Origin: Lachnospiraceae bacterium
GTDB taxonomy: Bacteria; Bacillota; Clostridia; Lachnospirales; Lachnospiraceae
Direction of reading: 5' to 3'
Assembly (NCBI GenBank): GCA_022845955.1
Contig: AP025576.1
Location: 434,001-498,000 of the forward strand
DNA length: 64,000 bases
The notes under the pieces were generated by a model that had not been told where the DNA came from, ran no database searches, and saw only the letters and a list, made by a program, of their open reading frames with translations. Below are positions 1 to 64,000 of this stretch, in pieces (positions within the stretch are counted from its first letter, which is position 1; each line of letters starts with the position of its first letter). The translations under genes and the position numbers were made by a program.

Positions 1-1
1 T

Positions 2-178
2 CTCGTGACATTGGAAGGCCGTAACCTGAAGGAAATCTCCAGCTTCGTTTCGGAGAAGCTTTCCGCCCTGGACGGCGTACTGAGTACCGCAACCCATTTT
101 ATCCTGAAGAAATACAAGGATCACGGAACCATTCTTGCTAAAAAATATGAAGATACAAGGGAGAAAATTACGCCATGA
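2..178 (+). CDS. Lrp/AsnC family regulator, C-terminal end (partial)
   Basis: The open frame enters from the left edge and ends at TGA 176-178, leaving 58 codons. The tail carries the pattern typical of the AsnC ligand-binding (RAM) domain end: a segment of type LDGVLSTATHFILKKYK. Its stop overlaps the ATG of the next gene (ATGA), so the two are co-transcribed and translationally coupled. Lrp-type regulators often control a neighbouring amino-acid gene, so it probably regulates or serves the aminotransferase. The DNA-binding half lies outside the window. Confidence 0.8.
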   Translation, partial: LVTLEGRNLKEISSFVSEKLSALDGVLSTATHFILKKYKDHGTILAKKYEDTREKITP

Positions 179-1347
179 GAAATCCATTGTCCGATAAAAT
201 CGTAGATATCAAACCGTCGGGCATTCGGAAGTTTTTTGACATCGTGAGTGAAATGGAGGATGCCATTTCCCTTGGGGTGGGCGAACCCGACTTTGATACC
301 CCCTGGCATATCCGGGATGAGGGTATTTATTCCCTGGAAAAGGGAAGAACCTTCTATACCTCCAATGCAGGGCTGAAGGAACTAAAACTTGAAATCTGTA
401 ATTACTTAAAGCGCCGCTTTGATCTTTCATATGACTATGGCAAAGAGGTGCTGGTTACCGTAGGCGGTTCGGAAGCCATTGATATAGCCCTGCGTACCAT
501 GGTCAATCCCGGGGATGAGGTCCTGATCCCCCAGCCCAGCTATGTTTCCTATGAACCCTGCGCCATACTGGCGGATGCGGTTCCGGTTATCATTGATCTG
601 AAGCCGGAAAATGAATTCCGCCTTACCGCCCGGGAACTGCGGGAAGCCATTACCGATAAGACCAAGGTTCTGGTACTTCCTTTTCCCAATAACCCGACAG
701 GGGCCATTATGGAACGGGAAGATCTGGAAGCCATAGCAGAAGTAATTCTGGAGAAGGATTTGCTCGTGATATCCGATGAAATTTATGGGGAACTGACCTA
801 TAAAGGGAATCATGTTTCCATCGCCAACATACCAGGAATGAAAGAAAGGACCATTCTGATCAATGGCTTCTCCAAGTCTTATGCCATGACCGGCTGGCGC
901 CTGGGCTATGCCTGCGGACCGTCTGTCATCATTGAACAGATGCTTAAAATCCATCAGTTTGCCATTATGTGCGCCCCTACCACAAGCCAGTATGCTGCCG
1001 TGGAAGCGCTGCGAAACGGCGATGATGATGTGAAGGAGATGCGGGATGCCTATAACCAGAGAAGGCGTTATCTGATGTACGCCTTTGGTGAGATGGGGCT
1101 TCCCTGTTTTGAACCCTATGGAGCTTTCTATGTGTTCCCCTGCATCAAAGAATTCGGCATGACCAGTGATGAATTTGCGACCCGATTCCTGCAGGAGGAA
1201 AAGGTGGCTGTTGTTCCCGGTACCGCTTTCGGCGAATGCGGGGAAGGCTTTATCCGGATTTCTTACGCCTACTCTTTGGAAAACCTGAAGGTAGCTATCG
1301 GCAGGCTGGCGGATTTTGTGGAACGGCTGAAAAAGGAACGGAAATAA
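175..1347 (+). CDS. PLP-dependent aminotransferase, class I/II
   Basis: A 390-residue fold-type I aminotransferase of the length usual for the aspartate/aromatic/PatA-like group. Visible motifs are GVGEPDFDTP near the N-terminus, the PNNPTGA turn, SDEIYGEL, and the Schiff-base lysine K234 in NGFSKSYAMTGWRLGY. It would move amino groups between an amino acid and a 2-oxo acid in the cytoplasm; the exact substrate cannot be read from sequence. The start overlaps the stop of the Lrp-type regulator by 4 bases, which supports both the start and an operon. Arg in FIRISYAYS near the C-terminus is the expected carboxylate-binding arginine. Confidence 0.93.
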   Translation: MRNPLSDKIVDIKPSGIRKFFDIVSEMEDAISLGVGEPDFDTPWHIRDEGIYSLEKGRTFYTSNAGLKELKLEICNYLKRRFDLSYDYGKEVLVTVGGSEAIDIALRTMVNPGDEVLIPQPSYVSYEPCAILADAVPVIIDLKPENEFRLTARELREAITDKTKVLVLPFPNNPTGAIMEREDLEAIAEVILEKDLLVISDEIYGELTYKGNHVSIANIPGMKERTILINGFSKSYAMTGWRLGYACGPSVIIEQMLKIHQFAIMCAPTTSQYAAVEALRNGDDDVKEMRDAYNQRRRYLMYAFGEMGLPCFEPYGAFYVFPCIKEFGMTSDEFATRFLQEEKVAVVPGTAFGECGEGFIRISYAYSLENLKVAIGRLADFVERLKKERK

Positions 1348-1526
1348 AATACGGTATAAAAACGCTACAAAAACGGTATAAAAGAATACCCGGCTTGCCG
1401 CCGGTTACCTGGTAAGCTATGGCCCTGCCGCTTTTCAAAAAGGTGGCGGGGCTATACTGTATCCGGCATCAAGAACATGACCGATATTTTATATAGTTAA
1501 AGAAAAAAACGAGGAGTAAACAAAGG
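1348..1526 (+). promoter_or_regulatory. Intergenic region with direct repeat and hairpin
   Basis: Two copies of ACGGTATAAAA lie at 1351-1361 and 1373-1383, 22 bp apart, about two helix turns. A 10-bp stem with two G-U pairs (1422-1431 with 1443-1452) follows. It has no U-tract, so it is a weak terminator at best. The pair of repeats could bind a regulator or provide -10-like boxes for trmL; this is inference. Confidence 0.35.
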
Positions 1527-2021
1527 ATGAATATCGTACTGCACCAGCCGGAGATTCCCGCAAACACTGGAAATATAGGACGTACCTGTGTAGCCACCGG
1601 TTCGGTACTCCACTTAATAGAACCCTTGGGTTTCCGCCTGAGTGAAAAAGAAATTAAACGGGCAGGAATGGATTATTGGAAGGAACTGGACGTAAGACGT
1701 TATGTAAACTATGAAGAATTCCTGGAAAAGAACCCTGGAGCCAAAATATGGATGTCTACTACCAAAGCCAGACATGTATATACGGATGTTTCATTCGGCC
1801 CTGATGACTTTATCATGTTCGGCAAGGAAAGTGCAGGGATTCCGGAAGAAATCCTCGTGGATAATGAAGATACCTGTATCCGGATCCCTATGCTGGATAA
1901 AATCCGTTCCCTCAATCTGAGTAATTCTGTTGCTGTTGTTTTGTATGAAGCCCTGAGGCAGAATAACTTTGAAGGGATGCTGCTTGAAGGGGAGCTTCAC
2001 AGGCTGCATTGGAAGGAGTAG
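1527..2021 (+). CDS. trmL: tRNA (cytidine(34)-2'-O)-methyltransferase TrmL
   Basis: A 164-residue minimal SPOUT methyltransferase without an extra RNA-binding domain, as usual for TrmL. It starts MNIVLHQPEIPANTGNIGRTC (SpoU motif 1 with NTGNIGRT), has FGKESAGIPEEI (motif 2), and ends with the knot segment IPM..IRSLNLSNSVAVVLYE (motif 3). The enzyme methylates the ribose of the wobble base in tRNA-Leu using S-adenosylmethionine. A GAGGAG ribosome site lies just upstream. Its 3' end abuts an AT-rich acquired gene whose ribosome site sits inside the trmL tail. Confidence 0.93.
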   Translation: MNIVLHQPEIPANTGNIGRTCVATGSVLHLIEPLGFRLSEKEIKRAGMDYWKELDVRRYVNYEEFLEKNPGAKIWMSTTKARHVYTDVSFGPDDFIMFGKESAGIPEEILVDNEDTCIRIPMLDKIRSLNLSNSVAVVLYEALRQNNFEGMLLEGELHRLHWKE

Positions 2022-2029
2022 TGGACATT

Positions 2030-2932
2030 ATGGGTGTAGATCCGGGATTTAAAATTGGAGAAAAGGTAAATTTACTAAAAATACGAGAAACGTTTCATTG
2101 TGGAAGTATGGGTGGTATGCTTCCTGTTAACAGTACTAATATTATGGTTATTATTGCAGATCAAACACTTGGTTTGTATCATGATATGTGGGAAAATGGT
2201 ATTTTACACTATACCGGTACCGGAAAATTGGGGGATCAGCAGCTTGATGGAAATCCCGGATATAAAAATGGAAAGTTATATAATTCACGTTCTAATGGCA
2301 TGCAATTACATTTATTTGAAGTTATTAAAAAAGGGGAATATATTTATAGAGGAATAGTGAAATTAGCAAGTCAGCCTTATCAAGAAGAGCAGCTGGATGA
2401 AAACGGGGTGAATAGAAAAGTATGGGTATTTCCTCTTAAATTAGTAGAAGAAGAAATAAAGTTAGATTTACTTGAAGAGGAAGAGCTTAGGACAAAGCTG
2501 GCTTCTTTTACGGATAAGGATATCCCATTTGAATTTATATATAATGGAAAACCGAAGGCCAAGGTAGATCCCGTTACAATAAATAGAATTGAAATATATA
2601 AACGCAGTAAGAGTGTTTCTCTCAATGCATTAGCATACGCTAAATTTAATTGCGAAATTAATTCTACACATGAAAGTTTTATAAGAAAAAATTCTACTAA
2701 AAAATATACAGAACCTCATCACTTAGTTCCCATGGCATTTTCTAAAGAGTTTTCGGTAAATTTAGATGTAGAGGAAAATATCGTATCTTTATGTAGCAAT
2801 TGTCATAATTTAATACATTATGGTAGAGATTATCTGGAGTTGTTAAAAATACTCTATGTTAGTCGAAAAAAACTTTTAGAGTCAGCTGGTATTTATATTA
2901 GCTTTGAACGATTAGCCCAAATGTACCAATAA
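2030..2932 (+). CDS. HNH endonuclease, type IV modification-dependent-like
   Basis: About 300 residues. The N-terminal part (about 20-150) has the pattern YTGTGKLGDQ...NG..LHLFEV....YIYRGIV, typical of the SRA/PUA-like domain found in McrA-type enzymes that read modified cytosines. The C-terminal part (about 228-265) has a clear HNH core: HHLVP, then N-IVSLCSNCHNLIHYG. The likely role is cleavage of DNA carrying modified bases, such as phage DNA. I chose ATG 2030 because the upstream in-frame start is a TTG at 2009 inside trmL, and GGAAGGAG at about 2011-2018 fits the ATG. Codon use is far more AT-rich than the neighbours, suggesting transfer. The substrate is inferred from family resemblance. 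Confidence 0.75.
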   Translation: MGVDPGFKIGEKVNLLKIRETFHCGSMGGMLPVNSTNIMVIIADQTLGLYHDMWENGILHYTGTGKLGDQQLDGNPGYKNGKLYNSRSNGMQLHLFEVIKKGEYIYRGIVKLASQPYQEEQLDENGVNRKVWVFPLKLVEEEIKLDLLEEEELRTKLASFTDKDIPFEFIYNGKPKAKVDPVTINRIEIYKRSKSVSLNALAYAKFNCEINSTHESFIRKNSTKKYTEPHHLVPMAFSKEFSVNLDVEENIVSLCSNCHNLIHYGRDYLELLKILYVSRKKLLESAGIYISFERLAQMYQ

Positions 2933-3319
2933 CTACAGCATATTTTGTAAATAGGGTATTAGTAGTCTATCTGCTGGCAGCCAATCAATATTATCTAAAT
3001 GGAATGGAGCCTTCCAGTCGTAAGAAGTATGTTCTGTGAGGGTCAGGTTTCCATTGAGAATTTGGCACAGGAAGCATTGCATGGATAAATGAAATTTTGG
3101 ATAATCGTAATCAATTGTTGCGATATAATCGATTATCCGGATTGTGACTAAAAGCTCCTCCTTAATTTCACGAATTAAGGCTTCTTGTGGAATTTCGTCA
3201 GGTTCAATTTTGCCTCCTGGAAATTCCCATTTTCCTTTAAAGTCGCCATAACCTCTCTGTGTGATAAGGATTTTATTATTATGTGAGATCACCGCAGCGA
3301 CAACCTGAATGGTATTCAT
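2933..3319 (-). CDS. MutT-like Nudix hydrolase
   Basis: 128 residues with a full Nudix box: GGKIEP(D)E, then EALIREIKEEL, matching GX5EX7REUXEEX. The start MNTIQVVAAVI and the FKGKWEFPGG segment are typical of the 8-oxo-dGTP/CTP pyrophosphohydrolase (MutT) group, which cleans the nucleotide pool; a related nucleotide substrate is possible. The stop codon directly abuts the stop of the HNH gene (tail to tail, no spacer). AT-rich like that gene, so the two probably arrived together. Confidence 0.85.
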   Translation of the reverse strand: MNTIQVVAAVISHNNKILITQRGYGDFKGKWEFPGGKIEPDEIPQEALIREIKEELLVTIRIIDYIATIDYDYPKFHLSMQCFLCQILNGNLTLTEHTSYDWKAPFHLDNIDWLPADRLLIPYLQNML

Positions 3320-3454
3320 TTACTTAGCCCTCGTTTGTAATATTTTACAGTAATTATATGTTACAAAGAGTAAAATAACAAGGGAAGCTATTAATATTAA
3401 GCACCCAAGCATGTAAGGATAAAAACATACGGTAATTTTCTCCATTAATACCAA

Positions 3455-3483
3455 TTGTCCCTCCGCCCCATTTGTGCTACACT
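3455..3483 (+). promoter_or_regulatory. Predicted sigma-A promoter for the glycine operon
   Basis: TTGTCC (3455-3460), a 17-bp spacer, then TACACT (3478-3483) preceded by TG one base upstream (extended -10). It sits about 100 bp before the first riboswitch aptamer, on the correct strand. Read by eye only. Confidence 0.45.
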
Positions 3484-3584
3484 GATCTTACAAAGTAAAA
3501 GGCATCGGTTTCCGGTGACATATACGCAGGGAAAACGTAACGGTGAAGGTACGGAACAGTTACGGGAAAACAAAATAAACTTCG

Positions 3585-3867
3585 GAAGAAGAATCCGGGA
3601 GAGACAAGAACATCTGCGCCGAAGGGGCATAAACTCTCAGGCAAAAGGACCGGATTTGGACGAAACTCTGGAAAGGTGAAGTGTGCATGGAACCAAAGGT
3701 TCCAAAGGTCCCAAAGAACCATAGGCCCCAAAGAACCCGCACAGTTCTTAGGATTTAAGGCTTAGGCGCACACCGGCACCACCGACGAGGCAGCTTCTTT
3801 CCACAGGTCATTCCACTGCGGATACCTATATGGAAAGGGGTAATCTTTCAGGTACGAAGACAGGGAA
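3585..3867 (+). promoter_or_regulatory. Tandem glycine riboswitch (aptamers I and II)
   Basis: Aptamer I shows the canonical core: GGGAGAGAC, GCGCCGAAGGGGCA, CTCTCAGGCAAAAGGACCGG and GGACGAAACTCTGG. Its P1 pairs 3592-3598 with 3650-3656. Aptamer II reads CACCGACGAGGCAG, then AATCTTTCAGGTACGAAGACAGGG, with P1 pairing 3666-3670 and 3861-3865. The aptamer II P2 pairs GGTG (3675-3678) and GTGTGC (3681-3686) with GCACAC (3768-3773) and CACC (3777-3780), and carries an 81-nt expansion. The RNA senses glycine and, by family knowledge, switches on the downstream cleavage operon when glycine is high. A terminator follows immediately and is the likely expression platform. Confidence 0.93.
3687..3767 (+). 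repeat. 9-nt tandem repeat expansion inside riboswitch aptamer II
   Basis: CCAAAG occurs at 3693, 3702, 3711 and 3728, in units of about 9 nt (CCAAAGGTT, CCAAAGGTC, CCAAAGAAC, a degenerate unit, CCAAAGAAC). Local hairpins are possible: GGAACC/GGTTCC (3689-3694 with 3698-3703) and AAGAAC/GTTCTT (3731-3736 with 3744-3749). It fills the loop side of the aptamer II P2 arm. Confidence 0.6.
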
Positions 3868-3898
3868 GGCATATAGCTTTAAGGCTATATGCCTTTTT
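3868..3898 (+). terminator. Riboswitch-controlled intrinsic terminator
   Basis: A perfect 10-bp stem (3868-3877 with 3884-3893), a 6-nt loop, and TTTTT at 3894-3898. It begins two bases after the aptamer II P1 strand, so glycine binding can plausibly compete with its formation. Confidence 0.88.
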
Positions 3899-3956
3899 GT
3901 GTCCGGAACAAGCCGGGAATGTCTGAAGCGTATTCAAAGAAAGGGGTATAAGGCGG

Positions 3957-5051
3957 ATGGAAGAATGCAGAACTACTCTGTATGACATGCATATGAAATA
4001 TGGGGGAAAGATGGTACCTTTTGCCGGCTTTCTGCTGCCGGTACAGTATGAAAAAACAGGTGTTATCAGGGAGCATATGGCTGTAAGGACCGGATGCGGG
4101 CTGTTTGATGTGTCCCATATGGGAGAAATCCTTTGTGAGGGCGAGGGGGCGCTGGATAATTTGAATTACCTGCTGACTAATGATTTCACAGGGATGTATG
4201 ACGGGCAGGCCAGATACAGCCCTATGTGTAATGAAAAAGGCGGTGTGGTGGATGATCTGATTGTATATAAGATCAGGGATAACCATTATTTTATTGTCGT
4301 AAATGCAGCAAATAAGGATAAAGACGTTGCCTGGATGCTGGCGCATCAAAGGAAAGGCGCCTGTTTTACGGACATATCCGGCAGGGTAGGGCAGATTGCA
4401 CTCCAGGGGCCGGCGGCACGGAAAATCCTGGGAAGGATTGCTGCACCGGAATGGATTCCCGAAACGTATTACAGCTGTAAGACAGAAGGGAGCGCTGCAG
4501 GGATGAGGTGCCTGATTTCCAAAACCGGTTATACGGGGGAAGAGGGATATGAGCTTTATGTGGACAGCAAAGAGGCGCCGGTTTTGTGGGAGTCGCTGAT
4601 GGAAGCCGGAAAGGAGGAGGGACTGGTGCCCTGCGGGCTGGGAGCCCGGGATACCTTGCGGCTGGAGGCGGCTATGCCTCTGTATGGGCATGAAATGAAT
4701 GATGAAATTACGCCACTGGAAACCGGATTACAGTTTGCCGTTAAGAGGAACAAAAAAGATTTTGTCGGGAAAGAGGCCCTGGATAAAGCCGGAGAACCCG
4801 CAAGAAAGAGGGTGGGCCTTAAGGTGACCGGAAGAGGAATTATAAGAGAGGGGGCCGCTGTATATATAGGAGAAGAGCAGATCGGATGGAGTACCTCCGG
4901 GACACATGCCCCTTTCCTGGGATATCCGGTCGCAATGGCGTTGGTTCAGGCGCATAAGGCGGATGTGGGAAGCCGTGTGGAGGCAAAGGTGAGAGGCCGG
5001 CGCGTGGAAGCGGAGGTTGTGAAGCTGCCTTTTTATAAAAGACAGGTATAA
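3957..5051 (+). CDS. gcvT: Glycine cleavage system T protein (aminomethyltransferase)
   Basis: 364 residues, normal length. It starts with the family segment TTLYDMHMKYGGKMVPFAGF.LPVQY and has GLFDVSHMGE, the folate-binding N-terminal domain, and the C-terminal barrel ending VVKLPFYK. GcvT releases ammonia from the aminomethyl group carried on lipoyl-GcvH and passes the one-carbon unit to tetrahydrofolate. It is the first gene after the glycine riboswitch and terminator. The N-terminal match fixes ATG 3957 even though the nearest purine-rich ribosome site (AAGGCGG) is unusually close. Confidence 0.96.
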   Translation: MEECRTTLYDMHMKYGGKMVPFAGFLLPVQYEKTGVIREHMAVRTGCGLFDVSHMGEILCEGEGALDNLNYLLTNDFTGMYDGQARYSPMCNEKGGVVDDLIVYKIRDNHYFIVVNAANKDKDVAWMLAHQRKGACFTDISGRVGQIALQGPAARKILGRIAAPEWIPETYYSCKTEGSAAGMRCLISKTGYTGEEGYELYVDSKEAPVLWESLMEAGKEEGLVPCGLGARDTLRLEAAMPLYGHEMNDEITPLETGLQFAVKRNKKDFVGKEALDKAGEPARKRVGLKVTGRGIIREGAAVYIGEEQIGWSTSGTHAPFLGYPVAMALVQAHKADVGSRVEAKVRGRRVEAEVVKLPFYKRQV

Positions 5052-5091
5052 ATAGAATTGCCGTTTAGGCTAAGAAACAGGAGGAAAAAAC

Positions 5092-5472
5092 ATGAATTAT
5101 CCCGAAAATTATAAGTATTCAAAATCTCATGAATGGGTGTTGCCAGACGGAGAAGGAACGGTCCGGATCGGGCTTACGGATTATGCGCAGAAGGCTTTGG
5201 GGGATCTTGTATTTGTCAATCTGCCCGAACCGGAGGATAGAGTCAGCGCAGGAGAGCCTTTTGGTGATGTGGAATCGGTCAAGGCGGTATCGGATGTATA
5301 CTCCCCGGTTACCGGTATTGTGGAAGCGGTAAATGAAGAGCTGCTGGACAGTCCGGAGCTTATTAATTCGGATGCCAATGAGGCATGGCTGATAAAAGTA
5401 AAGGATATTACGGATCAGGAGGAACTGATGGACGCGGCGGCGTATGAGGCCTTTGTTGAGGGGTTGGAGTAA
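5092..5472 (+). CDS. gcvH: Glycine cleavage system H protein
   Basis: 126 residues. The lipoyl-attachment lysine is K64 in GDVESVKAVSDVYSPVTG. The start MNYPENYKYSKSHEW is typical. GcvH shuttles the aminomethyl intermediate between P, T and L proteins on its swinging lipoyl arm. A good AGGAGG site lies 6-8 bp upstream. The lipoate ligase four genes downstream probably charges this protein. Confidence 0.97.
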   Translation: MNYPENYKYSKSHEWVLPDGEGTVRIGLTDYAQKALGDLVFVNLPEPEDRVSAGEPFGDVESVKAVSDVYSPVTGIVEAVNEELLDSPELINSDANEAWLIKVKDITDQEELMDAAAYEAFVEGLE

Positions 5473-5498
5473 GTACTCCGGGAAGGAGGATAAAGCAG

Positions 5499-6830
5499 AT
5501 GGGTTCTTATATACCGGCGACGGATGAGCAGCGTGGGAAGATGCTGGAGACTGTGGGGCTTGCATCTACGGAAGAACTATTTGCCGGGATCCCTTCGCAG
5601 GTAAGGCTGCAGGGAAAGCTGCAGATACCGGAAGGCATGCCGGAAATGGAGGCGATCCGGAAAATGGGGGACTATGCGGAAGAAAACCGTATTTTCAGAC
5701 ATATTTTCCGGGGAGCGGGCGCTTATGATCACTACATACCTTCGATTGTGAAGGAGGTGGTATCCAAGGAAGAATTTATTACCGCGTATACCCCGTATCA
5801 GGCGGAAATCAGCCAGGGTATCCTGCAGTCCATCTTTGAATACCAGACTATGATTTGTGAACTGACAGGCATGGATGCGGCAAATGCTTCCGTTTATGAC
5901 GGGGCGTCTGCTGCGGCAGAAAGTATTTTTATGTGCAGAGACAGGAAGCGTACCCGGGTACTGGTTTCGGAAACCACCAATCCGCAGGTGCTGGAAGTGA
6001 TAAATACCTATTGTCACGGACGGCAGGTTGTGGCAGAAACGGTTCCCGCCAAGAAGGGAAGCACGGATCTGGAGGCCCTGGAGGATATGCTGGATGAAAC
6101 GGTTGCCTGTTTTTATGTCCAGCAGCCCAATTATTATGGCATTCTGGAGAACGGAGAAGCCTGTGCAAAGCTGGTACATGACAAAGGAGGAAAGCTCATC
6201 ATGGGCTGTAATCCCATTGCGCTGGCAATCGTGAAAACACCGGGTGAATGCGGTGCGGATATCGCTGTGGGTGAAGGGCAGCCTTTGGGTATGCCGTTGT
6301 CCTTCGGCGGGCCGTATCTGGGATTTATGGCGGCCGCCAGGGATATGATGCGCAAGCTTCCCGGCAGGATAGTGGGGGAAACGGTGGATACGGAGGGAAA
6401 ACGGGGCTTTGTATTGACCCTTCAGGCAAGGGAACAGCATATAAGAAGAGAAAAGGCAGGAAGCAATATCTGTTCCAATGAAGCGCTTTGCGCCCTGACG
6501 GCATCGGTTTATCTGTCGGCTATGGGCCCCGGCGGATTGAAGCAGGCAGCGGTCTTAAGTACCTCCAAAGCCCATTATCTGCAGGCGGAACTGGAAAAAG
6601 CAGGTCTGCATCCCGTGTATGAGGCGGAATTTTTTCATGAATTTGTGACCGATGCACCCCAAGGGGCCAAAACCCTTCTCAAGGTTCTGGAGAGGCACGG
6701 ATATTTGGGAGGGCTTCCCCTGCCGGACGGTAATCTTCTCTGGTGTACCACGGAAAAGAACACGAAGGCGGAAATGGATGAACTGGTGAGGCTGATTCGG
6801 GAGGTGGAAGCGGATGAAACTGATTTTTGA
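5499..6830 (+). CDS. gcvPA: Glycine dehydrogenase (decarboxylating) subunit 1
   Basis: 443 residues, the N-terminal half of the P protein in the split form common in Firmicutes. Visible motifs are YIPATDEQR at the start, the FRGAGAYDHYIPSIV segment, TAYTPYQAEISQGILQ, and the SFGGPYLGF loop. With subunit 2 it decarboxylates glycine and loads the methylamine on GcvH. GGAAGGAGG precedes the ATG. Its end overlaps gcvPB by 17 bp, so the two are translationally coupled. Confidence 0.97.
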   Translation: MGSYIPATDEQRGKMLETVGLASTEELFAGIPSQVRLQGKLQIPEGMPEMEAIRKMGDYAEENRIFRHIFRGAGAYDHYIPSIVKEVVSKEEFITAYTPYQAEISQGILQSIFEYQTMICELTGMDAANASVYDGASAAAESIFMCRDRKRTRVLVSETTNPQVLEVINTYCHGRQVVAETVPAKKGSTDLEALEDMLDETVACFYVQQPNYYGILENGEACAKLVHDKGGKLIMGCNPIALAIVKTPGECGADIAVGEGQPLGMPLSFGGPYLGFMAAARDMMRKLPGRIVGETVDTEGKRGFVLTLQAREQHIRREKAGSNICSNEALCALTASVYLSAMGPGGLKQAAVLSTSKAHYLQAELEKAGLHPVYEAEFFHEFVTDAPQGAKTLLKVLERHGYLGGLPLPDGNLLWCTTEKNTKAEMDELVRLIREVEADETDF

Positions 6831-8241
6831 GCGAAGTAAGGAAGGAAGGGGATTATGCCTGCTGCCTGCCTGCGATGTTCCTGTTGTGCTGCCTTCCATG
6901 GAAAGGAAAAGCCCTTTACGGCTTCCCCAGGTATCGGAAAATGATATCAGCAGGCATTACACACAGCTGGCAAACGCCACACACGGTGTAAATGACGGTG
7001 CTTACCCGTTAGGATCCTGCACCATGAAATACAATCCCAAAGTGAATGATGAAGCGGCTTCCCTGCCCGGCTTCACCCGGATTCATCCGCTGCAGCCGGA
7101 GGAAACCGTCCAGGGCTGCCTGCATGTGCTGCGGGATGCGGAAAAGATTTTTTGTGAAATAACCGGAATGGATGCCATGACCTTTCAGCCGGCAGCGGGC
7201 GCCCACGGGGAGTTCACGGGGCTGCTTCTCATACGGGCCTTTCACGAAAGCAGAGGGGACGGGAAGCGGACCAAAATCATTGTGCCGGATTCCGCCCATG
7301 GAACCAATCCTGCCAGTGCGGTTATGGCAGGCTACAAAGTGGTGAACATCCCGTCCACCCCGGAAGGCTGCGTAGACCTGGAAAAGCTTGCCGCGGCTGT
7401 GGGAGAGGATACGGCGGGCCTTATGCTGACGAATCCCAATACCGTAGGGCTGTTTGACAAAAACATTCTGGAAATCACCCGGATTGTCCATGAAGCGGGG
7501 GGACTGTGCTATTACGACGGAGCGAACCTGAATGCGGTGATGGGGGTGGCAAGGCCCGGGGATATGGGCTTTGATGTCGTGCATCTGAATCTGCACAAGA
7601 CCTTTTCCACGCCTCATGGGGGAGGAGGACCGGGCAGCGGTCCTGTGGGCTGTAAGGAATTCCTGAAACCCTTCCTTCCGGGAAAGGCAGCGGCGGCAGG
7701 GGACGGAAGCTTCCATTTCCTGGAGTACCCCCATTCCATCGGTATGGTGCGGGCATTTTACGGCAATTTCCTGGTGGTGGTGAGAGCACTCTGCTATTGC
7801 CTGACATTGGGACCGGAAGGAATTACCCAGGCGGCCCATATGGCGGTGCTGAATGCCAATTATGTGCGCGTCCGGCTGGCGGAAGGTTATAAGATGGCCT
7901 ATGACGGAATCTGTATGCATGAATTTGTAATGACCCTGCAGCCGGAAAAGGATAAGGCAGAAGTTACGGCTGTGGATGTGGCCAAGGCTCTTCTTGACTA
8001 TGGGATCCATCCGCCGACCATGTATTTCCCTCTCATAGTCCATGAGGCATTGATGGTAGAGCCTACGGAAACGGAGTCTATGGAAAATCTGGATGAGTTA
8101 GTGGAGGCGTTTCTGGAAATCCACCGGAAGGCGCTGGAGGATCCGGAATGGGTGCGGACGGCGCCGCATATGACGCCGATCACCCGTCTGGATGAGGTGG
8201 GAGCCGCCCGGAATCCCCGTCTGCGTTATGAGTTTCCATAG
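6814..8241 (+). CDS. gcvPB: Glycine dehydrogenase (decarboxylating) subunit 2
   Basis: 475 residues, the catalytic half of the split P protein. The PLP lysine is K262 in LNLHKTFSTPHGGGGPG. The segments YPLGSCTMKYNPK and DSAHGTNPASA are also diagnostic. It removes CO2 from glycine and transfers the aminomethyl group to lipoyl-GcvH. It overlaps gcvPA by 17 bp and is followed 17 bp later by lplA. Confidence 0.97.
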   Translation: MKLIFERSKEGRGLCLLPACDVPVVLPSMERKSPLRLPQVSENDISRHYTQLANATHGVNDGAYPLGSCTMKYNPKVNDEAASLPGFTRIHPLQPEETVQGCLHVLRDAEKIFCEITGMDAMTFQPAAGAHGEFTGLLLIRAFHESRGDGKRTKIIVPDSAHGTNPASAVMAGYKVVNIPSTPEGCVDLEKLAAAVGEDTAGLMLTNPNTVGLFDKNILEITRIVHEAGGLCYYDGANLNAVMGVARPGDMGFDVVHLNLHKTFSTPHGGGGPGSGPVGCKEFLKPFLPGKAAAAGDGSFHFLEYPHSIGMVRAFYGNFLVVVRALCYCLTLGPEGITQAAHMAVLNANYVRVRLAEGYKMAYDGICMHEFVMTLQPEKDKAEVTAVDVAKALLDYGIHPPTMYFPLIVHEALMVEPTETESMENLDELVEAFLEIHRKALEDPEWVRTAPHMTPITRLDEVGAARNPRLRYEFP

Positions 8242-8258
8242 AAGCAGGGGGTATAACT

Positions 8259-9254
8259 ATGATTCAAAAGCTATATACCATCGAATCCGGAAGCCTGGAT
8301 CCTTATCTGAATCTGGGACTGGAGGAATATCTGATGTACCAGGCCGGCAGGACGGAGTGTATCCTGTATCTGTGGCAGAATGAACGGACGGTGGTAATCG
8401 GCCGGAACCAGAATGCCTGGAAGGAGTGCAGGGCGGAGAAGCTGGAGGAGGACGGCGGGCATCTGGCCCGCCGTCTTTCCGGAGGAGGCGCCGTATTCCA
8501 CGATTTGGGAAACCTGAATTTTACCTTCCTTGCCCGTAAAGAGAATTACGATGTGGAAAAACAGACGGAGGTCATTCTCAGGGCGGTAAACAAGCTGGGG
8601 ATCCGGGCGGAGAAAAGCGGCCGGAACGACATTACGGTAAAGGGATGTAAAATATCAGGAAATGCCTATTACCGTACCGGGGATTACTGCTATCATCATG
8701 GAACCATCCTGCTGCATACGGATCAGGAACTGATGGAAAGATATCTGCGGGTTTCACGGAAAAAGCTGGATTCCAAAGGGGTCGATTCCGTACGCAGCCG
8801 GGTGGGAAATCTGTGCGCCTGGGTACCGGATTTGAACAGGGAGCGTATGACGGAGACGCTGAAGGAAGCGCTTGGCCTATGCTACGGCTGTCCCGTGGAA
8901 GATTTTCCGGGAGAACGGCTGGAAGGGGAGGACATACAGAGACGGGCGGAACGGTTTGCATCCTGGGAATGGAAATACGGGAGGCAGATCCCCTTCAGCG
9001 ATGAAGTGGAGGAACGTTTTCCCTGGGGGGAAATCCGCATACAGCTCAATGTGGATGAGGGTAGGATTCAGGAGGCCCGTCTTTTCACCGATGCCATGGA
9101 TGCAGAGCTTACGGGCCGGCTGGAAAAATACCTCGCCGGGCTGTTATTTCGGAAAAAGGAAATCCGGAATGCCATGGATGGGTTTCAGACGGAGAATGAA
9201 TTACAGACTCTTATGAAAAAGGATATCACAAACCTTATGGAACTTTTTTTTTAA
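8259..9254 (+). CDS. lplA: Lipoate-protein ligase
   Basis: 331 residues with the RRLSGGGAVFHDLGNLNFTF core, the KGCKISGNAYY lysine-containing motif, and an accessory C-terminal domain as in full-length LplA. It activates free lipoate with ATP and attaches it to lipoyl domains. The clear target in this operon is GcvH K64; no other lipoyl-domain protein is visible in the window. The start is supported by GGGGGTA and the normal N-terminus MIQKLYTIESGSLDPYLNL. Confidence 0.95.
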   Translation: MIQKLYTIESGSLDPYLNLGLEEYLMYQAGRTECILYLWQNERTVVIGRNQNAWKECRAEKLEEDGGHLARRLSGGGAVFHDLGNLNFTFLARKENYDVEKQTEVILRAVNKLGIRAEKSGRNDITVKGCKISGNAYYRTGDYCYHHGTILLHTDQELMERYLRVSRKKLDSKGVDSVRSRVGNLCAWVPDLNRERMTETLKEALGLCYGCPVEDFPGERLEGEDIQRRAERFASWEWKYGRQIPFSDEVEERFPWGEIRIQLNVDEGRIQEARLFTDAMDAELTGRLEKYLAGLLFRKKEIRNAMDGFQTENELQTLMKKDITNLMELFF

Positions 9255-9344
9255 GAGGTACGGTTGGGAAAGGTAAGAATTCAGACAGGCTGCGCATTTC
9301 CTGCGCAGACCGTAAAAAAGCGTAGTGGAAACGGGAGGGTTCCT

Positions 9345-10808
9345 ATGGAAATGCATTATGATCTTATCGTAATAGGTGCGGGACCCGGGGGATACCCGGC
9401 GGCTATCCGCGCCGCACAGGAAGGATGGAAGGTAGCGGTTGCGGAAAAAGGCGCCCTTGGAGGGACTTGTTTAAATAACGGTTGTATTCCCGCTAAAACG
9501 CTTCTTCATGCTTCCGGTTTATACCGGAAAATACGAGAGGCGGCAGAAGAGGGGATCCGGGTATCGGATCTGCAGATTGACATGGATGCCCTGCAGAACA
9601 GGCGGAAGGATGTCATCACTTCCCTGCGGGAGGGGATTGCCCTGCAGTTTAAAAAAAATAAAATCACATGGTACCAGGGGAATGCCGTGATAACCGAACA
9701 TAATCAGGTAACGGTCACTGCCCCGGAACAGACCATATGCCTTTCGGCGTCCCACATTCTGGCCGCGGCCGGTTCGGAGCCGGCGATACTCCCCATACCC
9801 GGCCTTTCCGAGCCCGGCGTGGAAAACAGCACCAGCCTTCTTACCGGGAACCGGCTCTATGATCACCTGGTTATTATCGGCGGCGGTGTCATTGGTATGG
9901 AGTTTGCACAATATTACAGTGATTTCGGAAAAAAAGTCACCGTACTGGAAGCTATGGACCGGATTCTGCCCGGCATGGACAGGGAAATCGCACAGAACCT
10001 GAAAATGATTCTGAAAAAAAGAGGGGTGGAAATCCATACAAAAGCTGCCGTGACACGTGTGGAAAAAAAGGAACAGGGAGGCTGGCTGTGCTATTATAAA
10101 GAAGGGGCACCTTCCGGAAAAGAAGGACAGGAAGCGATTGTTTCGGCAGACGGCCTGCTGTTGGCAGTGGGACGCAGCGCCTGCGGGGATGGGATATTTT
10201 CACCGGAACTGGCGGGCAGGGCCGGTGTGGAACGCGGCCGGATTCCGGTGGATGAGCATTATCAGACCCGGATCCCCGGCGTTTATGCGGTGGGGGATGT
10301 GACGGGAGGAATCCAGCTTGCCCACGCGGCTGCGGCACAGGGGCTGCTGGCGCTGGATCATATGAAAGGACGCCTGCCTTCCCGGAGCATACAGGTCATT
10401 CCTTCCTGTGTTTATACGGATCCGGAAATTGCCAGTGTGGGAATGACGGCGGACGAAGCAAAGGCGGCAGGTATTCCGGTAAAAACAGGCAAATACATTA
10501 TGTCCCTCAACGGAAAATCCCTTCTGTCACGGCAGGAGAGGGGGTTCATCAAACTGGTGGCGGAAGAACGCACCGGCAGACTGCTGGGCGCACAGCTCAT
10601 GTGTGCCAGAGCCACGGATATGATAGGGGAACTGACGCTGGCCATAGCCGGAGGCAGGACGGCAAAGGAGATTGCCGCGGCAGTCATGCCTCATCCCACC
10701 TTCGCAGAAGGGATAGCGGAGGCGGCGGAGGAGTTATGCGGGGTGTCGGAACTTTGTCCGGGGGTGACGAAATTAGATAGTGGGATTCAGGCGGTTACAG
10801 GTAGGTAA
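9345..10808 (+). CDS. lpdA: Dihydrolipoyl dehydrogenase (E3/L protein)
   Basis: About 487 residues from ATG 9345. The N-terminal FAD motif is IVIGAGPGGYPAA and the redox-active disulfide is C42-C47 in GTCLNNGCIPAK. The NAD motif is IIGGGVIGMEFA, followed by the second FAD motif VYAVGDVTGG. The catalytic pair lies in MPHPTFAEGIAEA. It reoxidises the dihydrolipoyl arm of GcvH with NAD+. An in-frame TTG exists at 9264, but GGGAGGG directly before ATG 9345 and the family N-terminus favour the shorter form. No E2 component is present nearby, so the enzyme is dedicated to glycine cleavage here. Confidence 0.95.
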   Translation: MEMHYDLIVIGAGPGGYPAAIRAAQEGWKVAVAEKGALGGTCLNNGCIPAKTLLHASGLYRKIREAAEEGIRVSDLQIDMDALQNRRKDVITSLREGIALQFKKNKITWYQGNAVITEHNQVTVTAPEQTICLSASHILAAAGSEPAILPIPGLSEPGVENSTSLLTGNRLYDHLVIIGGGVIGMEFAQYYSDFGKKVTVLEAMDRILPGMDREIAQNLKMILKKRGVEIHTKAAVTRVEKKEQGGWLCYYKEGAPSGKEGQEAIVSADGLLLAVGRSACGDGIFSPELAGRAGVERGRIPVDEHYQTRIPGVYAVGDVTGGIQLAHAAAAQGLLALDHMKGRLPSRSIQVIPSCVYTDPEIASVGMTADEAKAAGIPVKTGKYIMSLNGKSLLSRQERGFIKLVAEERTGRLLGAQLMCARATDMIGELTLAIAGGRTAKEIAAAVMPHPTFAEGIAEAAEELCGVSELCPGVTKLDSGIQAVTGR

Positions 10809-10832
10809 CAGTTGCATAGAAAGGGACAAAAT

Positions 10833-13709
10833 ATGCAGGTAAAGACAACAAGCGGGATTGTGGAAGGCTGCTGGAAAGATGGTTATTATAACTTCCTGGG
10901 GATTCCCTATGCAAAAGCAAAACGGTTTTTTCCTCCGGAAAAAAGGGAATGGGAAGGCGTTTACAAAGCCTTCGCCTTTGGCAGGAAGGCCCCCCAGCCC
11001 TGTCAGCAGGATGGGGAAAAGGGACAGGAAGGGGGTGCCCGGGAATACGGGGAGGATTGCCTGAACCTGAATATTTATGTACCGGGAAAGCAACAGATGC
11101 CGCGTTCTGCCGGCCGTCTTTATGTTCCGCAACAGATGTCATGCTCTGCGGGCTATTCTCCTAATCCGTCAGACGCCCGCTTAGAGGAGAGGGAAAAACT
11201 GCCGGTAGCGGTATACATACACGGAGGTGCCTTTCAGAACGGCAGCAACCGGGACAGAAGCGGGGCACAGGTGATACGGGATCACCGTTTTATTTATGTA
11301 TCCGTAAATTACCGCCTGGGAGTGCTGGGCTATCTGTATTTGGGAAAAGTTCTGGGAGAAACGTTCCGGCATACAGGAAATATCGGAACGTTGGATCAGC
11401 TGGCGGCCCTGGGCTGGATCCGGGATAATATCGCTTCCTTCGGCGGGGACGTTTCCCGTATTACCGTATTCGGGGAATCCGCCGGAGCGAAAGCCCTGGG
11501 AGCGCTTTTGCTGAAGCCGGAAATGAAAACCTGCTGCAGCCAGGTGATGATGGCAAGCGGAGCCTATCAGTGTATCCGGGATGAAGAAACAGCAGCGGCG
11601 GTGACGGATGCTTTTCTGGAGCTGGCCGGTCTGCAGGATCCCGGGGATATCCTGGAGCTGGATGTGGATAACCTGTTGGAAATACAGGGCAGGCTTGTGG
11701 ATAATCCGGGAAATACCTGTATGTTCGGACCGGTGTCGGATGGGATAACCATCCCCCATGACTGGGAAACTGTCCTGAAAAGTCCTGCTTACTGGTCCGG
11801 GAATGCCATTGTGGGAAGCTGCAGGCATGAAATGGTCTTCCGGCGGCTGGAGGATCCGGCTTTTGCGTGTCATGCACCGGCAGCAGCCGGCGCTTTATTT
11901 GGCAGAAATGCCCGGATTGTCCGGGAAGAATTGGCGGACTATGAAAAGAGCCGGAGAAGGAAGCTTACAAAGGAGGAACAGGAAGAAAAGTGGGAACAGC
12001 TTCTTTCCGATTATATGTACCGGACCTATAGTCTCCGCCTGGCGGATATCCTTACCCGGAACAACAGCCGTGTGTGGTATTACAGTATGGATTTCGGGAC
12101 AGCGGCCCATGTACTGGATCAGGCGGCCGCTTTTGACGGTGCCTGGCGGGAGGAGCGGCTTTTTCCGGGAATTCCCCTTTCGGAACGCCGGAAAACGGCG
12201 GCACTTATTTACGAAAGCTATGTCCGTTTTTTTGAAACCGGGGATCCTAATTGGGAAGGTATTCCGGAATGGAAGCCTCTGTGTGAAAGCAGGATGAAAA
12301 TGGTCTGGGACAGTCCGGTACACACCGGGATCCTGACGGAAAGCGAAACGCTTGGCCGTTTCCCGGAGACTGTTTTCCGGCTTACAGACATACGGGATCG
12401 GTACCTGGCGGTTCCGGAGGCGGAGGAAGCGTCCAGGGCGGAAGAAACCCTGTGGATAAATCCGGATCGGCTTGCGTTCTCTCAGGCGGAAAAGGCCCTT
12501 TCCTTTACCATGGGGGATATCCGGGATGCCCAAAGACGTCTGTGCCGGTTCGCCCCTTTTCTGGAGGCTTGCTTTCCTGAACTGGAAAAAAGCCGGGGGA
12601 TCATCGAATCCCCTCTTCGTGAAATCCCCGCGATGGCGGAGGCTCTGTGGAATGCCTGGGGGATTGGCGGACAGGAGGAAATACGCAAGGGCCGTGTGCT
12701 GATCAAACTGGACAGTGAGCTGGCGGTAGCGGGATCCGTAAAAGCCAGGGGTGGCATTTATGAGATTCTCAAGGTGACGGAGGATCTGGCTTTTCAGGCG
12801 GGGCTTCTGAAGGAAACGGATGATTATACCTGCCTCAGGGACTGCAGGGATTTCTTTTCCCGGCATACCATACAGGCAGGATCCACCGGGAATCTGGGGC
12901 TTAGCATCGGTATTATGAGCGCCGCTGTGGGATACCGCGTAGTAGTACATATGTCCGCGGATGCCAGACAGTGGAAAAAGGATCTGCTCAGGAGCAGGGG
13001 CGTGATCGTTAAGGAATATACCGGGGACTACGTTGCCGCGGTCGCGGAAGGGAGGGCACTTTCCCAAAAAGATAAAACCAGCTATTTTGTGGATGATGAG
13101 CATTCTTCCCTGCTTTTCCTGGGATATGCGACAGCGGCGCTGCGTCTGCAGAAGCAGCTGGAGGAAAAAGGAATCCCGGTGGATTCGGATCATCCTCTGT
13201 TTGTGTATCTTCCCTGCGGGGTGGGCGGCGCGCCGGGAGGAATTACCCTGGGCCTGAAATATGTGTTCAAAGATGCCGTCCATTGTTTCTTTGGGGAGCC
13301 GGTACAAAGCCCCTGTATGCTTCTCGGAATGGCAACCGGTGAGGGCGGGAAAATCCGCGTGCAGGATGTGGGGCTTACCGGAAAGACACTTGCGGACGGT
13401 CTGGCAGTGGGAAGTCCGTCAGATCTGGCGGTGCGGAATATGAAACCGCTTCTTGATGGTATTTATACAGTGCAGGATTCCTTTTTGCTGGATTGTATGC
13501 GTCTGCTTAAAGAAACGGAAGGAATTGTGGCGGAACCGTCTGCCTGCGCGGCCTTCGGCGGCCTGAGAGCACTGGCGGGATCCAAAGGGACGGCTTTTCT
13601 TGACGGGGTGGGTCTGGCGGATAAAAGCGCCCGTGCCACACATATCCTATGGGCTACAGGGGGCGGCCTCATGCCGGAAAGTGTAATAAAGGAATATCTG
13701 CAGCTGTGA
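10833..13709 (+). CDS. Fusion of type-B carboxylesterase and D-serine ammonia-lyase
   Basis: About 958 residues in one frame. Residues about 1-520 are a carboxylesterase/lipase alpha-beta hydrolase: GIPYAKAKRF, EDCLNLNIYVP, the oxyanion segment HGGAFQNGS, and nucleophile S216 in FGESAGA. Residues about 545-958 match D-serine dehydratase along its whole length. PLP lysine K637 lies in GSVKARGGIYEI, the phosphate loop is GSTGNLGLSIG, and PCGVGGAPGG and LADGLAVGSPS follow. The lyase half converts D-serine to pyruvate and ammonia; the esterase substrate is unknown. ATG 10833 follows AAAGGGA; the frame extends only slightly further to a TTG at 10812. Last gene of the glycine operon. An extra stretch of about 36 residues with an internal repeat sits before the oxyanion motif. 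Confidence 0.85.
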   Translation: MQVKTTSGIVEGCWKDGYYNFLGIPYAKAKRFFPPEKREWEGVYKAFAFGRKAPQPCQQDGEKGQEGGAREYGEDCLNLNIYVPGKQQMPRSAGRLYVPQQMSCSAGYSPNPSDARLEEREKLPVAVYIHGGAFQNGSNRDRSGAQVIRDHRFIYVSVNYRLGVLGYLYLGKVLGETFRHTGNIGTLDQLAALGWIRDNIASFGGDVSRITVFGESAGAKALGALLLKPEMKTCCSQVMMASGAYQCIRDEETAAAVTDAFLELAGLQDPGDILELDVDNLLEIQGRLVDNPGNTCMFGPVSDGITIPHDWETVLKSPAYWSGNAIVGSCRHEMVFRRLEDPAFACHAPAAAGALFGRNARIVREELADYEKSRRRKLTKEEQEEKWEQLLSDYMYRTYSLRLADILTRNNSRVWYYSMDFGTAAHVLDQAAAFDGAWREERLFPGIPLSERRKTAALIYESYVRFFETGDPNWEGIPEWKPLCESRMKMVWDSPVHTGILTESETLGRFPETVFRLTDIRDRYLAVPEAEEASRAEETLWINPDRLAFSQAEKALSFTMGDIRDAQRRLCRFAPFLEACFPELEKSRGIIESPLREIPAMAEALWNAWGIGGQEEIRKGRVLIKLDSELAVAGSVKARGGIYEILKVTEDLAFQAGLLKETDDYTCLRDCRDFFSRHTIQAGSTGNLGLSIGIMSAAVGYRVVVHMSADARQWKKDLLRSRGVIVKEYTGDYVAAVAEGRALSQKDKTSYFVDDEHSSLLFLGYATAALRLQKQLEEKGIPVDSDHPLFVYLPCGVGGAPGGITLGLKYVFKDAVHCFFGEPVQSPCMLLGMATGEGGKIRVQDVGLTGKTLADGLAVGSPSDLAVRNMKPLLDGIYTVQDSFLLDCMRLLKETEGIVAEPSACAAFGGLRALAGSKGTAFLDGVGLADKSARATHILWATGGGLMPESVIKEYLQL
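11090..11185 (+). repeat. In-frame repetitive insertion in the esterase domain
   Basis: Two imperfect 25-nt copies starting GCAACAGATG lie at 11090-11114 and 11129-11153 with a 39-bp period (13 codons). They encode QQMPRSAG and QQMSCSAG, followed by a low-complexity YSPNPSDARLEERE tail. The stretch interrupts the normally short link between NIYVP and VAVYIHGGAF. Confidence 0.5.
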
Positions 13710-13871
13710 GCTGCAAACCGTTACGAGTAATTACCTCCTTTTTTCACATTGGAAAAATATATCTTTTCTTATTCTGTATGGTTTTATTCTGCTAAACGTG
13801 TTAAAATAACAGGAAACCTGCATTACATTTATACTATGTAACAATCAATCGGTAAACGGATAGGAGAAGCT

Positions 13872-16370
13872 ATGCAGTATAGAGGGTTTCTTTTATGGAA
13901 AAAGGGATGCCTTGCGGCTATTTTGATATTATTTCTGGGAATTTGGTTATCCGGGTTTTCTGTGGAAGCCGGCGGGGACCGGCCGGTAGTCCGTGTGGGA
14001 TTTCCCATGCAGCAGGGCCTGACAGAGTTGGATGAAGACGGGAACTATACAGGTTATATTTATGATTATTTACAGGAAATCGCCCAATATACCGGATGGG
14101 ATTATGAATTTGTCCGGATAGAGGGCGATATTAACGAGAGCCTTACCACCCTGCTGGATATGCTGGAAAACGGCGAAATCGATATTATGGGAGGGTTACT
14201 GTATAATACCCAGATGGAGGAGAAATATGAATATACCTCCAATAGCTGCGGCATTGTATATACGGTGTTCAAGGTCCTTTATGAAAATACGGCATATAAT
14301 GAAGCTTCCAGGGAAGAGCAGCATCTGCGGGTGGCGATGATGGAGGGAGCGGTAAAGCGCCGGGAAGAAATGGAAGAATACTGCCGGAAAAGTATGCTGG
14401 TTCCGGAAGTAGTGCTCTGCCGGTCGGAGGAGGAAATGGTGCAGGCGCTGAAGGAGGATCGGGCGGATGTCATGATCAGCACCAGCATGGAATATATAGA
14501 AGGGCTTCGGACAGTGGCCCGGTTTGCTCCCAGGCCGTTTTACTTCGTGGCGACAAAGGGGAAAACGGAGCTGGTCAATCAGCTGGATAAGGCGCTTCAC
14601 AGCATTGAACAGGCGGATCCCTATTTTACAACAACGCTTAATGAGAAATATTTCAACCCTCCCAATACCGAGCTGCGTCTCACACCGGAGGAAAAGCAGT
14701 ATCTGGAACAGGCGGGAACGCTGAAGGTGGGAGTCCTGTCGGATTTGCCGCCTTATCAGTATATGGATGAGGAAACGGGACTGCTGAAGGGAATCGGAGT
14801 GGATTTGCTGGACATTATCCGGGAACAGACAGGTCTTTCCTTCCAGCTGGTGGTAGCGCCGGATGATAAGACCCTGAGCCGGATGGCGGAGGAGGGAAGC
14901 ATAGATTTGGTAGTCGGCATGCCCTATGATTATGAGCTTGCCAGGGAGAGGAACATGGCCATGAGCAGGCCCTATGTTTCTACCCAATATGTGCTCCTCA
15001 TAAGTGATAACATGCAGAACCAGCAGCTGGACGGCATGAGCATGGCTGTGGTGGAAGGCTGCGGCTGCTATTGGGGAGATGCTGCCGGCGGCGTGTTTTT
15101 TGATTCCAGGGAAGAGCTTGTACGGGCAGTGAACAGCGGAAAACCATATTATACGTATATGGATGCCTATGTGGCACAGCATTATTTTAATAAGCCGGAG
15201 TTCAGGAGGCTGAAGCTGATTCCCCAGGTTAATACCGATAGCAGCACCTGCATCGGGGGCAAAAAGCCTGCAAGCACAGAACTTCTGAATATTCTGAATA
15301 AAGTGATAATAGCGCTGCCACAGGAGGAAATGCAGTCCATTATCTATTCGAATACCATCAACAAGGAGAATCCCACCCTTGGGGATTATATCAAGGAAAA
15401 CCCTTTCCAGGCGGTAGCGGCAGCGGGTATGGTTCTGCTGTTGGTTATTGCCGCGCTTGCCTGGGGAATCTATACGAAGGGAAAGCTGAACCGGAAAATA
15501 TCCCTGGAGCTTGCAAAGCACCGGGAGATATACGGGCTTGTGAATGATTATTTTTTTGAATATGATATAAAAAATGATTTGTTCACCCTCTCCATGAAAA
15601 CGGATGGAAACGCCGGAGAAAGGGAAATTTCCTGCAGGCTGAAAGAAGGCGGAGGGCAGAACCGGGATTACCTGAAACAGTTGTTGGAAATTATGACTGC
15701 AGAAAACGAAGGGATACGGGAGCTTCAGCTGCCGCAATATAAAAAAGCCGCTCCGGGAGAAGAGAATACCCTCCGATGGATCCGGCTCGCCATGAAAACC
15801 ATTTATGATTATAAAGGAAATCCTGTCTGTGTCATAGGAAAAATGAATGATATCGAAGAAGAGAAGCGGGAAAAGGAAAAACTGAAAAAACAGGCGGAGC
15901 GGGACAGCCTGACCCATGCCTATAATGCTAAGACGAGTCTCAGGCTTATTGAAGAGCGGCTGGCACGGCTGAAAGCAGGCAGCGCAGGTGCTCTTCTTCT
16001 TATAGATATCGATAAATTCAAAAGTATTAATGATACGTACGGACATCTGGCTGGCGATCATGTCCTTTGTGAGGTTGCCGGGGTGCTTCAGGAGTGCTTC
16101 CGGGAGGAAGATGTGGTCGGAAGGCCGGGAGGCGATGAATTTGTGGTTTACATGGATAACATGAAGGATGCCAAAGCGCTTTCCGATACCTGCGAAAGGC
16201 TGATCCGGAAAATACGCAAGCTCGATGTCTCCAGTGCGGGCAAGGTGACAATCAGCATGGGAGCTGTTATGACAAAGCCGGGCGACGTTTACGATGAGAT
16301 ATATAAAATGGCGGATAATGCACTGTATCAGGTCAAAAGAGAAGGACGCGACGGATATTTTATCGCATAA
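13872..16370 (+). CDS. Diguanylate cyclase with two extracellular solute-binding domains
   Basis: 832 residues. A signal/membrane segment (about 10-30) is followed by two bacterial solute-binding family 3-type domains (about 36-250 and 275-500; the second starts LKVGVLSDLPPYQYMDEETG). A transmembrane helix follows (about 510-532), then a PAS-like region (about 550-655) and a C-terminal GGDEF domain. The signature GGDEF is intact at 753-757, and an RxxD inhibitory site (REED) stands five residues before it. The protein should make cyclic di-GMP from GTP in response to an external small ligand such as an amino acid. It stands alone after the glycine operon, so an amino-acid signal is plausible but unproven. 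Confidence 0.92.
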   Translation: MQYRGFLLWKKGCLAAILILFLGIWLSGFSVEAGGDRPVVRVGFPMQQGLTELDEDGNYTGYIYDYLQEIAQYTGWDYEFVRIEGDINESLTTLLDMLENGEIDIMGGLLYNTQMEEKYEYTSNSCGIVYTVFKVLYENTAYNEASREEQHLRVAMMEGAVKRREEMEEYCRKSMLVPEVVLCRSEEEMVQALKEDRADVMISTSMEYIEGLRTVARFAPRPFYFVATKGKTELVNQLDKALHSIEQADPYFTTTLNEKYFNPPNTELRLTPEEKQYLEQAGTLKVGVLSDLPPYQYMDEETGLLKGIGVDLLDIIREQTGLSFQLVVAPDDKTLSRMAEEGSIDLVVGMPYDYELARERNMAMSRPYVSTQYVLLISDNMQNQQLDGMSMAVVEGCGCYWGDAAGGVFFDSREELVRAVNSGKPYYTYMDAYVAQHYFNKPEFRRLKLIPQVNTDSSTCIGGKKPASTELLNILNKVIIALPQEEMQSIIYSNTINKENPTLGDYIKENPFQAVAAAGMVLLLVIAALAWGIYTKGKLNRKISLELAKHREIYGLVNDYFFEYDIKNDLFTLSMKTDGNAGEREISCRLKEGGGQNRDYLKQLLEIMTAENEGIRELQLPQYKKAAPGEENTLRWIRLAMKTIYDYKGNPVCVIGKMNDIEEEKREKEKLKKQAERDSLTHAYNAKTSLRLIEERLARLKAGSAGALLLIDIDKFKSINDTYGHLAGDHVLCEVAGVLQECFREEDVVGRPGGDEFVVYMDNMKDAKALSDTCERLIRKIRKLDVSSAGKVTISMGAVMTKPGDVYDEIYKMADNALYQVKREGRDGYFIA

Positions 16371-16436
16371 AGAAAAAAAGAATAAAAAAGAAAAGGAACG
16401 GGCATGATAGTTACGTAAGAAAAGGAGGTAGCTGTC

Positions 16437-16649
16437 ATGGGAAATAAAGGTCTTGATTATACAGCACTTGTGATTGCAGTTATCGGTGCGATTAACTGGG
16501 GACTGATCGGTTTATTCCGTTTGGATCTGGTAGCGCTGATTTTCGGCCAGATGAGTTGGATATCACGTATCGTATATGTGATAGTGGGTATCTGCGGCAT
16601 CTATCTGCTTACCTTCTTCGGCCGGGTTGGAAACGGCCGGGATAATTAA
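16437..16649 (+). CDS. DUF378 small membrane protein
   Basis: 70 residues with two hydrophobic helices (about 8-28 and 40-60). The segment IGAINWGLIGLFRLDLVALIFG is typical of the DUF378 (YuzA-like) family. The function is unknown. A strong AAGGAGG site lies 9 bp before the ATG. It is followed by a bidirectional terminator shared with the convergent AraC gene. Confidence 0.88.
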   Translation: MGNKGLDYTALVIAVIGAINWGLIGLFRLDLVALIFGQMSWISRIVYVIVGICGIYLLTFFGRVGNGRDN

Positions 16650-16667
16650 GCAGGAAATAGGAGGAAG

Positions 16668-16708
16668 CCTCCGGAAGAATAATCCCTTATTTTCCGGAGG
16701 TCTCTTTT
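16668..16708. terminator. Bidirectional terminator between DUF378 and araC-type gene
   Basis: A 9-bp stem (CCTCCGGAA at 16668-16676 with TTCCGGAGG at 16692-16700) is followed by TCTCTTTT on the plus strand. The stop codon of the minus-strand regulator (16687-16689) lies in the loop. Confidence 0.75.
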
Positions 16709-17670
16709 CGTTTTTCCGAGGGTGTGCATCCATATTTATCATAGAACATCCGCCGGAACAGCTTATAGTTGGTGAAACCGTGCCGGGCCAGCAGCTCCGT
16801 GATGCTTGCATCCGTACGGATGATATCTTCGCATATGTGGGAAAACCGCACCTGGTTGACAAATTCCAGGAAGGTCATTCCCATATTTTTTTTGAAAAAA
16901 CGGCAGAAATATTCGGGATTCAGCGCGACAAGGGAAGCCGCGTCCCCCAGAGATATACTTTCCTGATAATGGGCATTTACATAATCCATGACCGTGATCA
17001 GACGGGCCCGCTCTTCATCTGTCATGGAACTGGCTTCCGCCCCTTCGGTAGCCTGGAAGCTGCTTACACACAGAAAAAGCAGTTCATACAGGAGGCTGGT
17101 AAAGTGGAGCTGATATCCGTATGGCTTTTCCATATAAATATTCCGGATTTCCGTCAGGCAGAAACGGAAAGCTTCATCGGAAGCGGGATTCCCGCAGGAA
17201 CCATTGAGGAAACGGAGATTGTCAAAGTCCGGAACGTGCTTTTTTAAAAACGGGTAAGGAATCTGGAGCACCTGGATCCGTGAGTGTTCAGAACAACTGG
17301 TGGCATGGATGTCCCGGGAATTGATGATGGCGAAATCACCTGTCCCCAGACGGAAGGCCCGCTCATTTACCATGATTTCCATATCCCCTCTTGTGATATG
17401 CAGGATTTCCAGGCTGTTATGCCAATGCCGGGGCACCAGCACACCTGCATCCTCATAGGAAAAACAGCGTACCTGTATGTCAGGCTCCACCTGTACGTTT
17501 TCATGGGTATAACCGGCGGGAAGGGAATTTTTTTTCAGATGGATGCCGTCGAAATAGCTGCCGCTGTAGGAGGCGGTATAGATATCGGAGGACGGCTGAT
17601 AGCCGATCCCCTTTTCCCCCTGCTGCGCCAGCGTATCCAATTCCTTCCTGATTTCATTCAGATATTTCAT
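16687..17670 (-). CDS. AraC family transcriptional regulator
   Basis: About 327 residues from the ATG at 17670 (GGGAG 7 bp upstream); the frame extends further upstream but with an AT-rich, non-family sequence. The N-terminal half has a cupin-like sensor (PRHWHNSLEILHITRGDMEI). The C-terminal 100 residues hold two helix-turn-helix motifs ending FRRMFYDKYGCTPSEKRK. It is divergent from a GH3 beta-glucosidase, so it most likely activates that gene in response to a sugar. Direct repeats spaced 21 bp lie between the two genes. Confidence 0.9.
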   Translation of the reverse strand: MKYLNEIRKELDTLAQQGEKGIGYQPSSDIYTASYSGSYFDGIHLKKNSLPAGYTHENVQVEPDIQVRCFSYEDAGVLVPRHWHNSLEILHITRGDMEIMVNERAFRLGTGDFAIINSRDIHATSCSEHSRIQVLQIPYPFLKKHVPDFDNLRFLNGSCGNPASDEAFRFCLTEIRNIYMEKPYGYQLHFTSLLYELLFLCVSSFQATEGAEASSMTDEERARLITVMDYVNAHYQESISLGDAASLVALNPEYFCRFFKKNMGMTFLEFVNQVRFSHICEDIIRTDASITELLARHGFTNYKLFRRMFYDKYGCTPSEKRKETSGK

Positions 17671-17733
17671 AAAAACTCCCTTCAGGTAAAGAATTACCCT
17701 AAAATATGATTTAATTATGTTATATTTTTTGAT

Positions 17734-17762
17734 ATAAGTCAATATTGACCTATAGTAAGTCA
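17734..17762 (+). promoter_or_regulatory. Candidate AraC-type operator, direct repeats
   Basis: ATAAGTCA at 17734-17741 and GTAAGTCA at 17755-17762 are direct repeats 21 bp apart, two helix turns, as AraC-family half-sites often are. They lie between the divergent regulator and the beta-glucosidase gene. A possible extended -10 (TGCTATCAT, 17792-17800) follows on the plus strand. Confidence 0.45.
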
Positions 17763-17864
17763 GTTTTGAGATAGCGGTACCGGGAGGAACATGCTATCAT
17801 AAAAATAAGGGTGTCCGAGAGATGTTTTATTCAAGCAAGGTCTTTGATTGGAAAGGAGAATGGT

Positions 17865-20147
17865 ATGACAAGGGAAAAATTGCAGGAACTGATAGGAAAG
17901 ATGACACTGGAGGAGAAAGCTTCTCTGTGCTCCGGTGCGGATTTCTGGCATACGGAGAGCGTGGAACGGCTGGGAATCCCCGCCATGATGGTTTCCGACG
18001 GCCCTCACGGTCTCAGGAAACAGGACCAGGAAGCGGATCATCTCGGGGTGAATGACAGCATTAAAGCCGTATGCTTTCCCGCGGGCTGCGGTACGGCGGC
18101 CAGCTTTAACAGGGAACTGATAACCGGAATGGGGGAAGTCCTGGGAGAAGAATGCCAGGCGGAGGGCGTGGGCGTCATCCTGGGGCCTGCAGTAAATATC
18201 AAGCGTTCTCCTCTTTGCGGACGTAATTTTGAGTATTATTCCGAAGATCCGCTGGTAGCCTCCGAAATGGCGGGTGCGCTGATCAAAGGGGTACAGAGTA
18301 AAAATGTAGGGACCAGCATCAAACATTTTCTGGCAAATAACCAGGAAACACGGAGAATGTCCGCTTCCTCCGAGGTAGACGAAAGAACGCTGCGTGAGAT
18401 TTATCTGGCGGCCTTTGAAGGCGCTGTAAGCAAACAGAAGCCCTGGACGGTGATGTGCTCCTATAATAAAATCAACGGCACCTATGCCGCGGAGCATAAA
18501 GAAGCGCTGACCGACATCCTCCGTGATGAATGGGGTTTTGACGGGTTTGTGGTAAGCGACTGGGGTGCCGTAAATAACAGGGTGCCGGATCTGGAAGCGG
18601 GCCTGGATCTGGAAATGCCGGCATCCGGAGGAGTCAATGACAGACAGATAGCGGAGGCTGTAAGGGAAGGCCGTATGAACGAGGCTGTCCTTGACCGGGC
18701 CGTGGAACGTATCCTGAATATCGTATACCGTTTTGAAGAAACCAGAAATAAAAATGCCGTATTTGACAGAGATAAGGATCATGAATATGCCAAAAAGGTG
18801 GCGGAGGAAACCATAGTCCTTCTGAAAAATGAGGAGCAAATCCTGCCCCTTTCCGAAAAAGAGGAAATTGCTTTTATCGGGAAATATGCAAGACAGCCCC
18901 GTTACCAGGGCGGCGGCAGTTCCCATATCAACAGCCATAAGGTAACCGGTGCCTGGGATGTGGTAAAGGATTGGGGAACGATATCCTTTGCGGAAGGGTA
19001 TCGGGATCAGGCGGATGAAACGGACGAAGGGATGATCGCCGAAGCGGTGGAAAAAGCCGGAAAAGCAAAAGCGGCCGTTATTTTTGCAGGGCTTCCGGAT
19101 GCTTTTGAATCCGAAGGCTTTGACAGAACCCATATGGGCATGCCGGGCTGCCAGAATGAACTGATTGAACGGGTAACTGCCGTGCAGCCGAATACAATTG
19201 TGGTATTACATAATGGTTCCCCTGTGGAAATGCCCTGGGCAGACAAGGTTAAGGGAATTGTGGAGGCCTATCTGGGAGGCCAGGCGGTAGGGGAAGCTGT
19301 TGTGGATATCCTCTTCGGAAAAGTAAATCCCAGTGCAAAACTGCCGGAAACTTTTCCCTGCAAGCTGGAGGATAACCCGTCCTATCTGTACTATCCGGGC
19401 GAAGGGGATAAGGTGGAATACAGGGAAGGTGTTTTCGTCGGCTACCGCTACTATGACACCAAGAAAATGGATGTGCGTTTCCCCTTCGGTTTCGGCCTTT
19501 CCTATACCACCTTTGCATATTCTAATCTGCAGGTAAGCGCGTCTGCCATCAAGGATACGGATACGCTTACGGTGAGCGCGGACATAACCAATACCGGAAG
19601 TATGGCAGGAAAAGAAGTGGTACAGCTGTATGTATCCGATGTGGAAAGTACCGTAATCCGCCCGGTAAAAGAATTGAAGGGCTTTGATAAGGTGGAACTG
19701 CAGCCCGGCGAAACCAGGACGGTTTCCTTTACGCTGGACAAGAGGGCTTTTGCGTTTTGGAATACACAGATTCATGACTGGTATGTGGAAAGCGGGGAGT
19801 TCCGTATTCTCGTGGGTAAATCCTCAAGGGATATCCAGCTGGAAGCATCTGTTACCGTGGAATCCACAAAGAAGCTTCCCGTGCATTACACCATGGACAC
19901 CACCTTCGGGGATCTGATGATGGATGAGAAGGCCAGACAGATACTGGCACCCATGATGAAGCTGGACCTGGTGGGAGGAGAAAAGGAAGACAGTGATGCG
20001 GCGGCTGCGGCTATTTCCTCCGAAATGATGCAGGCTATGATGAAATATATGCCTCTTCGCGGAGTCCTGAGTTTCCGCAGCGGGGAGGTAAGCCTGGAAC
20101 AGCTGCAGGGGCTTCTGGAACAGCTGAATGCGGCCCAACAGGTCTGA
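17865..20147 (+). CDS. Glycoside hydrolase family 3 beta-glucosidase
   Basis: About 760 residues from ATG 17865, which follows GAAAGGAG; the longer frame lacks a ribosome site. The order is a GH3 N-terminal barrel with nucleophile Asp in GFVVSDWGAV, the KHFLANNQET loop, a GH3 C-terminal domain (LLKNEEQILPL, GFGLSYTTF), then a fibronectin-III-like domain (SMAGKEVVQLYVSD). A helical tail of about 80 residues completes it. No signal peptide, so it acts inside the cell on imported beta-glucosides or similar oligosaccharides. The exact sugar is not evident. Confidence 0.93.
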   Translation: MTREKLQELIGKMTLEEKASLCSGADFWHTESVERLGIPAMMVSDGPHGLRKQDQEADHLGVNDSIKAVCFPAGCGTAASFNRELITGMGEVLGEECQAEGVGVILGPAVNIKRSPLCGRNFEYYSEDPLVASEMAGALIKGVQSKNVGTSIKHFLANNQETRRMSASSEVDERTLREIYLAAFEGAVSKQKPWTVMCSYNKINGTYAAEHKEALTDILRDEWGFDGFVVSDWGAVNNRVPDLEAGLDLEMPASGGVNDRQIAEAVREGRMNEAVLDRAVERILNIVYRFEETRNKNAVFDRDKDHEYAKKVAEETIVLLKNEEQILPLSEKEEIAFIGKYARQPRYQGGGSSHINSHKVTGAWDVVKDWGTISFAEGYRDQADETDEGMIAEAVEKAGKAKAAVIFAGLPDAFESEGFDRTHMGMPGCQNELIERVTAVQPNTIVVLHNGSPVEMPWADKVKGIVEAYLGGQAVGEAVVDILFGKVNPSAKLPETFPCKLEDNPSYLYYPGEGDKVEYREGVFVGYRYYDTKKMDVRFPFGFGLSYTTFAYSNLQVSASAIKDTDTLTVSADITNTGSMAGKEVVQLYVSDVESTVIRPVKELKGFDKVELQPGETRTVSFTLDKRAFAFWNTQIHDWYVESGEFRILVGKSSRDIQLEASVTVESTKKLPVHYTMDTTFGDLMMDEKARQILAPMMKLDLVGGEKEDSDAAAAAISSEMMQAMMKYMPLRGVLSFRSGEVSLEQLQGLLEQLNAAQQV

Positions 20148-20210
20148 ACTGTGCGAATGTAAAAAGGATTAGTGAAATAAGGTAACCGCTCAGAACGGCT
20201 GCCATTAAGA

Positions 20211-20264
20211 AAAGCCAGGTTTTGTCTCCTGCTGTTACAAGCGTTGACAAACCTGGCTTTTTAA
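20211..20264. terminator. Bidirectional terminator between GH3 and iclR-type genes
   Basis: The stem AAAGCCAGGTTTTGTC (20211-20226) pairs with GACAAACCTGGCTTT (20246-20260) with one bulged T, and T residues follow on the plus strand. The minus-strand regulator ends at its edge (20261). Confidence 0.85.
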
Positions 20265-21046
20265 CGAGGGAACGGTTCGGGACGGCCCATTATCTGTGAT
20301 ATCCGGTGTGCGGCAGAAAGCAGTTCCGGAATAATAGCATTTATGATTCTCGTGTTCTCCATACGGGAACAGGGAGCGGAGATGCTGATCGCAGCATAAG
20401 GCATATTGGTATAATCAAAGATAGGACACGCCGCACAGCGTACATCCTTTTCATGTTCCTCGTCATCAATGGCGTATCCGCATTCCTTTATATGGTCGAG
20501 TTCTTTTCGCATATGGGAATAATCGGTGATTGTATTCTCCGTGTATCTGATGATTTCTGTGGCTTCCCAAATCTGATCCTGTTCCCTTCGGGGAAGGAAG
20601 GCCATAATGGCTTTGCCCACTCCTGTGCAGTACATGGGATTATGCAGCCCGATATGGGATGCCATCCGTACGGTATTGTTGGAAGAATCCTCCTTATAAA
20701 TATAAACCACCTCCCGGCCTTCCTTTATCACCAGATGAACGGCTTCATTTGTTATCCTTGACAGATGCTGAATATAGGGCCTGGCAACCGAAAGAATATC
20801 ATAACCGGCAAGGCTATGGCTGCTGATTTCGAAAAGCTTCAGCGTCAGGAGGTATTTTTTGGATTCCGGATCCTGGGCAATATATCCCCGGTTTCCCAAT
20901 GTGGAGAGAAGGCGGTGCACCGTGCTTTTGGGAAGCCCTACAGCTGAGGCAAGCTCCAACAGGGTCAGGCCCTGGGGAGCCGGCGACAGAGCTTCAATAA
21001 TATCAAAAGTTCGTTCCACGGATTGGACGGATGAATTTTCTGCCAT
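20261..21046 (-). CDS. IclR family transcriptional regulator
   Basis: 261 residues. An N-terminal winged helix (SVERTFDIIEAL...LPKSTVHRLLSTLGNRGYI) is followed by the IclR effector domain (VHLVIKEGREVVYIYK, TGVGKAIMAFLP, Cys-rich DVRCAACPIFD). IclR-type proteins commonly repress sugar-acid catabolism. It is divergent from the galactonate catabolic pair, with a palindromic site between, so galactonate or 2-keto-3-deoxy-6-phosphogalactonate is a reasonable effector guess. Confidence 0.92.
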   Translation of the reverse strand: MAENSSVQSVERTFDIIEALSPAPQGLTLLELASAVGLPKSTVHRLLSTLGNRGYIAQDPESKKYLLTLKLFEISSHSLAGYDILSVARPYIQHLSRITNEAVHLVIKEGREVVYIYKEDSSNNTVRMASHIGLHNPMYCTGVGKAIMAFLPRREQDQIWEATEIIRYTENTITDYSHMRKELDHIKECGYAIDDEEHEKDVRCAACPIFDYTNMPYAAISISAPCSRMENTRIINAIIPELLSAAHRISQIMGRPEPFPR

Positions 21047-21177
21047 GGAGGTACCTCAGTCCTTTTTCTTATATTTTGTATCTCAAGTTTGTATGATGTA
21101 ACTTTATCATTTTTCTCCGGTTAAAGCAAGTTATGGACGGTTGCAGCAGGACACAAAAGACTTCTGGACTGTTACCA

Positions 21178-21251
21178 TTGACAGGAGGGAGGAATTGCGG
21201 TATATATGGTATATGATTCCATATTATAAAATATAGTTCCATAATACGGAA
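21178..21251 (+). promoter_or_regulatory. Promoter and candidate IclR operator for the galactonate genes
   Basis: TTGACA (21178-21183), exactly 17 bp, then TATATA (21201-21206). Downstream, about +25, is the near-palindrome TTCCATAATACGGAA (21237-21251), and a related half-site GATTCCATATTAT starts at 21216. A repressor bound there would block transcription. The link to the adjacent IclR regulator is inference. Confidence 0.65.
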
Positions 21252-21314
21252 TTATGTTTCTGCTCCGGATATGGTAAACGGGGGTTCAGATCCTGTGAAT
21301 AAGGGGGTATTTTA

Positions 21315-21944
21315 ATGAGGGAATTATGTCTGAAAAATCCGGTTTGTGCAATTTTGAGAAACGTTTCGTTGGATATAACGGAGGATTATGCCGCAGCTGT
21401 TTTTGAAGGCGGGATTAAAATGTTTGAAGTAGCTCTTAATTCCGGGGATGCCTTCCGGCAGATTGTGCTGTTAAAAAAGTTATTCGGGCCGGAGGCTTCG
21501 GTAGGTGCAGGGACGGTTACCACGCCCGCGCGGTGCGGGATTGCCCTGGAGTCGGGAGCGGAGTTTGTACTCACTCCCTCGGTAAACAGGGAAACCATTG
21601 CATTTTGCCGGAAGAATTCCATACCGATTTTACCGGGAGTGATGACACCGACGGACGTGGATATCTGCTTATCTTATGGGATTGATACGATGAAGCTTTT
21701 TCCCGCAGGTGATTTGCCGGAAAATTATATAAAAAGCCTGAAGGGGCCGTTTGACGGAACGGAATATGTGGCTGTCGGAGGGGTGGACGCCGGAAATATC
21801 AGAACCTTTTTCGACAGAGGTTTTATCGGTGTGGGAATGGGGCAGAATCTGATCCCGAAGGAATATGTGGAAAAGAAGCGTTGGAAAGAAGCTGCGGAAT
21901 ATGTGAAAAGCCTGATGCAGGGCATAAGAAGGGAGCGCCTATGA
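21315..21944 (+). CDS. dgoA: 2-dehydro-3-deoxy-6-phosphogalactonate aldolase
   Basis: 209 residues of the KDPG/KDPGal aldolase family. The Schiff-base lysine is K127 in DTMKLFPAG. The segment FEVALNS resembles the galactonate-type enzyme (EIPLNS) more than the gluconate type (EVTLRT), and dgoD overlaps it. It would split KDPGal into pyruvate and glyceraldehyde-3-phosphate. The generic eda-type activity cannot be fully excluded. AGGGGG precedes the ATG; the stop overlaps the next start (ATGA). Confidence 0.85.
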   Translation: MRELCLKNPVCAILRNVSLDITEDYAAAVFEGGIKMFEVALNSGDAFRQIVLLKKLFGPEASVGAGTVTTPARCGIALESGAEFVLTPSVNRETIAFCRKNSIPILPGVMTPTDVDICLSYGIDTMKLFPAGDLPENYIKSLKGPFDGTEYVAVGGVDAGNIRTFFDRGFIGVGMGQNLIPKEYVEKKRWKEAAEYVKSLMQGIRRERL

Positions 21945-23089
21945 AAATAGCCGGAGTTAATGTGTATTGGGGCAGGCCCAGATGGGGTTTTGTGGAAATC
22001 ATTACGGATGATGGCCTGACCGGATGGGGCGAAGCGATTGTCGAGGGAAAAGCCAATACGGTTTTGGCGTGTGTGGAAGAGATGAAGGAATATCTGATGG
22101 GAAAGGATCCCATGCATATTGAGGATATCTGGAATACGCTTTACCGGGCCGGCTTTTACCGGGGAGGCCCCGTCCTCATGAGCGCCATTTCCGGAATTGA
22201 CCAGGCGCTTTGGGATATCAAAGGAAAGTATTATCATGCGCCGGTATATGATTTGATGGGGGGAAGCTGCAGGGATAAGGTGAAGGTTTATTCCTGGATT
22301 GGCGGGGACAGGCCGTCTGATGTGGCGAGGGATGCCCTGGAAAAAAAGGCCGCAGGTTTTACCGCTATTAAAATGAATGCCACCGAAGAGATGCAGATTG
22401 TGGATTCCTATGAAAAAATCGATCGGGTATTGGAACGGGTTGCCTCTATACGGGAAGCTGTGGGGAAATATTTCGGGATAGCCATCGATTTTCACGGCCG
22501 TGTCCATAAGCCCATGGCCAAAATACTGGCTAAAAAACTGGAAGAGTTCCAGCCCATGTTTATAGAAGAACCGGTTTTGTGCGAACATATGGAAGAATTT
22601 GCAGAAATACGGAGAGCCTGTGACATCCCGATTGCCACAGGGGAACGGCTTTTTTCCAGATATGATTTTAAACGGCTGCTTCAGACAGGAGGTGTGGACA
22701 TTATCCAGCCTGATTTGTCCCATGCCGGCGGGATTACGGAAGTGAAGAAAATTGCGGCTATGGCTGAAGCCTATGATGTGGCGTTGGCACCGCACTGTCC
22801 GTTAGGCCCTGTAGCCCTGGCCGCCTGTCTCCAGGTGGATGCGACCTGCTATAATGCATTTATTCAGGAGCAGAGCATGGGGATCCATTACAACGAACAT
22901 CATGGTGTCCTTGACTATATTATGAATAAGGAGGTTTATACATTTACAGATGGATTTGCCGAACTTCCTAAAGGTGACGGCCTTGGAATCGAGGTTAACA
23001 GGGAGTTGATCCTGGAAGAAAGCCGTACACCCCACAGATGGAAAAATCCGGTGTGGAGGCATGAGGACGGTTCCATAGCGGAATGGTAG
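21941..23089 (+). CDS. dgoD: D-galactonate dehydratase
   Basis: 382 residues, the usual length of DgoD. It is an enolase-superfamily mandelate-racemase type: WGEAIVEGKANTV near the start, FHGRVHKPMAK, the metal ligands in the barrel (IDFHG, FIEEPV, ATGERLFSRYDF), and APHCPLGPVALAAC. It dehydrates D-galactonate to 2-keto-3-deoxygalactonate. ATG 21941 overlaps the aldolase stop. No KDGal kinase (dgoK) is present in the window, so the middle step must be encoded elsewhere. Confidence 0.9.
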   Translation: MKIAGVNVYWGRPRWGFVEIITDDGLTGWGEAIVEGKANTVLACVEEMKEYLMGKDPMHIEDIWNTLYRAGFYRGGPVLMSAISGIDQALWDIKGKYYHAPVYDLMGGSCRDKVKVYSWIGGDRPSDVARDALEKKAAGFTAIKMNATEEMQIVDSYEKIDRVLERVASIREAVGKYFGIAIDFHGRVHKPMAKILAKKLEEFQPMFIEEPVLCEHMEEFAEIRRACDIPIATGERLFSRYDFKRLLQTGGVDIIQPDLSHAGGITEVKKIAAMAEAYDVALAPHCPLGPVALAACLQVDATCYNAFIQEQSMGIHYNEHHGVLDYIMNKEVYTFTDGFAELPKGDGLGIEVNRELILEESRTPHRWKNPVWRHEDGSIAEW

Positions 23090-23103
23090 GGATACAAGTT
23101 TCG

Positions 23104-23153
23104 CAGGTGGCGGCCCTCCGCCCTGCAAACAGCGGGCGGAGGGCCGCCACCTG
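23104..23153. repeat. Perfect 20-bp inverted repeat after dgoD
   Basis: 23104-23123 is perfectly complementary to 23134-23153 with a 10-nt loop. The stem is very GC-rich. There is no U-tract, so it is either a factor-dependent terminator, an mRNA 3'-end stabiliser, or a repetitive extragenic palindrome. Confidence 0.8.
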
Positions 23154-23173
23154 TTAAGTTTGAGTTACATATA

Positions 23174-23282
23174 TAAAAAAGGCGCTGTTGCGTCCTGTGT
23201 CTGGAAATCTCATAAGCTGTGCGTAAAAGGCGTAAGCTTAAGGAAATCGGGATGCAGGAATGGCAACAGCGTCTGTTTTTAT
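23174..23282. mobile_element. MITE-like element or structured bidirectional terminator
   Basis: Terminal inverted repeats of about 18 bp: the left end TAAAAAAGGCGCTGTTGC (from 23174) against the right end whose complement reads TAAAAACAGACGCTGTTGC. GGCGCTGTTGC ends resemble those of several DDE transposon families. Inside, TAAGCT and AGCTTA can pair. Runs of T follow the stem on both strands, so it also works as a terminator. No coding capacity. Confidence 0.45.
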
Positions 23283-23354
23283 GGTAGATATATCCAATAA
23301 AGGTCATTATTCTGCCGTTTAAGGCCAATTATACTTAGGAATGCATTCACGTGG

Positions 23355-23360
23355 TATAAT
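23355..23360 (+). promoter_or_regulatory. Candidate -10 box of the agr-type operon
   Basis: Consensus TATAAT at 23355-23360, 75 bp before the response-regulator gene, with no good -35 box. That is typical of promoters needing an activator. CCGTTTAAGG at about 23315 resembles a LytTR-domain binding site, so autoactivation by the adjacent regulator is possible. Confidence 0.4.
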
Positions 23361-23434
23361 TTGTTAAAAATGCGAGTATTCAACTGCAGAAAGGTTAAAC
23401 CATTATTTAATGGTAGTAATGAGAGGAGGTTTTT

Positions 23435-24139
23435 ATGTACGATATAGGGATTTGTGATGATGGTGAATTTATATGCTCCGAAATAGAAGGGATGTTGCTG
23501 CAGTTTGAAAAAAATCACAGGGTCGGGCTTGCTGTCCATATTTGGAATTCCGGGGAGCAGCTATGCCGTTACCTGAGAACATATGGAGGTTTGGATCTTC
23601 TTTTTCTGGATATAGAATTACTGGATTCAGATGGAATTATTATTGGAAAATTTATTCGTGAAGAACTGGAAAACAGGGATATACAGATTGTATATATTTC
23701 CTGTAAAGCACAATATGCACAGCAATTATTTAAAATGCAGCCTATGGATTTCCTTGTTAAACCGATTATGCAAAAACAGATAGAAGAAACAATGGAATTA
23801 GCAATTAAAATAATAGATAAAAACAGAAGATTTTTTGAATTCCAAAAGAGCGGTGAGTATTATAAGCTCCCTTATGGTGATATATTGTATTTCTACAGTA
23901 CCGGAAGAAAAATAAATATAGTGCTTAAAGATAAGGAAATCAATTTTTATAACAAAATCGATATCATCCAGAAGGATTTACCGGAAGATTTTATACTGAT
24001 ACATAAATCTTATATTATAAACGTAAACCATGTGAGAAAATATACGTATGAAACAGTAGAAATGAGCAATGACAGAATTTTAAGCATAAGTAAGCCAAAC
24101 AGAAAAGAAGTTAGAGAACATATACTTAATCAAGGGTAA
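23435..24139 (+). CDS. LytTR-family response regulator (AgrA-like)
   Basis: 234 residues. The receiver domain spans about 1-120, with acidic residues D8/D9, phospho-acceptor D59 in LLFLDIELL, and K108-type FLVKPI. The C-terminal LytTR DNA-binding domain (about 135-234) shows YYKLPYGDILYFYSTGRK and FILIHKSYIINVNHV. It would be phosphorylated by the GHKL kinase encoded 10 bp downstream. GAGAGGAGG precedes the ATG. First gene of the AT-rich island. By analogy with AgrA it should activate its own operon and possibly the downstream RiPP genes. Confidence 0.92.
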   Translation: MYDIGICDDGEFICSEIEGMLLQFEKNHRVGLAVHIWNSGEQLCRYLRTYGGLDLLFLDIELLDSDGIIIGKFIREELENRDIQIVYISCKAQYAQQLFKMQPMDFLVKPIMQKQIEETMELAIKIIDKNRRFFEFQKSGEYYKLPYGDILYFYSTGRKINIVLKDKEINFYNKIDIIQKDLPEDFILIHKSYIINVNHVRKYTYETVEMSNDRILSISKPNRKEVREHILNQG

Positions 24140-24149
24140 AGGATGGAAT

Positions 24150-25418
24150 ATGTATAATATAGTAATTTGTTGTTTGGTTAATCTTTTCAGAATGGTACTT
24201 ATACGGAGGTTTATGCAGGTTTTTTTTAGTAAAGACGTATCTGGTAAAAAGGAATTAATTGTTTATGGCCTCTTTTATGTAGTAAATACAACTTTTTACC
24301 TGGTTTTTCATTTGCCTTTACTGAACTTTTTCTGTAACCTTGCAGGTATATTTGTTATCACATTATTATATATAAATATATTTAAAATTAATATTATGGT
24401 TACTTTGCTGATTTATTTTATAAACATGGGATGTGATACATTAGCAGTTGTTATGTTTATTGATAATTATAAAGAGGGAGTGGTATTTAATCAATTATTC
24501 ACAATAATCATGGTATTATTATTTTTTATGTGTGTATTGGCAGCTGAAAAAATTGTTACTTCTAAAAAGATTACTGACGTGGTCCTTCCAGAGCATAGTT
24601 TATCATTAATGCTGGTACCGCTGATAAGTATACTTTTATTCGGGGGGTTGTTATTTGATAATAACAGTCCTGATAATATTATTTTTGAAATGGAAACATT
24701 GGGCCTTTTGCTTATTAATATGGTGGTATTCTATTTATATAATGGAATACTGAAGGCGTATATATATAAAATAGACAAACTGATATTGGAGCAAAAGCTT
24801 TCCATGTATGCCAATCAACTGGACACAATTATGAAATCTGAAAACGGAATAAGAAGTTTACAGCATGATATGAAACACCATATTATCCAGTTGGAAATTA
24901 TGGCAAAGCAAAATGGCCAGACAGATATAGCGGAATATCTTCAAAAGATGATGGATTTTATGGATGTTCAGGATGAGACGGTACATTCTGGGAATTTGGA
25001 TATAGACAGCGTTCTGAATTATATGATTCATAAAGCTAAAAAAGGTTTAAAAGAAGTAAATGTAAAGGTGAATGTCCCATCAAATATGACTTCCTGCTTT
25101 TATATAAATGTAATCATAGGTAATCTTCTTGAGAATGCCATAGAAGCAGCGGAAAATACGGAAAATAAAATATTAAATATTGATATTCATAATAAACAAG
25201 GAGTTCTTTATCTGGATATTGAGAACAGCTATTCAAATAAAGTGGATGTAAAAGAACATATATTTCTTACAAGTAAGGCCGATTCCCATAAACATGGAAT
25301 TGGATTGATGAATGTCAAGAGGATAGTAGAGGAGCACAAAGGGGTAATGAATTTTACTTATGATGAAAACTTATTTCGTGTAAAATTAATAATGTATACT
25401 GAAAAATCGGGAAAGTAA
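24150..25418 (+). CDS. GHKL sensor histidine kinase (AgrC-like)
   Basis: 422 residues. The N-terminal half (about 1-200) has six or so hydrophobic helices without a large extracellular domain, as in peptide-sensing AgrC proteins. A helical linker leads to the H-box LQHDMKHHIIQLE, then the ATPase domain with the N-box NLLENAIEAAEN and G-box HGIGLMNVKRIVEEHKG. The expected ligand is the cyclic peptide made by the AgrD/AgrB pair just downstream. AT-rich throughout. Confidence 0.9.
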   Translation: MYNIVICCLVNLFRMVLIRRFMQVFFSKDVSGKKELIVYGLFYVVNTTFYLVFHLPLLNFFCNLAGIFVITLLYINIFKINIMVTLLIYFINMGCDTLAVVMFIDNYKEGVVFNQLFTIIMVLLFFMCVLAAEKIVTSKKITDVVLPEHSLSLMLVPLISILLFGGLLFDNNSPDNIIFEMETLGLLLINMVVFYLYNGILKAYIYKIDKLILEQKLSMYANQLDTIMKSENGIRSLQHDMKHHIIQLEIMAKQNGQTDIAEYLQKMMDFMDVQDETVHSGNLDIDSVLNYMIHKAKKGLKEVNVKVNVPSNMTSCFYINVIIGNLLENAIEAAENTENKILNIDIHNKQGVLYLDIENSYSNKVDVKEHIFLTSKADSHKHGIGLMNVKRIVEEHKGVMNFTYDENLFRVKLIMYTEKSGK

Positions 25419-25552
25419 AAGTTGGGGGAAGAAAGCAAATTCTCTCAGCTTTTATATATACATCTGATTTTGACAATAATATGGTCGGTTTTTGGCATAC
25501 ATATAAAAACAGTATAAAAAGAGTATACAATATAAAACAGGAGGTATAGTAA
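25419..25552 (+). promoter_or_regulatory. Putative second promoter before the autoinducer genes
   Basis: TTGACA at 25470-25475 and TTGGCA at 25492-25497 are possible -35 boxes; TATAAA at 25513-25518 and TATACA at 25524-25529 are possible -10 boxes, none ideally spaced. AGTATA is repeated at 25511 and 25522, one helix turn apart. An internal promoter is plausible but not certain. Confidence 0.3.
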
Positions 25553-25702
25553 ATGGGAATAAAAAGAATATCGGTAAAAGTGAAAAAAACTATTGTTATC
25601 CTAACTAAAAAAATGGCCTACCTTGAAGCAAATACAGCCTGCCCATTGTGGAGTTATCAGCCCAGTATTCCAGAATGTGTGAAAAAACTGCGTAAGTTTT
25701 GA
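25553..25702 (+). CDS. agrD: AgrD-like cyclic (thio)lactone autoinducer prepeptide
   Basis: A 49-residue peptide starting MGIKRISVKVKK: a basic amphipathic leader (1-20), a middle region MAYLEANTACPLWSYQP, and an acidic-to-basic tail (PECVKKLRKF). The single Cys followed by hydrophobic and aromatic residues (C30-P-L-W-S-Y) next to a Q-P pair is the pattern of clostridial AgrD peptides, where Cys closes the macrocycle. A second Cys (C42) lies in the tail. GGAGG sits 8-9 bp before the ATG. The gene stands between the kinase and the AgrB-like protease. The exact mature ring cannot be read from sequence. Confidence 0.87.
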   Translation: MGIKRISVKVKKTIVILTKKMAYLEANTACPLWSYQPSIPECVKKLRKF

Positions 25703-25712
25703 GCGTAGAGAT

Positions 25713-26267
25713 ATGAAGCTTACAGAAAATTTTATAAGGGAAAGCATAATAAATACTGAAGAAAAAGAAATAGTAGAATTTGGGTTGGCGAGGATTAAAG
25801 ATCTAATAGCCGGTTTATCTATAACTTTCTTTATAGGGATATGCTTTGGCATACCACTGGAGAGCCTTATCTTTTGGGTTTTCAGTATGCCGCTGAGGAC
25901 AAATGCAGGAGGATATCATGCCGACAGCAGAACTGGATGCACCTTTATATCGGTTTTAACAATTATTGTATGCTTTTATTGTATCTCTAATTCTATTTGG
26001 AAAGAAGTCCCTTCCTTTATTGCCTGTTTGCTTTTTGGGGGATTGATTTTCAAAATATCCCCAGTACAAAATAAAGTAAAAGAACTGGATATTGCAGAAA
26101 AAGGGATATATAAACGCAGAAGCAGAATTATTGTAAGTGCGGAAGGGTTAATTTTAATTGCATCAATAATTTTACAGTGGAATACTCTGATAAACATTAT
26201 TTCTATGGTATTTTTATTTGTGACATTATCACTGGTTGCAGGTTCTATTAAAAATAAGAAACTATGA
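25713..26267 (+). CDS. agrB: AgrB-like membrane peptidase
   Basis: 184 residues with about five to six membrane helices. The catalytic pair is H69 and C76 in RTNAGGYHADSRTGC, with the six-residue spacing typical of AgrB (S. aureus H77/C84). It would cleave the C-terminal tail of the AgrD-like peptide and form the cyclic intermediate. It starts 10 bp after agrD. The ribosome site is weak (GTAGAGAT), suggesting coupled translation. Confidence 0.92.
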   Translation: MKLTENFIRESIINTEEKEIVEFGLARIKDLIAGLSITFFIGICFGIPLESLIFWVFSMPLRTNAGGYHADSRTGCTFISVLTIIVCFYCISNSIWKEVPSFIACLLFGGLIFKISPVQNKVKELDIAEKGIYKRRSRIIVSAEGLILIASIILQWNTLINIISMVFLFVTLSLVAGSIKNKKL

Positions 26268-26438
26268 CTTATCGTAATCCGGTTAAAGGGGAAGGGTGGG
26301 GGGCGTCATAGTTACTATTTCTATTTCTGGACGAAGTATTTCTGCAGACTGAGTTATAACCATAAAAAGGAAGAGTCTGGTCCAATGGAGATTACAGAAA
26401 AATTCTAAGGGCCTGTTTATTAGAAATGGAGGTATTAA
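26268..26438 (+). promoter_or_regulatory. Spacer between the agr module and RiPP genes
   Basis: 171 bp without a terminator hairpin that I can see. TCCGGTTAAAGG near 26280 resembles the CCGTTTAAGG site ahead of the response regulator, so a shared LytTR-type control is possible. AGAAATGGAGG is the ribosome site of the maturase. Confidence 0.3.
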
Positions 26439-28613
26439 ATGAACGGGGATATTTTATTGGGAAGTGGTCTAAGTCCATGGCAAAATGGCAGAGCCTTTTC
26501 TGTTACATTTGTTGTAACAGAAGATTGTAACTTATGCTGTAAATATTGTTATCAAGTACACAAAAATAGTAAGAGCAGAATGACGATCGAAACAGCAAAA
26601 AATGCTGTTGATTTTATATTGGAAAATCCTGATATTTTTATCGCTGAAAGTGTAATTTGGGATTTCATTGGCGGAGAACCTTTATTAGAGATTAAGTTGA
26701 TTGATGAAATTTGTGATTATATAAAATTTAAAACATTCAAATTAAAACATAAATGGAGATCAATGTACAGATTCAGTTTTAGTTCTAATGGGATTTTATA
26801 TAAACGGCCGGAAGTGAAGGAATTTATATATAAAAACAAAGAAAAATGTAGTTTCTGTATAACGATTGATGGTACAAAAGAAAAGCATGATTTACAGAGA
26901 GTATATCATGATGGGCATGGTTCATACGATGACGTGATTAAAAATATTCCAGCTTGGCTGGAAGATTTTCCTTTGGCAACGACTAAAGTGACCTTTGGTA
27001 GTGAAGATCTTCCATTATTAAAAGAGAGTATTATACACTTATGGAATCTGGGAATTAAAATGGTTCCGGCCAATGTAGTATTTGAGGATATCTGGCATGA
27101 GGGAGATGATGTTATTTTTGAAGCTCAGTTAAAAGAGTTGGCTGACTATATAATTGACAATAGAATATGGGATTATTTTGATTGCAGTTTATTTGATAAA
27201 ACTATCGGTATCCCTTTATCGGATGAACAAAAAAACAGAAATTTTTGTGGATCCGGAAAAATGATTGCTATTGATGCTGAAGGCTATATATATCCTTGTC
27301 TGAGATTTATGGACTTCTCTTTAAACAATAAAAAGCCTAAAATAATTGGTGATATCTATAACGGATTATATTTAGACAAAATCCGCCCATTTTTGGGATT
27401 GACAACTTTAACACAGAGTGATGATGAGTGTATAACATGTGATATAGCTAGCGGGTGTGCCTGGTGTCAAGGCAATAATTATGATTCTTCTGATAATAAC
27501 ACTATCTATGAAAGGGCTAAATTTGCTTGCAAAATGCATAAGGCCAGGGTACGTGCAAATAATTATTTATGGCGTAGACTTGAAACGGTAACTGATAAAA
27601 AATATAAGCCTTCCGGAAGAAAATTTTTATATTTTATATTATCAGATGATTCTATAGAGTATTGCCAATATGATAGCACAAAGAATACGGTGATGAAGGA
27701 AGTAATGAATAGCGGAATCTTGCAGGATGCAATGCAGTTTTGTGATCAATCTTTTTTTGAACCGGTTTTATTACATTCTACAAATCAAAAAAATATTGAT
27801 GATGTCGAATATGAATTATCTTTTCCTTGTCGTCAAATTTTATCAGTAAATAATCATACAAATATTAAAGGTAATGTGTACTATGTTGTTGATAAAGAAA
27901 ATTTTAATAAACTAAATCGTTGTGATATATGTATTTTAAATATAAAAAGGGATGATATCAAGAACCTTAGTATATATGTAAATAAACTGTTGGAAACATG
28001 TAAAAGAATTAATATAAATTTTCTTGATTTAAATAATTCATTTCATTTCGAAGAATATACAAAACAATTAGAAATTATTAGTAAAAATATTCTAATGTAT
28101 TATGTTAAAGGTAGGCAAGTGGAGGTTAATGTTATTTCGGATAGAATGTATTTGAACTCAATGAATAATTGTGATGCAGGAATATATAATTTTGCAGTGG
28201 CTCCTAATGGAAGAATTTATATTTGCCCAGCTTTCTATTATGACGAACCGGATAATTATGTGGGAGATATATATGCAGGGATTGATTATAATAAAGTAAA
28301 GCAATGTAAATTAGGATGTTCCCCTATATGTATGCATTGCGATTCTTATCATTGTAATAGGTGTACTTATATAAATAAAAAGTTCACAGAAGAGATAAAT
28401 ACGCCGCCAGGATTTGAATGTAGGAAAAGCCATGTTGAAAGAACTGCTTCCAAAGTGCTGGAAGCAGAACTTAAAAAAATGAATTTAATTGATGACAGGG
28501 CAGTACATATTGATAGCATAAATTATACGGATCCTATATTTAATGTAGTAAATATGTTAGGAATAAATCCATATGGAAGAATTTTTGAGGGAGAAGGATA
28601 TGAAGCAAATTAA
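26439..28613 (+). CDS. Radical SAM/SPASM peptide maturase, CXXX-repeat type, two-part
   Basis: 724 residues. The N-terminal part (about 18-270) is a radical SAM domain whose 4Fe-4S ligands are C30, C34 and C37. A first SPASM-type region (about 270-390) has FCGSGKMIAIDAEGYIYPCL and CDIASGCAWCQGN. The C-terminal part (about 395-724) lacks a radical SAM motif but ends in a second SPASM-like Cys cluster: FAVAPNGRIYICPAF, GCSPICMHCDSYHCNRC. It most resembles the maturases of CXXX-repeat peptides, apparently with the usual second maturase component fused on. Expected role: radical-based crosslinks at cysteines of the two precursors downstream. The chemistry is not known from sequence. Confidence 0.85.
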   Translation: MNGDILLGSGLSPWQNGRAFSVTFVVTEDCNLCCKYCYQVHKNSKSRMTIETAKNAVDFILENPDIFIAESVIWDFIGGEPLLEIKLIDEICDYIKFKTFKLKHKWRSMYRFSFSSNGILYKRPEVKEFIYKNKEKCSFCITIDGTKEKHDLQRVYHDGHGSYDDVIKNIPAWLEDFPLATTKVTFGSEDLPLLKESIIHLWNLGIKMVPANVVFEDIWHEGDDVIFEAQLKELADYIIDNRIWDYFDCSLFDKTIGIPLSDEQKNRNFCGSGKMIAIDAEGYIYPCLRFMDFSLNNKKPKIIGDIYNGLYLDKIRPFLGLTTLTQSDDECITCDIASGCAWCQGNNYDSSDNNTIYERAKFACKMHKARVRANNYLWRRLETVTDKKYKPSGRKFLYFILSDDSIEYCQYDSTKNTVMKEVMNSGILQDAMQFCDQSFFEPVLLHSTNQKNIDDVEYELSFPCRQILSVNNHTNIKGNVYYVVDKENFNKLNRCDICILNIKRDDIKNLSIYVNKLLETCKRININFLDLNNSFHFEEYTKQLEIISKNILMYYVKGRQVEVNVISDRMYLNSMNNCDAGIYNFAVAPNGRIYICPAFYYDEPDNYVGDIYAGIDYNKVKQCKLGCSPICMHCDSYHCNRCTYINKKFTEEINTPPGFECRKSHVERTASKVLEAELKKMNLIDDRAVHIDSINYTDPIFNVVNMLGINPYGRIFEGEGYEAN

Positions 28614-28893
28614 TTTAAAAAGTATATCAGTTGAGGAAAGCAAAGAAGTTGAGAAGATATATGAGGATTTAAATACATCGAAAGTGTTATTCAAATTATT
28701 GGCAACATCAGATAAAGAATATATTAGAAACGAATTATTATATTGTGATATAAAAAAAGATTACGAAATTGCTCAAAAGAAATATTCAAATTGGTGGAGC
28801 GATATTGTGGAACGATATGGGTTAGATAAAAGTAAACAGCAGGAATATGTTGTGGATTTTAATTCACATGTCATATTTAAATTTCAGGAATAG
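28600..28893 (+). CDS. Small CXXX-repeat peptide modification partner protein
   Basis: 97 residues, soluble, mostly helical, charged. It has no cysteine cluster (one Cys) and ends DFNSHVIFKFQE. It starts inside the last codons of the maturase gene (ATG 28600 after GGGAGAAGG), so it is translationally coupled. Position and size match the small accessory protein that accompanies CXXX-repeat maturases. A role in holding the precursor leader is plausible but inferred. The longer frame from 28573 lies within the maturase gene and is less likely. Confidence 0.65.
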   Translation: MKQINLKSISVEESKEVEKIYEDLNTSKVLFKLLATSDKEYIRNELLYCDIKKDYEIAQKKYSNWWSDIVERYGLDKSKQQEYVVDFNSHVIFKFQE

Positions 28894-29005
28894 TTTCTCG
28901 TAAGTTAATAGCTGTTATAGAGGGAGATGATGAAACTATGAAATAATTATCAAGTACTTTCCTTTTTTAATTGTATACCAGAATAATGAAAGGAGCAATA
29001 AAAGT

Positions 29006-29173
29006 ATGAAAATTGATGGTATTCAAAAAGATAGCTTATTGGTAGAACCAAGATGGTGCCCTTGTGCTGGTTCATGCGGAGGAATAACATGCGCGGGTGA
29101 ATGCATGGGTTGCCAGGGAACATGCACGACTACTTGCATAGGTACATGCAGCGGCAAGGTTATGAATTATTAA
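29006..29173 (+). CDS. CXXX-repeat RiPP precursor peptide 1
   Basis: 55 residues, preceded by AAAGGAG. The leader is MKIDGIQKDSLLVEP, then RWCPC and a Cys-rich core. Nine cysteines stand at 18, 20, 24, 29, 33, 36, 40, 44 and 48, most spaced by three residues rich in Gly and Thr. The tail is SGKVMNY. The gene is too short for ordinary callers. It shares its leader and first three Cys positions with the peptide encoded 17 bp downstream. Confidence 0.9.
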   Translation: MKIDGIQKDSLLVEPRWCPCAGSCGGITCAGECMGCQGTCTTTCIGTCSGKVMNY

Positions 29174-29189
29174 ATAAGGAGGAAAGGTC

Positions 29190-29357
29190 ATGAAAATTGA
29201 CGGGTTACCAACTAATGATTTTTCAATAGAACCAAGATGGTGTCCTTGTGTTGGGGGATGTTTTAATAGTTGTACCAATGCATGTACTGCATGTACTGGT
29301 CAGTGTACTAACTGCACAGGATGTTCTTTTAGTGCGATGACACTTCCTCCAAATTAA
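29190..29357 (+). CDS. CXXX-repeat RiPP precursor peptide 2
   Basis: 55 residues with a strong AAGGAGGAAAGG site. The leader MKIDGLPTNDFSIEP and RWCPC match precursor 1. Nine cysteines stand at 18, 20, 24, 28, 32, 35, 39, 42 and 45, with Thr-rich spacers; the tail is MTLPPN. Core residues between the cysteines differ strongly from precursor 1 while leader and Cys framework are kept, as expected for two substrates of one maturase. Confidence 0.9.
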   Translation: MKIDGLPTNDFSIEPRWCPCVGGCFNSCTNACTACTGQCTNCTGCSFSAMTLPPN

Positions 29358-29445
29358 GTCTTAAAAGGATTCCTTAATATTGTGTTATTTTGTTTTTAGC
29401 GATTGACGAATGGTAAAACAAAACATTGGTGTTAAGGAGATAATT

Positions 29446-29490
29446 CCTTCGCCGAGCTATCAATTTAACCGATGACCCGGCGAAGGGAGG
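29446..29490 (+). promoter_or_regulatory. Hairpin overlapping the ribosome site of the exporter gene
   Basis: A perfect 9-bp stem CCTTCGCCG (29446-29454) / CGGCGAAGG (29478-29486) with a 23-nt loop. The ribosome site GGGAGG (29485-29490) shares two bases with the stem; ATG is at 29498. The stem is GC-rich in an AT-rich setting. It lacks a U-tract, so it is more likely an mRNA stabiliser or translational brake than a terminator. Confidence 0.6.
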
Positions 29491-29497
29491 TAAGACT

Positions 29498-31237
29498 ATG
29501 AAGAATCTATTTAAAATATTTTCAAAAGAAGAAAAAAAGCTATTTATAAATGGGATTATTTATATCAAAGATTATAAGTGGTTTATTTTATTATATTATT
29601 TTATTTCGATTCTAAGCAGATTATCTGAATTGATTCCAGTTCTTCTAACAGGTAAGATAATAAATTATGTCGTAGAAAAAAATTTTACCCAAATATTAAT
29701 CACCATATTGTATCAATTTTTATGTTTAATTATCATGCTTATTTTAAGTTCTTTGGAAACCTATTTAAATAATTATTTGTTTAATACAATATCAAGGCAG
29801 CTAAAAGAAAAACAAATACAATATTATACAGAGTTGTCATTTAATGAATATAGATATATAGAAAAAGGATTGCTGATCAATTTATTGACAAGCGACTATG
29901 ATATAGTTTTACATTTTTATTTAGATAAATTAGTCAATTTAGTAAATTCGTTTATAACTATAATTTTTTCAATAATATGTTTGATACATTATTCCTTCCT
30001 CTTATTTATTATAGCTATTATATCATTCCCTGTCACATATATGGGTTATGTAATTAGAGGAAATAAAACTAAAAAGTATATAGAAAAATCACAATTAGTT
30101 CATGATAGTTTCTTTTCTTTTTTAAATGAAATTAGTAATTCTATTAAAGAAATCAAAATAAATGGTATTGAAAAAAGGATTGAAAATAAATCTGCTTTAT
30201 TTTTTAGTGAATTTTTTAAAATAAATATGAAAATAGCAATTATTGGACTTATTACAGGGATGTTTACACTTATCATTTCTTCGTTTTCAGAATGGCTGGT
30301 TATGGCTATTGGATGTTGGTTAATTATAAATAATAAGTTTACTATAGGCGCATATATTGCCTTTATTGGCTACCTAGGGCGTTTGTTTTCTTCACTTAAA
30401 GAAATACTGGAGGCAGCTGTGATATTTAAAACTACAAGTGCCTCATTAAAACGTATCTCTACGGTGCATCAGCTGGAAAGAGAAAATTATAATGAGGGTG
30501 AGTATATTAATATATCTGAGGGAAAAATAAATATAGATAACTTATATTTTAGTTATGAAAAAAACACAAATTATATCTTAAAGGGATTCAGTTTACAGGT
30601 AAAAGCAAATACATTAACTGTTCTTGTTGGAGAAAATGGATGTGGTAAAACGACTATTTTTAGTTTGATTGAACGTTTGTATAAAGTAGCAGAGAACAAG
30701 ATATTTATTGATAATAATGATATTAACAAAATAAGTATTAAATGTTTAAGAGAACAAATCGCTTATATCCAGCAGGACACTATTATATTTGATGATACAG
30801 TACGTAATAATATTACACTTAATATACAGACTAATGAGAGTGTTTTTGAAAAAGTATGTGAAAAAGTTAGACTTGATAAAATTGTAAACGATCTACCAAT
30901 GAAATATGATACAATGATTGATAAATTATCTTTGTCAGGGGGAGAAAAGCATAAGATAGCTATAGCTCGTGCTATTTTGAAAAACGCAAAGATTATACTT
31001 TGTGATGAGATTACCTCTGATTTAGATGGTATTGCCGAAAAAGAAATTATTAATATATTTAAAAATATATCTAATAATTGTACAGTTATATTTATTGCAC
31101 ATAGGATTACTTCTATACTTGGAATGCAAAACATTTGTATTATTAAGGATGGCAAAATAGTTGACTGTGGGAATAGTGATGATCTGTTGTTAAGAAATAA
31201 TTATTTTAGGGATTTGCTTAATATGCAACCTCAATAA
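29498..31237 (+). CDS. ABC exporter, fused membrane and ATPase domains
   Basis: 579 residues: about six transmembrane helices (20-320) and a nucleotide-binding domain (about 340-579). The latter has Walker A GENGCGKTT, signature LSGGEKHKIAIARAIL, Walker B IILCDEITSDLD and the switch His in IAHRIT. There is no N-terminal C39 peptidase, so it exports peptides without cutting a leader. It directly follows the two precursors and is the likely exporter of the modified peptides. Confidence 0.9.
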   Translation: MKNLFKIFSKEEKKLFINGIIYIKDYKWFILLYYFISILSRLSELIPVLLTGKIINYVVEKNFTQILITILYQFLCLIIMLILSSLETYLNNYLFNTISRQLKEKQIQYYTELSFNEYRYIEKGLLINLLTSDYDIVLHFYLDKLVNLVNSFITIIFSIICLIHYSFLLFIIAIISFPVTYMGYVIRGNKTKKYIEKSQLVHDSFFSFLNEISNSIKEIKINGIEKRIENKSALFFSEFFKINMKIAIIGLITGMFTLIISSFSEWLVMAIGCWLIINNKFTIGAYIAFIGYLGRLFSSLKEILEAAVIFKTTSASLKRISTVHQLERENYNEGEYINISEGKINIDNLYFSYEKNTNYILKGFSLQVKANTLTVLVGENGCGKTTIFSLIERLYKVAENKIFIDNNDINKISIKCLREQIAYIQQDTIIFDDTVRNNITLNIQTNESVFEKVCEKVRLDKIVNDLPMKYDTMIDKLSLSGGEKHKIAIARAILKNAKIILCDEITSDLDGIAEKEIINIFKNISNNCTVIFIAHRITSILGMQNICIIKDGKIVDCGNSDDLLLRNNYFRDLLNMQPQ

Positions 31238-31269
31238 TAATTGATATCGTCACTACCGAATGGAAGGAT

Positions 31270-32121
31270 ATGACAAACATGGATCTGCTAATGAAGAATA
31301 TCACATTAAACTATGGAAAAAAAGAAGTATTATCCAATATTAATATTAATTTGGGATGTGGTATATATGGCCTGTTAGGGGAAAACGGCGCGGGAAAAAC
31401 AAGCTTATTAAAATTACTTTGCGGGCTGATGAGTCCAACAGGAGGCAGTATTTTATACAATGGTTCTGAAATTGGGAAAATGGGAATTACGTATAGGGTC
31501 AATATTGGTTATCTCCCTCAGGTTACTCCATATTACCCTGATTTTTCCGTGGTGGATTATTTATTGTATTTTGCTACAATAAAAGGTATTAGTAATGGAA
31601 AAGAGCAGGTAGAACGTCTTCTTAATGAAGCCGGATTGGATAGTGTACAAAATTGTAAAATGAAAAATTTATCCGAAGGGATGAAGCGCAAAGCCGCAAT
31701 TTTGCAGAGCCTTCTTGGAGAACCTCCCATCTTAATTTTCGATGAGCCTACTGCCGGACTGGATCCAAATGAAAGAAATAAGTTTAAAAGAATGATTAAC
31801 AGATACTGTGATAATCGAATTATAATAATTTCAACACATCTGGTTTCCGATCTCGAACAATTAGCGGATCGTATTATAGTATTAAGTAAGGGACAGGTAA
31901 TTAAGCAGGGGGAAAAGACAAATTTGCTTACGGAATTATATGGGAAAGTATGGGAAAGTAAGCTGCCTATAGAAATGATTCATAAAATCAAACCGGAAGA
32001 TAAAATTATGTATAAGGATAAAGAATATTTTACTGTAAAGACGATCTTAAATGAGAAACCATATGATAATTCTGAAAAAGCAGTTCCCGATCTTGAAGAT
32101 TTGTATTCTTATTATTTTTAG
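31270..32121 (+). CDS. ABC transporter ATP-binding protein (BcrA-like)
   Basis: 283 residues with Walker A GENGAGKTS, Q-loop LPQVTP, signature LSEGMKRKAAI, Walker B ILIFDEPTAGLD and switch STHLVSD. GGAAGG lies 2 bp before the ATG at 31270, unusually close; the in-frame ATG 12 bp later (MDLLMKN) is an alternative. It pairs with the ABC-2 permease downstream. In peptide loci such pairs usually give self-protection or add export; which one applies here is not visible. Confidence 0.9.
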   Translation: MTNMDLLMKNITLNYGKKEVLSNININLGCGIYGLLGENGAGKTSLLKLLCGLMSPTGGSILYNGSEIGKMGITYRVNIGYLPQVTPYYPDFSVVDYLLYFATIKGISNGKEQVERLLNEAGLDSVQNCKMKNLSEGMKRKAAILQSLLGEPPILIFDEPTAGLDPNERNKFKRMINRYCDNRIIIISTHLVSDLEQLADRIIVLSKGQVIKQGEKTNLLTELYGKVWESKLPIEMIHKIKPEDKIMYKDKEYFTVKTILNEKPYDNSEKAVPDLEDLYSYYF

Positions 32122-32178
32122 TGGGTGGTATATAATAAGGTGTTACCCTGATCACGGATATGGGAGGATAAGAAAGAA

Positions 32179-33300
32179 ATGAAGATATTGATGTATGAGA
32201 TGAAAAAAATAGTATCGGGAAGATTCATAAAAATACTTTTGGCAGGTACATTTTTATTGATAGCATATATCAATATTTTTGGTACAAGAGGTACTGATTA
32301 TAAATATGATGAGTATACCGGAACGCTTCAGCTAATTACGGGATGGAATACAGTTAAACTTTATAAAGAAGAAACGGATAAACTGGTGGGTGTGATTTCT
32401 GAAGAGGATTTTGAAAAGTACGTAAAAGGCTACAATGCGATTCTCGATAATCCGGATAATTATAAAGGCGATATAACAGGTAATATAAATGACTTAAAAC
32501 CTGAAATCCGGTATGGTATTCTTCACAGTTATACTCCTATCCTCCCTTATATTCAAGCGGCAGCCCCTGACGGAGTAAGGATAAGGACATTAAAGGAAAT
32601 TATTCCTGATGCGGTAAACTGCGAGTTCGGGCAAACAGAAATATGGGCCGAACTATTAAAATCATTAAATGGATCCGGGGGAATTATCCTGTCGATTTTA
32701 GTGATTGCCAGTACATCAATTATTTTTGCCGGTGAAAAGGAAACAAAAACGGATCAATTAATCTACATGTCAAAAGAGAATAGTAAAGTAAATATAATAA
32801 AAACAGCGGCATCCTTTCTTTTTACTTCTATTTTATATTTGATATATCTCATCATTAACTTCGGAAGCAGAATCCTTATCTGGGGGAAAGGTGATGTAAA
32901 TATTGCTATACAAATGAACAGGTATTTTATAGATTATGAGGCATCTATTACCTTTCTGCAGATGATGGCGATGGCGATGGCGGTTTTTTGGTTGGGCCTG
33001 TTTATGCTGACCTCAATAGTACTGTTTATATCTTCGGCCTGTCCCAGTAAATATACGGCAATTATTATATCATTCATTTTAGTTGTAGTAAGTTATATAC
33101 CATCCGTACTAATGCCTCCCGGCATCATTCACTGGATGCTTTATTTACCAACAAGCCTATTAAGGCCATTAACATATTTTGTAAGTAAGGAAAGATATAC
33201 GCTGCTGTTTCCTATAGTAATCGCAGGCTGTGCGGCAACTGTTTTTATGACTCTTATTTGTATCCTGTATACAAGATTTAAAAAGTTAGGAAAAGGATAA
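32179..33300 (+). CDS. ABC-2 type permease, partner of the preceding ATPase
   Basis: 373 residues. A first membrane helix (about 15-32) is followed by a large outside domain (about 35-165), then five or so helices to the C-terminus. GGGAGG precedes the ATG. It is the last gene of the AT-rich island. The external domain could bind the mature peptide, which would fit an immunity role; this is inference. Confidence 0.8.
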   Translation: MKILMYEMKKIVSGRFIKILLAGTFLLIAYINIFGTRGTDYKYDEYTGTLQLITGWNTVKLYKEETDKLVGVISEEDFEKYVKGYNAILDNPDNYKGDITGNINDLKPEIRYGILHSYTPILPYIQAAAPDGVRIRTLKEIIPDAVNCEFGQTEIWAELLKSLNGSGGIILSILVIASTSIIFAGEKETKTDQLIYMSKENSKVNIIKTAASFLFTSILYLIYLIINFGSRILIWGKGDVNIAIQMNRYFIDYEASITFLQMMAMAMAVFWLGLFMLTSIVLFISSACPSKYTAIIISFILVVVSYIPSVLMPPGIIHWMLYLPTSLLRPLTYFVSKERYTLLFPIVIAGCAATVFMTLICILYTRFKKLGKG

Positions 33301-33400
33301 CTTTGTGGGAATGGAACCGTTTTGAAAAATGATTGATGCAATCCTGTCCCGGGTAAGTTATAATAGATCTGGGAATACTGGTGACAGGAGGATTTTGCAA

Positions 33401-34315
33401 ATGGAAACTGCCCTGGAAAAGTTCAAGGACATGGAAAAAAGCTGGAAATGGTACCAGATCAACCGATTTATCGGGGCCCTTGCCGGCGCGGTGGTGTATT
33501 CGCTGGGGATAAACCTGTTCATCGTACCGGTTGCCCTTTACAGCGGCGGTATTATGGGTTTTTCCCAAATTCTCAGGACTCTGCTCATTCAGTACCTGAA
33601 TCTGCCGCTCCAGAATTTTGATATAGCCGGTGTGATTTACTACCTGATTAACGTGCCTATATTACTGCTTTCCATGAAACGGATAGGAAGGCGGTTTTTT
33701 ATCAAAACCGTTATGTGCGTCACCACAGTGACTGTCCTTTTATCAGTGATCCCTATTCCGGTACAGCCCATATTGCCGGATGATACGCTGGCCTGCTGTG
33801 TGATCGGCGGTATTATCTGCGGTCTGGGAATGGGGCTTGCCTTAAAGAGCGGCGGTTCTCTGGGCGGCATGGATATTGTGGGGATGATGCTGATCAAATG
33901 GCGTAAGGATTTCCGTGTGGGGCGGGTGAACCTTATCACCAATATCATCCTGTATTCGGTCTGTATGTTCCTGTTTGATATTCCTACGGTAATCTATTCC
34001 CTCATCTATGCATCTTTGAGTTCTTTCGCCATCGATAAGGTACATGCCCAGACAATTAATGTGGAGGTGCGTATCATTACAAAGGCCAGGGATGAGGAGA
34101 TGGAAAAGGAAATCTTCACCGAGCTGGAGCGGGGGATCACGAAATGGGAAGCTATCGGGGCTTATACGGATGAATCCGTACACATCTTATTTGTCCTGAT
34201 TTCCAAGTATGAACTGAGCCAGCTGAAAAATATTGTGCACAAATACGATCCCCATGCCTTTATCGTGGTAAACGAAGGGGTAAATGTGGTTGGTAACTAT
34301 AAAACCCGTCTGTAG
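33401..34315 (+). CDS. YitT family membrane protein (DUF161/DUF2179)
   Basis: About 305 residues from ATG 33401, which follows AGGAGG; the longer frame from 33329 runs through the promoter region. Five hydrophobic helices (GLALKSGGSLGGMDIVGMML is typical) are followed by a C-terminal DUF2179 domain (NVEVRIITKARDEEMEKEI). The function is unknown. GC-balanced again, marking the right edge of the island. Confidence 0.9.
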   Translation: METALEKFKDMEKSWKWYQINRFIGALAGAVVYSLGINLFIVPVALYSGGIMGFSQILRTLLIQYLNLPLQNFDIAGVIYYLINVPILLLSMKRIGRRFFIKTVMCVTTVTVLLSVIPIPVQPILPDDTLACCVIGGIICGLGMGLALKSGGSLGGMDIVGMMLIKWRKDFRVGRVNLITNIILYSVCMFLFDIPTVIYSLIYASLSSFAIDKVHAQTINVEVRIITKARDEEMEKEIFTELERGITKWEAIGAYTDESVHILFVLISKYELSQLKNIVHKYDPHAFIVVNEGVNVVGNYKTRL

Positions 34316-34335
34316 GGTGGATACCTGGTTTCAGG

Positions 34336-34397
34336 AAAACCCCTCCGGAGGATACGCTGTCTGCCAGGCAGGGCGCTTATCCTCCGGAGGGGTTTTT
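34336..34397. terminator. Bidirectional terminator between yitT-like and DUF1846 genes
   Basis: AAAACCCCTCCGGAGGATA (from 34336) pairs with TATCCTCCGGAGGGGTTTTT (ending 34397), an 18-bp near-perfect stem around a small inner hairpin. U-tracts occur on both strands. Confidence 0.92.
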
Positions 34398-34410
34398 ATA
34401 TGGTTTTATG

Positions 34411-35886
34411 CTATTGCTGATTGTCCGATTCCGTTTTCGGTTCGCAGGTCAGATGCATTCCCAGCTTCTTGAAAACCGCTTCATCCACGGAGGAGAGCAT
34501 GACGGAAGAATGAACCTCGCAGCCCTTCAGCTGGCGCAGGGCACTTAAGGCAAGTGCAGCCCGCTTGTCCGTGGCGGCGCTGATGGAGAGGGCGATAAGG
34601 ATTTCATCCGTATGGAGCCTTGGGTTAATGCTCCCCAGATAAGAGGTTTTCAGTGTCTGGATAGGCTCGATGGCCTGGGGGGATACTAAGTGTACCTCGT
34701 GGTCAATGCCTTCCACAACCTTCAGAGAATTCAGGAGGCAGGCGGAGGCGGCGCCCAGGAGGTCAGTGGTCTTGCCGGTCACCAGCGTGCCGTCGGAAAG
34801 CTCGATAGCCACGGCGGGATGTCCGGTTTCCTGTTCCCGCTGCATGGCGGCGTTTACCACGGGACGGTCATTGATGGTGAGTCCGGCCTGCTTCATGAGC
34901 AGCTGAAGCTTATAGAGGATATCCTTGGAGCTGTTTCCGCGCTTCAGTTCGCACAGGCAGTGGTAATAGCGGCGGATGATTTCCTGGTTGGCGGCTTCCC
35001 GGCAGCTGGCATCATCAATGATGCAGTTTCCCGCCATATTCACTCCCATATCCGTGGGGGATTTATAAGGGCTTTCGCCCAGAATCTGTTCGAAAATGGC
35101 GTTCAGGACCGGGAAAATCTCCACATCCCGGTTATAGTTCACCGTAGTTTTCCCGTAAGCCTCCAGATGGAAGGGGTCGATCATGTTTACGTCATTCAGG
35201 TCTGCCGTTGCCGCTTCGTAGGCCATGTTGACAGGATGCTTCAACGGAAGGTTCCAGATAGGGAAGGTCTCGAATTTGGCATATCCGGCCTGGATGCCCC
35301 TCTGGTGCTCATGGTAGAGCTGGGAAAGGCAGGTGGCCATTTTTCCGCTGCCGGGACCGGGAGCGGTGATGACCACAAGGGGCCTTGTGGTTTCCACGTA
35401 TTCATTCCTGCCATAGCCTTCGTCACTGACAATTAAGTCAATGTTATCGGGATAGCCTTCAATCACATAATGAAGATAGGAGCGGATTCCCAGATTGTTC
35501 AGCCGGACGCGGTACTGATCGGCAGAGGGCTGGCCGGAATACTGGGTGATAACAACGGAACTGGCGAGGAACCCCATTTTGCGGAAAGTTTCGATGAGAC
35601 GGAGGACCTCGGCATCATAGGTAAGCCCGGAATCCATGCGGATTTTATTCCTTTCGATGGAAGGGGCGCTGATGACAAGCACAATTTCCGCCTGATCCTT
35701 CAGCTGGCGGAGCATTTTAAATTTACTGTCCGGTTCAAAACCGGGAAGGACACGGGAGGCGTGATAATCGTCAAAAAGCTTACCTCCGAACTCCAGGTAC
35801 AGCTTGTCGCCGAACATGGCAATACGCTCCCTGATATGCTCTGACTGCATTTTTAAATATTTGTTGTTATCAAATCCGTACTTCAT
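34411..35886 (-). CDS. DUF1846 domain-containing protein
   Basis: 491 residues, full family length. Recognisable segments: MKYGFDNNKYLKMQSEHIRE, the VVITAPGPGSGKMATCLSQLYHE P-loop-like stretch, and the NMAYEAATADLND region. The biochemical role is not established. It lies 22 bp after pyrG on the same strand, so the two are probably co-transcribed. Confidence 0.92.
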   Translation of the reverse strand: MKYGFDNNKYLKMQSEHIRERIAMFGDKLYLEFGGKLFDDYHASRVLPGFEPDSKFKMLRQLKDQAEIVLVISAPSIERNKIRMDSGLTYDAEVLRLIETFRKMGFLASSVVITQYSGQPSADQYRVRLNNLGIRSYLHYVIEGYPDNIDLIVSDEGYGRNEYVETTRPLVVITAPGPGSGKMATCLSQLYHEHQRGIQAGYAKFETFPIWNLPLKHPVNMAYEAATADLNDVNMIDPFHLEAYGKTTVNYNRDVEIFPVLNAIFEQILGESPYKSPTDMGVNMAGNCIIDDASCREAANQEIIRRYYHCLCELKRGNSSKDILYKLQLLMKQAGLTINDRPVVNAAMQREQETGHPAVAIELSDGTLVTGKTTDLLGAASACLLNSLKVVEGIDHEVHLVSPQAIEPIQTLKTSYLGSINPRLHTDEILIALSISAATDKRAALALSALRQLKGCEVHSSVMLSSVDEAVFKKLGMHLTCEPKTESDNQQ

Positions 35887-35908
35887 AGCTTCCTCTTCAT
35901 CATTTCAT

Positions 35909-37513
35909 TTATTTTTTCTTTTGCATGGCGGCGGCGATAAAGCCGCGGAACAGGGGATGCGGCCTGTTGGGTCTTGATTTTAATTCCGGGTGGGCCTGGG
36001 TGGCAAGGAAGAACGGATGCTCCGGAAGCTCACACATTTCCACGATACGGCCGTCAGGTGATAGGCCGGAAAGCTTCATGCCATTGGCTGTCAGGACACT
36101 GCGGTAATCGTTGTTGACTTCATAACGATGGCGGTGCCGCTCGTGGATGGTATCATCCCCATACAGGGAAAAGGCTTTGGAGGTCTTGTCCAGAACGCAG
36201 GGATAAGAGCCTAAACGGAGGGTGCCTCCGATATCCTCCACGCCATTCTGGTCCGGCATCAGGGCGATAACCGGATGGGTGGTGGAAGGATTCAGTTCCA
36301 CGCTGTGGGCATCCGCATATCCGAGTACGTTCCGTGCGTATTCCACAATAGACAGCTGCATGCCGAGGCACAGACCCAAAAAAGGAATATTATGGGTCCT
36401 GGCGTAGGAAATTGCCTGGATTTTCCCTTCAATACCCCGGTCGCCGAATCCGCCGGGAACCAGGATGCCGTCCGCATCTCCCAGCATTTCACCGGCATTG
36501 GCGGCGGTAACAAGCTCGGAATCCACCCACTTGATATTTACGGTAACGCGGTTGGAAATACCTCCGTGCTTCAGCGCTTCCACAACACTGATATAGGCAT
36601 CGTGCAGCTGGATATATTTGCCCACCAGGGCGATGGTGACTTCAGACTCCGGAGAGCGGAGGGCTTCCACCATGGCCGTCCAGTCCGTCAGATCCGGTTC
36701 CCGGTTTTCCAGGTGCAGGCATTCACAGACAACATCGGCCAGATGCTCTTTTTCCATAGCGAGCGGCGCTTCGTACAGATATTCCACGTCCAGGTTCTGC
36801 AGCACATGGGTACTGGGTACATTACAGAAAAGGGCTATTTTATCCTTGATTCCCGTGTCAAGGGGGATTTCGCTGCGGCATACGATGATGTCGGGCTGGA
36901 TCCCCATTCCCTGCAGTTCTTTGACGCTGGCCTGGGTTGGTTTGGTTTTCAGCTCCTGGGATGCGCGCAGATAGGGGATTAAGGTCACATGGATTAAAAT
37001 GACATTTTCGTGTCCGGCTTCATGCTGGAACTGCCGGATGGATTCCAGGAAAGGCTGGCTTTCAATATCGCCGACGGTACCGCCTACTTCGATAATGGCG
37101 ATTCGGGTATCATCATCGGTAAAATTGCGGTAAAACCGGCTTTTAATTTCATTGGTAATGTGAGGGATGACCTGAACCGTCCCGCCGCCGTAATCGCCCC
37201 TGCGTTCCTTCTGCAGGACAGACCAGTAGATCTTGCCGGTGGTGACGTTGGAATTCTTACCCAGGTTTTCATCGATAAATCTTTCGTAATGGCCCAGATC
37301 CAGGTCGGTTTCCGTACCGTCGTCGGTGACAAATACCTCGCCGTGCTGGATCGGATTCATGGTTCCGGGGTCAATGTTAATATACGGGTCGAACTTCTGC
37401 ATGGTAACCTTATAACCCCGTGCCTTCAGAAGCCTGCCCAAAGATGCGGCGGTAATACCTTTACCTAGTCCGGATACCACGCCGCCTGTAACAAATACGT
37501 ACTTTACTGCCAT
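35909..37513 (-). CDS. pyrG: CTP synthase
   Basis: About 534 residues from the ATG at 37513 (GGAG 8 bp upstream); an ATG four codons earlier lacks a ribosome site. The N-terminal synthetase domain starts [16 protein letters not shown]. The C-terminal glutamine amidotransferase domain has nucleophile Cys in FLGLCLGMQ and a late His in ATQAHPE. It makes CTP from UTP with ATP and glutamine. A terminator in its leader suggests CTP-dependent attenuation. Confidence 0.97.
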
Positions 37514-37552
37514 AGCGTTCTCCATTCTGCCATCAGATGGCCATATAAATTA

Positions 37553-37575
37553 GAAAAGTACGCCCTGAAGCGTAC
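37553..37575 (-). terminator. Leader terminator/attenuator of pyrG
   Basis: On the minus strand GTACGC, loop, GCGTAC (37575-37570 with 37563-37558) is followed by TTTTC. It lies between the promoter and the pyrG start. A G-rich start (GGGCGGGG at 37588-37581) precedes it, reminiscent of the B. subtilis pyrG leader, where extra G residues added at low CTP prevent termination. Confidence 0.65.
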
Positions 37576-37592
37576 CGGTTCCCCGCCCTTTG

Positions 37593-37621
37593 TATCTAAA
37601 CTCAATTTTAATATTATACAA
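37593..37621 (-). promoter_or_regulatory. Predicted pyrG promoter
   Basis: Minus strand: TTGTAT (37621-37616), 17 bp, TAGATA (37598-37593), then CAAA and a GGGC-type start. An alternative -10 (TATAAT, 37618-37613) overlaps but has no matching -35. Confidence 0.5.
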
Positions 37622-37706
37622 CGGAAAACAGAAAAAAATCTACCGTTTTCTGCAAAAAAATTAATAAATCTTTTATAGTTTGCCCCATAATTTCATAGAA
37701 TTAATA

Positions 37707-37735
37707 TTGATTTATATTCTCCTAAACCCTATAAT
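37707..37735 (+). promoter_or_regulatory. Predicted ftsH promoter
   Basis: TTGATT (37707-37712), exactly 17 bp, consensus TATAAT (37730-37735), 65 bp before the ftsH ATG. Confidence 0.75.
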
Positions 37736-37800
37736 AGGAAATGATTATCAGAATTTAGCCAGTTTCTTATAGAGAAGCTGTTACAGAAAGGTTTTACATT

Positions 37801-40266
37801 ATGGATAATAACAACTTAAATAATTATAACGGCGGCAATGGCTTTAACAACGGCCAGGGCGGCGGCCCCGGAAACGGCCAGGGCGGACCGGGGGGAAACG
37901 GGCAGCCTCCCAAAAAGCAGAACCTGATGCTGCTTTTAGTTGCAGCGCTGGTCACGCTGGTATGCATGAGTTTTTTCATGAAAATGCTCAGCGGGGTATC
38001 CAACCAGGAAATCACCTATAACGAGTTCCTGGAAAAGGTGGATGCGGGCGAGGTCAAGAGTGTGGAAATCACGGATGACCAGATCAATATTATTCCCAAA
38101 TCCGAGGAGAGCGATAACCCGTTTATGGCTGCCGAGGAAATCAATTATTATACCGGCAGGGTGGAGGACGATACGCTAATCCAGCATCTGTTGGACAAGG
38201 GCGTGGAAATAAAAGGGGAAATCCCCGATAATTCCGGGTTCCTGCTCTCCATACTCCTCACCTATGTCCTTCCTTTTGTTATCATTATTTTCCTGTTTAA
38301 TTTCCTTATGAAGAAGATGTCCGGAGGCGGAGGCCCCATGGGTGTGGGAAAGAGCAACGCCAAGGTTTACGTGCAGAAGGAAACCGGTGTGACATTCAAG
38401 GATGTGGCCGGTGAAGATGAGGCCAAGGAATCCCTTGTGGAGGTGGTTGACTTCCTGCATAATCCGGGAAGATATTCCAAAATAGGCGCCAAGCTGCCCA
38501 AGGGTGCGCTGCTGGTAGGCCCTCCCGGAACCGGTAAGACCCTGCTTGCCAAGGCGGTGGCCGGGGAAGCCCATGTCCCGTTCTTCTCCCTGACCGGTTC
38601 GGACTTTATAGAGCTGTATGTAGGTGTGGGTGCTTCCCGTGTGCGTGATCTGTTCAAGGAAGCTACCAAAAATGCACCATGTATTATATTTATCGATGAA
38701 ATTGATGCCATCGGCCGCAGCCGTGATTCCAAATACGGCGGCGGGAACGAGGAGCGGGAACAGACACTGAACCAGCTGCTTTCGGAGATGGACGGTTTTG
38801 ACAGCTCAAGGGGTATCCTGATCCTGGGCGCTACCAACAGGCCGGAGATTCTGGATAAGGCGCTGCTGCGTCCCGGACGTTTTGACAGGCAGATCATCGT
38901 GGATAAGCCCGATTTGAAGGGCCGTGTGGAGATCCTGAGAGTACATGCCAAGGATGTGCTCATGGATGATACCGTGGATTTCGATGCCATCGCGCTGGCA
39001 ACCAGCGGCGCAGTTGGTTCCGATCTGGCTAATATGATTAATGAAGCCGCCATCAATGCGGTAAAGCAGGGCAGGGATTACGTCTGCCAGAAGGATCTGT
39101 TCGAGGCGGTGGAGCAGGTGCTTGTGGGAAAAGAGAAAAAAGACCGTATTATGAGCAAGGAAGAGCGCCGTATCGTATCCTATCACGAAGTAGGGCATGC
39201 GCTGGTCAGCGCTCTCCAGAAAAACTCGGAACCGGTTCAGAAAATAACCATCGTCCCCAGAACCATGGGTGCCCTGGGATATGTGATGCAGGTGCCGGAG
39301 GAGGAAAAATTCCTCAATACCAAGGCGGAGCTGCATGATATGCTGGTAGGCCTGCTGGCAGGACGGGCAGCGGAGGAAATCGTGTTCGATACCGTGACCA
39401 CGGGAGCCTCCAACGATATTGAAAAAGCCACCTCCATTGCCAGGGCTATGGTGACCCAGTACGGCATGAGCAAGAAATTCGGCCTCATCGGCCTGCAGAC
39501 CGTGGAGAGTCAGTACCTGGACGGACGGGCGGTGATGAACTGTTCCGATGTGACTGCTGCAGAAGTGGATTCCGAGGTTATGCGGATTCTGAAGGAGTGC
39601 TACGAAAAGGCTCTGGAACTGCTCCGGGGGAACCGGGAGGTTATGGACCGTATCGCGGAATATCTGATCGAGAAAGAAACCATTACCGGCAAGGAATTTA
39701 TGAAGATTTACCGCAGGGAAAAAGGGATCCCGGAGCCTGAAGAAGACAGTGCCGGAGAAACCCGTTCCCGTATTTCGGAAAATACCCGTACGGAGACATC
39801 CGCCGGTGCTGCTGCGGGGAGTACTGCTGCCGATACCGGTGCATCCTCTTCCGGACAGGAAACCGTGTCCGGGCAGGCAGCGAAAGACGGAGAGGAAATA
39901 GTTCCCAAACCCTGGGATCTGCATTTCCGTCAGACGCAGGAGGAAAGCTTCACATCCGGCGGGAATGGAGCCGGACAGACGGCCGCCGACGGCGCGGACG
40001 GGAATGCGCCTGCCGACGCAGGCCCGCAGTCCGACTGGTGGGAAACAAAGGAAAGCGGCATACCGGGCCAGGATTTGGATTTCTTCCGTACCGGGGAGAA
40101 CGGTACAGAGGAAGCGCCTGCGGGTGAACACCCACAGAATAGTGCAGCTTCGGATGGAACGGCGGAACGCAGCGGGGATAAAGACAACGACGAAACCTCC
40201 GCGGGACCGCGCGGGCCGGTAGGAAGATTTTCCAATACCGTGCTTCCTCCTTCCGATAAGAAATAA
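37801..40266 (+). CDS. ftsH: ATP-dependent zinc metalloprotease FtsH
   Basis: 821 residues, longer than the usual 600-700. A Gly/Asn-rich N-terminus is followed by two membrane helices (about 40-58 and 145-163) flanking a small outside domain. The AAA domain has Walker A PPGTGKT (K246) and the SRH segment LLRPGRFDRQI. The zinc motif is HEVGH (H462). The last 160 residues are a low-complexity Glu/Gly/Ala-rich tail. It degrades misfolded and regulatory membrane or cytosolic proteins. The ribosome site AAAGG is modest. Confidence 0.96.
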   Translation: MDNNNLNNYNGGNGFNNGQGGGPGNGQGGPGGNGQPPKKQNLMLLLVAALVTLVCMSFFMKMLSGVSNQEITYNEFLEKVDAGEVKSVEITDDQINIIPKSEESDNPFMAAEEINYYTGRVEDDTLIQHLLDKGVEIKGEIPDNSGFLLSILLTYVLPFVIIIFLFNFLMKKMSGGGGPMGVGKSNAKVYVQKETGVTFKDVAGEDEAKESLVEVVDFLHNPGRYSKIGAKLPKGALLVGPPGTGKTLLAKAVAGEAHVPFFSLTGSDFIELYVGVGASRVRDLFKEATKNAPCIIFIDEIDAIGRSRDSKYGGGNEEREQTLNQLLSEMDGFDSSRGILILGATNRPEILDKALLRPGRFDRQIIVDKPDLKGRVEILRVHAKDVLMDDTVDFDAIALATSGAVGSDLANMINEAAINAVKQGRDYVCQKDLFEAVEQVLVGKEKKDRIMSKEERRIVSYHEVGHALVSALQKNSEPVQKITIVPRTMGALGYVMQVPEEEKFLNTKAELHDMLVGLLAGRAAEEIVFDTVTTGASNDIEKATSIARAMVTQYGMSKKFGLIGLQTVESQYLDGRAVMNCSDVTAAEVDSEVMRILKECYEKALELLRGNREVMDRIAEYLIEKETITGKEFMKIYRREKGIPEPEEDSAGETRSRISENTRTETSAGAAAGSTAADTGASSSGQETVSGQAAKDGEEIVPKPWDLHFRQTQEESFTSGGNGAGQTAADGADGNAPADAGPQSDWWETKESGIPGQDLDFFRTGENGTEEAPAGEHPQNSAASDGTAERSGDKDNDETSAGPRGPVGRFSNTVLPPSDKK

Positions 40267-40281
40267 AATGAAGTTACAGAC

Positions 40282-40318
40282 AAGGGATTCTTATGATTCT
40301 GGAATAAGAATCCCTTTT
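40282..40318 (+). terminator. Terminator after ftsH
   Basis: AAGGGATTCTTAT (40282-40294) pairs with ATAAGAATCCCTT (40304-40316), then TTTT. Confidence 0.88.
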
Positions 40319-40361
40319 CACGTAAAGATCCCCGCAAGGGGATAACCGGAGTGAATTGAAT

Positions 40362-42233
40362 ATGTTTAATTTTGAAGAAGAATTAAAGAAGCTTCCGCCC
40401 AAGCCCGGCGTATATATTATGCATGACAAAGAGGATACCATTATTTATGTGGGGAAGGCAATCAGTCTGCGGAACCGGGTGCGTTCCTATTTCCGGGAGA
40501 GCACGAACAAAAGCCCGAAAATAGAAAAGATGGTAACGAAAATAGCCAGGTTTGAGTATATCGTCACCGATTCGGAGCTGGAAGCGCTGGTGCTGGAAAA
40601 TAACCTGATTAAAGAGCACAGCCCCCGCTACAATACGATGCTCAAGGATGATAAAACCTATCCTTATATTAAAGTGACAACGGGGGAAGAATATCCAAGA
40701 GTCCTGTTTTCCAGACAGATGAAAAAGGACAAATCCCGCTATTTCGGCCCCTTTACCTCGGCTGCTGCGGTAAAGGATACGATAGAGCTGATAAATAAGC
40801 TTTACAAGCTGCGCACCTGCAACAGGGTGCTGCCCAGGGACTGCGGTATGGACAGGCCCTGCCTGAATTACCATATCGGACAGTGCAGCGCGCCGTGCCA
40901 GGGCGGAATTTCCCGGGAAGCGTACCGGGAGCAGGTGGATAAGGCCCTGGATTTCTTAAATGGTAATTTCAAGCCTATCCTGGCGGATTTACAGCAGAAA
41001 ATGGAGCAGGCTTCGGAAAACCTGGAGTTTGAGGAGGCAATCCGTTACCGGGATCTGTACAACAGTGTGAAACAGGTGGCCCAGAAGCAGAAAATTACCG
41101 ACAGCAACGGGGAGGATAAGGACATCATCGCCCTCGCCAAGGATGAAAACGATGCGGTGGTACAGGTGTTTTTTGTCCGGGACGGCAAGCTGATCGGCAG
41201 GGAGCATTTTTATATGACCCATGTTTCCGACAGTACCGGGGCCCAGATTCTGCTGGATTTTGTCAAGCAGTTCTATGCCGGCACCCCGTTCGTTCCCAGG
41301 GAGCTGATGCTTCAGGAGGAAATCGAGGATGTGGAGGTGCTGGAGCAGTGGCTGGGAAAGCGCAGGGGCAGCCGGGTGCACATCCGTGTGCCCAAGAAGG
41401 GCACCAAGGAAAAGCTGGTGGAGCTGGCGGCAACCAATGCATCCCTGGTATTGAGCAAGGATCGGGAACGGATCAAGAGGGAAGAAGGAAGGACCATCGG
41501 TGCGGTGAAGGAAATCTGCAGCCTGCTTTCCCTGCCGGAGATCAGCCGGATGGAGGCCTTTGATATCTCCAATATCAGCGGCTTTGAAAATGTGGGCTCC
41601 ATGGTGGTATATGAAAAAGGGAAACCCAAGCGCAGCGATTACCGGAAGTTTAAAATACGCACCGTCTCAGGCCCTGATGATTACGCTTGTATGAAGGAGG
41701 TCCTTACCCGAAGGTTCCTGCACGGGATGGAGGAAGCGAAGGAGCTTCAGGAAAAACAAATTGAGAAAGAATTCGGCAGCTTTACCAAATTCCCGGATCT
41801 GCTTCTGATGGACGGCGGAAAGGGCCAGGTGAATGTGGCCCGACAGGTGCTGGACGAGCTTCACATAGAAATACCCGTATGCGGCATGGTAAAGGATGAT
41901 AACCACCGCACAAGGGGGTTATATTACCAGAATAAGGAAATTGACATAGATACCCGCAGCGAGGGATTTAAACTGATTACCCGGATACAGGATGAAGCCC
42001 ACCGGTTCGCCATTGAATACCATCGTTCCCTGCGCAGCAAGGAGCAGGTGCGCTCAGTTCTGGACGATATCCCGGGAGTGGGGCCGGCAAGGCGGAAAGC
42101 GCTGATGCGGCATTTCAAATCCATAGACGATATCCGCGGCGCGGAGGTTTCCCAGCTGTCCGAAGTGGCTGAGATACCGGTGCATATAGCGGAAGAAATC
42201 TATTCTTTTTTTCATGGTTCTGTGGTAAAATAA
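40362..42233 (+). CDS. uvrC: Excinuclease ABC subunit C
   Basis: About 623 residues. The N-terminal GIY-YIG nuclease (KPGVYIMHD...[17 protein letters not shown]) is followed by a Cys-containing region, the UVR motif, and the RNase H-like C-terminal nuclease ([18 protein letters not shown]). A helix-hairpin-helix end ([16 protein letters not shown]) completes it. It makes both incisions in nucleotide excision repair. ATG 40362 is preferred over the TTG at 40356. It heads the run leading to hprK and murB. Confidence 0.97.
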
Positions 42234-42350
42234 GCAAAGGTATACGTATGACTGAAAATAAGCCGGATCCGCGCCGGCTGCCGGATATGCATGCGGGCAT
42301 GTCTGCCCGGCTCGTGTTTCGCGGGAATAATGGAAATCGGAGGACAAGGT

Positions 42351-43298
42351 ATGTCACATGTGAATCTAACACAGATCATTGAGAAAATGAAACTGGAAAA
42401 CCTGACGCCGGAAATTGATGTAAAGGGTATTAAGATCACCCAGCCGGACATCAACAGGCCGGCGCTGCAGATGGCGGGGTATTTTGAGCATTATGAGGCC
42501 ACACGCCTTCAGATTATCGGTTTTGTGGAATACACTTACATGGAGTCCATGACGGAGGAGAGAAAGCAGAAAATCTATAACCAGCTGTTATCATACCCCA
42601 TTCCCTGTATTGTATTTTCCAGAGAGCTTCATCCGGATCCTCTTTTCCTTCAGATTGCCCAGGAAAAAAATGTCCCTATTCTCATGACTAAAAAAGCGAC
42701 TTCCGCTTTTATGGCAGAAATCATCCGCTGGCTGAATGTTATGCTTGCCCCCTGTATTTCCGTGCACGGCGTGCTGGTTGATGTATATGGGGAAGGCGTG
42801 CTGATTACCGGAGAAAGCGGAATCGGCAAATCGGAGGCCGCTTTGGAGCTGATTAAGAGGGGACACCGTCTTGTGTCGGATGATGTGGTGGAAATCCGAA
42901 AGGTGAGTGACGACACGCTGATAGGGAATGCCCCGGACATCACCAAGCATTTTATCGAGCTGCGCGGTATCGGAATCATCGATGTAAAGACCCTGTTCGG
43001 TGTGTCCAGCGTTAAGGATACCCAGTCCATCGATCTGGTGGTCCGCCTGGAGGACTGGAATAAGGACAAAGAATATGACAGGCTGGGCCTGGAAGAGGAA
43101 TATACAGACTACTTGGGCAACAAGATTGTCTGCCATAACATTCCCATCCGCCCGGGACGGAATCTGGCTATTATCTGTGAGTCGGCGGCAGTCAACCACC
43201 GGCAGAAGAAGATGGGCTACAATGCGGCCCAGGAATTGTATACCCGTGTACAGAACTCCCTGGCGCGCAGAAGAGAAGAAGATGAGGAGGACGATTAA
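42351..43298 (+). CDS. hprK: HPr kinase/phosphorylase
   Basis: About 315 residues from ATG 42351 (GGAGGAC upstream). An N-terminal DRTGG-like domain is followed by the kinase domain with P-loop GESGIGKSEAAL, HRLVSDDVVEI and the signature ELRGIGIIDV. It phosphorylates HPr/Crh at Ser46 when glycolytic intermediates are high, giving catabolite control. Its likely substrate, a Crh-like protein with Ser46 intact, lies 4 kb downstream. Confidence 0.96.
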   Translation: MSHVNLTQIIEKMKLENLTPEIDVKGIKITQPDINRPALQMAGYFEHYEATRLQIIGFVEYTYMESMTEERKQKIYNQLLSYPIPCIVFSRELHPDPLFLQIAQEKNVPILMTKKATSAFMAEIIRWLNVMLAPCISVHGVLVDVYGEGVLITGESGIGKSEAALELIKRGHRLVSDDVVEIRKVSDDTLIGNAPDITKHFIELRGIGIIDVKTLFGVSSVKDTQSIDLVVRLEDWNKDKEYDRLGLEEEYTDYLGNKIVCHNIPIRPGRNLAIICESAAVNHRQKKMGYNAAQELYTRVQNSLARRREEDEEDD

Positions 43299-43301
43299 AT
43301 C

Positions 43302-44240
43302 ATGGCAAATTATTGTTTCGGAGTCGATGTGGGAGGCACCACGGTAAAACTGGGCTGTTTTGATACGGAAGGGACTCTCCTGGAAAAATGGGAAATCCCC
43401 ACAAGAACGGAAAACAGCGGAGAAGCCATTCTTCCCGATGTGGCCGACAGCATTCTGGCTAAAATGAAGGAACGGGAACTGACCCGGGAGGATATCATCG
43501 GTGTGGGCGTAGGCGCTCCCGGCCCCATCGACGGGGAAGGAACGGTTTATAACGCCGTTAACCTGGGCTGGGGGACTTTCAGCATCAAGAACCGTCTGCA
43601 GAGCCTTCTGAACATCCCTGTGGAGGCCGGAAACGATGCCAATGTGGCCGCACTGGGCGAAATGTGGAAGGGCGGCGGCCAGGGCCACAAAAACCTGGTG
43701 GCAGTTACCCTGGGGACCGGCGTGGGCGGCGGAATTATCGCGGACGGCAGGATCCTTTCCGGTACCACCGGAGCTGCCGGTGAAATCGGCCACATCCATG
43801 TGATGGACGGGGAAACCGAAAAATGCAACTGCGGCAATTACGGCTGCCTGGAGCAGTATACCTCCGCAACCGGTATTGTGAGACTGGCAAAACGCAGACT
43901 GGCCCAGGATGACAAACCCAGTGTGCTCAGGAGCAATCCCAATATTTCCGCAAAGGCCGTATTTGATGCGGTAAAAGCGGGGGATGAGCTTGCTGTCCAG
44001 GTAGCGGAGCGTTTCGGGGAGATCCTCGGCAAGGAACTGGCCAATATTGCCGGTGTGGTGAACCCTGAAATATTTGTAATCGGCGGCGGCGTATCCAAAG
44101 CGGGACCGGTTCTGCTGGATTATATCCAGAAGAATTACATACCTTATGTGTTTGCCGGAAGCCGCGGAGCGCTGTTCGCATTGGCAACTTTGGGAAATGA
44201 CGCCGGTATTTACGGGGCCGCTAAAATGGTGCTGGACTAA
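43302..44240 (+). CDS. ROK family glucokinase
   Basis: 312 residues. The N-terminal phosphate loop is GVDVGGTTVKLGCF, GAPGPID and VTLGTGVGGGII follow, and the zinc motif is CNCGNYGCLEQ. It probably phosphorylates glucose with ATP; other hexoses are possible within ROK. It starts 3 bp after hprK, so the two are co-expressed. Confidence 0.93.
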   Translation: MANYCFGVDVGGTTVKLGCFDTEGTLLEKWEIPTRTENSGEAILPDVADSILAKMKERELTREDIIGVGVGAPGPIDGEGTVYNAVNLGWGTFSIKNRLQSLLNIPVEAGNDANVAALGEMWKGGGQGHKNLVAVTLGTGVGGGIIADGRILSGTTGAAGEIGHIHVMDGETEKCNCGNYGCLEQYTSATGIVRLAKRRLAQDDKPSVLRSNPNISAKAVFDAVKAGDELAVQVAERFGEILGKELANIAGVVNPEIFVIGGGVSKAGPVLLDYIQKNYIPYVFAGSRGALFALATLGNDAGIYGAAKMVLD

Positions 44241-44329
44241 AAATACCGGTTACGGCATACTATATTGATAAGTTTAAGTAACTGTGAAGGAACTGGACAG
44301 TTACAAGTTTATGAGGAATGGGAGCAGCA

Positions 44330-45241
44330 GTGAGTAAAGCTTTTATTGAATATCTGGAGAGTGTAGTAACACCGGAAAATATCCTTCTTGAGGAACCGAT
44401 GCATAAGCATACCACCTTTCGGGTGGGAGGACCGGCGGAGGTATTTGTCACCGTCGATAATAAAGAACAGCTGGAAAAAATAATTAAGTACCTGAATCTT
44501 GTGGAACGGCCCTATTTCATATTGGGAAACGGAAGCAATCTTCTGGTGGGAGATAAAGGCTACCGGGGAGTTATCATCCGTCTGGGAGGGGAATTTACCG
44601 CCCTGAAAACCGAAGGCAATCTGCTGACGGCGGGAGCATCGGTGCTTCTGTCCGCGGCGGCCCGGGAGGCTATGGAAAACGGACTGACCGGAATGGAATT
44701 CGCATCCGGTATCCCCGGAAGCATAGGGGGCGGCGTCAAGATGAATGCCGGGGCCTATGACGGGGAAATGCGGCAGATTGTGGAATCCGTCCAGGTGATG
44801 TACAAGGATGGCAGTATTCTGGATCTGGACAATGACACGATGGAATTCGGTTACCGCAACAGCGTGATCAAAAACAGGCCCTATGTGGTACTGCAGGTAA
44901 GCCTGCGGCTTCAGCCGGGGAACAAAGAAGAAATTCTGGCCCGGATGAATGAGCTTGCCGCCAGGAGAAAAGAAAAACAGCCGCTGGAATTCGCCAGCGC
45001 AGGCAGTACCTTTAAGCGGCCCGAAGGGTACTTCGCGGGAAAGCTCATTATGGACAGCGGGCTGCGGGGAGCACGGATCGGAGGAGCGCAGATTTCTGAG
45101 AAGCACTGCGGTTTTGTTATCAACGACGGGACGGCCATAGCTGCGGATATTGCAGAGCTTATCCAGGAAGTGGTAGAAACCGTCAGGGACAAATTTGGTG
45201 TTACGCTGGAGCCGGAGGTCATATTTCTGGGAGATTTTTAA
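44330..45241 (+). CDS. murB: UDP-N-acetylenolpyruvoylglucosamine reductase
   Basis: About 303 residues. The FAD-binding segments are HTTFRVGGPAEV, LGNGSNLLV and GIPGSIGGGVKMNAGAY. The C-terminal active-site region has AGSTFKRPEGYFAGKLI. It reduces the enolpyruvyl group to make UDP-MurNAc for peptidoglycan. Both an ATG (44318) and a GTG (44330) are in frame; GGGAG five bases before the GTG favours the GTG. Confidence 0.95.
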   Translation: MSKAFIEYLESVVTPENILLEEPMHKHTTFRVGGPAEVFVTVDNKEQLEKIIKYLNLVERPYFILGNGSNLLVGDKGYRGVIIRLGGEFTALKTEGNLLTAGASVLLSAAAREAMENGLTGMEFASGIPGSIGGGVKMNAGAYDGEMRQIVESVQVMYKDGSILDLDNDTMEFGYRNSVIKNRPYVVLQVSLRLQPGNKEEILARMNELAARRKEKQPLEFASAGSTFKRPEGYFAGKLIMDSGLRGARIGGAQISEKHCGFVINDGTAIAADIAELIQEVVETVRDKFGVTLEPEVIFLGDF

Positions 45242-45273
45242 CCGCATATATACCTACTTGCAGGAAAGACAGG

Positions 45274-45300
45274 AAAGCCTCCCACGGGGCTTTCTCTTTC
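45274..45300 (+). terminator. Weak terminator after murB
   Basis: AAAGCC (45274-45279) pairs with GGCTTT (45288-45293), followed by the interrupted T-rich run CTCTTTC. Partial read-through into rapZ is likely. Confidence 0.5.
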
Positions 45301-45358
45301 TTCTTATTACAAAAGAAACCATACGGGCCGGGCAGGGGACATGAGGGAGGAAAGATAA

Positions 45359-46219
45359 GTGAGATTCGTAATTGTGACGGGGATGAGCGGCGGCGGAAAA
45401 AGCACAGCCATGAGGATGCTGGAGGACGTGGGTTTTTTCTGCGTGGATAATCTGCCGGTGCTTCTGATTGAAAAGTTCATGGAACTGCTGGTAATGCCGG
45501 GGAACGAAATATCCAAGGCTGCCCTGGGGCTGGATGTGAGGGCGGATCAATCCTTCGGGGATACCATGAAAATACTGGACAAAATGAGACAGAACGGGTT
45601 TGTATTTGAAATTCTTTTTATGGATGCTTCCGATGCTACCCTGGTGAAGCGCTATAAGGAAAGCCGCAGGGTACATCCGCTGTGCACGCCCGAAGACAAC
45701 CGGGTGGAATCCGGTATCCGCAAGGAACGTGAGATTCTTACGAAGATCAAAAAGAGCGCGGATTACATCATTGATACCTCAAAGCTTCTGACCCGGGAAT
45801 TAAAGGAAGAAATAGACAGAATTTTTGTGCAGAACGGGGAATATAATAATCTCATAATAAGTATTATGTCCTTTGGTTTTAAACACGGGATACCGGCGGA
45901 TGCGGATCTTGTGTTTGATGTCAGGTTTTTACCCAATCCGTTTTATATCGATGAACTCAAATATATGACGGGGAACGATAAAGGGGTGCAGGATTATGTG
46001 ATGAGTTTCCCGGAAGCCGGGCAGTTCATGGACAAGCTGGAGGACATGCTTCAGTTCCTGATCCCCAATTATATCAAGGAAGGCAAGTACCAGCTGGTGG
46101 TTGCCATAGGCTGTACCGGAGGCAAGCACCGAAGCGTAACGCTGGCAAATGATCTGTATGTGCGCATGAAGGATAAAGGAAATTATGGGTTGACCATCAG
46201 CCACAGGGATGTAAAATAA
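45359..46219 (+). CDS. rapZ: RNase adapter protein RapZ (YvcJ-type nucleotide-binding protein)
   Basis: 286 residues, GTG start with GGGAGG upstream. P-loop GMSGGGKSTAMRML, FCVDNLP, and the C-terminal VAIGCTGGKHRSVTLA are all family hallmarks. In Gram-positives the protein (YvcJ) binds nucleotides and affects competence and cell-wall metabolism; an RNase adapter role is known only in enterobacteria. It starts the rapZ-whiA-crh segment. Confidence 0.95.
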   Translation: MRFVIVTGMSGGGKSTAMRMLEDVGFFCVDNLPVLLIEKFMELLVMPGNEISKAALGLDVRADQSFGDTMKILDKMRQNGFVFEILFMDASDATLVKRYKESRRVHPLCTPEDNRVESGIRKEREILTKIKKSADYIIDTSKLLTRELKEEIDRIFVQNGEYNNLIISIMSFGFKHGIPADADLVFDVRFLPNPFYIDELKYMTGNDKGVQDYVMSFPEAGQFMDKLEDMLQFLIPNYIKEGKYQLVVAIGCTGGKHRSVTLANDLYVRMKDKGNYGLTISHRDVK

Positions 46220-46259
46220 ATCCCGGCGGAGGGCTTGCCGGTATCCAGGAGGGCTGGAC

Positions 46260-47294
46260 ATGTCTTTTTCAGGAGAAGTTAAGGAAGAACTGCAAAAACA
46301 GGTGGCCGCCGCAAGGCACTGCCAGATTGCAGAGCTGGCCTCTATTCTGCATTTCTGCGGCAGCTTACAGGCGGCAGAAAAAGTTAATAACCGGGAGGAA
46401 GGGGTTCGTCCATCTTCTTATGGTGAAAAGCTGGTGATTCAGGCAGAAAATGAAGCTGTTATAAGAAAATGCTTTACATTATTGAAGAAAACATTTAATA
46501 TAAATACTAGCGTGAATGAAAAACGGGTGGGAAACAGCATGAAACCCGGGTTGAAACCCAGGGTCAGGACCTCTGCAAGGATCAGGGCTTATGATATCGA
46601 ACTAACGGATCCTGTCCAGATTAAGCAGGTTCTGCAGGCTGCAAAGTTCATGGACAAGGAGGGGATGCTCCGGGATATGAGAGCCCCTGTCAGCGCTATG
46701 CTCATCAAAAATTCATGCTGTCAGAGAGCTTTTTTAAGAGGTGCGTTTCTGTCATCGGGTTCCATGAGTGACCCGGGAAAAAGCTATCATCTTGAGATTG
46801 TATGCACAAACCTTTTTCAGGCAGAGCAGATTCAGACAATTTTACTTTCCTTCGAAGTGGAAGCCAGAATTGTGCAGAGGAAAAAGTACCATGTTGTCTA
46901 TATGAAGGATGGTACGGGGATATCAGATTTCCTGAATATTGTGGAGGCCCACAAATCCCTGATGAACTTCGAAAACTACAGAATCGTAAAAGAAATGCGT
47001 AACTCTGTGAACAGAAGAGTAAATTGTGAAACGGCCAATATCGGTAAGACCGTGAACGCGTCCACAAGACAGGCGGAGGACATTCTGCTTCTCCAGGAGA
47101 AATACGGATTTGAGAATCTTCCAGACGGATTGAAGGAGATGGCGGAAATAAGGCTTGCTTATCCCGATGCCCCCCTTCGTGAGTTGGGGGAATATCTGGA
47201 TCCTCCGGTAGGAAAGTCAGGCGTGAATCACAGGCTTCGCAAGTTGAGTGAGCTGGCGGATAATGTCAGGTCGCAGCAGGGGATAAATAGGTAA
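46260..47294 (+). CDS. whiA: Sporulation/cell-division regulator WhiA
   Basis: 344 residues: an N-terminal LAGLIDADG-like fold (MSFSGEVKEEL; RAFLRGAFLSSGSMSDP) and a C-terminal helix-turn-helix (YPDAPLRELGEYL...VGKSGVNHRLRKL). It is a DNA-binding protein of low-GC Gram-positives linked to division and chromosome segregation. The yvcK-type gene that normally stands between rapZ and whiA is absent here. Confidence 0.96.
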   Translation: MSFSGEVKEELQKQVAAARHCQIAELASILHFCGSLQAAEKVNNREEGVRPSSYGEKLVIQAENEAVIRKCFTLLKKTFNINTSVNEKRVGNSMKPGLKPRVRTSARIRAYDIELTDPVQIKQVLQAAKFMDKEGMLRDMRAPVSAMLIKNSCCQRAFLRGAFLSSGSMSDPGKSYHLEIVCTNLFQAEQIQTILLSFEVEARIVQRKKYHVVYMKDGTGISDFLNIVEAHKSLMNFENYRIVKEMRNSVNRRVNCETANIGKTVNASTRQAEDILLLQEKYGFENLPDGLKEMAEIRLAYPDAPLRELGEYLDPPVGKSGVNHRLRKLSELADNVRSQQGINR

Positions 47295-47332
47295 AAGAAG
47301 TGGAAGGAAAGTAGTAAAAGGAGGAGTAATTT

Positions 47333-47596
47333 ATGAAAATGAAGGCAGTCAAAATTCAGTTAAGCGGCGGACTGGAAGCAAGGCCGGTTGCTATGCTCGT
47401 ACAGGTGGCCAGCCAGCATGACAGCACTGTTTATCTGGAATCGGAAGGCAAAAAGGTAAATGCAAAAAGTATCATGGGAATGATGAGTCTTGGCCTTGAC
47501 AGCGGCGAACTGGTGACCGTTATTGCAGATGGTCCCGATGAAGAAGTTGCAGTAGAGGATATTGCGAAGTATCTTTGCAGCGGCAAAAGCAACTGA
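47333..47596 (+). CDS. crh: Crh-like HPr protein with Glu at position 15
   Basis: 87 residues of the HPr fold. The segment around position 15 reads SGGLEARPVAML, where HPr has GxHARP, so the histidine phosphorylated by PTS enzyme I is replaced by Glu. The regulatory Ser46 is intact in NAKSIMGMMSLG. B. subtilis Crh, also encoded after whiA (yvcL), has Gln at this site. This protein should therefore act in HprK/CcpA catabolite control rather than sugar transport. GGAGG lies 9 bp upstream of the ATG. Confidence 0.9.
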   Translation: MKMKAVKIQLSGGLEARPVAMLVQVASQHDSTVYLESEGKKVNAKSIMGMMSLGLDSGELVTVIADGPDEEVAVEDIAKYLCSGKSN

Positions 47597-47623
47597 ATGG
47601 AATAAAGACTTTCAAATAAAAAG

Positions 47624-47651
47624 AAAAGGAGCATATCTATGCTCCTTTTTT
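47624..47651 (+). terminator. Terminator after crh
   Basis: AAAAGGAGCAT pairs with ATGCTCCTTTT around a 4-nt loop, ending in TTTTTT. It closes the uvrC-to-crh transcription unit. Confidence 0.92.
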
Positions 47652-47688
47652 AAAGTTCCGAGGGGGCCACATAAGGAGGAATGTGAAA

Positions 47689-48594
47689 ATGGCGAGAAAA
47701 AAAATGCTGTTTATTTATAATCCCAAGGCTGGCAAGGGACAGATAAAAAACAATCTTTGCGATATCATCGATGTTTTTGTAAAAGCCGGAAATGAAGTGA
47801 CTGTTTACCCCACCCAATATGCCGGAGATGCCGTAAGAGTGGCGGCAGAAAAAGCAAAGAAATACGACTGTGTGGTATGCAGCGGCGGTGACGGGACTCT
47901 GGATGAGGTGGTTACCGGTATCATGAAGAGCAGCAAACCGGTACCCGTGGGCTACATACCTGCAGGGAGCACCAACGATTTTGCAAACAGCCTGGGAATA
48001 CCCAAAAATATGAAGGCGGCAGCTGAAACCGTAGTGGACGGAAGGCTTTTTGCCTGTGACATCGGCGCCTTTAACGACGATACCTTTGTCTATATTGCAG
48101 CCTTCGGCCTTTTTACCGATGTTTCTTATGAAACGAAGCAGGAATACAAAAACGTCCTGGGGCATATGGCCTATCTTCTGGAAGGTATGAAACGCCTGCC
48201 CTCCATTAAATCTTACAAGATGAAGGTTACCGCCGAGAACCTGGAGATAGAAGGGGATTTTATTTTCGGAATGATCACCAATTCCATGTCTGTGGGAGGT
48301 TTTAAACGGATTACCGGCAAATACGTGGAGCTGGATGACGGTGAGTTTGAGGTCACCCTGATCAAACGTCCCACCAATGCCATCGAATTGAACCAGATAC
48401 TCACCGATCTGGTTAACCGCAACATCGACACGGATCAGATGTACTGTTTTAAAACCGCCTCCCTCCATATCGAGTCCGAGGAAGAGGTATCCTGGACCCT
48501 GGACGGCGAATTCGGCGGCAAGCATCATGTCGTGGATATGTATAACCGCAAGCAGGCCCTTCAGATCCGCGTGCCCTGGACGCTGGAGGAATAA
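47689..48594 (+). CDS. Diacylglycerol/lipid kinase family protein (YegS/DagK type)
   Basis: About 301 residues. The N-terminal catalytic domain has FIYNPKAGKG, VCSGGDGTLDEVVTGI and GYIPAGSTNDFANSLGIP. The C-terminal beta domain ends WTLDGEFGG. It phosphorylates a lipid such as diacylglycerol, recycling it to phosphatidate; the exact lipid is not certain. ATG 47689 fits the AGGAGGA site better than the GTG at 47683. Confidence 0.92.
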   Translation: MARKKMLFIYNPKAGKGQIKNNLCDIIDVFVKAGNEVTVYPTQYAGDAVRVAAEKAKKYDCVVCSGGDGTLDEVVTGIMKSSKPVPVGYIPAGSTNDFANSLGIPKNMKAAAETVVDGRLFACDIGAFNDDTFVYIAAFGLFTDVSYETKQEYKNVLGHMAYLLEGMKRLPSIKSYKMKVTAENLEIEGDFIFGMITNSMSVGGFKRITGKYVELDDGEFEVTLIKRPTNAIELNQILTDLVNRNIDTDQMYCFKTASLHIESEEEVSWTLDGEFGGKHHVVDMYNRKQALQIRVPWTLEE

Positions 48595-48687
48595 ATACTT
48601 CCGGTTCCCCTCCGTCCCTGTGCCGCCCTTCCTGAAAGTTGTGTGAAAAGTTTAACTTTCCTTATTTCCTTTTTTATGAAGATGGGG

Positions 48688-48693
48688 TATAAT
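48688..48693 (+). promoter_or_regulatory. Candidate -10 box of fba
   Basis: Consensus TATAAT at 48688-48693, 48 bp before the fba start. The -35 region is T-rich but weak (TTTCCT). Confidence 0.45.
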
Positions 48694-48740
48694 AACACCA
48701 GTAAAGAGAAATAATCTAAAATTTAATGGAGGTAGATAAA

Positions 48741-49604
48741 ATGTTAGTATCAGCAAAAGAAATGCTCGACAAGGCAAAAGCCGGCCATTATGCAGTAGGC
48801 CAGTTCAACATTAATAACCTGGAATGGACCAAAGCCGTTCTGCAGACAGCACAGGAACTGAATTCCCCTGTAATCCTGGGAGTTTCTGAAGGCGCTGGCA
48901 AATATATGTGCGGATATAAAACCGTTGTTGGCATGGTAAACGGCATGCTGGAAGAAATGAACATCACGGTTCCGGTAGCTCTTCACCTTGACCACGGCAG
49001 CTATGACGCATGCTATAAGTGTATTGAAGCAGGATTCTCTTCCATCATGTTCGATGGTTCCCATTATGCCATTGAAGAAAACGTTGCAAAGACCACAGAA
49101 CTGGTTGCAGCAGCTCATGAAAAAGGACTTTCCATCGAAGCTGAGGTTGGTTCTATCGGCGGCGAAGAAGACGGCGTTGTAGGAATGGGCGAATGTGCAG
49201 ATCCTCAGGAATGCAAGATGGTTGCTGATCTGGGCGTTGATTTCCTGGCAGCAGGTATCGGCAACATCCACGGCAAATATCCCGCTAACTGGAAGGGACT
49301 TTCCTTTGAAACTCTGGATGCTATCCAGAAGCTGACAGGGGACATGCCTCTGGTTCTTCACGGCGGCACAGGTATCCCGGAAGATATGATCAAGAAAGCG
49401 ATCTCCCTCGGCGTTTCCAAGATCAATGTTAACACGGAATGCCAGCTTTCCTTCGCAGCAGCTACCAGAAAGTATGTGGAAGCAGGCAAGGATCTGGAAG
49501 GCAAGGGCTTTGATCCCCGTAAGCTTCTGGCACCCGGCGCACAGGCTATCAAGGATACCGTTAAAGAAAAAATGGAAATGTTCGGTTCTGTTGGAAAGGC
49601 TTGA
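48741..49604 (+). CDS. fba: Class II fructose-1,6-bisphosphate aldolase
   Basis: 287 residues from ATG 48741 (GGAGG upstream). Zinc and active-site segments: ALHLDHGSYD, SIEAEVGSIGGEED, FLAAGIGNIHGKYP, LVLHGGTGIPEDMI and GVSKINVNTE. It splits fructose-1,6-bisphosphate into the two triose phosphates in glycolysis. Codon use is strongly biased, as in highly expressed genes. Own promoter and terminator. Confidence 0.96.
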   Translation: MLVSAKEMLDKAKAGHYAVGQFNINNLEWTKAVLQTAQELNSPVILGVSEGAGKYMCGYKTVVGMVNGMLEEMNITVPVALHLDHGSYDACYKCIEAGFSSIMFDGSHYAIEENVAKTTELVAAAHEKGLSIEAEVGSIGGEEDGVVGMGECADPQECKMVADLGVDFLAAGIGNIHGKYPANWKGLSFETLDAIQKLTGDMPLVLHGGTGIPEDMIKKAISLGVSKINVNTECQLSFAAATRKYVEAGKDLEGKGFDPRKLLAPGAQAIKDTVKEKMEMFGSVGKA

Positions 49605-49650
49605 GAATAAGCCTTATATCCTGACAGGATTATTACTAATACAAAAAATG

Positions 49651-49683
49651 AGAGCGTTGGCTTAGAGGCCGGCGCTCTTTTTT
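49651..49683 (+). terminator. Terminator after fba
   Basis: AGAGCGTTGGC (49651-49661) pairs with GCCGGCGCTCT (49668-49678) with G-U pairs, then TTTTT. Confidence 0.9.
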
Positions 49684-49727
49684 AGTGGAGGGAAGGAAAA
49701 GAAGTCATGGAGCCTGTTAAAAAGCCG

Positions 49728-51215
49728 TTACGGCATAGGCTGATAAAGCCTTCCGCATAAAGGCGCAGGCAGCCTTTCGGGCCAGGGCACACACGGAAGA
49801 AGCTGGCTTCGGGGGCTCTGGTAAACCAACGCAAAAATGGAGGAAAAAGGGCGGGTGAATTCGTCCTCCTTATCCTCTGAGAGTGCGGTCTGCAATTGGG
49901 AAAAGCCTCGCCGGATTTCCGAATCCAGATGCCGGGTTATGGCGTTATATGCATGCATCCGGTCCATATAATGGCCCCAAATCAGAATGTTATCAAATTG
50001 CTCCAGAATGCTGCGCAGGCATTTTGAAGGCATATTTTCTTGCAGGAAATGCAGAAGGATCTGCACGATCTGAGCGGTGGAAGCGGTATTCTGGTATCCG
50101 GCCCAAAGCCTGGCTGTTTCTTCTTTTTCGGGGCGGCTCAATGCGGAAAATGCCGCAGAGGAAAGGCTGTCTGCACAGACGGACAGAATCTGAAGGACAT
50201 CCAGAAATAAAACCAGATGCTCCGCTATTATTTTTTCATCCAGCCGGATTTGCGGCAATTCCCCGCCGTTGCGGCGCACAATGCCTTTTTTGTCCAGAGT
50301 CCTTACAAACCCGATATCACTGAGCAGGGAAACAGCGTTGGACGCGGTGGATTTGGAAATGTGGTATTCCTCCATGATCAGGGGGACAGAGGGCAGATAA
50401 GTACAATTATCGAATTCACCCATTTCGCACCGTTTGAACAGGTCCCGGGCCACTACCGTATATAACGGTACCCGGGATTTGCCCGAAAACCACTGGTAGG
50501 AATCCTGACCCGGATCTGCGGGATATTTTTTTCCCAAAGCCTCCAGATAAGAAGCGATCCGTGCGCCCATTTCCTTGTACATACGCCGGAGCCTGCCGGT
50601 CAGCGCCGCTTCCTGCCCGTCTCCTGCCAGGGACCGGATGTACTGCAGGTTGGTCCGGGCATAGGTGCAGGTGATGGTGAAAGGATTTGCCAGGCCGGAA
50701 GCCGACAGATAAGGGATCCGGGCATAATGTTCCATATCTGACTGGAGATCCAAAATAACCGGATTACGGAAGGGCTTAAGGAATTCGGTAAAAAAGCAAC
50801 TGGACTGCAGATAGAATGTATTGAGGTCAGTCTCCCTGGCGGCGGCAATTGTGAGGGAATCCAGTCTGCTATAATCGGGACAGCGCACGGCACCCGCTGC
50901 ATATAACGGAGGCATCAGGATTTCCAGGCCCCGGTAAATATCCAGTATGCTTTCACTTCGTTTCAGAAGGACGGAAATATAGGACTGCTTGTTTTTATCA
51001 AAACAGACCACTGCCCGCTTCCCCGCCGAAGTTCGGATGAAGCCATCTTTTTCCAGAATACCCAGAACCTTCCTGACTGTTGTAATCCCGATATTATACT
51101 GCCGGCACAGTTCCTGCTGGGAGGGAATGGACTGGCCGCAGCGCAGCACGCCGCTGTACAGCTGGGTCAGCATGGACTGGTATACGGTTTCGTAAAGATT
51201 ATTCTCCGTCTTCAT
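49728..51215 (-). CDS. GntR-type regulator with two helix-turn-helix regions
   Basis: 495 residues, much longer than usual GntR proteins. Residues about 8-72 are a clear GntR winged helix (SIPSQQELCRQYNIGITTVRKVLGIL..DGFI). A second GntR-like motif lies at about 245-305 (YLPSVPLIMEEYHISKSTASNAVSLLSDIGFV). The connecting and C-terminal parts are helical without a known effector domain. It is divergent from a hybrid histidine kinase, a possible target. Ligand unknown. Confidence 0.8.
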   Translation of the reverse strand: MKTENNLYETVYQSMLTQLYSGVLRCGQSIPSQQELCRQYNIGITTVRKVLGILEKDGFIRTSAGKRAVVCFDKNKQSYISVLLKRSESILDIYRGLEILMPPLYAAGAVRCPDYSRLDSLTIAAARETDLNTFYLQSSCFFTEFLKPFRNPVILDLQSDMEHYARIPYLSASGLANPFTITCTYARTNLQYIRSLAGDGQEAALTGRLRRMYKEMGARIASYLEALGKKYPADPGQDSYQWFSGKSRVPLYTVVARDLFKRCEMGEFDNCTYLPSVPLIMEEYHISKSTASNAVSLLSDIGFVRTLDKKGIVRRNGGELPQIRLDEKIIAEHLVLFLDVLQILSVCADSLSSAAFSALSRPEKEETARLWAGYQNTASTAQIVQILLHFLQENMPSKCLRSILEQFDNILIWGHYMDRMHAYNAITRHLDSEIRRGFSQLQTALSEDKEDEFTRPFSSIFALVYQSPRSQLLPCVPWPERLPAPLCGRLYQPMP

Positions 51216-51374
51216 GACAGCTTTCCTTTCCCTTGTTCACGATTGCTTACAGTATAACATAAATGAAATGAATACAGAATGCTTGCTTAATATTGAAAGA
51301 TGGAATAAAATAAACCTGTAGCTAAAACGAGAAAGTTTGGACGGGAGATCACTCCTTCGTTTCGAGGTAAAAAA

Positions 51375-53744
51375 ATGGATACAGACAGCCGGGAAAGAGA
51401 TTATGAATATACAACCCTGATGAATATGCTGCGTGTCAGTGTAAGCAAGCATTTATTAAATGAACATTTTTCATTGGTGTGGGCCAATGATTTTTATTAT
51501 GAACTGATAGGGTATACAAAAGAGGAATATGAAATCCTTTATCATAATCAATGCGACAGCTACTACAGTAATGATGAACTGGGAATCCATGACGAGGAGG
51601 ACTGGGAAAGGCTGGGAGGTGTGGTCACAAAAGCCCTGGAGGAGGGCCGATCGGGTTACAGCAATATCGGACGTATACGCAAAAAGAACGGTGAATATGC
51701 CCTTGTCCAGATGACGGCAACCTTTGTGGATGACTATATAGACGGATGCCAGGTATCCTATACCGCTATGACGGATGTTACGGATATTATCCAGCAGCAG
51801 CGGGAGCAGTCCGTAACCTATGATAACCTGCCCGGGTTTGTGGCGAAATGCCGCGTCGGGGGAGAACAGGGAATGGAACTTCTGGAGGCAAATTCCCGGT
51901 TTTATGACTTTTTTGGGGAAGGGGATGCTTTATTCCGGGAAAACCTGAAGCAGAATGCGGACGTGGTGGAACTTTACCGGAAGAAATTCCAATCCCGGGA
52001 AGCGGTGCATTTTGTGGCCCGCTGTATAAACAGGGATGGAAAAGAGGCCTGGCTTCAGGTCAATGCCGCCTGTTTGGATTCGCTGGGGGAAGAACCGCTG
52101 TATCTTTTCCTTTTTATTGATATCACAAATGAGACGGAGCTGCGGCAGATGCAGGAGAAGCTGGAGAAGCAGGCGCAGGAGCTGAAAACGGCCCTGCGTC
52201 TGGCGGAAAGGGCCAACAGGGCGAAATCGGATTTCCTGTCGCATATGTCCCATGATATACGTACTCCCATGAATGCCATTGTGGGGATGACGGATATCGC
52301 CAAATCCCATCTGAATGAGCCGGATAAGATCCTGGACTGCCTGAATAAGATAACCTTATCGGGGCAGCATCTGCTTGGGCTGATAAACGATGTCCTTGAT
52401 ATGAGCAAAATAGAAAACGGCAACATTTCCATCAGCAATATGCCCTTGTCCCTGCCGGAGCTGCTGACCAATGTGGTTACCATCACGCAGCCCAATATCA
52501 AAGCCAGAAACCAGAAATTTGCGGTTCGGCTGCATGATCTCAGGCATGAGAGATATTGCTCCGATGCGCTGCGTCTGCGTCAGATCCTGATTAACCTGTT
52601 ATCCAATGCTTCCAAATTCACACCTTCCGGAGGCTCTGTCACTATGGATATCGCAGAACGGGCAGGAGAGGATGCCCTTTCTGTTTATCTGGACATTGTG
52701 ATAACAGATACGGGAATCGGTATGAGCCAGGATTTTATGGAACATATTTTTGAGCCTTTTTCCCGCGAACAGGACAGCCGCGTGGATAAAACGGAGGGCA
52801 GCGGGCTGGGTATGGCGATAACCAAAAGGCTGGTGGAGCTGCTGGGCGGAAGTATCCGGGTAGCCAGCAGCGCCGGCGAAGGTTCCACTTTTTCTGTGTC
52901 GGTTCCCATGCAGTTGGACAATATGCCGCCGATGCCCCTGCGTTTCCCGGAGCTGAAGATTCTGGTGGTGGATGACGGGGAGGATATTCTGGAATACATG
53001 GAACAGGCCCTGCGGGAATTCGGCGTCATTGCGGAATGTACGGAAAGCGGCGCAGAGGCGGTGTCCAGGGTGGGAGAAGCCCGCCGGAAGGGCGCGGACT
53101 ATGACGCCGTCATCCTTGACTGGAAAATGCCGGGCATGGACGGATTGCAGACGGCGCGGCAGATCCGGAAAGAGAATGGCGGGGATATCCCCATACTGAT
53201 TATGTCCGCCTATGACTGGAGCGAGATTGAGGAGCCTGCCAAGGAAGCGGGAATCACAGGATTCCTGCAGAAACCAATTTTCCTCTCCACTTTGTGCTAC
53301 GGGATACAAAAATATGTATTGGGACAGGATGTGGTGCAGGATGAACTGCCGACCTATGATTTTACGGGGAAACATATTCTTCTGGTGGAGGATAATGAAT
53401 TGAACCGGGAAATAGCCCGGGAGCTGCTGCAGCAGACGGGGGCCGCCGTAGATGTGGCGGGCGATGGGAAGGCGGGTGTGGAAGCTTTTGAAAATTCCAT
53501 GGAAGCCTTTTATGATCTGATATTGATGGATATCCGTATGCCGGTGATGGACGGACTCCGTGCGTCGAGAAAGATACGCCGGCTTTCAAGGAAGGATGCG
53601 GCCGGAATCCCCGTCATCGCCATGACTGCGGATGCTTTTGCAGAGGACGTGGCAGCTGCCAGGCAGGCCGGCATGAACGACCATATTGCAAAGCCTATTG
53701 ATGTACAGCAGCTTTACCGCCTGATTGCGCGTTATATTTCCTGA
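51375..53744 (+). CDS. Hybrid sensor histidine kinase with two receiver domains
   Basis: 789 residues, no membrane segment seen. PAS-type domains (about 25-140 and 150-255), a coiled linker, then HisKA with H293 in FLSHMSHDIRTPMNA. The HATPase has GIGMSQDFMEHIFEPF and GSGLGMAITKRL. Two receivers follow: D582 in VILDWKMPGMDG and D719 in LILMDIRMPVMDG. A cytosolic multi-step phosphorelay kinase; signal and final partner unknown. GAGGTAAAAAA precedes the ATG. Confidence 0.93.
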   Translation: MDTDSRERDYEYTTLMNMLRVSVSKHLLNEHFSLVWANDFYYELIGYTKEEYEILYHNQCDSYYSNDELGIHDEEDWERLGGVVTKALEEGRSGYSNIGRIRKKNGEYALVQMTATFVDDYIDGCQVSYTAMTDVTDIIQQQREQSVTYDNLPGFVAKCRVGGEQGMELLEANSRFYDFFGEGDALFRENLKQNADVVELYRKKFQSREAVHFVARCINRDGKEAWLQVNAACLDSLGEEPLYLFLFIDITNETELRQMQEKLEKQAQELKTALRLAERANRAKSDFLSHMSHDIRTPMNAIVGMTDIAKSHLNEPDKILDCLNKITLSGQHLLGLINDVLDMSKIENGNISISNMPLSLPELLTNVVTITQPNIKARNQKFAVRLHDLRHERYCSDALRLRQILINLLSNASKFTPSGGSVTMDIAERAGEDALSVYLDIVITDTGIGMSQDFMEHIFEPFSREQDSRVDKTEGSGLGMAITKRLVELLGGSIRVASSAGEGSTFSVSVPMQLDNMPPMPLRFPELKILVVDDGEDILEYMEQALREFGVIAECTESGAEAVSRVGEARRKGADYDAVILDWKMPGMDGLQTARQIRKENGGDIPILIMSAYDWSEIEEPAKEAGITGFLQKPIFLSTLCYGIQKYVLGQDVVQDELPTYDFTGKHILLVEDNELNREIARELLQQTGAAVDVAGDGKAGVEAFENSMEAFYDLILMDIRMPVMDGLRASRKIRRLSRKDAAGIPVIAMTADAFAEDVAAARQAGMNDHIAKPIDVQQLYRLIARYIS

Positions 53745-53772
53745 CGGCCGTTCCGGCGGCCGCCGGTAACAT

Positions 53773-53914
53773 AAAAAAAGCTCCCGTAAAAAGGGAGGAT
53801 GCCAGGTAACTGCTTACCTGGCATTTATTATGAAAAAGCTATTTATAAAAAGTTTTGTTGTACGCTTAAGAGGAGAAGATGAAGTTTGGTGCTTCTTTGT
53901 TCGCTTCATCTTAT
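53773..53914 (-). ncRNA. Candidate small RNA on the minus strand
   Basis: A minus-strand TATACT (53926-53921) could start a transcript near 53914. It would contain a GATGAAG/CTTCATC hairpin, a pyrimidine stretch TTCTCCTCTT able to pair with ribosome sites, the ATGCCAGGTAA hairpin, and a CTCCC/GGGAG stem followed by seven T (53797-53773). Size about 140 nt. The -35 box is weak, so this is a proposal only. Confidence 0.35.
53799..53830 (+). terminator. Terminator after the hybrid kinase
   Basis: ATGCCAGGTAA (53799-53809), CTGC loop, TTACCTGGCAT (53814-53824), then TTATTA. A perfect 11-bp stem. Confidence 0.75.
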
Positions 53915-54025
53915 GGTTATAGTATAGGAAACAGAAGTGTCTAAACAGTGTGTGCCGGATTAATTTTTTTTGAAAAAAATATGAACAATATATGAACGCT
54001 GATTTTGGCAAAAACTGACAGAAAA

Positions 54026-54061
54026 GAAAAGGCCGCTCCCCGGTTTTGCCGGGGGCGGCCT
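54026..54061 (-). terminator. Terminator of ppiB
   Basis: On the minus strand AGGCCGCCCCCGG pairs with CCGGGGAGCGGCCT around CAAAA (54061-54030), followed by TTTCTTTTC. Confidence 0.88.
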
Positions 54062-54076
54062 GCTGTATGTGTCTGT

Positions 54077-54598
54077 TTACATTTTTTCCGGTTCCGGATA
54101 TTGCGTGCCGAAGGTTTCAACGGTCATGGTCTTAATGCGCTGCTCCGTGAGAGGACGGTCGGCGTAATTGGTATTGGTTTCAGCGATTTTATTTACATTT
54201 TCCATTCCTTCCGTCACTTTGCCGAAAGCGGCATAGGAACCATCCAGATGAGGAGAATTCTTATGCATGATAAAGAACTGGCTTCCTGCGGAGTTGGGAG
54301 CCATGGAACGCGCCATGGAAAGCACCCCTTCGGTATGCTTTAATTCGTTTTTAACACCATTCTGGGAAAATTCTCCCTTAATGGAATAACCCGGGCCTCC
54401 GGTTCCGTTTCCGTCCGGATCGCCTCCCTGGATCATGAAGCCTTTGATGACTCTGTGGAAAATCAGTCCGTCATAGAAATTTTTCTGAATCAGGCTGATG
54501 AAGTTGTTTACGGAAATGGGAGCGATATCAGGATAAAGCTCAGCCTTTATAACATCTCCGTTTTCCATGGTAATTGTTACAACGGGATTCTGTGCCAT
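54077..54598 (-). CDS. ppiB: Peptidyl-prolyl cis-trans isomerase, cyclophilin type
   Basis: 173 residues from the ATG at 54598 (AAAGGAAG upstream); the frame extends further but into a palindrome. Cyclophilin core: FYDGLIFHRVIKGFMIQGGDPDGNGTGGPGYSIKGEF, read here as two adjacent motifs, plus GVLSMARSMAPNSAGSQFFI. It speeds proline isomerisation during protein folding. No signal peptide, so cytoplasmic. Confidence 0.96.
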   Translation of the reverse strand: MAQNPVVTITMENGDVIKAELYPDIAPISVNNFISLIQKNFYDGLIFHRVIKGFMIQGGDPDGNGTGGPGYSIKGEFSQNGVKNELKHTEGVLSMARSMAPNSAGSQFFIMHKNSPHLDGSYAAFGKVTEGMENVNKIAETNTNYADRPLTEQRIKTMTVETFGTQYPEPEKM

Positions 54599-54633
54599 AA
54601 AATAATTCTTCCTTTCTGTTGTGATGTTGGTTA

Positions 54634-54727
54634 CAATAAACCTGAGGGTTTGCTGCACCGGTCTGCTTCTCCCTCCCCGGCCGGGCGGGGAGAAGCAGGC
54701 CGGCGCAGCAGGCCGACAGGTTTATTG
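54634..54727. repeat. 94-nt long inverted repeat between ppiB and the GNAT gene
   Basis: CAATAAACCTG (54634-54644) pairs perfectly with 54717-54727. An inner stem pairs TGCTTCTCC (54664-54672) with GGAGAAGCA (54689-54697) and neighbouring G/C-rich segments. Both strands are nearly identical when read 5' to 3', so one long hairpin can form in either transcript. There is no U-tract. Confidence 0.8.
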
Positions 54728-54767
54728 TAGCCGAAATATGACAATTCGTAAAGGGAGTACGCGGATT

Positions 54768-55637
54768 ATGTTGGAGAAAGTGGTTCTGGAGCTGGAATGG
54801 GAACCAGCGGCAGCCAAAACAGAGGAGCTGGAGGAAGGGCTGGCCCTGTATCAGGTGAAGCTGGAGAGGGGAATATCGGAGGAGACGTTGACGGGGAACG
54901 GGATTGTTTATATCACGGACCGGCCGGATGCCGTGCGGGAAAGGGCGGGTAAGGATGCCTGTATCCTGCTTTTTCTGACGGAAGGGAACCGGAGCGGGGA
55001 CTGGAAAGATATCCCTTATGCGGTGGAGTCGCTGGAAGGGCTGGACGGGGATTTCCTGGAAAAGGTGTATCAGAGGCATATAGGAGAACCTTGGGAAATC
55101 CTGGAGACGGAAAGGCTGCTGGTCCGGGAAATGGCGGAAGGGGATTTGGAGGCGTTATACCGGATCTATGATCAGGCGGACGCCGGGGATTTCCTGGACA
55201 GGCTTTCTGCGGATCGGGAAGAGGAGAGGGCCTATATGAAAAGTTATATTGAGAAGGCCTATCCTTTCTTTGGGTTCGGTATCTGGATGCTGGTGGAAAA
55301 GGAATGCGGGCGCTGTGTGGGCAGAGCCGGTTTTTGTAGGAGGGAGGGCTTTGCCTATCCTGAACTTGGTTTTATTGTGGCAAAAAAGGAACAGCGGAAG
55401 GGATATTGCCTGGAAGCCTGTACGGCACTTTTGGAGTATGGTTTCCGGGAACTGGAGTTTGAGGGGATCCAGGCTCTGGTGGTAGAGGGAAACCGTGCTT
55501 CAGAAGAAATATGCAGAAGGCTGGGGGGGCATTTGGCGGAAAACATCTGCTGGAAGGGAAAGAAATGCCTCCGGTTTGTCTGGGAAGCCGGCCAGCCGTT
55601 ATCTTCTGTTGACGTGATGGGCGCAAGAAAGTTATAA
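54768..55637 (+). CDS. GNAT family acetyltransferase with N-terminal extension
   Basis: About 289 residues from ATG 54768 (GGGAG upstream); the frame extends back through the palindrome but without support. The first 120 residues are not recognised. The rest is a GNAT fold of the RimJ/RimL type: LETERLLVREMAEGDLEALYRIY, then ELGFIVAKKEQRKGYCLEACTALL, then NRASEEICRRLGG. It should transfer an acetyl group from acetyl-CoA; target unknown. The last 20 residues are not family-like. Confidence 0.8.
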   Translation: MLEKVVLELEWEPAAAKTEELEEGLALYQVKLERGISEETLTGNGIVYITDRPDAVRERAGKDACILLFLTEGNRSGDWKDIPYAVESLEGLDGDFLEKVYQRHIGEPWEILETERLLVREMAEGDLEALYRIYDQADAGDFLDRLSADREEERAYMKSYIEKAYPFFGFGIWMLVEKECGRCVGRAGFCRREGFAYPELGFIVAKKEQRKGYCLEACTALLEYGFRELEFEGIQALVVEGNRASEEICRRLGGHLAENICWKGKKCLRFVWEAGQPLSSVDVMGARKL

Positions 55638-55682
55638 TCCCTTTAGTAAGATATACGATAAAGGATAAAATGGGGAGAGACG

Positions 55683-57287
55683 ATGAAAAACAGAGCGGGG
55701 AGATTACTATCTATACTATTGCTTGTTTTGGGACTTCTGCTGACGGCAGGGCGCGGCAGTGCGGGGGAGGAGACGAGCCCGCAGGAGCAGGACGAAAAGG
55801 TGACGGTTTATTTTTTTCACAACAATCCCTGCGAATCCTGTCATGAAGGGAAAAAATTCCGGGATCTGGCATCAAAGACGATGGAGGGCAGGCAGACGGC
55901 AATCCCATATCAGATAGAAGAATACTATGTGTACCGTACGGACGGAAGGGAGGCCCTGGACCGGCTTGTACAGGAACTGGGGATTCCGGAGGAGGAAGTG
56001 TCCTATCCTATGGTGATTGTGGGAAACCGCTGGATTACGGGATATACCCGGATGGAGGAAGAGCTTTACGATTGTCTTGCACAAGCGGCGGGAATGGGGC
56101 CGGATATAACCGGAACGAGGGAACCCGGAAGCGGGGACGGGGATAGGACTCCGGGAAAAGCCGGAGGGGAAGGCGGGCTTGCTTTAGGGAATGCAGATAA
56201 GGGCAGCATGAACATCCTGTTTTTTTCTACGGAAAGCTGCAGCAGCTGCGATAAGGTAAAAGAATATCTGAAAGAGCTTCCGGCGGAAATAACGGCGGAC
56301 GGAGCCGCCCTGCCTGTGAATATCCGGGAGCTATCCGTGATGGAAGAGGAAAATGCCTCGTATTTGCTCCGGTTATACGAGGCCTATCAGGTACCGGTGT
56401 CCCGGCAGAAGGTTCCGGTCATATTCATAGGGAACCGCTATCTGTCCGGTGAAAAGCAGATACGGAGCGGACTTGCGGATTTGATGAAGGCAGGGGAGGG
56501 GATCGGAGCCGGTTATGATCCGGAAATGCTTGCGGGTTCCGCTGTGGGAGGTGCCGGCTTTACCGCAATGGCATCCGTGGGGGCTGTCCTGCTTACCGGT
56601 TTCCTGAACGGGCTGAATCCCTGCGCCCTGTCCATGACCCTGCTGTTTCTCTCTCTGCTTGCGGCGGCGGGAGGCCGGTTCCTGCGGTACGGGCTTTGCT
56701 ATCTGGCAGGGAAATTCCTGGCGTACCTCGGCCTTGGTATGGCGGTGGCAGCCGCGGCATCTTCCATCCCGATGGATGCCTTCGGAACGGCGAGGGATGT
56801 GCTGAATATTCTGCTGCTCGTTTTCTGTCTGGCGGCGGCCCTGGGGAATTTATGGGATTTTGTCCAGGTCAGGAAAGGGAATTTCGGGAAAGTGCGGATG
56901 CAGCTTCCCAAAGCGCTGCGCAGATGGAACGAAAAGCTGATGCAGTCGGCTGTGCGGCCGGGGATGGGGAAGCTTTTGTTTCTGGCTGTGTTCGGAGGAA
57001 GCGTGGTGATTGCCCTGGGTGAATTTTTCTGCACCGGACAGATCTATCTGGCGTCCATTCTGCAATGGGTGCAGTCGGCTCCGGGGGAAGGCGTCCCCTT
57101 CTTTATTTTCTGTCTCTATATTGCGGCCATGTGTATCCCTGCCCTGCTCATCATTCTTCTTGTGGCGGGCGGAAAAAGTGTATTTGCCCTTTCGGAAAAA
57201 AGCCTGCAGCGGATGCCTTTGGTGAAGCTGCTGTATGCGGTCCTGTTTCTTGTGTTCGCTCTGTTTTCGCTGTACATGCTGCTATAA
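55683..57287 (+). CDS. Membrane thiol-disulfide protein: two thioredoxin-like domains plus DsbD/CcdA-like core
   Basis: 534 residues. A signal segment (about 8-27) is followed by a first redox domain with CESC (C50-C53) and a second with CSSC (C186-C189). Six or more membrane helices follow (about 295-534), the first carrying NPCAL (C314) and a later one GEFFCTGQ, the Cys pair typical of DsbD/CcdA proteins. It probably moves reducing power from the cytoplasm to outside thiols. Carrying both outside domains on one chain is unusual. Substrate unknown. Confidence 0.8.
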   Translation: MKNRAGRLLSILLLVLGLLLTAGRGSAGEETSPQEQDEKVTVYFFHNNPCESCHEGKKFRDLASKTMEGRQTAIPYQIEEYYVYRTDGREALDRLVQELGIPEEEVSYPMVIVGNRWITGYTRMEEELYDCLAQAAGMGPDITGTREPGSGDGDRTPGKAGGEGGLALGNADKGSMNILFFSTESCSSCDKVKEYLKELPAEITADGAALPVNIRELSVMEEENASYLLRLYEAYQVPVSRQKVPVIFIGNRYLSGEKQIRSGLADLMKAGEGIGAGYDPEMLAGSAVGGAGFTAMASVGAVLLTGFLNGLNPCALSMTLLFLSLLAAAGGRFLRYGLCYLAGKFLAYLGLGMAVAAAASSIPMDAFGTARDVLNILLLVFCLAAALGNLWDFVQVRKGNFGKVRMQLPKALRRWNEKLMQSAVRPGMGKLLFLAVFGGSVVIALGEFFCTGQIYLASILQWVQSAPGEGVPFFIFCLYIAAMCIPALLIILLVAGGKSVFALSEKSLQRMPLVKLLYAVLFLVFALFSLYMLL

Positions 57288-57302
57288 GGGAGGTGCCGGC
57301 CT

Positions 57303-57581
57303 GTGTTCGGAAAAAAGAAGGAAAAAGAAGAGTGTATCCGTATCTGCCTGAACGGGGTGGAGATCTATCGGGGAACCATGACCGATCTTCCCCTGAAGGA
57401 AGAAATCATCCTGGGTAAAAGCGATGAGTTTTTTAACGATCCCAATCCCTGTTTTATCCACCGCAGCGCGGTCCGCGTCCGGCTTCTGGCGGAGCTGGAG
57501 GAGGCGGAAAAGCAGAAAAACTGGGAGCTTTGGAACCGGTATGCAGCCTTTCCGGGAGTGGATTCGGTAGAACGCATTTGA
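57303..57581 (+). CDS. Small hypothetical protein
   Basis: 92 residues with a GTG start and GGGAGGTG 7-8 bp upstream. A basic N-terminus (MFGKKKEKEE) is followed by a compact region with IRICLNGVEIYRGTMTDLP and FIHRSAVRVRLLAELEEAE. I do not recognise a family. It starts 15 bp after the thiol-disulfide gene and is probably co-transcribed. Confidence 0.6.
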   Translation: MFGKKKEKEECIRICLNGVEIYRGTMTDLPLKEEIILGKSDEFFNDPNPCFIHRSAVRVRLLAELEEAEKQKNWELWNRYAAFPGVDSVERI

Positions 57582-57653
57582 AGCAGCAAGGGGGCTGCGG
57601 CAGCCGGCAGAGGGCTGAAAAAACGGGAAATCTGCGGACGGCCTGTGTGAAGG

Positions 57654-57680
57654 AAATAATAAAAATAAAGAAAAAAACAT
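57654..57680. repeat. Target-site duplication, left copy (27 bp)
   Basis: Identical to 59537-59563. It is an A-rich 27-mer ending ACAT. Length and position match the long duplications made by IS1202-group elements. Confidence 0.88.
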
Positions 57681-57722
57681 TGTCAAGCGTTTTTGAAAAT
57701 GTCCCAAAATAAGTGAAACATT

Positions 57723-57748
57723 AGCCCCGGTAATTGCTGGGGCTTTTT
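57723..57748 (+). terminator. Terminator inside the left end of the insertion sequence
   Basis: AGCCCC (57723-57728) pairs with GGGGCT (57739-57744), followed by TTTT. It would stop transcripts entering from the upstream host genes. Confidence 0.7.
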
Positions 57749-58025
57749 AAAACAAAATAAAGCATGGTCTATAAAGACTGTTGGATTGATTATTATTTTT
57801 TGATACCACAAGTACACCCTCCGGGGCATAGGGCTCTGCCCTATGTACCTGCAGGGGACTAGTCCCTTGACCCATTAACCCTCGCCGGGAAGGCAGGGAA
57901 AGGAACAAAGTTCCTTTCCTGGTCATGAGGGTAATCCGTGAATCTTTTGTCAAAAACTTTCCCGGTATAAAGGGACTTTGCCCCATTATTCCACGGTTCA
58001 CTTGACAACGATTCCGCTTCGATTA

Positions 58026-59414
58026 TTATGCAGATGCTTTTTCTTCGTCGTCCCAATGGTGTTCCTGTTTTTGGACGAACTTATGAAAGATAGATTTTCG
58101 CCAGGGATGATTCATTGGAGGAATGTATTTCTTTTTCGGTTTTGGCTCTTTGTAGTCTAAATCTAAATTTTTGGATTTGGCTTCGTGTTCAGGAATAGCT
58201 TCCAATGCATAGATATCGGCATCATTGACACAACAATACTTTTTGCCATCAAAAGCCTGGATAAACATGGTCCTGGTTCCTTTCCGGTAATGTACCTGCA
58301 GACCGTTCTTATCAAGCATCTTATAGTAGCTGTTACTGTGTCTGAGACAGTGTCCGGTATCGACAGTTCTTTCACACAAAGTTGCCAGTGTAAGATTTAT
58401 TTTTTCGTTTGAGGGTTGCTCTTCAAACACAGATTTGATAGTATTGAAAGGAAGTGAAAACTTCGCATTGAATTCTTTTACTTGGAGGTTGAGGAATTCG
58501 TTAGCAGCTTCTATGGTCGTGATTCCCGCGAGTCTTAACTCAATTGGGAGTCTCGACTGTAAAGTTTGATTGAAACGTTCTACACGGCCTTTTGCCTGTG
58601 GAATACTGCTGGATTCTAATTCAACACCAAGCTGGTGGCAGGCATAGGCAAACTGTGTATAGGTATCCTCATCGAGAGATGGGGAATTTTTCTTTTTATA
58701 GGTAAACACAGTACGGCGATCAGTAAAGAACTTATAAGGAATGCCGTAATCGGTCAAAATCTGTTGGAATACATGGTAGTAACCATTCAGAGTTTCCTGT
58801 GTATCGAACCATGCACCAACAATTCTGCCAGTGGCATCATCAATAGCAAGATGAAGGTGCCAAATGCTACCAGGAATCCATTCATATGAAGTCGCATCCA
58901 TCTGAAGCAGTTCTCCAAAGTAGGCGGCTCTGGGACGTCTGGTATGGGCATCTTGGGCAGCTACAAGATTGGTTTGGATGGCATCAGCTTCCGTTTGTGT
59001 TTTGGCAGCTTTCTTTAAATCCTTCAAATGTTTTATGATACGTTTGTGTTTTGCACGAGTGACCTTAGGTGAGAGAATGTATTCTGATTCTAAAATTTTA
59101 GAAACTGAGGAGACAGACAGAGAAATACCTTCGTGCCTGTCAAGTAATTCTGTAAAGTGTGTAAAGTTGGCATCATAGTATTTACTGCGGTAAAGATCAA
59201 TAATAGTAATCTTTACGTCATTTTGAATGGTATTGGCTGGTTGACGTCCTTTGTTTCCATGTACGAAGTATACTTTTCCATATGTTTTGTATCCGGCGAG
59301 CATACGGTTGATGTGCCTGATTGTGCACCCCAGTGTAAGTGCAGCTCTTTCTTTGTTAGGCTGAGGGTGATCAGCCAGGCCTTTGATCACTTCATATTTC
59401 TTCAGTTCATCCAT
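58026..59414 (-). CDS. ISNCY family (IS1202-group) transposase
   Basis: 462 residues. An N-terminal helix-turn-helix (RAALTLGCTIRHINRML), then an integrase-like DDE core: D in LLQMDATSYEW, D in FFTDRRTVF and E in AKGRVERFNQTLQ. The C-terminal region has beta-rich and basic segments. It cuts and joins the element ends. The frame is intact, so the element may be active. Confidence 0.93.
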   Translation of the reverse strand: MDELKKYEVIKGLADHPQPNKERAALTLGCTIRHINRMLAGYKTYGKVYFVHGNKGRQPANTIQNDVKITIIDLYRSKYYDANFTHFTELLDRHEGISLSVSSVSKILESEYILSPKVTRAKHKRIIKHLKDLKKAAKTQTEADAIQTNLVAAQDAHTRRPRAAYFGELLQMDATSYEWIPGSIWHLHLAIDDATGRIVGAWFDTQETLNGYYHVFQQILTDYGIPYKFFTDRRTVFTYKKKNSPSLDEDTYTQFAYACHQLGVELESSSIPQAKGRVERFNQTLQSRLPIELRLAGITTIEAANEFLNLQVKEFNAKFSLPFNTIKSVFEEQPSNEKINLTLATLCERTVDTGHCLRHSNSYYKMLDKNGLQVHYRKGTRTMFIQAFDGKKYCCVNDADIYALEAIPEHEAKSKNLDLDYKEPKPKKKYIPPMNHPWRKSIFHKFVQKQEHHWDDEEKASA

Positions 59415-59536
59415 TGTAAGTATAACCTTTCTAATAATAAATTCCTCCTGTCGTAATAAATAAGCAGGAGTTAGTATACCATAGTTGGGACATTTTCGCT
59501 TGGGGTATATAAGGACATTATCATAAATGGTTCATA

Positions 59537-59563
59537 AAATAATAAAAATAAAGAAAAAAACAT
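59537..59563. repeat. Target-site duplication, right copy (27 bp)
   Basis: Identical to 57654-57680. Its last base abuts the first T of the glnB -35 box. Confidence 0.88.
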
Positions 59564-59591
59564 TTGACATTCCTTTTCATGTGTGTATAAT
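59564..59591 (+). promoter_or_regulatory. Strong promoter of the P-II gene
   Basis: Perfect TTGACA (59564-59569), 16 bp, perfect TATAAT (59586-59591). It starts exactly where the insertion-sequence target duplication ends, so the core promoter is intact but everything upstream is now transposon. Confidence 0.85.
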
Positions 59592-59606
59592 AGAGTTCAA
59601 ACAAAG

Positions 59607-59642
59607 GCGTTTTAACCAATATCTGGTTAAGGCGCTTTTTTT
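59607..59642 (+). terminator. Leader terminator/attenuator ahead of the P-II gene
   Basis: GCGTTTTAACCA (59607-59618) pairs with TGGTTAAGGCGC (59624-59635), a 12-bp stem with two G-U pairs and a 5-nt loop, followed by seven T. It lies within about 45 nt of the predicted start and 50 bp before the coding region, so transcription of the gene must pass it. Confidence 0.82.
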
Positions 59643-59691
59643 ATTTTCAGAAAAAGGCACGAAGTGTCTGTTTCTCAAGGAGGGAACGCGT

Positions 59692-60030
59692 ATGAAAAAG
59701 CTGGAAATTATTATTAAGCCGGAAAAGCTGGAGGATTTGAAAGAGCTTCTGGACACGGAGGAGGTAAACGGCCTGAATATCGTCAATATTATGGGCTGCG
59801 GGAATCAAAAGGGCATTGTGAAAAAATACAGGGGCGCCGAATACAGGGTGAACCTTCTGCCCAAGATCAAGGTGGAAACCGTTGTTGCCAGGGAACATGC
59901 GGATAAACTGATTGACAAGATAGTGAAGGAAATCAATACCGGCAGCATCGGTGACGGAAAGATTTTTGTATATGATGTGGCGGACGCCGTGAGGATCCGT
60001 ACCGGAGAGCACGGAACCGACGCTTTGTAA
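59692..60030 (+). CDS. glnB: P-II family nitrogen regulatory protein
   Basis: 112 residues: MKKLEIIIKPEKLEDLKELL, G-C-G in the T-loop start, YRGAEYRVNLLPK with the tyrosine at the uridylylation position, and the C-terminal IGDGKIFVYDVADAVRIRTGE. It senses 2-oxoglutarate and ATP/ADP. Being next to the ammonium transporter, it is the GlnK-type partner that gates ammonia uptake. AAGGAGGG lies 8 bp upstream. Confidence 0.95.
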   Translation: MKKLEIIIKPEKLEDLKELLDTEEVNGLNIVNIMGCGNQKGIVKKYRGAEYRVNLLPKIKVETVVAREHADKLIDKIVKEINTGSIGDGKIFVYDVADAVRIRTGEHGTDAL

Positions 60031-60074
60031 AGGTTACGGGAAACAGAATAGTAAGATGGAAACGTTTATCGAAG

Positions 60075-60115
60075 GAGATAACAAAGGGGCAGCACTCTTT
60101 ATTATCTCTTTTTTT
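60075..60115 (+). terminator. Terminator between glnB and amt
   Basis: GAGATAACAAAG (60075-60086) pairs with CTTTATTATCTC (60097-60108) with one mismatch, followed by seven T. It would limit amt expression relative to glnB unless bypassed. Confidence 0.82.
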
Positions 60116-60211
60116 GCGCATGCGCCTGATCCGCCCGGCGCAGTTAACTGTTGTTAAGGAAAGAGGCCGGGGAGGAGGAAGCCCTGTGCTGTGAGATGAG
60201 GAGGAAATAGG

Positions 60212-61501
60212 ATGTATTTATCGGATTTGATTGCAGGCGGCATGAGTTCGGAAGCTGCGGTAGAGTTATTGTTAAATATTGTATGGACCTGTCTGGGAGC
60301 TTTTCTGGTGTTTTTTATGCAGGCGGGGTTTGCCCTGGTGGAAACCGGCTTTACAAGAGCAAAAAATGCCGGAAATATAACAATGAAAAATTTAATGGAC
60401 TTTGTATTAGGAAGTATTTTCTTCTTTGTGATTGGTTTTGCCATTATGTTCGGAAAGGATGCCGGAGGGTTTATCGGAACAACCGGGTTTTTTGGCACCT
60501 ATGGCCTGGCGGACGCAAAAGGCATGTTCCATGGGCTTCCCATCGGGGTATTCATGATTTTCCACACGGTGTTCTGTGCGACCTCGGCCACTATTGTTTC
60601 CGGCGCCATGGCGGAGAGGACAAAGTTTTCCGCATATCTGATTTACAGCGCCGCCATTTCTATTTTTATATACCCGGTAACAGGGCACTGGATCTGGTCC
60701 GACGGCTGGCTTTCGGGATTGGGCTTCCATGATTTCGCCGGTTCCACGGCGGTACATATGGTAGGCGGTGTGTGCGCGTTTATCGGGGCCGCTGTTGTCG
60801 GACCCCGTATCGGAAAATTTGACAAGGACAAAAAACCCCAGGCAATACCCGGGCATAATATCATCATTGGCGCCCTTGGCGTATTTATCCTCTGGTTCTG
60901 CTGGTTCGGTTTCAACTGCGGTTCCACCACCGGAGCCTCCACAAGCCTCGGTGATATCGCCATGACCACCAATCTTGCCGCTGTGGTTTCTACCGTTACC
61001 GTTCTTTTCCTTACCTGGTTCCGTTACGGCAAACCCGATGTCTCCATGACACTGAACGGTTCCCTGGCCGGCCTGGTTGCGATCACTGCCGGCTGTGACG
61101 TGGTTTCGCCTTATGCGGCTATGGCTATCGGACTTGCTGCGGGTTTTCTGGTGGTATTTATTGTGGAACTGCTTGACAAGGTTCTGAAGGTTGACGATCC
61201 GGTAGGTGCGGTGGCTGTCCACTGCGGCTGCGGTGCGATGGGGACTGTGCTCACCGGTGTATTTGTAAAATCTTCCGTATTGGCGGACTGGGGCATGAGC
61301 CGTATGCAGTTCCTGGGTATCCAGGTGCTGGGTGTGGTATCCGTTATCGCCTATGTGGCGGTATGCGCGTTTGTGCTCTTCATCGTACTGAATAAAACCA
61401 TGGGTCTGCGGGTTACCGCGGAAGAAGAAATCGAAGGCCTGGATATGCATGAGCACGGCATGAGCGCCTATGCCAACTTCCGGCTGCACGATGACCGATA
61501 A
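60212..61501 (+). CDS. amt: Ammonium transporter
   Basis: 429 residues with eleven membrane helices expected. Family segments: QAGFALVETGFTRAKN, STAVHMVGGVCAFIGA (pore His), FGFNCGSTTGAS, and AVHCGCGAMGTVLTGVF (second pore His region). It imports ammonium and is normally blocked by the P-II protein when nitrogen is ample. GAGGAGGAAATAGG precedes the ATG. Confidence 0.96.
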   Translation: MYLSDLIAGGMSSEAAVELLLNIVWTCLGAFLVFFMQAGFALVETGFTRAKNAGNITMKNLMDFVLGSIFFFVIGFAIMFGKDAGGFIGTTGFFGTYGLADAKGMFHGLPIGVFMIFHTVFCATSATIVSGAMAERTKFSAYLIYSAAISIFIYPVTGHWIWSDGWLSGLGFHDFAGSTAVHMVGGVCAFIGAAVVGPRIGKFDKDKKPQAIPGHNIIIGALGVFILWFCWFGFNCGSTTGASTSLGDIAMTTNLAAVVSTVTVLFLTWFRYGKPDVSMTLNGSLAGLVAITAGCDVVSPYAAMAIGLAAGFLVVFIVELLDKVLKVDDPVGAVAVHCGCGAMGTVLTGVFVKSSVLADWGMSRMQFLGIQVLGVVSVIAYVAVCAFVLFIVLNKTMGLRVTAEEEIEGLDMHEHGMSAYANFRLHDDR

Positions 61502-61526
61502 GGCTTCTTTGTGTTCCTTGTAATTT

Positions 61527-62444
61527 CTACTTCGGTTCCGGCAGAGCGGAAAACAGCCGGAGAAATGCATTTCCCGCCAGGGATAAAGGCGTATCGGTCC
61601 GGTAAATAACACAGATTTCCCGTTCCGGGACAGTTTCCGTCAGGCGGATCGCAAACACCTTTCCTTCCTCCAGCGCGTTTTCCGCAAACGGGAGGGGGAC
61701 AAAGCCGACTCCCAGATTATTGGCAGCCATAGGTGTGATTAAATCCGTGGTAGCCAATTCAATATCCGGGCTTATGGTAAGATGGAAGGAGAGAAAAAAA
61801 TCGTCCAGATATTGTCTGGTGACCGTCCCGGGCTCCATACAGATGAAGGGATATCCGGCCAGCTCCCTGGGAGTGACCTGGCGGCCGGCCAGCGCGGAGA
61901 AATCGGATCCTGCGATGAAAATATCCTGAAAACCGGCGAGCCTGGTGACGGAAAAATTGTCCCGGGGAAGAAAAGCCCCTTTATAATCCGGCCGCATAAC
62001 CAGTATGGCAAAGTCGATGTGGCCTGCACGGAGGGCGGCAAGGGCTGCGGGAGTGCTGGTGTTGTTCACTTTTATTTTCACACCGGGATGGGAAGTCTTA
62101 AACTGCTTCAGGAATGGAAGCAGAAAAAAATGAAGGGTGGTTTCGCTGGCCCCGATCCGAATCTGGCCCTCCAGCAGTTCTTTTTTTGCCCTCAGTGCGT
62201 TTTCCGCTTCAAAAATATGCTCACAGGCGGTCTTTACATGTTCATACAGCATCACCGCTTCCGGTGTCAGCGATACCCCTTTCCGGGAGCGTTGAAACAG
62301 GATACAGCCCAGTTCCTTTTCCAGAGTCTGTATGGCATGGGTAACTGTGGGCTGCGTGACATAAAGCGCCTTTGCCGCCTCCGTAAAGCTTCTGAACTTT
62401 GCCACATAGTAAAAGGTTTTGTAAGAATCAAAGCTTACGCTCAT
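61527..62444 (-). CDS. LysR family transcriptional regulator
   Basis: 305 residues. An N-terminal helix-turn-helix (YYVAKFRSFTEAAKALYVTQPTVTHAIQTLEKELG) and a LysR substrate-binding domain. The effector is unknown. It is divergent from a MATE transporter gene, which is the likely target. Confidence 0.93.
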   Translation of the reverse strand: MSVSFDSYKTFYYVAKFRSFTEAAKALYVTQPTVTHAIQTLEKELGCILFQRSRKGVSLTPEAVMLYEHVKTACEHIFEAENALRAKKELLEGQIRIGASETTLHFFLLPFLKQFKTSHPGVKIKVNNTSTPAALAALRAGHIDFAILVMRPDYKGAFLPRDNFSVTRLAGFQDIFIAGSDFSALAGRQVTPRELAGYPFICMEPGTVTRQYLDDFFLSFHLTISPDIELATTDLITPMAANNLGVGFVPLPFAENALEEGKVFAIRLTETVPEREICVIYRTDTPLSLAGNAFLRLFSALPEPK

Positions 62445-62640
62445 CTATTAGTTCCCCTTTCCGTCTCAGGCGTGCCGTGCCTTTTCTGGACAGATACATA
62501 GATAATATCTATAAAATAAATAGAAAATATTGATTTTATTTATCTTATGGAAAGTAGTATAATACAGGACGGTCTGAAAGGCAAATAAACAGATACGTTA
62601 AGTAAATCTATGAGGACGGCAGGACAGGGAGGAAAGAAGA
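62445..62640. promoter_or_regulatory. Divergent control region, LysR gene and MATE gene
   Basis: AT-rich, with ATAAAATAAAT and ATTTTATTTAT (62511-62545) as near-inverted repeats. TATAAT at 62558-62563 is a likely -10 of the MATE gene with a weak -35. LysR sites are expected here, but no single one stands out. Confidence 0.4.
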
Positions 62641-64000
62641 ATGAATAAGGATCTGACGGTGGGAGAACCGCAAAGCGTGCTATGGAAATTTTCCATACCG
62701 ATGTTTGTCAGCGTGATTTTCCAGCAGCTGTATAATATTGCGGACAGTGTCATTGCGGGCAAGTTTGCAGGGGAGGATGCGCTGGCTGCGGTGGGCGCCT
62801 CCTATCCGATCACTATGATTTTCATGGCGATCGCGGTGGGAAGCAACATCGGCTGCTCAGTGGTGATTTCCCAGTATTTCGGGGCAAAATGGTACAAAGA
62901 GATGAAAACGGCGGTTTCCACCACCATGCTTGCCTCTCTGGTCCTGTCCGTACTGCTTACGGCAGCAGGGCTTTTGGGCAGCAGGGGGCTGATGCATATG
63001 ATCAATACCCCGGATAATATCTTTGGGGATGGGGATCTGTATCTGCGGATTTACATCGGAGGGTTTGTTTTTCTCTTCCTGTATAATGTTGCCACCGGAA
63101 TTTTTACCTCGCTGGGTGATTCGAAAACACCGCTGTATTTTCTGATTGGTTCCTCCATCGGGAATATTTTTCTGGATACGCTTTTTGTAGCGGTATTTCA
63201 CTGGGGAGTGGCCGGTGTGGCATGGGCCACTTTCCTGGCGCAGGGAATTGCCTGTGTCCTGGCGCTTGTTACCCTTAAAAAGAGGCTGGCGGCCATACAT
63301 ACGGAGGAAAAGGCCGCGGCCTTTTCCTGGAATATGCTGGGGAAAATCAGCAGGATTGCGGTTCCCAGCATCCTGCAGCAAAGTTTTATTTCCATAGGGA
63401 ATATCTTTATCCAGGGACTGATTAATTCTTATGGTTCCTCGGTTATTGCCGGTTATTCCGCGGCGGTTAAGCTGAATACCTTTGCCATCACCAGCCTGAC
63501 GACCCTGGGAAACGGAACCAGCAGCTTCACGGCCCAGAACCTGGGGGCAGGAAAACAGGAGCGAGTTAAGAAGGGATTCCGGGCATCGGTAAAGCTGGCC
63601 TTGCTCATCACGGTCCCCTTTTTTGCGGTCTTCTTTTTCGGAAGCCATGCCGTGCTTTCCTTATTTATGAATGAGGGGAGTACGGTGGCGATGGAAACCG
63701 GAGCACAGTTTTTACAGATTGTCTCTCCCTTTTATTTCGTGATTTCCCTGAAGCTGATGGCGGACGGCGTCCTGAGGGGAGCGGGGGCGATGAAATCCTT
63801 CATGACAGCCACATTTACGGACTTGTTTCTGCGCGTCATCCTGGCTTTCGTGCTGGCGGTGCCTTTTAAAACCATGGGAATCTGGCTTTCCTGGCCTATC
63901 GGCTGGACGGTTGCTATGGTGCTGTCCCTTTTCTTCTATAAAAAAGGGGTGTGGAAAAACAGTTTCCTGACGGCAGCAGAAGAGGAAATGGAGGAGGAAG
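62641..64000 (+). CDS. MATE family efflux transporter (runs off the end)
   Basis: 453 codons are visible with no stop, starting MNKDLTVGEPQSVLWKFSIP after GGAGG. Many membrane helices; the segments QQLYNIADSVIAGKFAG, AVGASYPI and YFGAKWYKE are typical of the family. Near the end the charged tail EEEMEEE suggests only a few residues are missing. It would export small organic compounds using an ion gradient; substrate unknown. Confidence 0.93.
   Translation, partial: MNKDLTVGEPQSVLWKFSIPMFVSVIFQQLYNIADSVIAGKFAGEDALAAVGASYPITMIFMAIAVGSNIGCSVVISQYFGAKWYKEMKTAVSTTMLASLVLSVLLTAAGLLGSRGLMHMINTPDNIFGDGDLYLRIYIGGFVFLFLYNVATGIFTSLGDSKTPLYFLIGSSIGNIFLDTLFVAVFHWGVAGVAWATFLAQGIACVLALVTLKKRLAAIHTEEKAAAFSWNMLGKISRIAVPSILQQSFISIGNIFIQGLINSYGSSVIAGYSAAVKLNTFAITSLTTLGNGTSSFTAQNLGAGKQERVKKGFRASVKLALLITVPFFAVFFFGSHAVLSLFMNEGSTVAMETGAQFLQIVSPFYFVISLKLMADGVLRGAGAMKSFMTATFTDLFLRVILAFVLAVPFKTMGIWLSWPIGWTVAMVLSLFFYKKGVWKNSFLTAAEEEMEEE

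Follow-up and report, generated by a model that had tools for sequence, protein, structure and literature searches.

The analysed stretch of Lachnospiraceae DNA (64,000 nucleotides, hereafter the window) carries at positions 23435-33300 an island of genes on the plus strand, in which agrA-agrC-agrD-agrB are followed by a maturase, its partner, two Cys-rich precursors, an exporter and an ABC ATPase/permease pair. An earlier note on this DNA gave the gene order, strand and coordinates correctly, and the AT-rich character that it ascribed to the island against GC-balanced flanks also holds, with a GC content of 0.27-0.34 in the nine kilobases between 24 and 33 kb versus 0.42-0.57 in 52 of the 55 remaining kilobases of the window. 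The features are as follows.

23435..24139, plus strand: agrA-like response regulator, receiver and LytTR domains (PF00072, 38.6 bits; PF04397, 58.8 bits)
24150..25418, plus strand: agrC-like sensor histidine kinase, GHKL (PF14501, 74.6 bits)
25416..25454, plus strand: terminator-like hairpin after agrC (15-pair stem, z -5.7)
25473..25498, plus strand: block ACAATAATATGGTCNNTTTTTGGCAT upstream of agrD, conserved with G397, candidate AgrA site
25553..25702, plus strand: agrD, autoinducing peptide precursor (TIGR04223, 37.3 bits, cut-off 19)
25713..26267, plus strand: agrB, AgrD-processing membrane peptidase (PF04647, 106.5 bits, cut-off 23)
26297..33323, plus strand: putative exchangeable cassette, with no DNA alignment to G397 between the conserved agr and yitT (blastn)
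26439..28613, plus strand: radical SAM/SPASM maturase of the CXXX-repeat type, its second radical SAM/SPASM half degenerate (TIGR04115, TIGR04119)
28600..28893, plus strand: small partner protein (TIGR04116, 57.9 bits, cut-off 50)
29006..29173, plus strand: Cys-rich precursor 1, 55 aa, 9 Cys (Cys spacings 2,4,5,4,3,4,4,4)
29190..29357, plus strand: Cys-rich precursor 2, 55 aa, 9 Cys (Cys spacings 2,4,4,4,3,4,3,3)
29358..29496, plus strand: strongly structured RNA between precursors and exporter (-45.7 kcal/mol, z -5.2)
29498..31237, plus strand: ABC exporter, membrane and ATPase domains (PF00664, 75.9 bits; PF00005, 102.9 bits)
31270..32121, plus strand: ABC ATPase (TIGR03740, 143 bits, below the cut-off of 309.75)
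32179..33300, plus strand: ABC permease, partner of the ATPase (PF12679, 26.1 bits, just below the cut-off of 27.2)

Family models recognized all four agr parts, AgrA (LytTR), AgrC (GHKL), AgrD and AgrB, as consecutive genes, so that the module is complete as had been claimed. Judging from its sequence, the AgrD peptide ring would span Cys30-Tyr35 (CPLWSY). The LytTR and GHKL proteins are the regulators found among the 11 island genes scanned.

In the same orientation follows a CXXX-type RiPP cassette that likewise appears complete, with both maturase and partner scoring above curated cut-offs. The maturase is a single protein of 724 aa matching TIGR04115 (542.9 bits, cut-off 350) and TIGR04119 (255.3 bits, cut-off 150), the N-terminal half of which aligns with the C-terminal one (hhalign probability 97.5, E 5e-12); the first half retains an intact radical SAM motif, and the second lacks the motif and keeps the cluster cysteines. 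In Bacteroidota, the motif-intact and degenerate halves, here fused in tandem, are separate genes. The closest PDB folds to the AF2 model (pLDDT 88.2) are those of the thioether enzyme CteB (5WHY, E 1.3e-20; 5WGG, E 1.4e-20), and the PapB-family model NF047865 gives 197.1 bits. The window maturase resembles the SCIFF/ranthipeptide enzymes CteB and PapB, but the PapB score stays below the cut-off of 340, the degenerate radical SAM/SPASM half is additional, and there is no space for an N-terminal leader-binding domain, because the radical SAM domain begins near residue 20. The start of the partner at 28600, which overlaps the maturase end, was chosen by its ribosome binding site (the longest ORF runs from 28573); its AF2 model (pLDDT 92.2), a helical hairpin with three strands, had no PDB match at E<=0.001.

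Both precursors start with MKIDG, have EPRWCPC in common and carry a Cys every 2-5 residues, mostly 3-4. They were correctly recognized as Cys-rich, although precursor 1 falls short of the CXXX-repeat model TIGR04114 (18.4 bits, cut-off 20) and precursor 2 does not match it. The maturase would cross-link these precursors, thioether bonds being the likeliest kind. The exporter is peptidase-less, as proposed, combining ABC membrane and ATPase domains with no C39 peptidase domain. TIGR03740 is a lantibiotic-protection ATPase model, and the ATPase at 31270..32121 possibly serves self-protection; a similar gene (39%) lies behind the cassette of C. gasigenes. The permease has no NCBIfam match.

The most informative evidence comes from comparison with two congeners. 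Positions 23305-26296 of the window align to G397 with 80.7% identity, and the alignment ends 29 bp past agrB, to resume at 33324 with yitT (blastn). Between agrB and yitT, G397 carries a different radical SAM RiPP cassette, comprising a PqqD protein (38.8 bits), a radical SAM/SPASM protein of 353 aa (82.5 and 40.6 bits), three small ORFs that contain Cys, a protein resembling signal peptidases but scoring below cut-off, and two ABC exporters. The agr module in front of it appears orthologous to that of the window, since its dS values (agrA, 0.73; agrC, 0.76; agrB, 0.68) do not exceed those of the four flanking genes measured (0.94-1.51); the agr values being somewhat lower, recombination within agr is possible. 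An import of agr more diverged than its flanks was rejected on the same values. The agrA-like protein is 83.8% identical to its G397 orthologue, AgrC 80.4%, and the AgrC tree pairs the two. At the same spot, the AgrD core reads CPLWSY in the window and CSFWYY in G397, with the core Cys conserved. In the congener G399, the site is empty, the island being absent along with three additional genes to its left. The evidence for exchange comes from one genome pair, whose estimated contamination is 9.5 and 13%, although in both genomes the stretch concerned is contained in a single long contig. The search for homologues of the G397 maturase in 329 Lachnospiraceae genomes (E<=1e-45) returned none; G397 itself is outside that draw, as it would otherwise have matched itself, and the empty result therefore shows little.

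The signals around agr suggest how the two parts could be joined. The hairpin at 25416..25454 would terminate an agrA-agrC unit, and a hairpin trails agrC in all three loci compared, namely the window, G397 and L039, a second agr-CXXX locus of the same gene order from another Lachnospiraceae MAG. In L039, it is the sole terminator-like site in the stretch scanned; in G397, its stability is low, 7 of 200 shuffled sequences folding equally well, and a consensus terminator scan of the window and G397 gave no terminator after agrC. Between agrB and the RiPP genes, no terminator-like site was listed in any of the three, and the gap from agrB to cargo is 171 bp in the window, 35 bp in G397 and 44 bp in L039. 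The hairpin after agrC, with no terminator detected after agrB, suggests read-through from the agrD promoter. The block ACAATAATATGGTCNNTTTTTGGCAT is a candidate AgrA site by its position and conservation. The block has no second copy before the maturase or precursors, nor elsewhere in the genome when up to 3 mismatches are allowed, so that any agr control would act by read-through. A consensus scan for LytTR half-site pairs gave none in 16 regions drawn from the three loci, among them the agrD promoters, and sigma-70-like sites in the region were not above chance (54 observed, 60.1 expected).

Taken together, these observations make it somewhat probable that the locus is an agr-controlled RiPP locus, with agr as the fixed controller of an exchangeable radical SAM RiPP cargo. 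On this model, agrA-agrC would form one transcription unit ending at the hairpin, and AgrB would mature AgrD into a cyclic peptide. Once cells are dense, AgrC-AgrA would switch on the promoter before agrD, and the transcript would extend past agrD-agrB to take in the cassette as well. The maturase would then cross-link the Cys-rich precursors, the exporter would secrete the products, which may have an antimicrobial role, and the ABC ATPase/permease pair would shield the producer. Another radical SAM RiPP cassette stands behind this agr module in the sister species.

An unlikely alternative is that agr and the cassette are neighbours only, such that agr controls other genes and a mobile RiPP cassette with its own density-independent promoter landed behind agrB. 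The 171-bp gap in the window could house such a promoter, and the RiPP genes are not preceded by another copy of the candidate AgrA block. The wider survey also speaks for mere adjacency. A profile search detected agrB at one of the 72 further maturase loci for which 1 kb or more of upstream sequence was available, namely L039, and most of 40 fetched agr loci carry other cargo. C. gasigenes shows this order of cassette genes with no agr detected; beside 7 relatives on viral contigs, no AgrB was detected. A control counts for the controller model instead: of the 40 agr loci, 22 bear agrB, and at none of these was a radical SAM gene detected in the first 3 kb downstream; at one of them, L252, a SCIFF-type radical SAM gene lies at 3.3 kb. 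The AgrB profile drew on the window and 15 of 30 fetched AgrB loci, the SCIFF profile on 5 of 10, each using plus-strand ORFs only, and 1/72 and 0/22 are thus counts detected, since more distant AgrB proteins or further radical SAM subfamilies may have escaped the profiles. The 40 agr loci were mostly taken from the top of the list, with a few passed over, and L266 was chosen for a maturase-like match nearby, so that a figure of 3/40 is biased upward. According to the earlier note, agr and RiPP genes occurring apart in relatives, with no common binding site, would refute their linkage; such separation is indeed seen at the 71 loci without detected agrB, whereas the neighbourhood of agr plus maturase that it sought elsewhere does recur at L039.

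Against mere adjacency stand the same agrB preceding two different radical SAM cassettes in two congeners, the short gaps in G397 and L039, and a terminator-like site listed after agrB in none of the three loci. Over the 72 maturase loci, a same-strand AgrB at most 300 bp upstream would be expected ~0.003 times by chance (based on 32 AgrB matches in 41 relatives). The trees rejected the window and L039 as one maturase clade (AU p 0.0166), and the window, G397 and L039 as one AgrC clade (AU p 0.0019), which is consistent with repeated assembly. A fully independent origin of L039, first favoured from these trees, is weakened by the pyrG/DUF1846/ftsH/uvrC neighbourhood that it has in common with the window. 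The different cassette behind an orthologous agr in G397 and the non-sister agr-CXXX locus L039 indicate that the pairing is not accidental.

That the whole island, agr included, is one recently acquired mobile element would fit its AT-rich composition and its absence from G399 with three further left-side genes, but is improbable given that agr and the flanks on either side run collinear with those of G397 (dS 0.68-0.76 in agrA, agrC and agrB), and that none of the 11 island genes scanned (smaller ORFs left out) matched integrase or transposase families. That the cassette serves the signal, with maturase or exporter acting on AgrD or the Cys-rich peptides being second pheromones for AgrC, would fit the agr core changing with the cargo, but is also improbable in view of the dedicated precursors, the C. 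gasigenes cassette without detected agr and, in the excerpts of PMC10301443, the reported dispensability of the agr-linked LanM-like protein of C. acetobutylicum for AIP synthesis.

The agr-controlled RiPP locus favoured here has several known relatives. The link to agr had been called new, which is too broad: as excerpted, PMC10301443 describes agr next to LanM-like genes, in some species inside lanthipeptide clusters, e.g. in C. hungatei, and the clostridial LanM-like CA_C0082 immediately downstream of agr and under Agr control. As in the window, a RiPP-synthetase-like gene adjoins agr downstream; however, CA_C0082 lies after agrCA and is described as devoid of catalytic residues, whereas a motif-intact radical SAM maturase with precursors follows agrDB in the window, where the cargo, unlike that system, differs between congeners. 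Behind agrB in the window, we found no LanM-like protein; matches there were to radical SAM, TIGR04116 and ABC families only, or absent. Radical SAM RiPPs under Rgg/SHP quorum control are well known in streptococci, e.g. tryglysin, and they resemble the window in that peptide quorum sensing adjoins a radical SAM RiPP cluster and one kind of controller serves several different products (PMC8092268, PMC13361665). The controllers differ, being Rgg/SHP in the streptococcal clusters versus membrane AgrC-AgrA with AgrD and AgrB in the window. Rgg is a cytosolic controller with a short hydrophobic peptide. No Rgg regulator was found among the 11 island genes, the scope of a scan that left out genes outside and very short SHP-type ORFs. 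In the main text of the review PMC13361665, as far as covered by a term search, the word 'agr' is absent. Fsr controls enterocin O16 in Enterococcus faecalis (PMC5454873, excerpts). There too, agr-type quorum sensing controls a secreted antimicrobial peptide. Enterocin O16 is, however, not known to be a radical SAM product or to be encoded in the fsr operon. With the CXXX-repeat system (NCBIfam TIGR04114/04115/04116/04119), the window shares maturase and partner, but agrB was detected at no other examined locus of that system except L039; the literature searched yielded no paper naming the system, and the matches listed included no published report of agr paired with radical SAM. What is new here would accordingly be the role of agr as an unchanging controller whose radical SAM RiPP cargo can be exchanged, agr-RiPP adjacency itself being known.

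The same sensor at the same place before a different peptide factory in sister species suggests that sensors can be fixed control points for exchangeable products. More generally, and with slightly less than even confidence, some Lachnospiraceae agr modules may be chromosomal docking points, at which agr stays and drifts in peptide specificity, entire cassettes differing in their radical SAM chemistry are exchanged directly behind agrB, and signal and product change together between sister species. If so, gut Clostridia would renew their arsenal by swapping the cassette and keeping the controller; there would be a handle on when they make radical SAM peptides, and synthetic cyclic AgrD peptide could wake silent clusters. 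The uncharacterised CXXX-repeat family would also become testable.

Finally, the structured RNA at 29358..29496 belongs to no Rfam family at gathering thresholds, positions 20000-37000 of the window giving no match at all; it occurs in a single genomic copy and pairs over part of the exporter ribosome binding site.

The gene layout that an earlier note, made from the sequence alone, had claimed at 23435-33300 is borne out by gene order, strand and family models. The four agr genes (agrA, agrC, agrD and agrB, in that order) are followed on the same strand by genes for a maturase of 724 aa, its small partner protein, two Cys-rich precursors of 55 aa each, a peptidase-less ABC exporter and, last, an ABC-type ATPase with its permease. 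Cut-offs were passed by the maturase (TIGR04115 and TIGR04119), the partner (TIGR04116), AgrD (TIGR04223) and AgrB (PF04647). The AT-richness ascribed to the region was also confirmed, with a GC content of 0.27-0.34 across 24 to 33 kb of the window. The genome, one contig of 7.29 Mb, contains a single TIGR04119 match and two AgrB genes; no radical SAM gene was detected near its second agrB module (L180, G000:C1:6681392-6681886).

The site was compared with those of two congeners, G397 and G399. In G397, yitT and the dehydratase gene that flank the window's locus (95% and 91%, respectively) lie on one contig with AgrB between them. The whole agr module (window 23305-26296) aligned by blastn at 80.7%, and the alignment ended 29 bp past the agrB stop codon to restart at window position 33324 at 84.8%, leaving an unaligned stretch of 6.03 kb in G397 versus 7.03 kb in the window. 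The G397 stretch encodes the following cargo:
PqqD-family protein (PF05402, 38.8 bits, cut-off 23.4)
353-aa radical SAM/SPASM protein (82.5 and 40.6 bits)
three short ORFs with Cys residues (40, 39 and 63 aa)
signal-peptidase-like protein (37.7 bits, under the cut-off)
two ABC exporters
The NCBIfam model closest to the 353-aa protein is the StsB sactipeptide maturase, at 101 bits versus a cut-off of 625. G399 has neither agr nor a cassette at the site: homology jumps from 20137, the end of a beta-glucosidase gene, to 33325, with ~600 bp between, so that this congener also lacks the genes for the IclR-type protein, the aldolase and the dehydratase. The alignments thus define three congener states, namely agr with the CXXX-repeat cassette, an orthologous agr with another radical SAM cassette, and an empty site. 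As far as sequence comparison goes, this pattern would fit an exchange of cargo behind a retained agr between the window's species and G397.

Protein identity between the window and G397 was 83.8% for agrA, 80.4% for agrC, 67.3% for agrD and 73.4% for agrB, compared with 94.0% for the dehydratase, 94.5% for yitT and 78.9% for the KDPG aldolase, another flanking gene. The corresponding agr dS values (0.73, 0.76, 0.29 and 0.68) are not raised above those of the flanks (KDPG aldolase, 1.51; dehydratase, 1.12; yitT, 0.98; DUF1846, 0.94), and being somewhat lower, they leave room for possible recombination within agr. The dN/dS ratios were 0.11 for agrA, 0.15 for agrC and 0.23 for agrB, with 0.77 for agrD, a rough value because this gene has only 49 codons; the flanks gave 0.08, 0.04, 0.03 and 0.02 in the same order. 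These values would fit an agr module that stayed where it was while its signal drifted. The AgrD cores read ANTA-CPLWSY-Q in the window and ANTA-CSFWYY-Q in G397, and the ring is probably formed from Cys to Tyr.

Among relatives, the agr plus maturase neighbourhood described in the earlier note was found in L039, a water deer MAG of the Lachnospiraceae, but agrB went undetected at the other 71 of 72 loci with at least 1 kb of upstream sequence (72 of the 80 maturase loci, themselves the best 80 of 175 relatives from the collection scan). L039 carries agrA, agrC, a 50-aa AgrD-like ORF (no NCBIfam match at E ≤ 0.01), agrB, the maturase, a partner protein (TIGR04116, 73 bits), four Cys-rich ORFs and ABC genes. 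Across 92 maturase loci (the window, the 80, 7 viral and 4 further, 3 of the latter duplicating members of the 80), the AgrB profile matched at the window and L039 and nowhere else. By chance, ~0.003 AgrB genes in the same orientation would be expected at a distance of up to 300 bp across the 72 loci, a figure taken from 32 AgrB matches in 127.8 Mb of 41 relatives, which accounting for the many Bacteroidota among the 72 would lower. Eight further maturase regions, several duplicating the 80 and one of just 4 kb, had neither an AgrB nor an AgrC match.

Clostridium gasigenes (L035) repeats the window's gene order, with the maturase at 48%, the partner at 32%, Cys-rich ORFs, the exporter at 29%, the ATPase at 39% and lastly a 386-aa ORF that gave no BLAST match to the permease of the window. 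AgrB was not detected at this locus, where the cassette adjoins transposase-like ORFs (judged by eye); the CXXX cassette can therefore exist apart from agr. In five Anaerococcus/Peptoniphilus loci (L056, L060, L061, L068 and L085), a 515-aa ORF (517 in L061) and a 201-aa response regulator lie directly 5' of the CXXX maturase; in L060, this regulator belongs to the LuxR type, and Pfam gave no match for the large ORF.

A clade of the window and L039 was rejected in the maturase tree (AU p 0.0166; 28 of 83 rows, hand-picked after the larger tree had been viewed), and one of the window, G397 and L039 in the AgrC tree (46 rows; AU p 0.0019). L039 (1-6890) nevertheless lies, like the window, within ~10 kb of pyrG, DUF1846, ftsH and uvrC, at a different insertion point; none of 40 other fetched agr loci has these four genes at >250 bits. 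The common neighbourhood may be a hot spot, or else an ancient locus in which parts were replaced.

A predicted hairpin lies 3' of agrC in all three agr-RiPP loci (z -5.7 in the window, -2.4 in G397, -3.3 in L039). That of G397 carries a T run, and 7 of 200 shuffles fold equally well. In a consensus terminator scan, the L039 hairpin was the sole terminator-like site in its scanned stretch; none was listed 3' of agrC in the window or G397, where the loops exceed the permitted length. Between agrB and the cargo, the scan found no terminator in any of the three, and in the window the predicted folding of that stretch is no stronger than that of shuffled versions (z 0.85). The distance from agrB to the start of the cargo is 171 bp in the window, 35 bp in G397 and 44 bp in L039. 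The window and G397 share a conserved 26-bp block 5' of agrD, which has a single occurrence in the window's genome at ≤3 mismatches; the block is not a LytTR site by the consensus applied. Together, these features point to two transcription units, agrA-agrC and agrD-agrB-cargo, the latter putatively under AgrA. The window's peptide may be under cell-density control.

How often agr carries such cargo was gauged from 40 loci, mostly the list top of 100 AgrC-matched genomes among 397 of the family. AgrB was detected in 22, and in none of these was a radical SAM gene detected in the 3 kb downstream; in L252, a SCIFF-type radical SAM gene lies at 3.3 kb. In 3 of the 40, with agrB undetected, a radical SAM gene lies no more than 0.8 kb from agrC: L259, L266, which had been picked for its nearby maturase-like match, and L238, which has a fragment. 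In L266 (6087-11070) and L259 (7925-11703), AgrC/AgrA-like pairs stand beside PapB-like maturases, that of L266 having two radical SAM stretches. In L238 (9261-11001), a shortened agrC is directly followed by the fragment, reflecting either a decayed locus or misassembly. Upstream of a CXXX maturase in a Blautia MAG (L071, 5447-9395) lie genes for a kinase resembling AgrC, an exporter and a regulator of the LytTR type, with agrB undetected. Outside the genus, no radical SAM gene was detected in the three closest agr relatives; among the closest is L229 (10068-11946), whose agrB is followed by a gene of the choloylglycine (bile salt) hydrolase family (PF02275, 351 bits). From the control counts and L071, agr thus does not as a rule carry radical SAM cargo but does so repeatedly, as a minority habit.

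The CXXX cassette is itself rare. TIGR04119 exceeded its cut-off in 4 of 397 family, 3 of 392 order and 6 of 391 class genomes, overlapping draws that each include the window's own genome. TIGR04115 did so in 2 of 13 genus genomes, the window's and G407; in the latter (L095), the AgrB profile detected no AgrB beside the maturase. This CXXX locus of Candidatus Eisenbergiella merdavium (2081-9090) is preceded by conjugation-like genes, as judged by eye. Split CXXX genes of a Lachnoclostridium MAG (L096, 10001-12130) were placed among Bacteroidota rows in the tree, possibly through transfer or a mis-binned contig.

On balance, we lean towards agr as a fixed controller with exchangeable radical SAM RiPP cargo behind agrB, a grade that takes in locus-choice bias and limited profiles (counts being detected matches). 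Because cassette exchange is seen between congeners, the agr link, thought new in the earlier note, is better supported than could be known then. No agr-radical SAM cluster appeared among the literature matches listed, by titles and abstract starts, and no paper was found pairing 'CXXX repeat' with radical SAM or naming TIGR04119; the nearest precedent found for agr adjoining RiPP-type enzymes is PMC10301443.

In the maturase (gene 26439-28613), the CX3CX2C cysteines of the first half are kept by 37 of 37 aligned fused sequences (the window and 36 of 38, omitting L092 and L093), as are two SPASM-type cysteine sets, one just nearly invariant. Profile comparison matched the second half (residues 385-724) with the first (probability 97.5, E 5e-12; at most 0.4% in five column-shuffled runs); the second half has lost the radical SAM motif, making it a degenerate radical SAM/SPASM copy; in Bacteroidota loci, the halves are separate ORFs. 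The solved structures closest to the AlphaFold2 model (pLDDT 88.2) are CteB (5WHY/5WGG), a thioether enzyme, followed by ChlB and anSMEcpe, and 5WGG also tops the sequence profile search (E 9.6e-45). Since CteB is nearest in both respects, thioether cross-links would be the favoured product. For the partner, the model (pLDDT 92.2) shows a hairpin of helices and three strands, a fold that found no counterpart in the PDB at E ≤ 0.001. A strongly structured RNA (29358-29496, z -5.2), single-copy in the genome and without an Rfam family, lies between precursor 2 and the exporter and is predicted to pair with part of the exporter's ribosome binding site.
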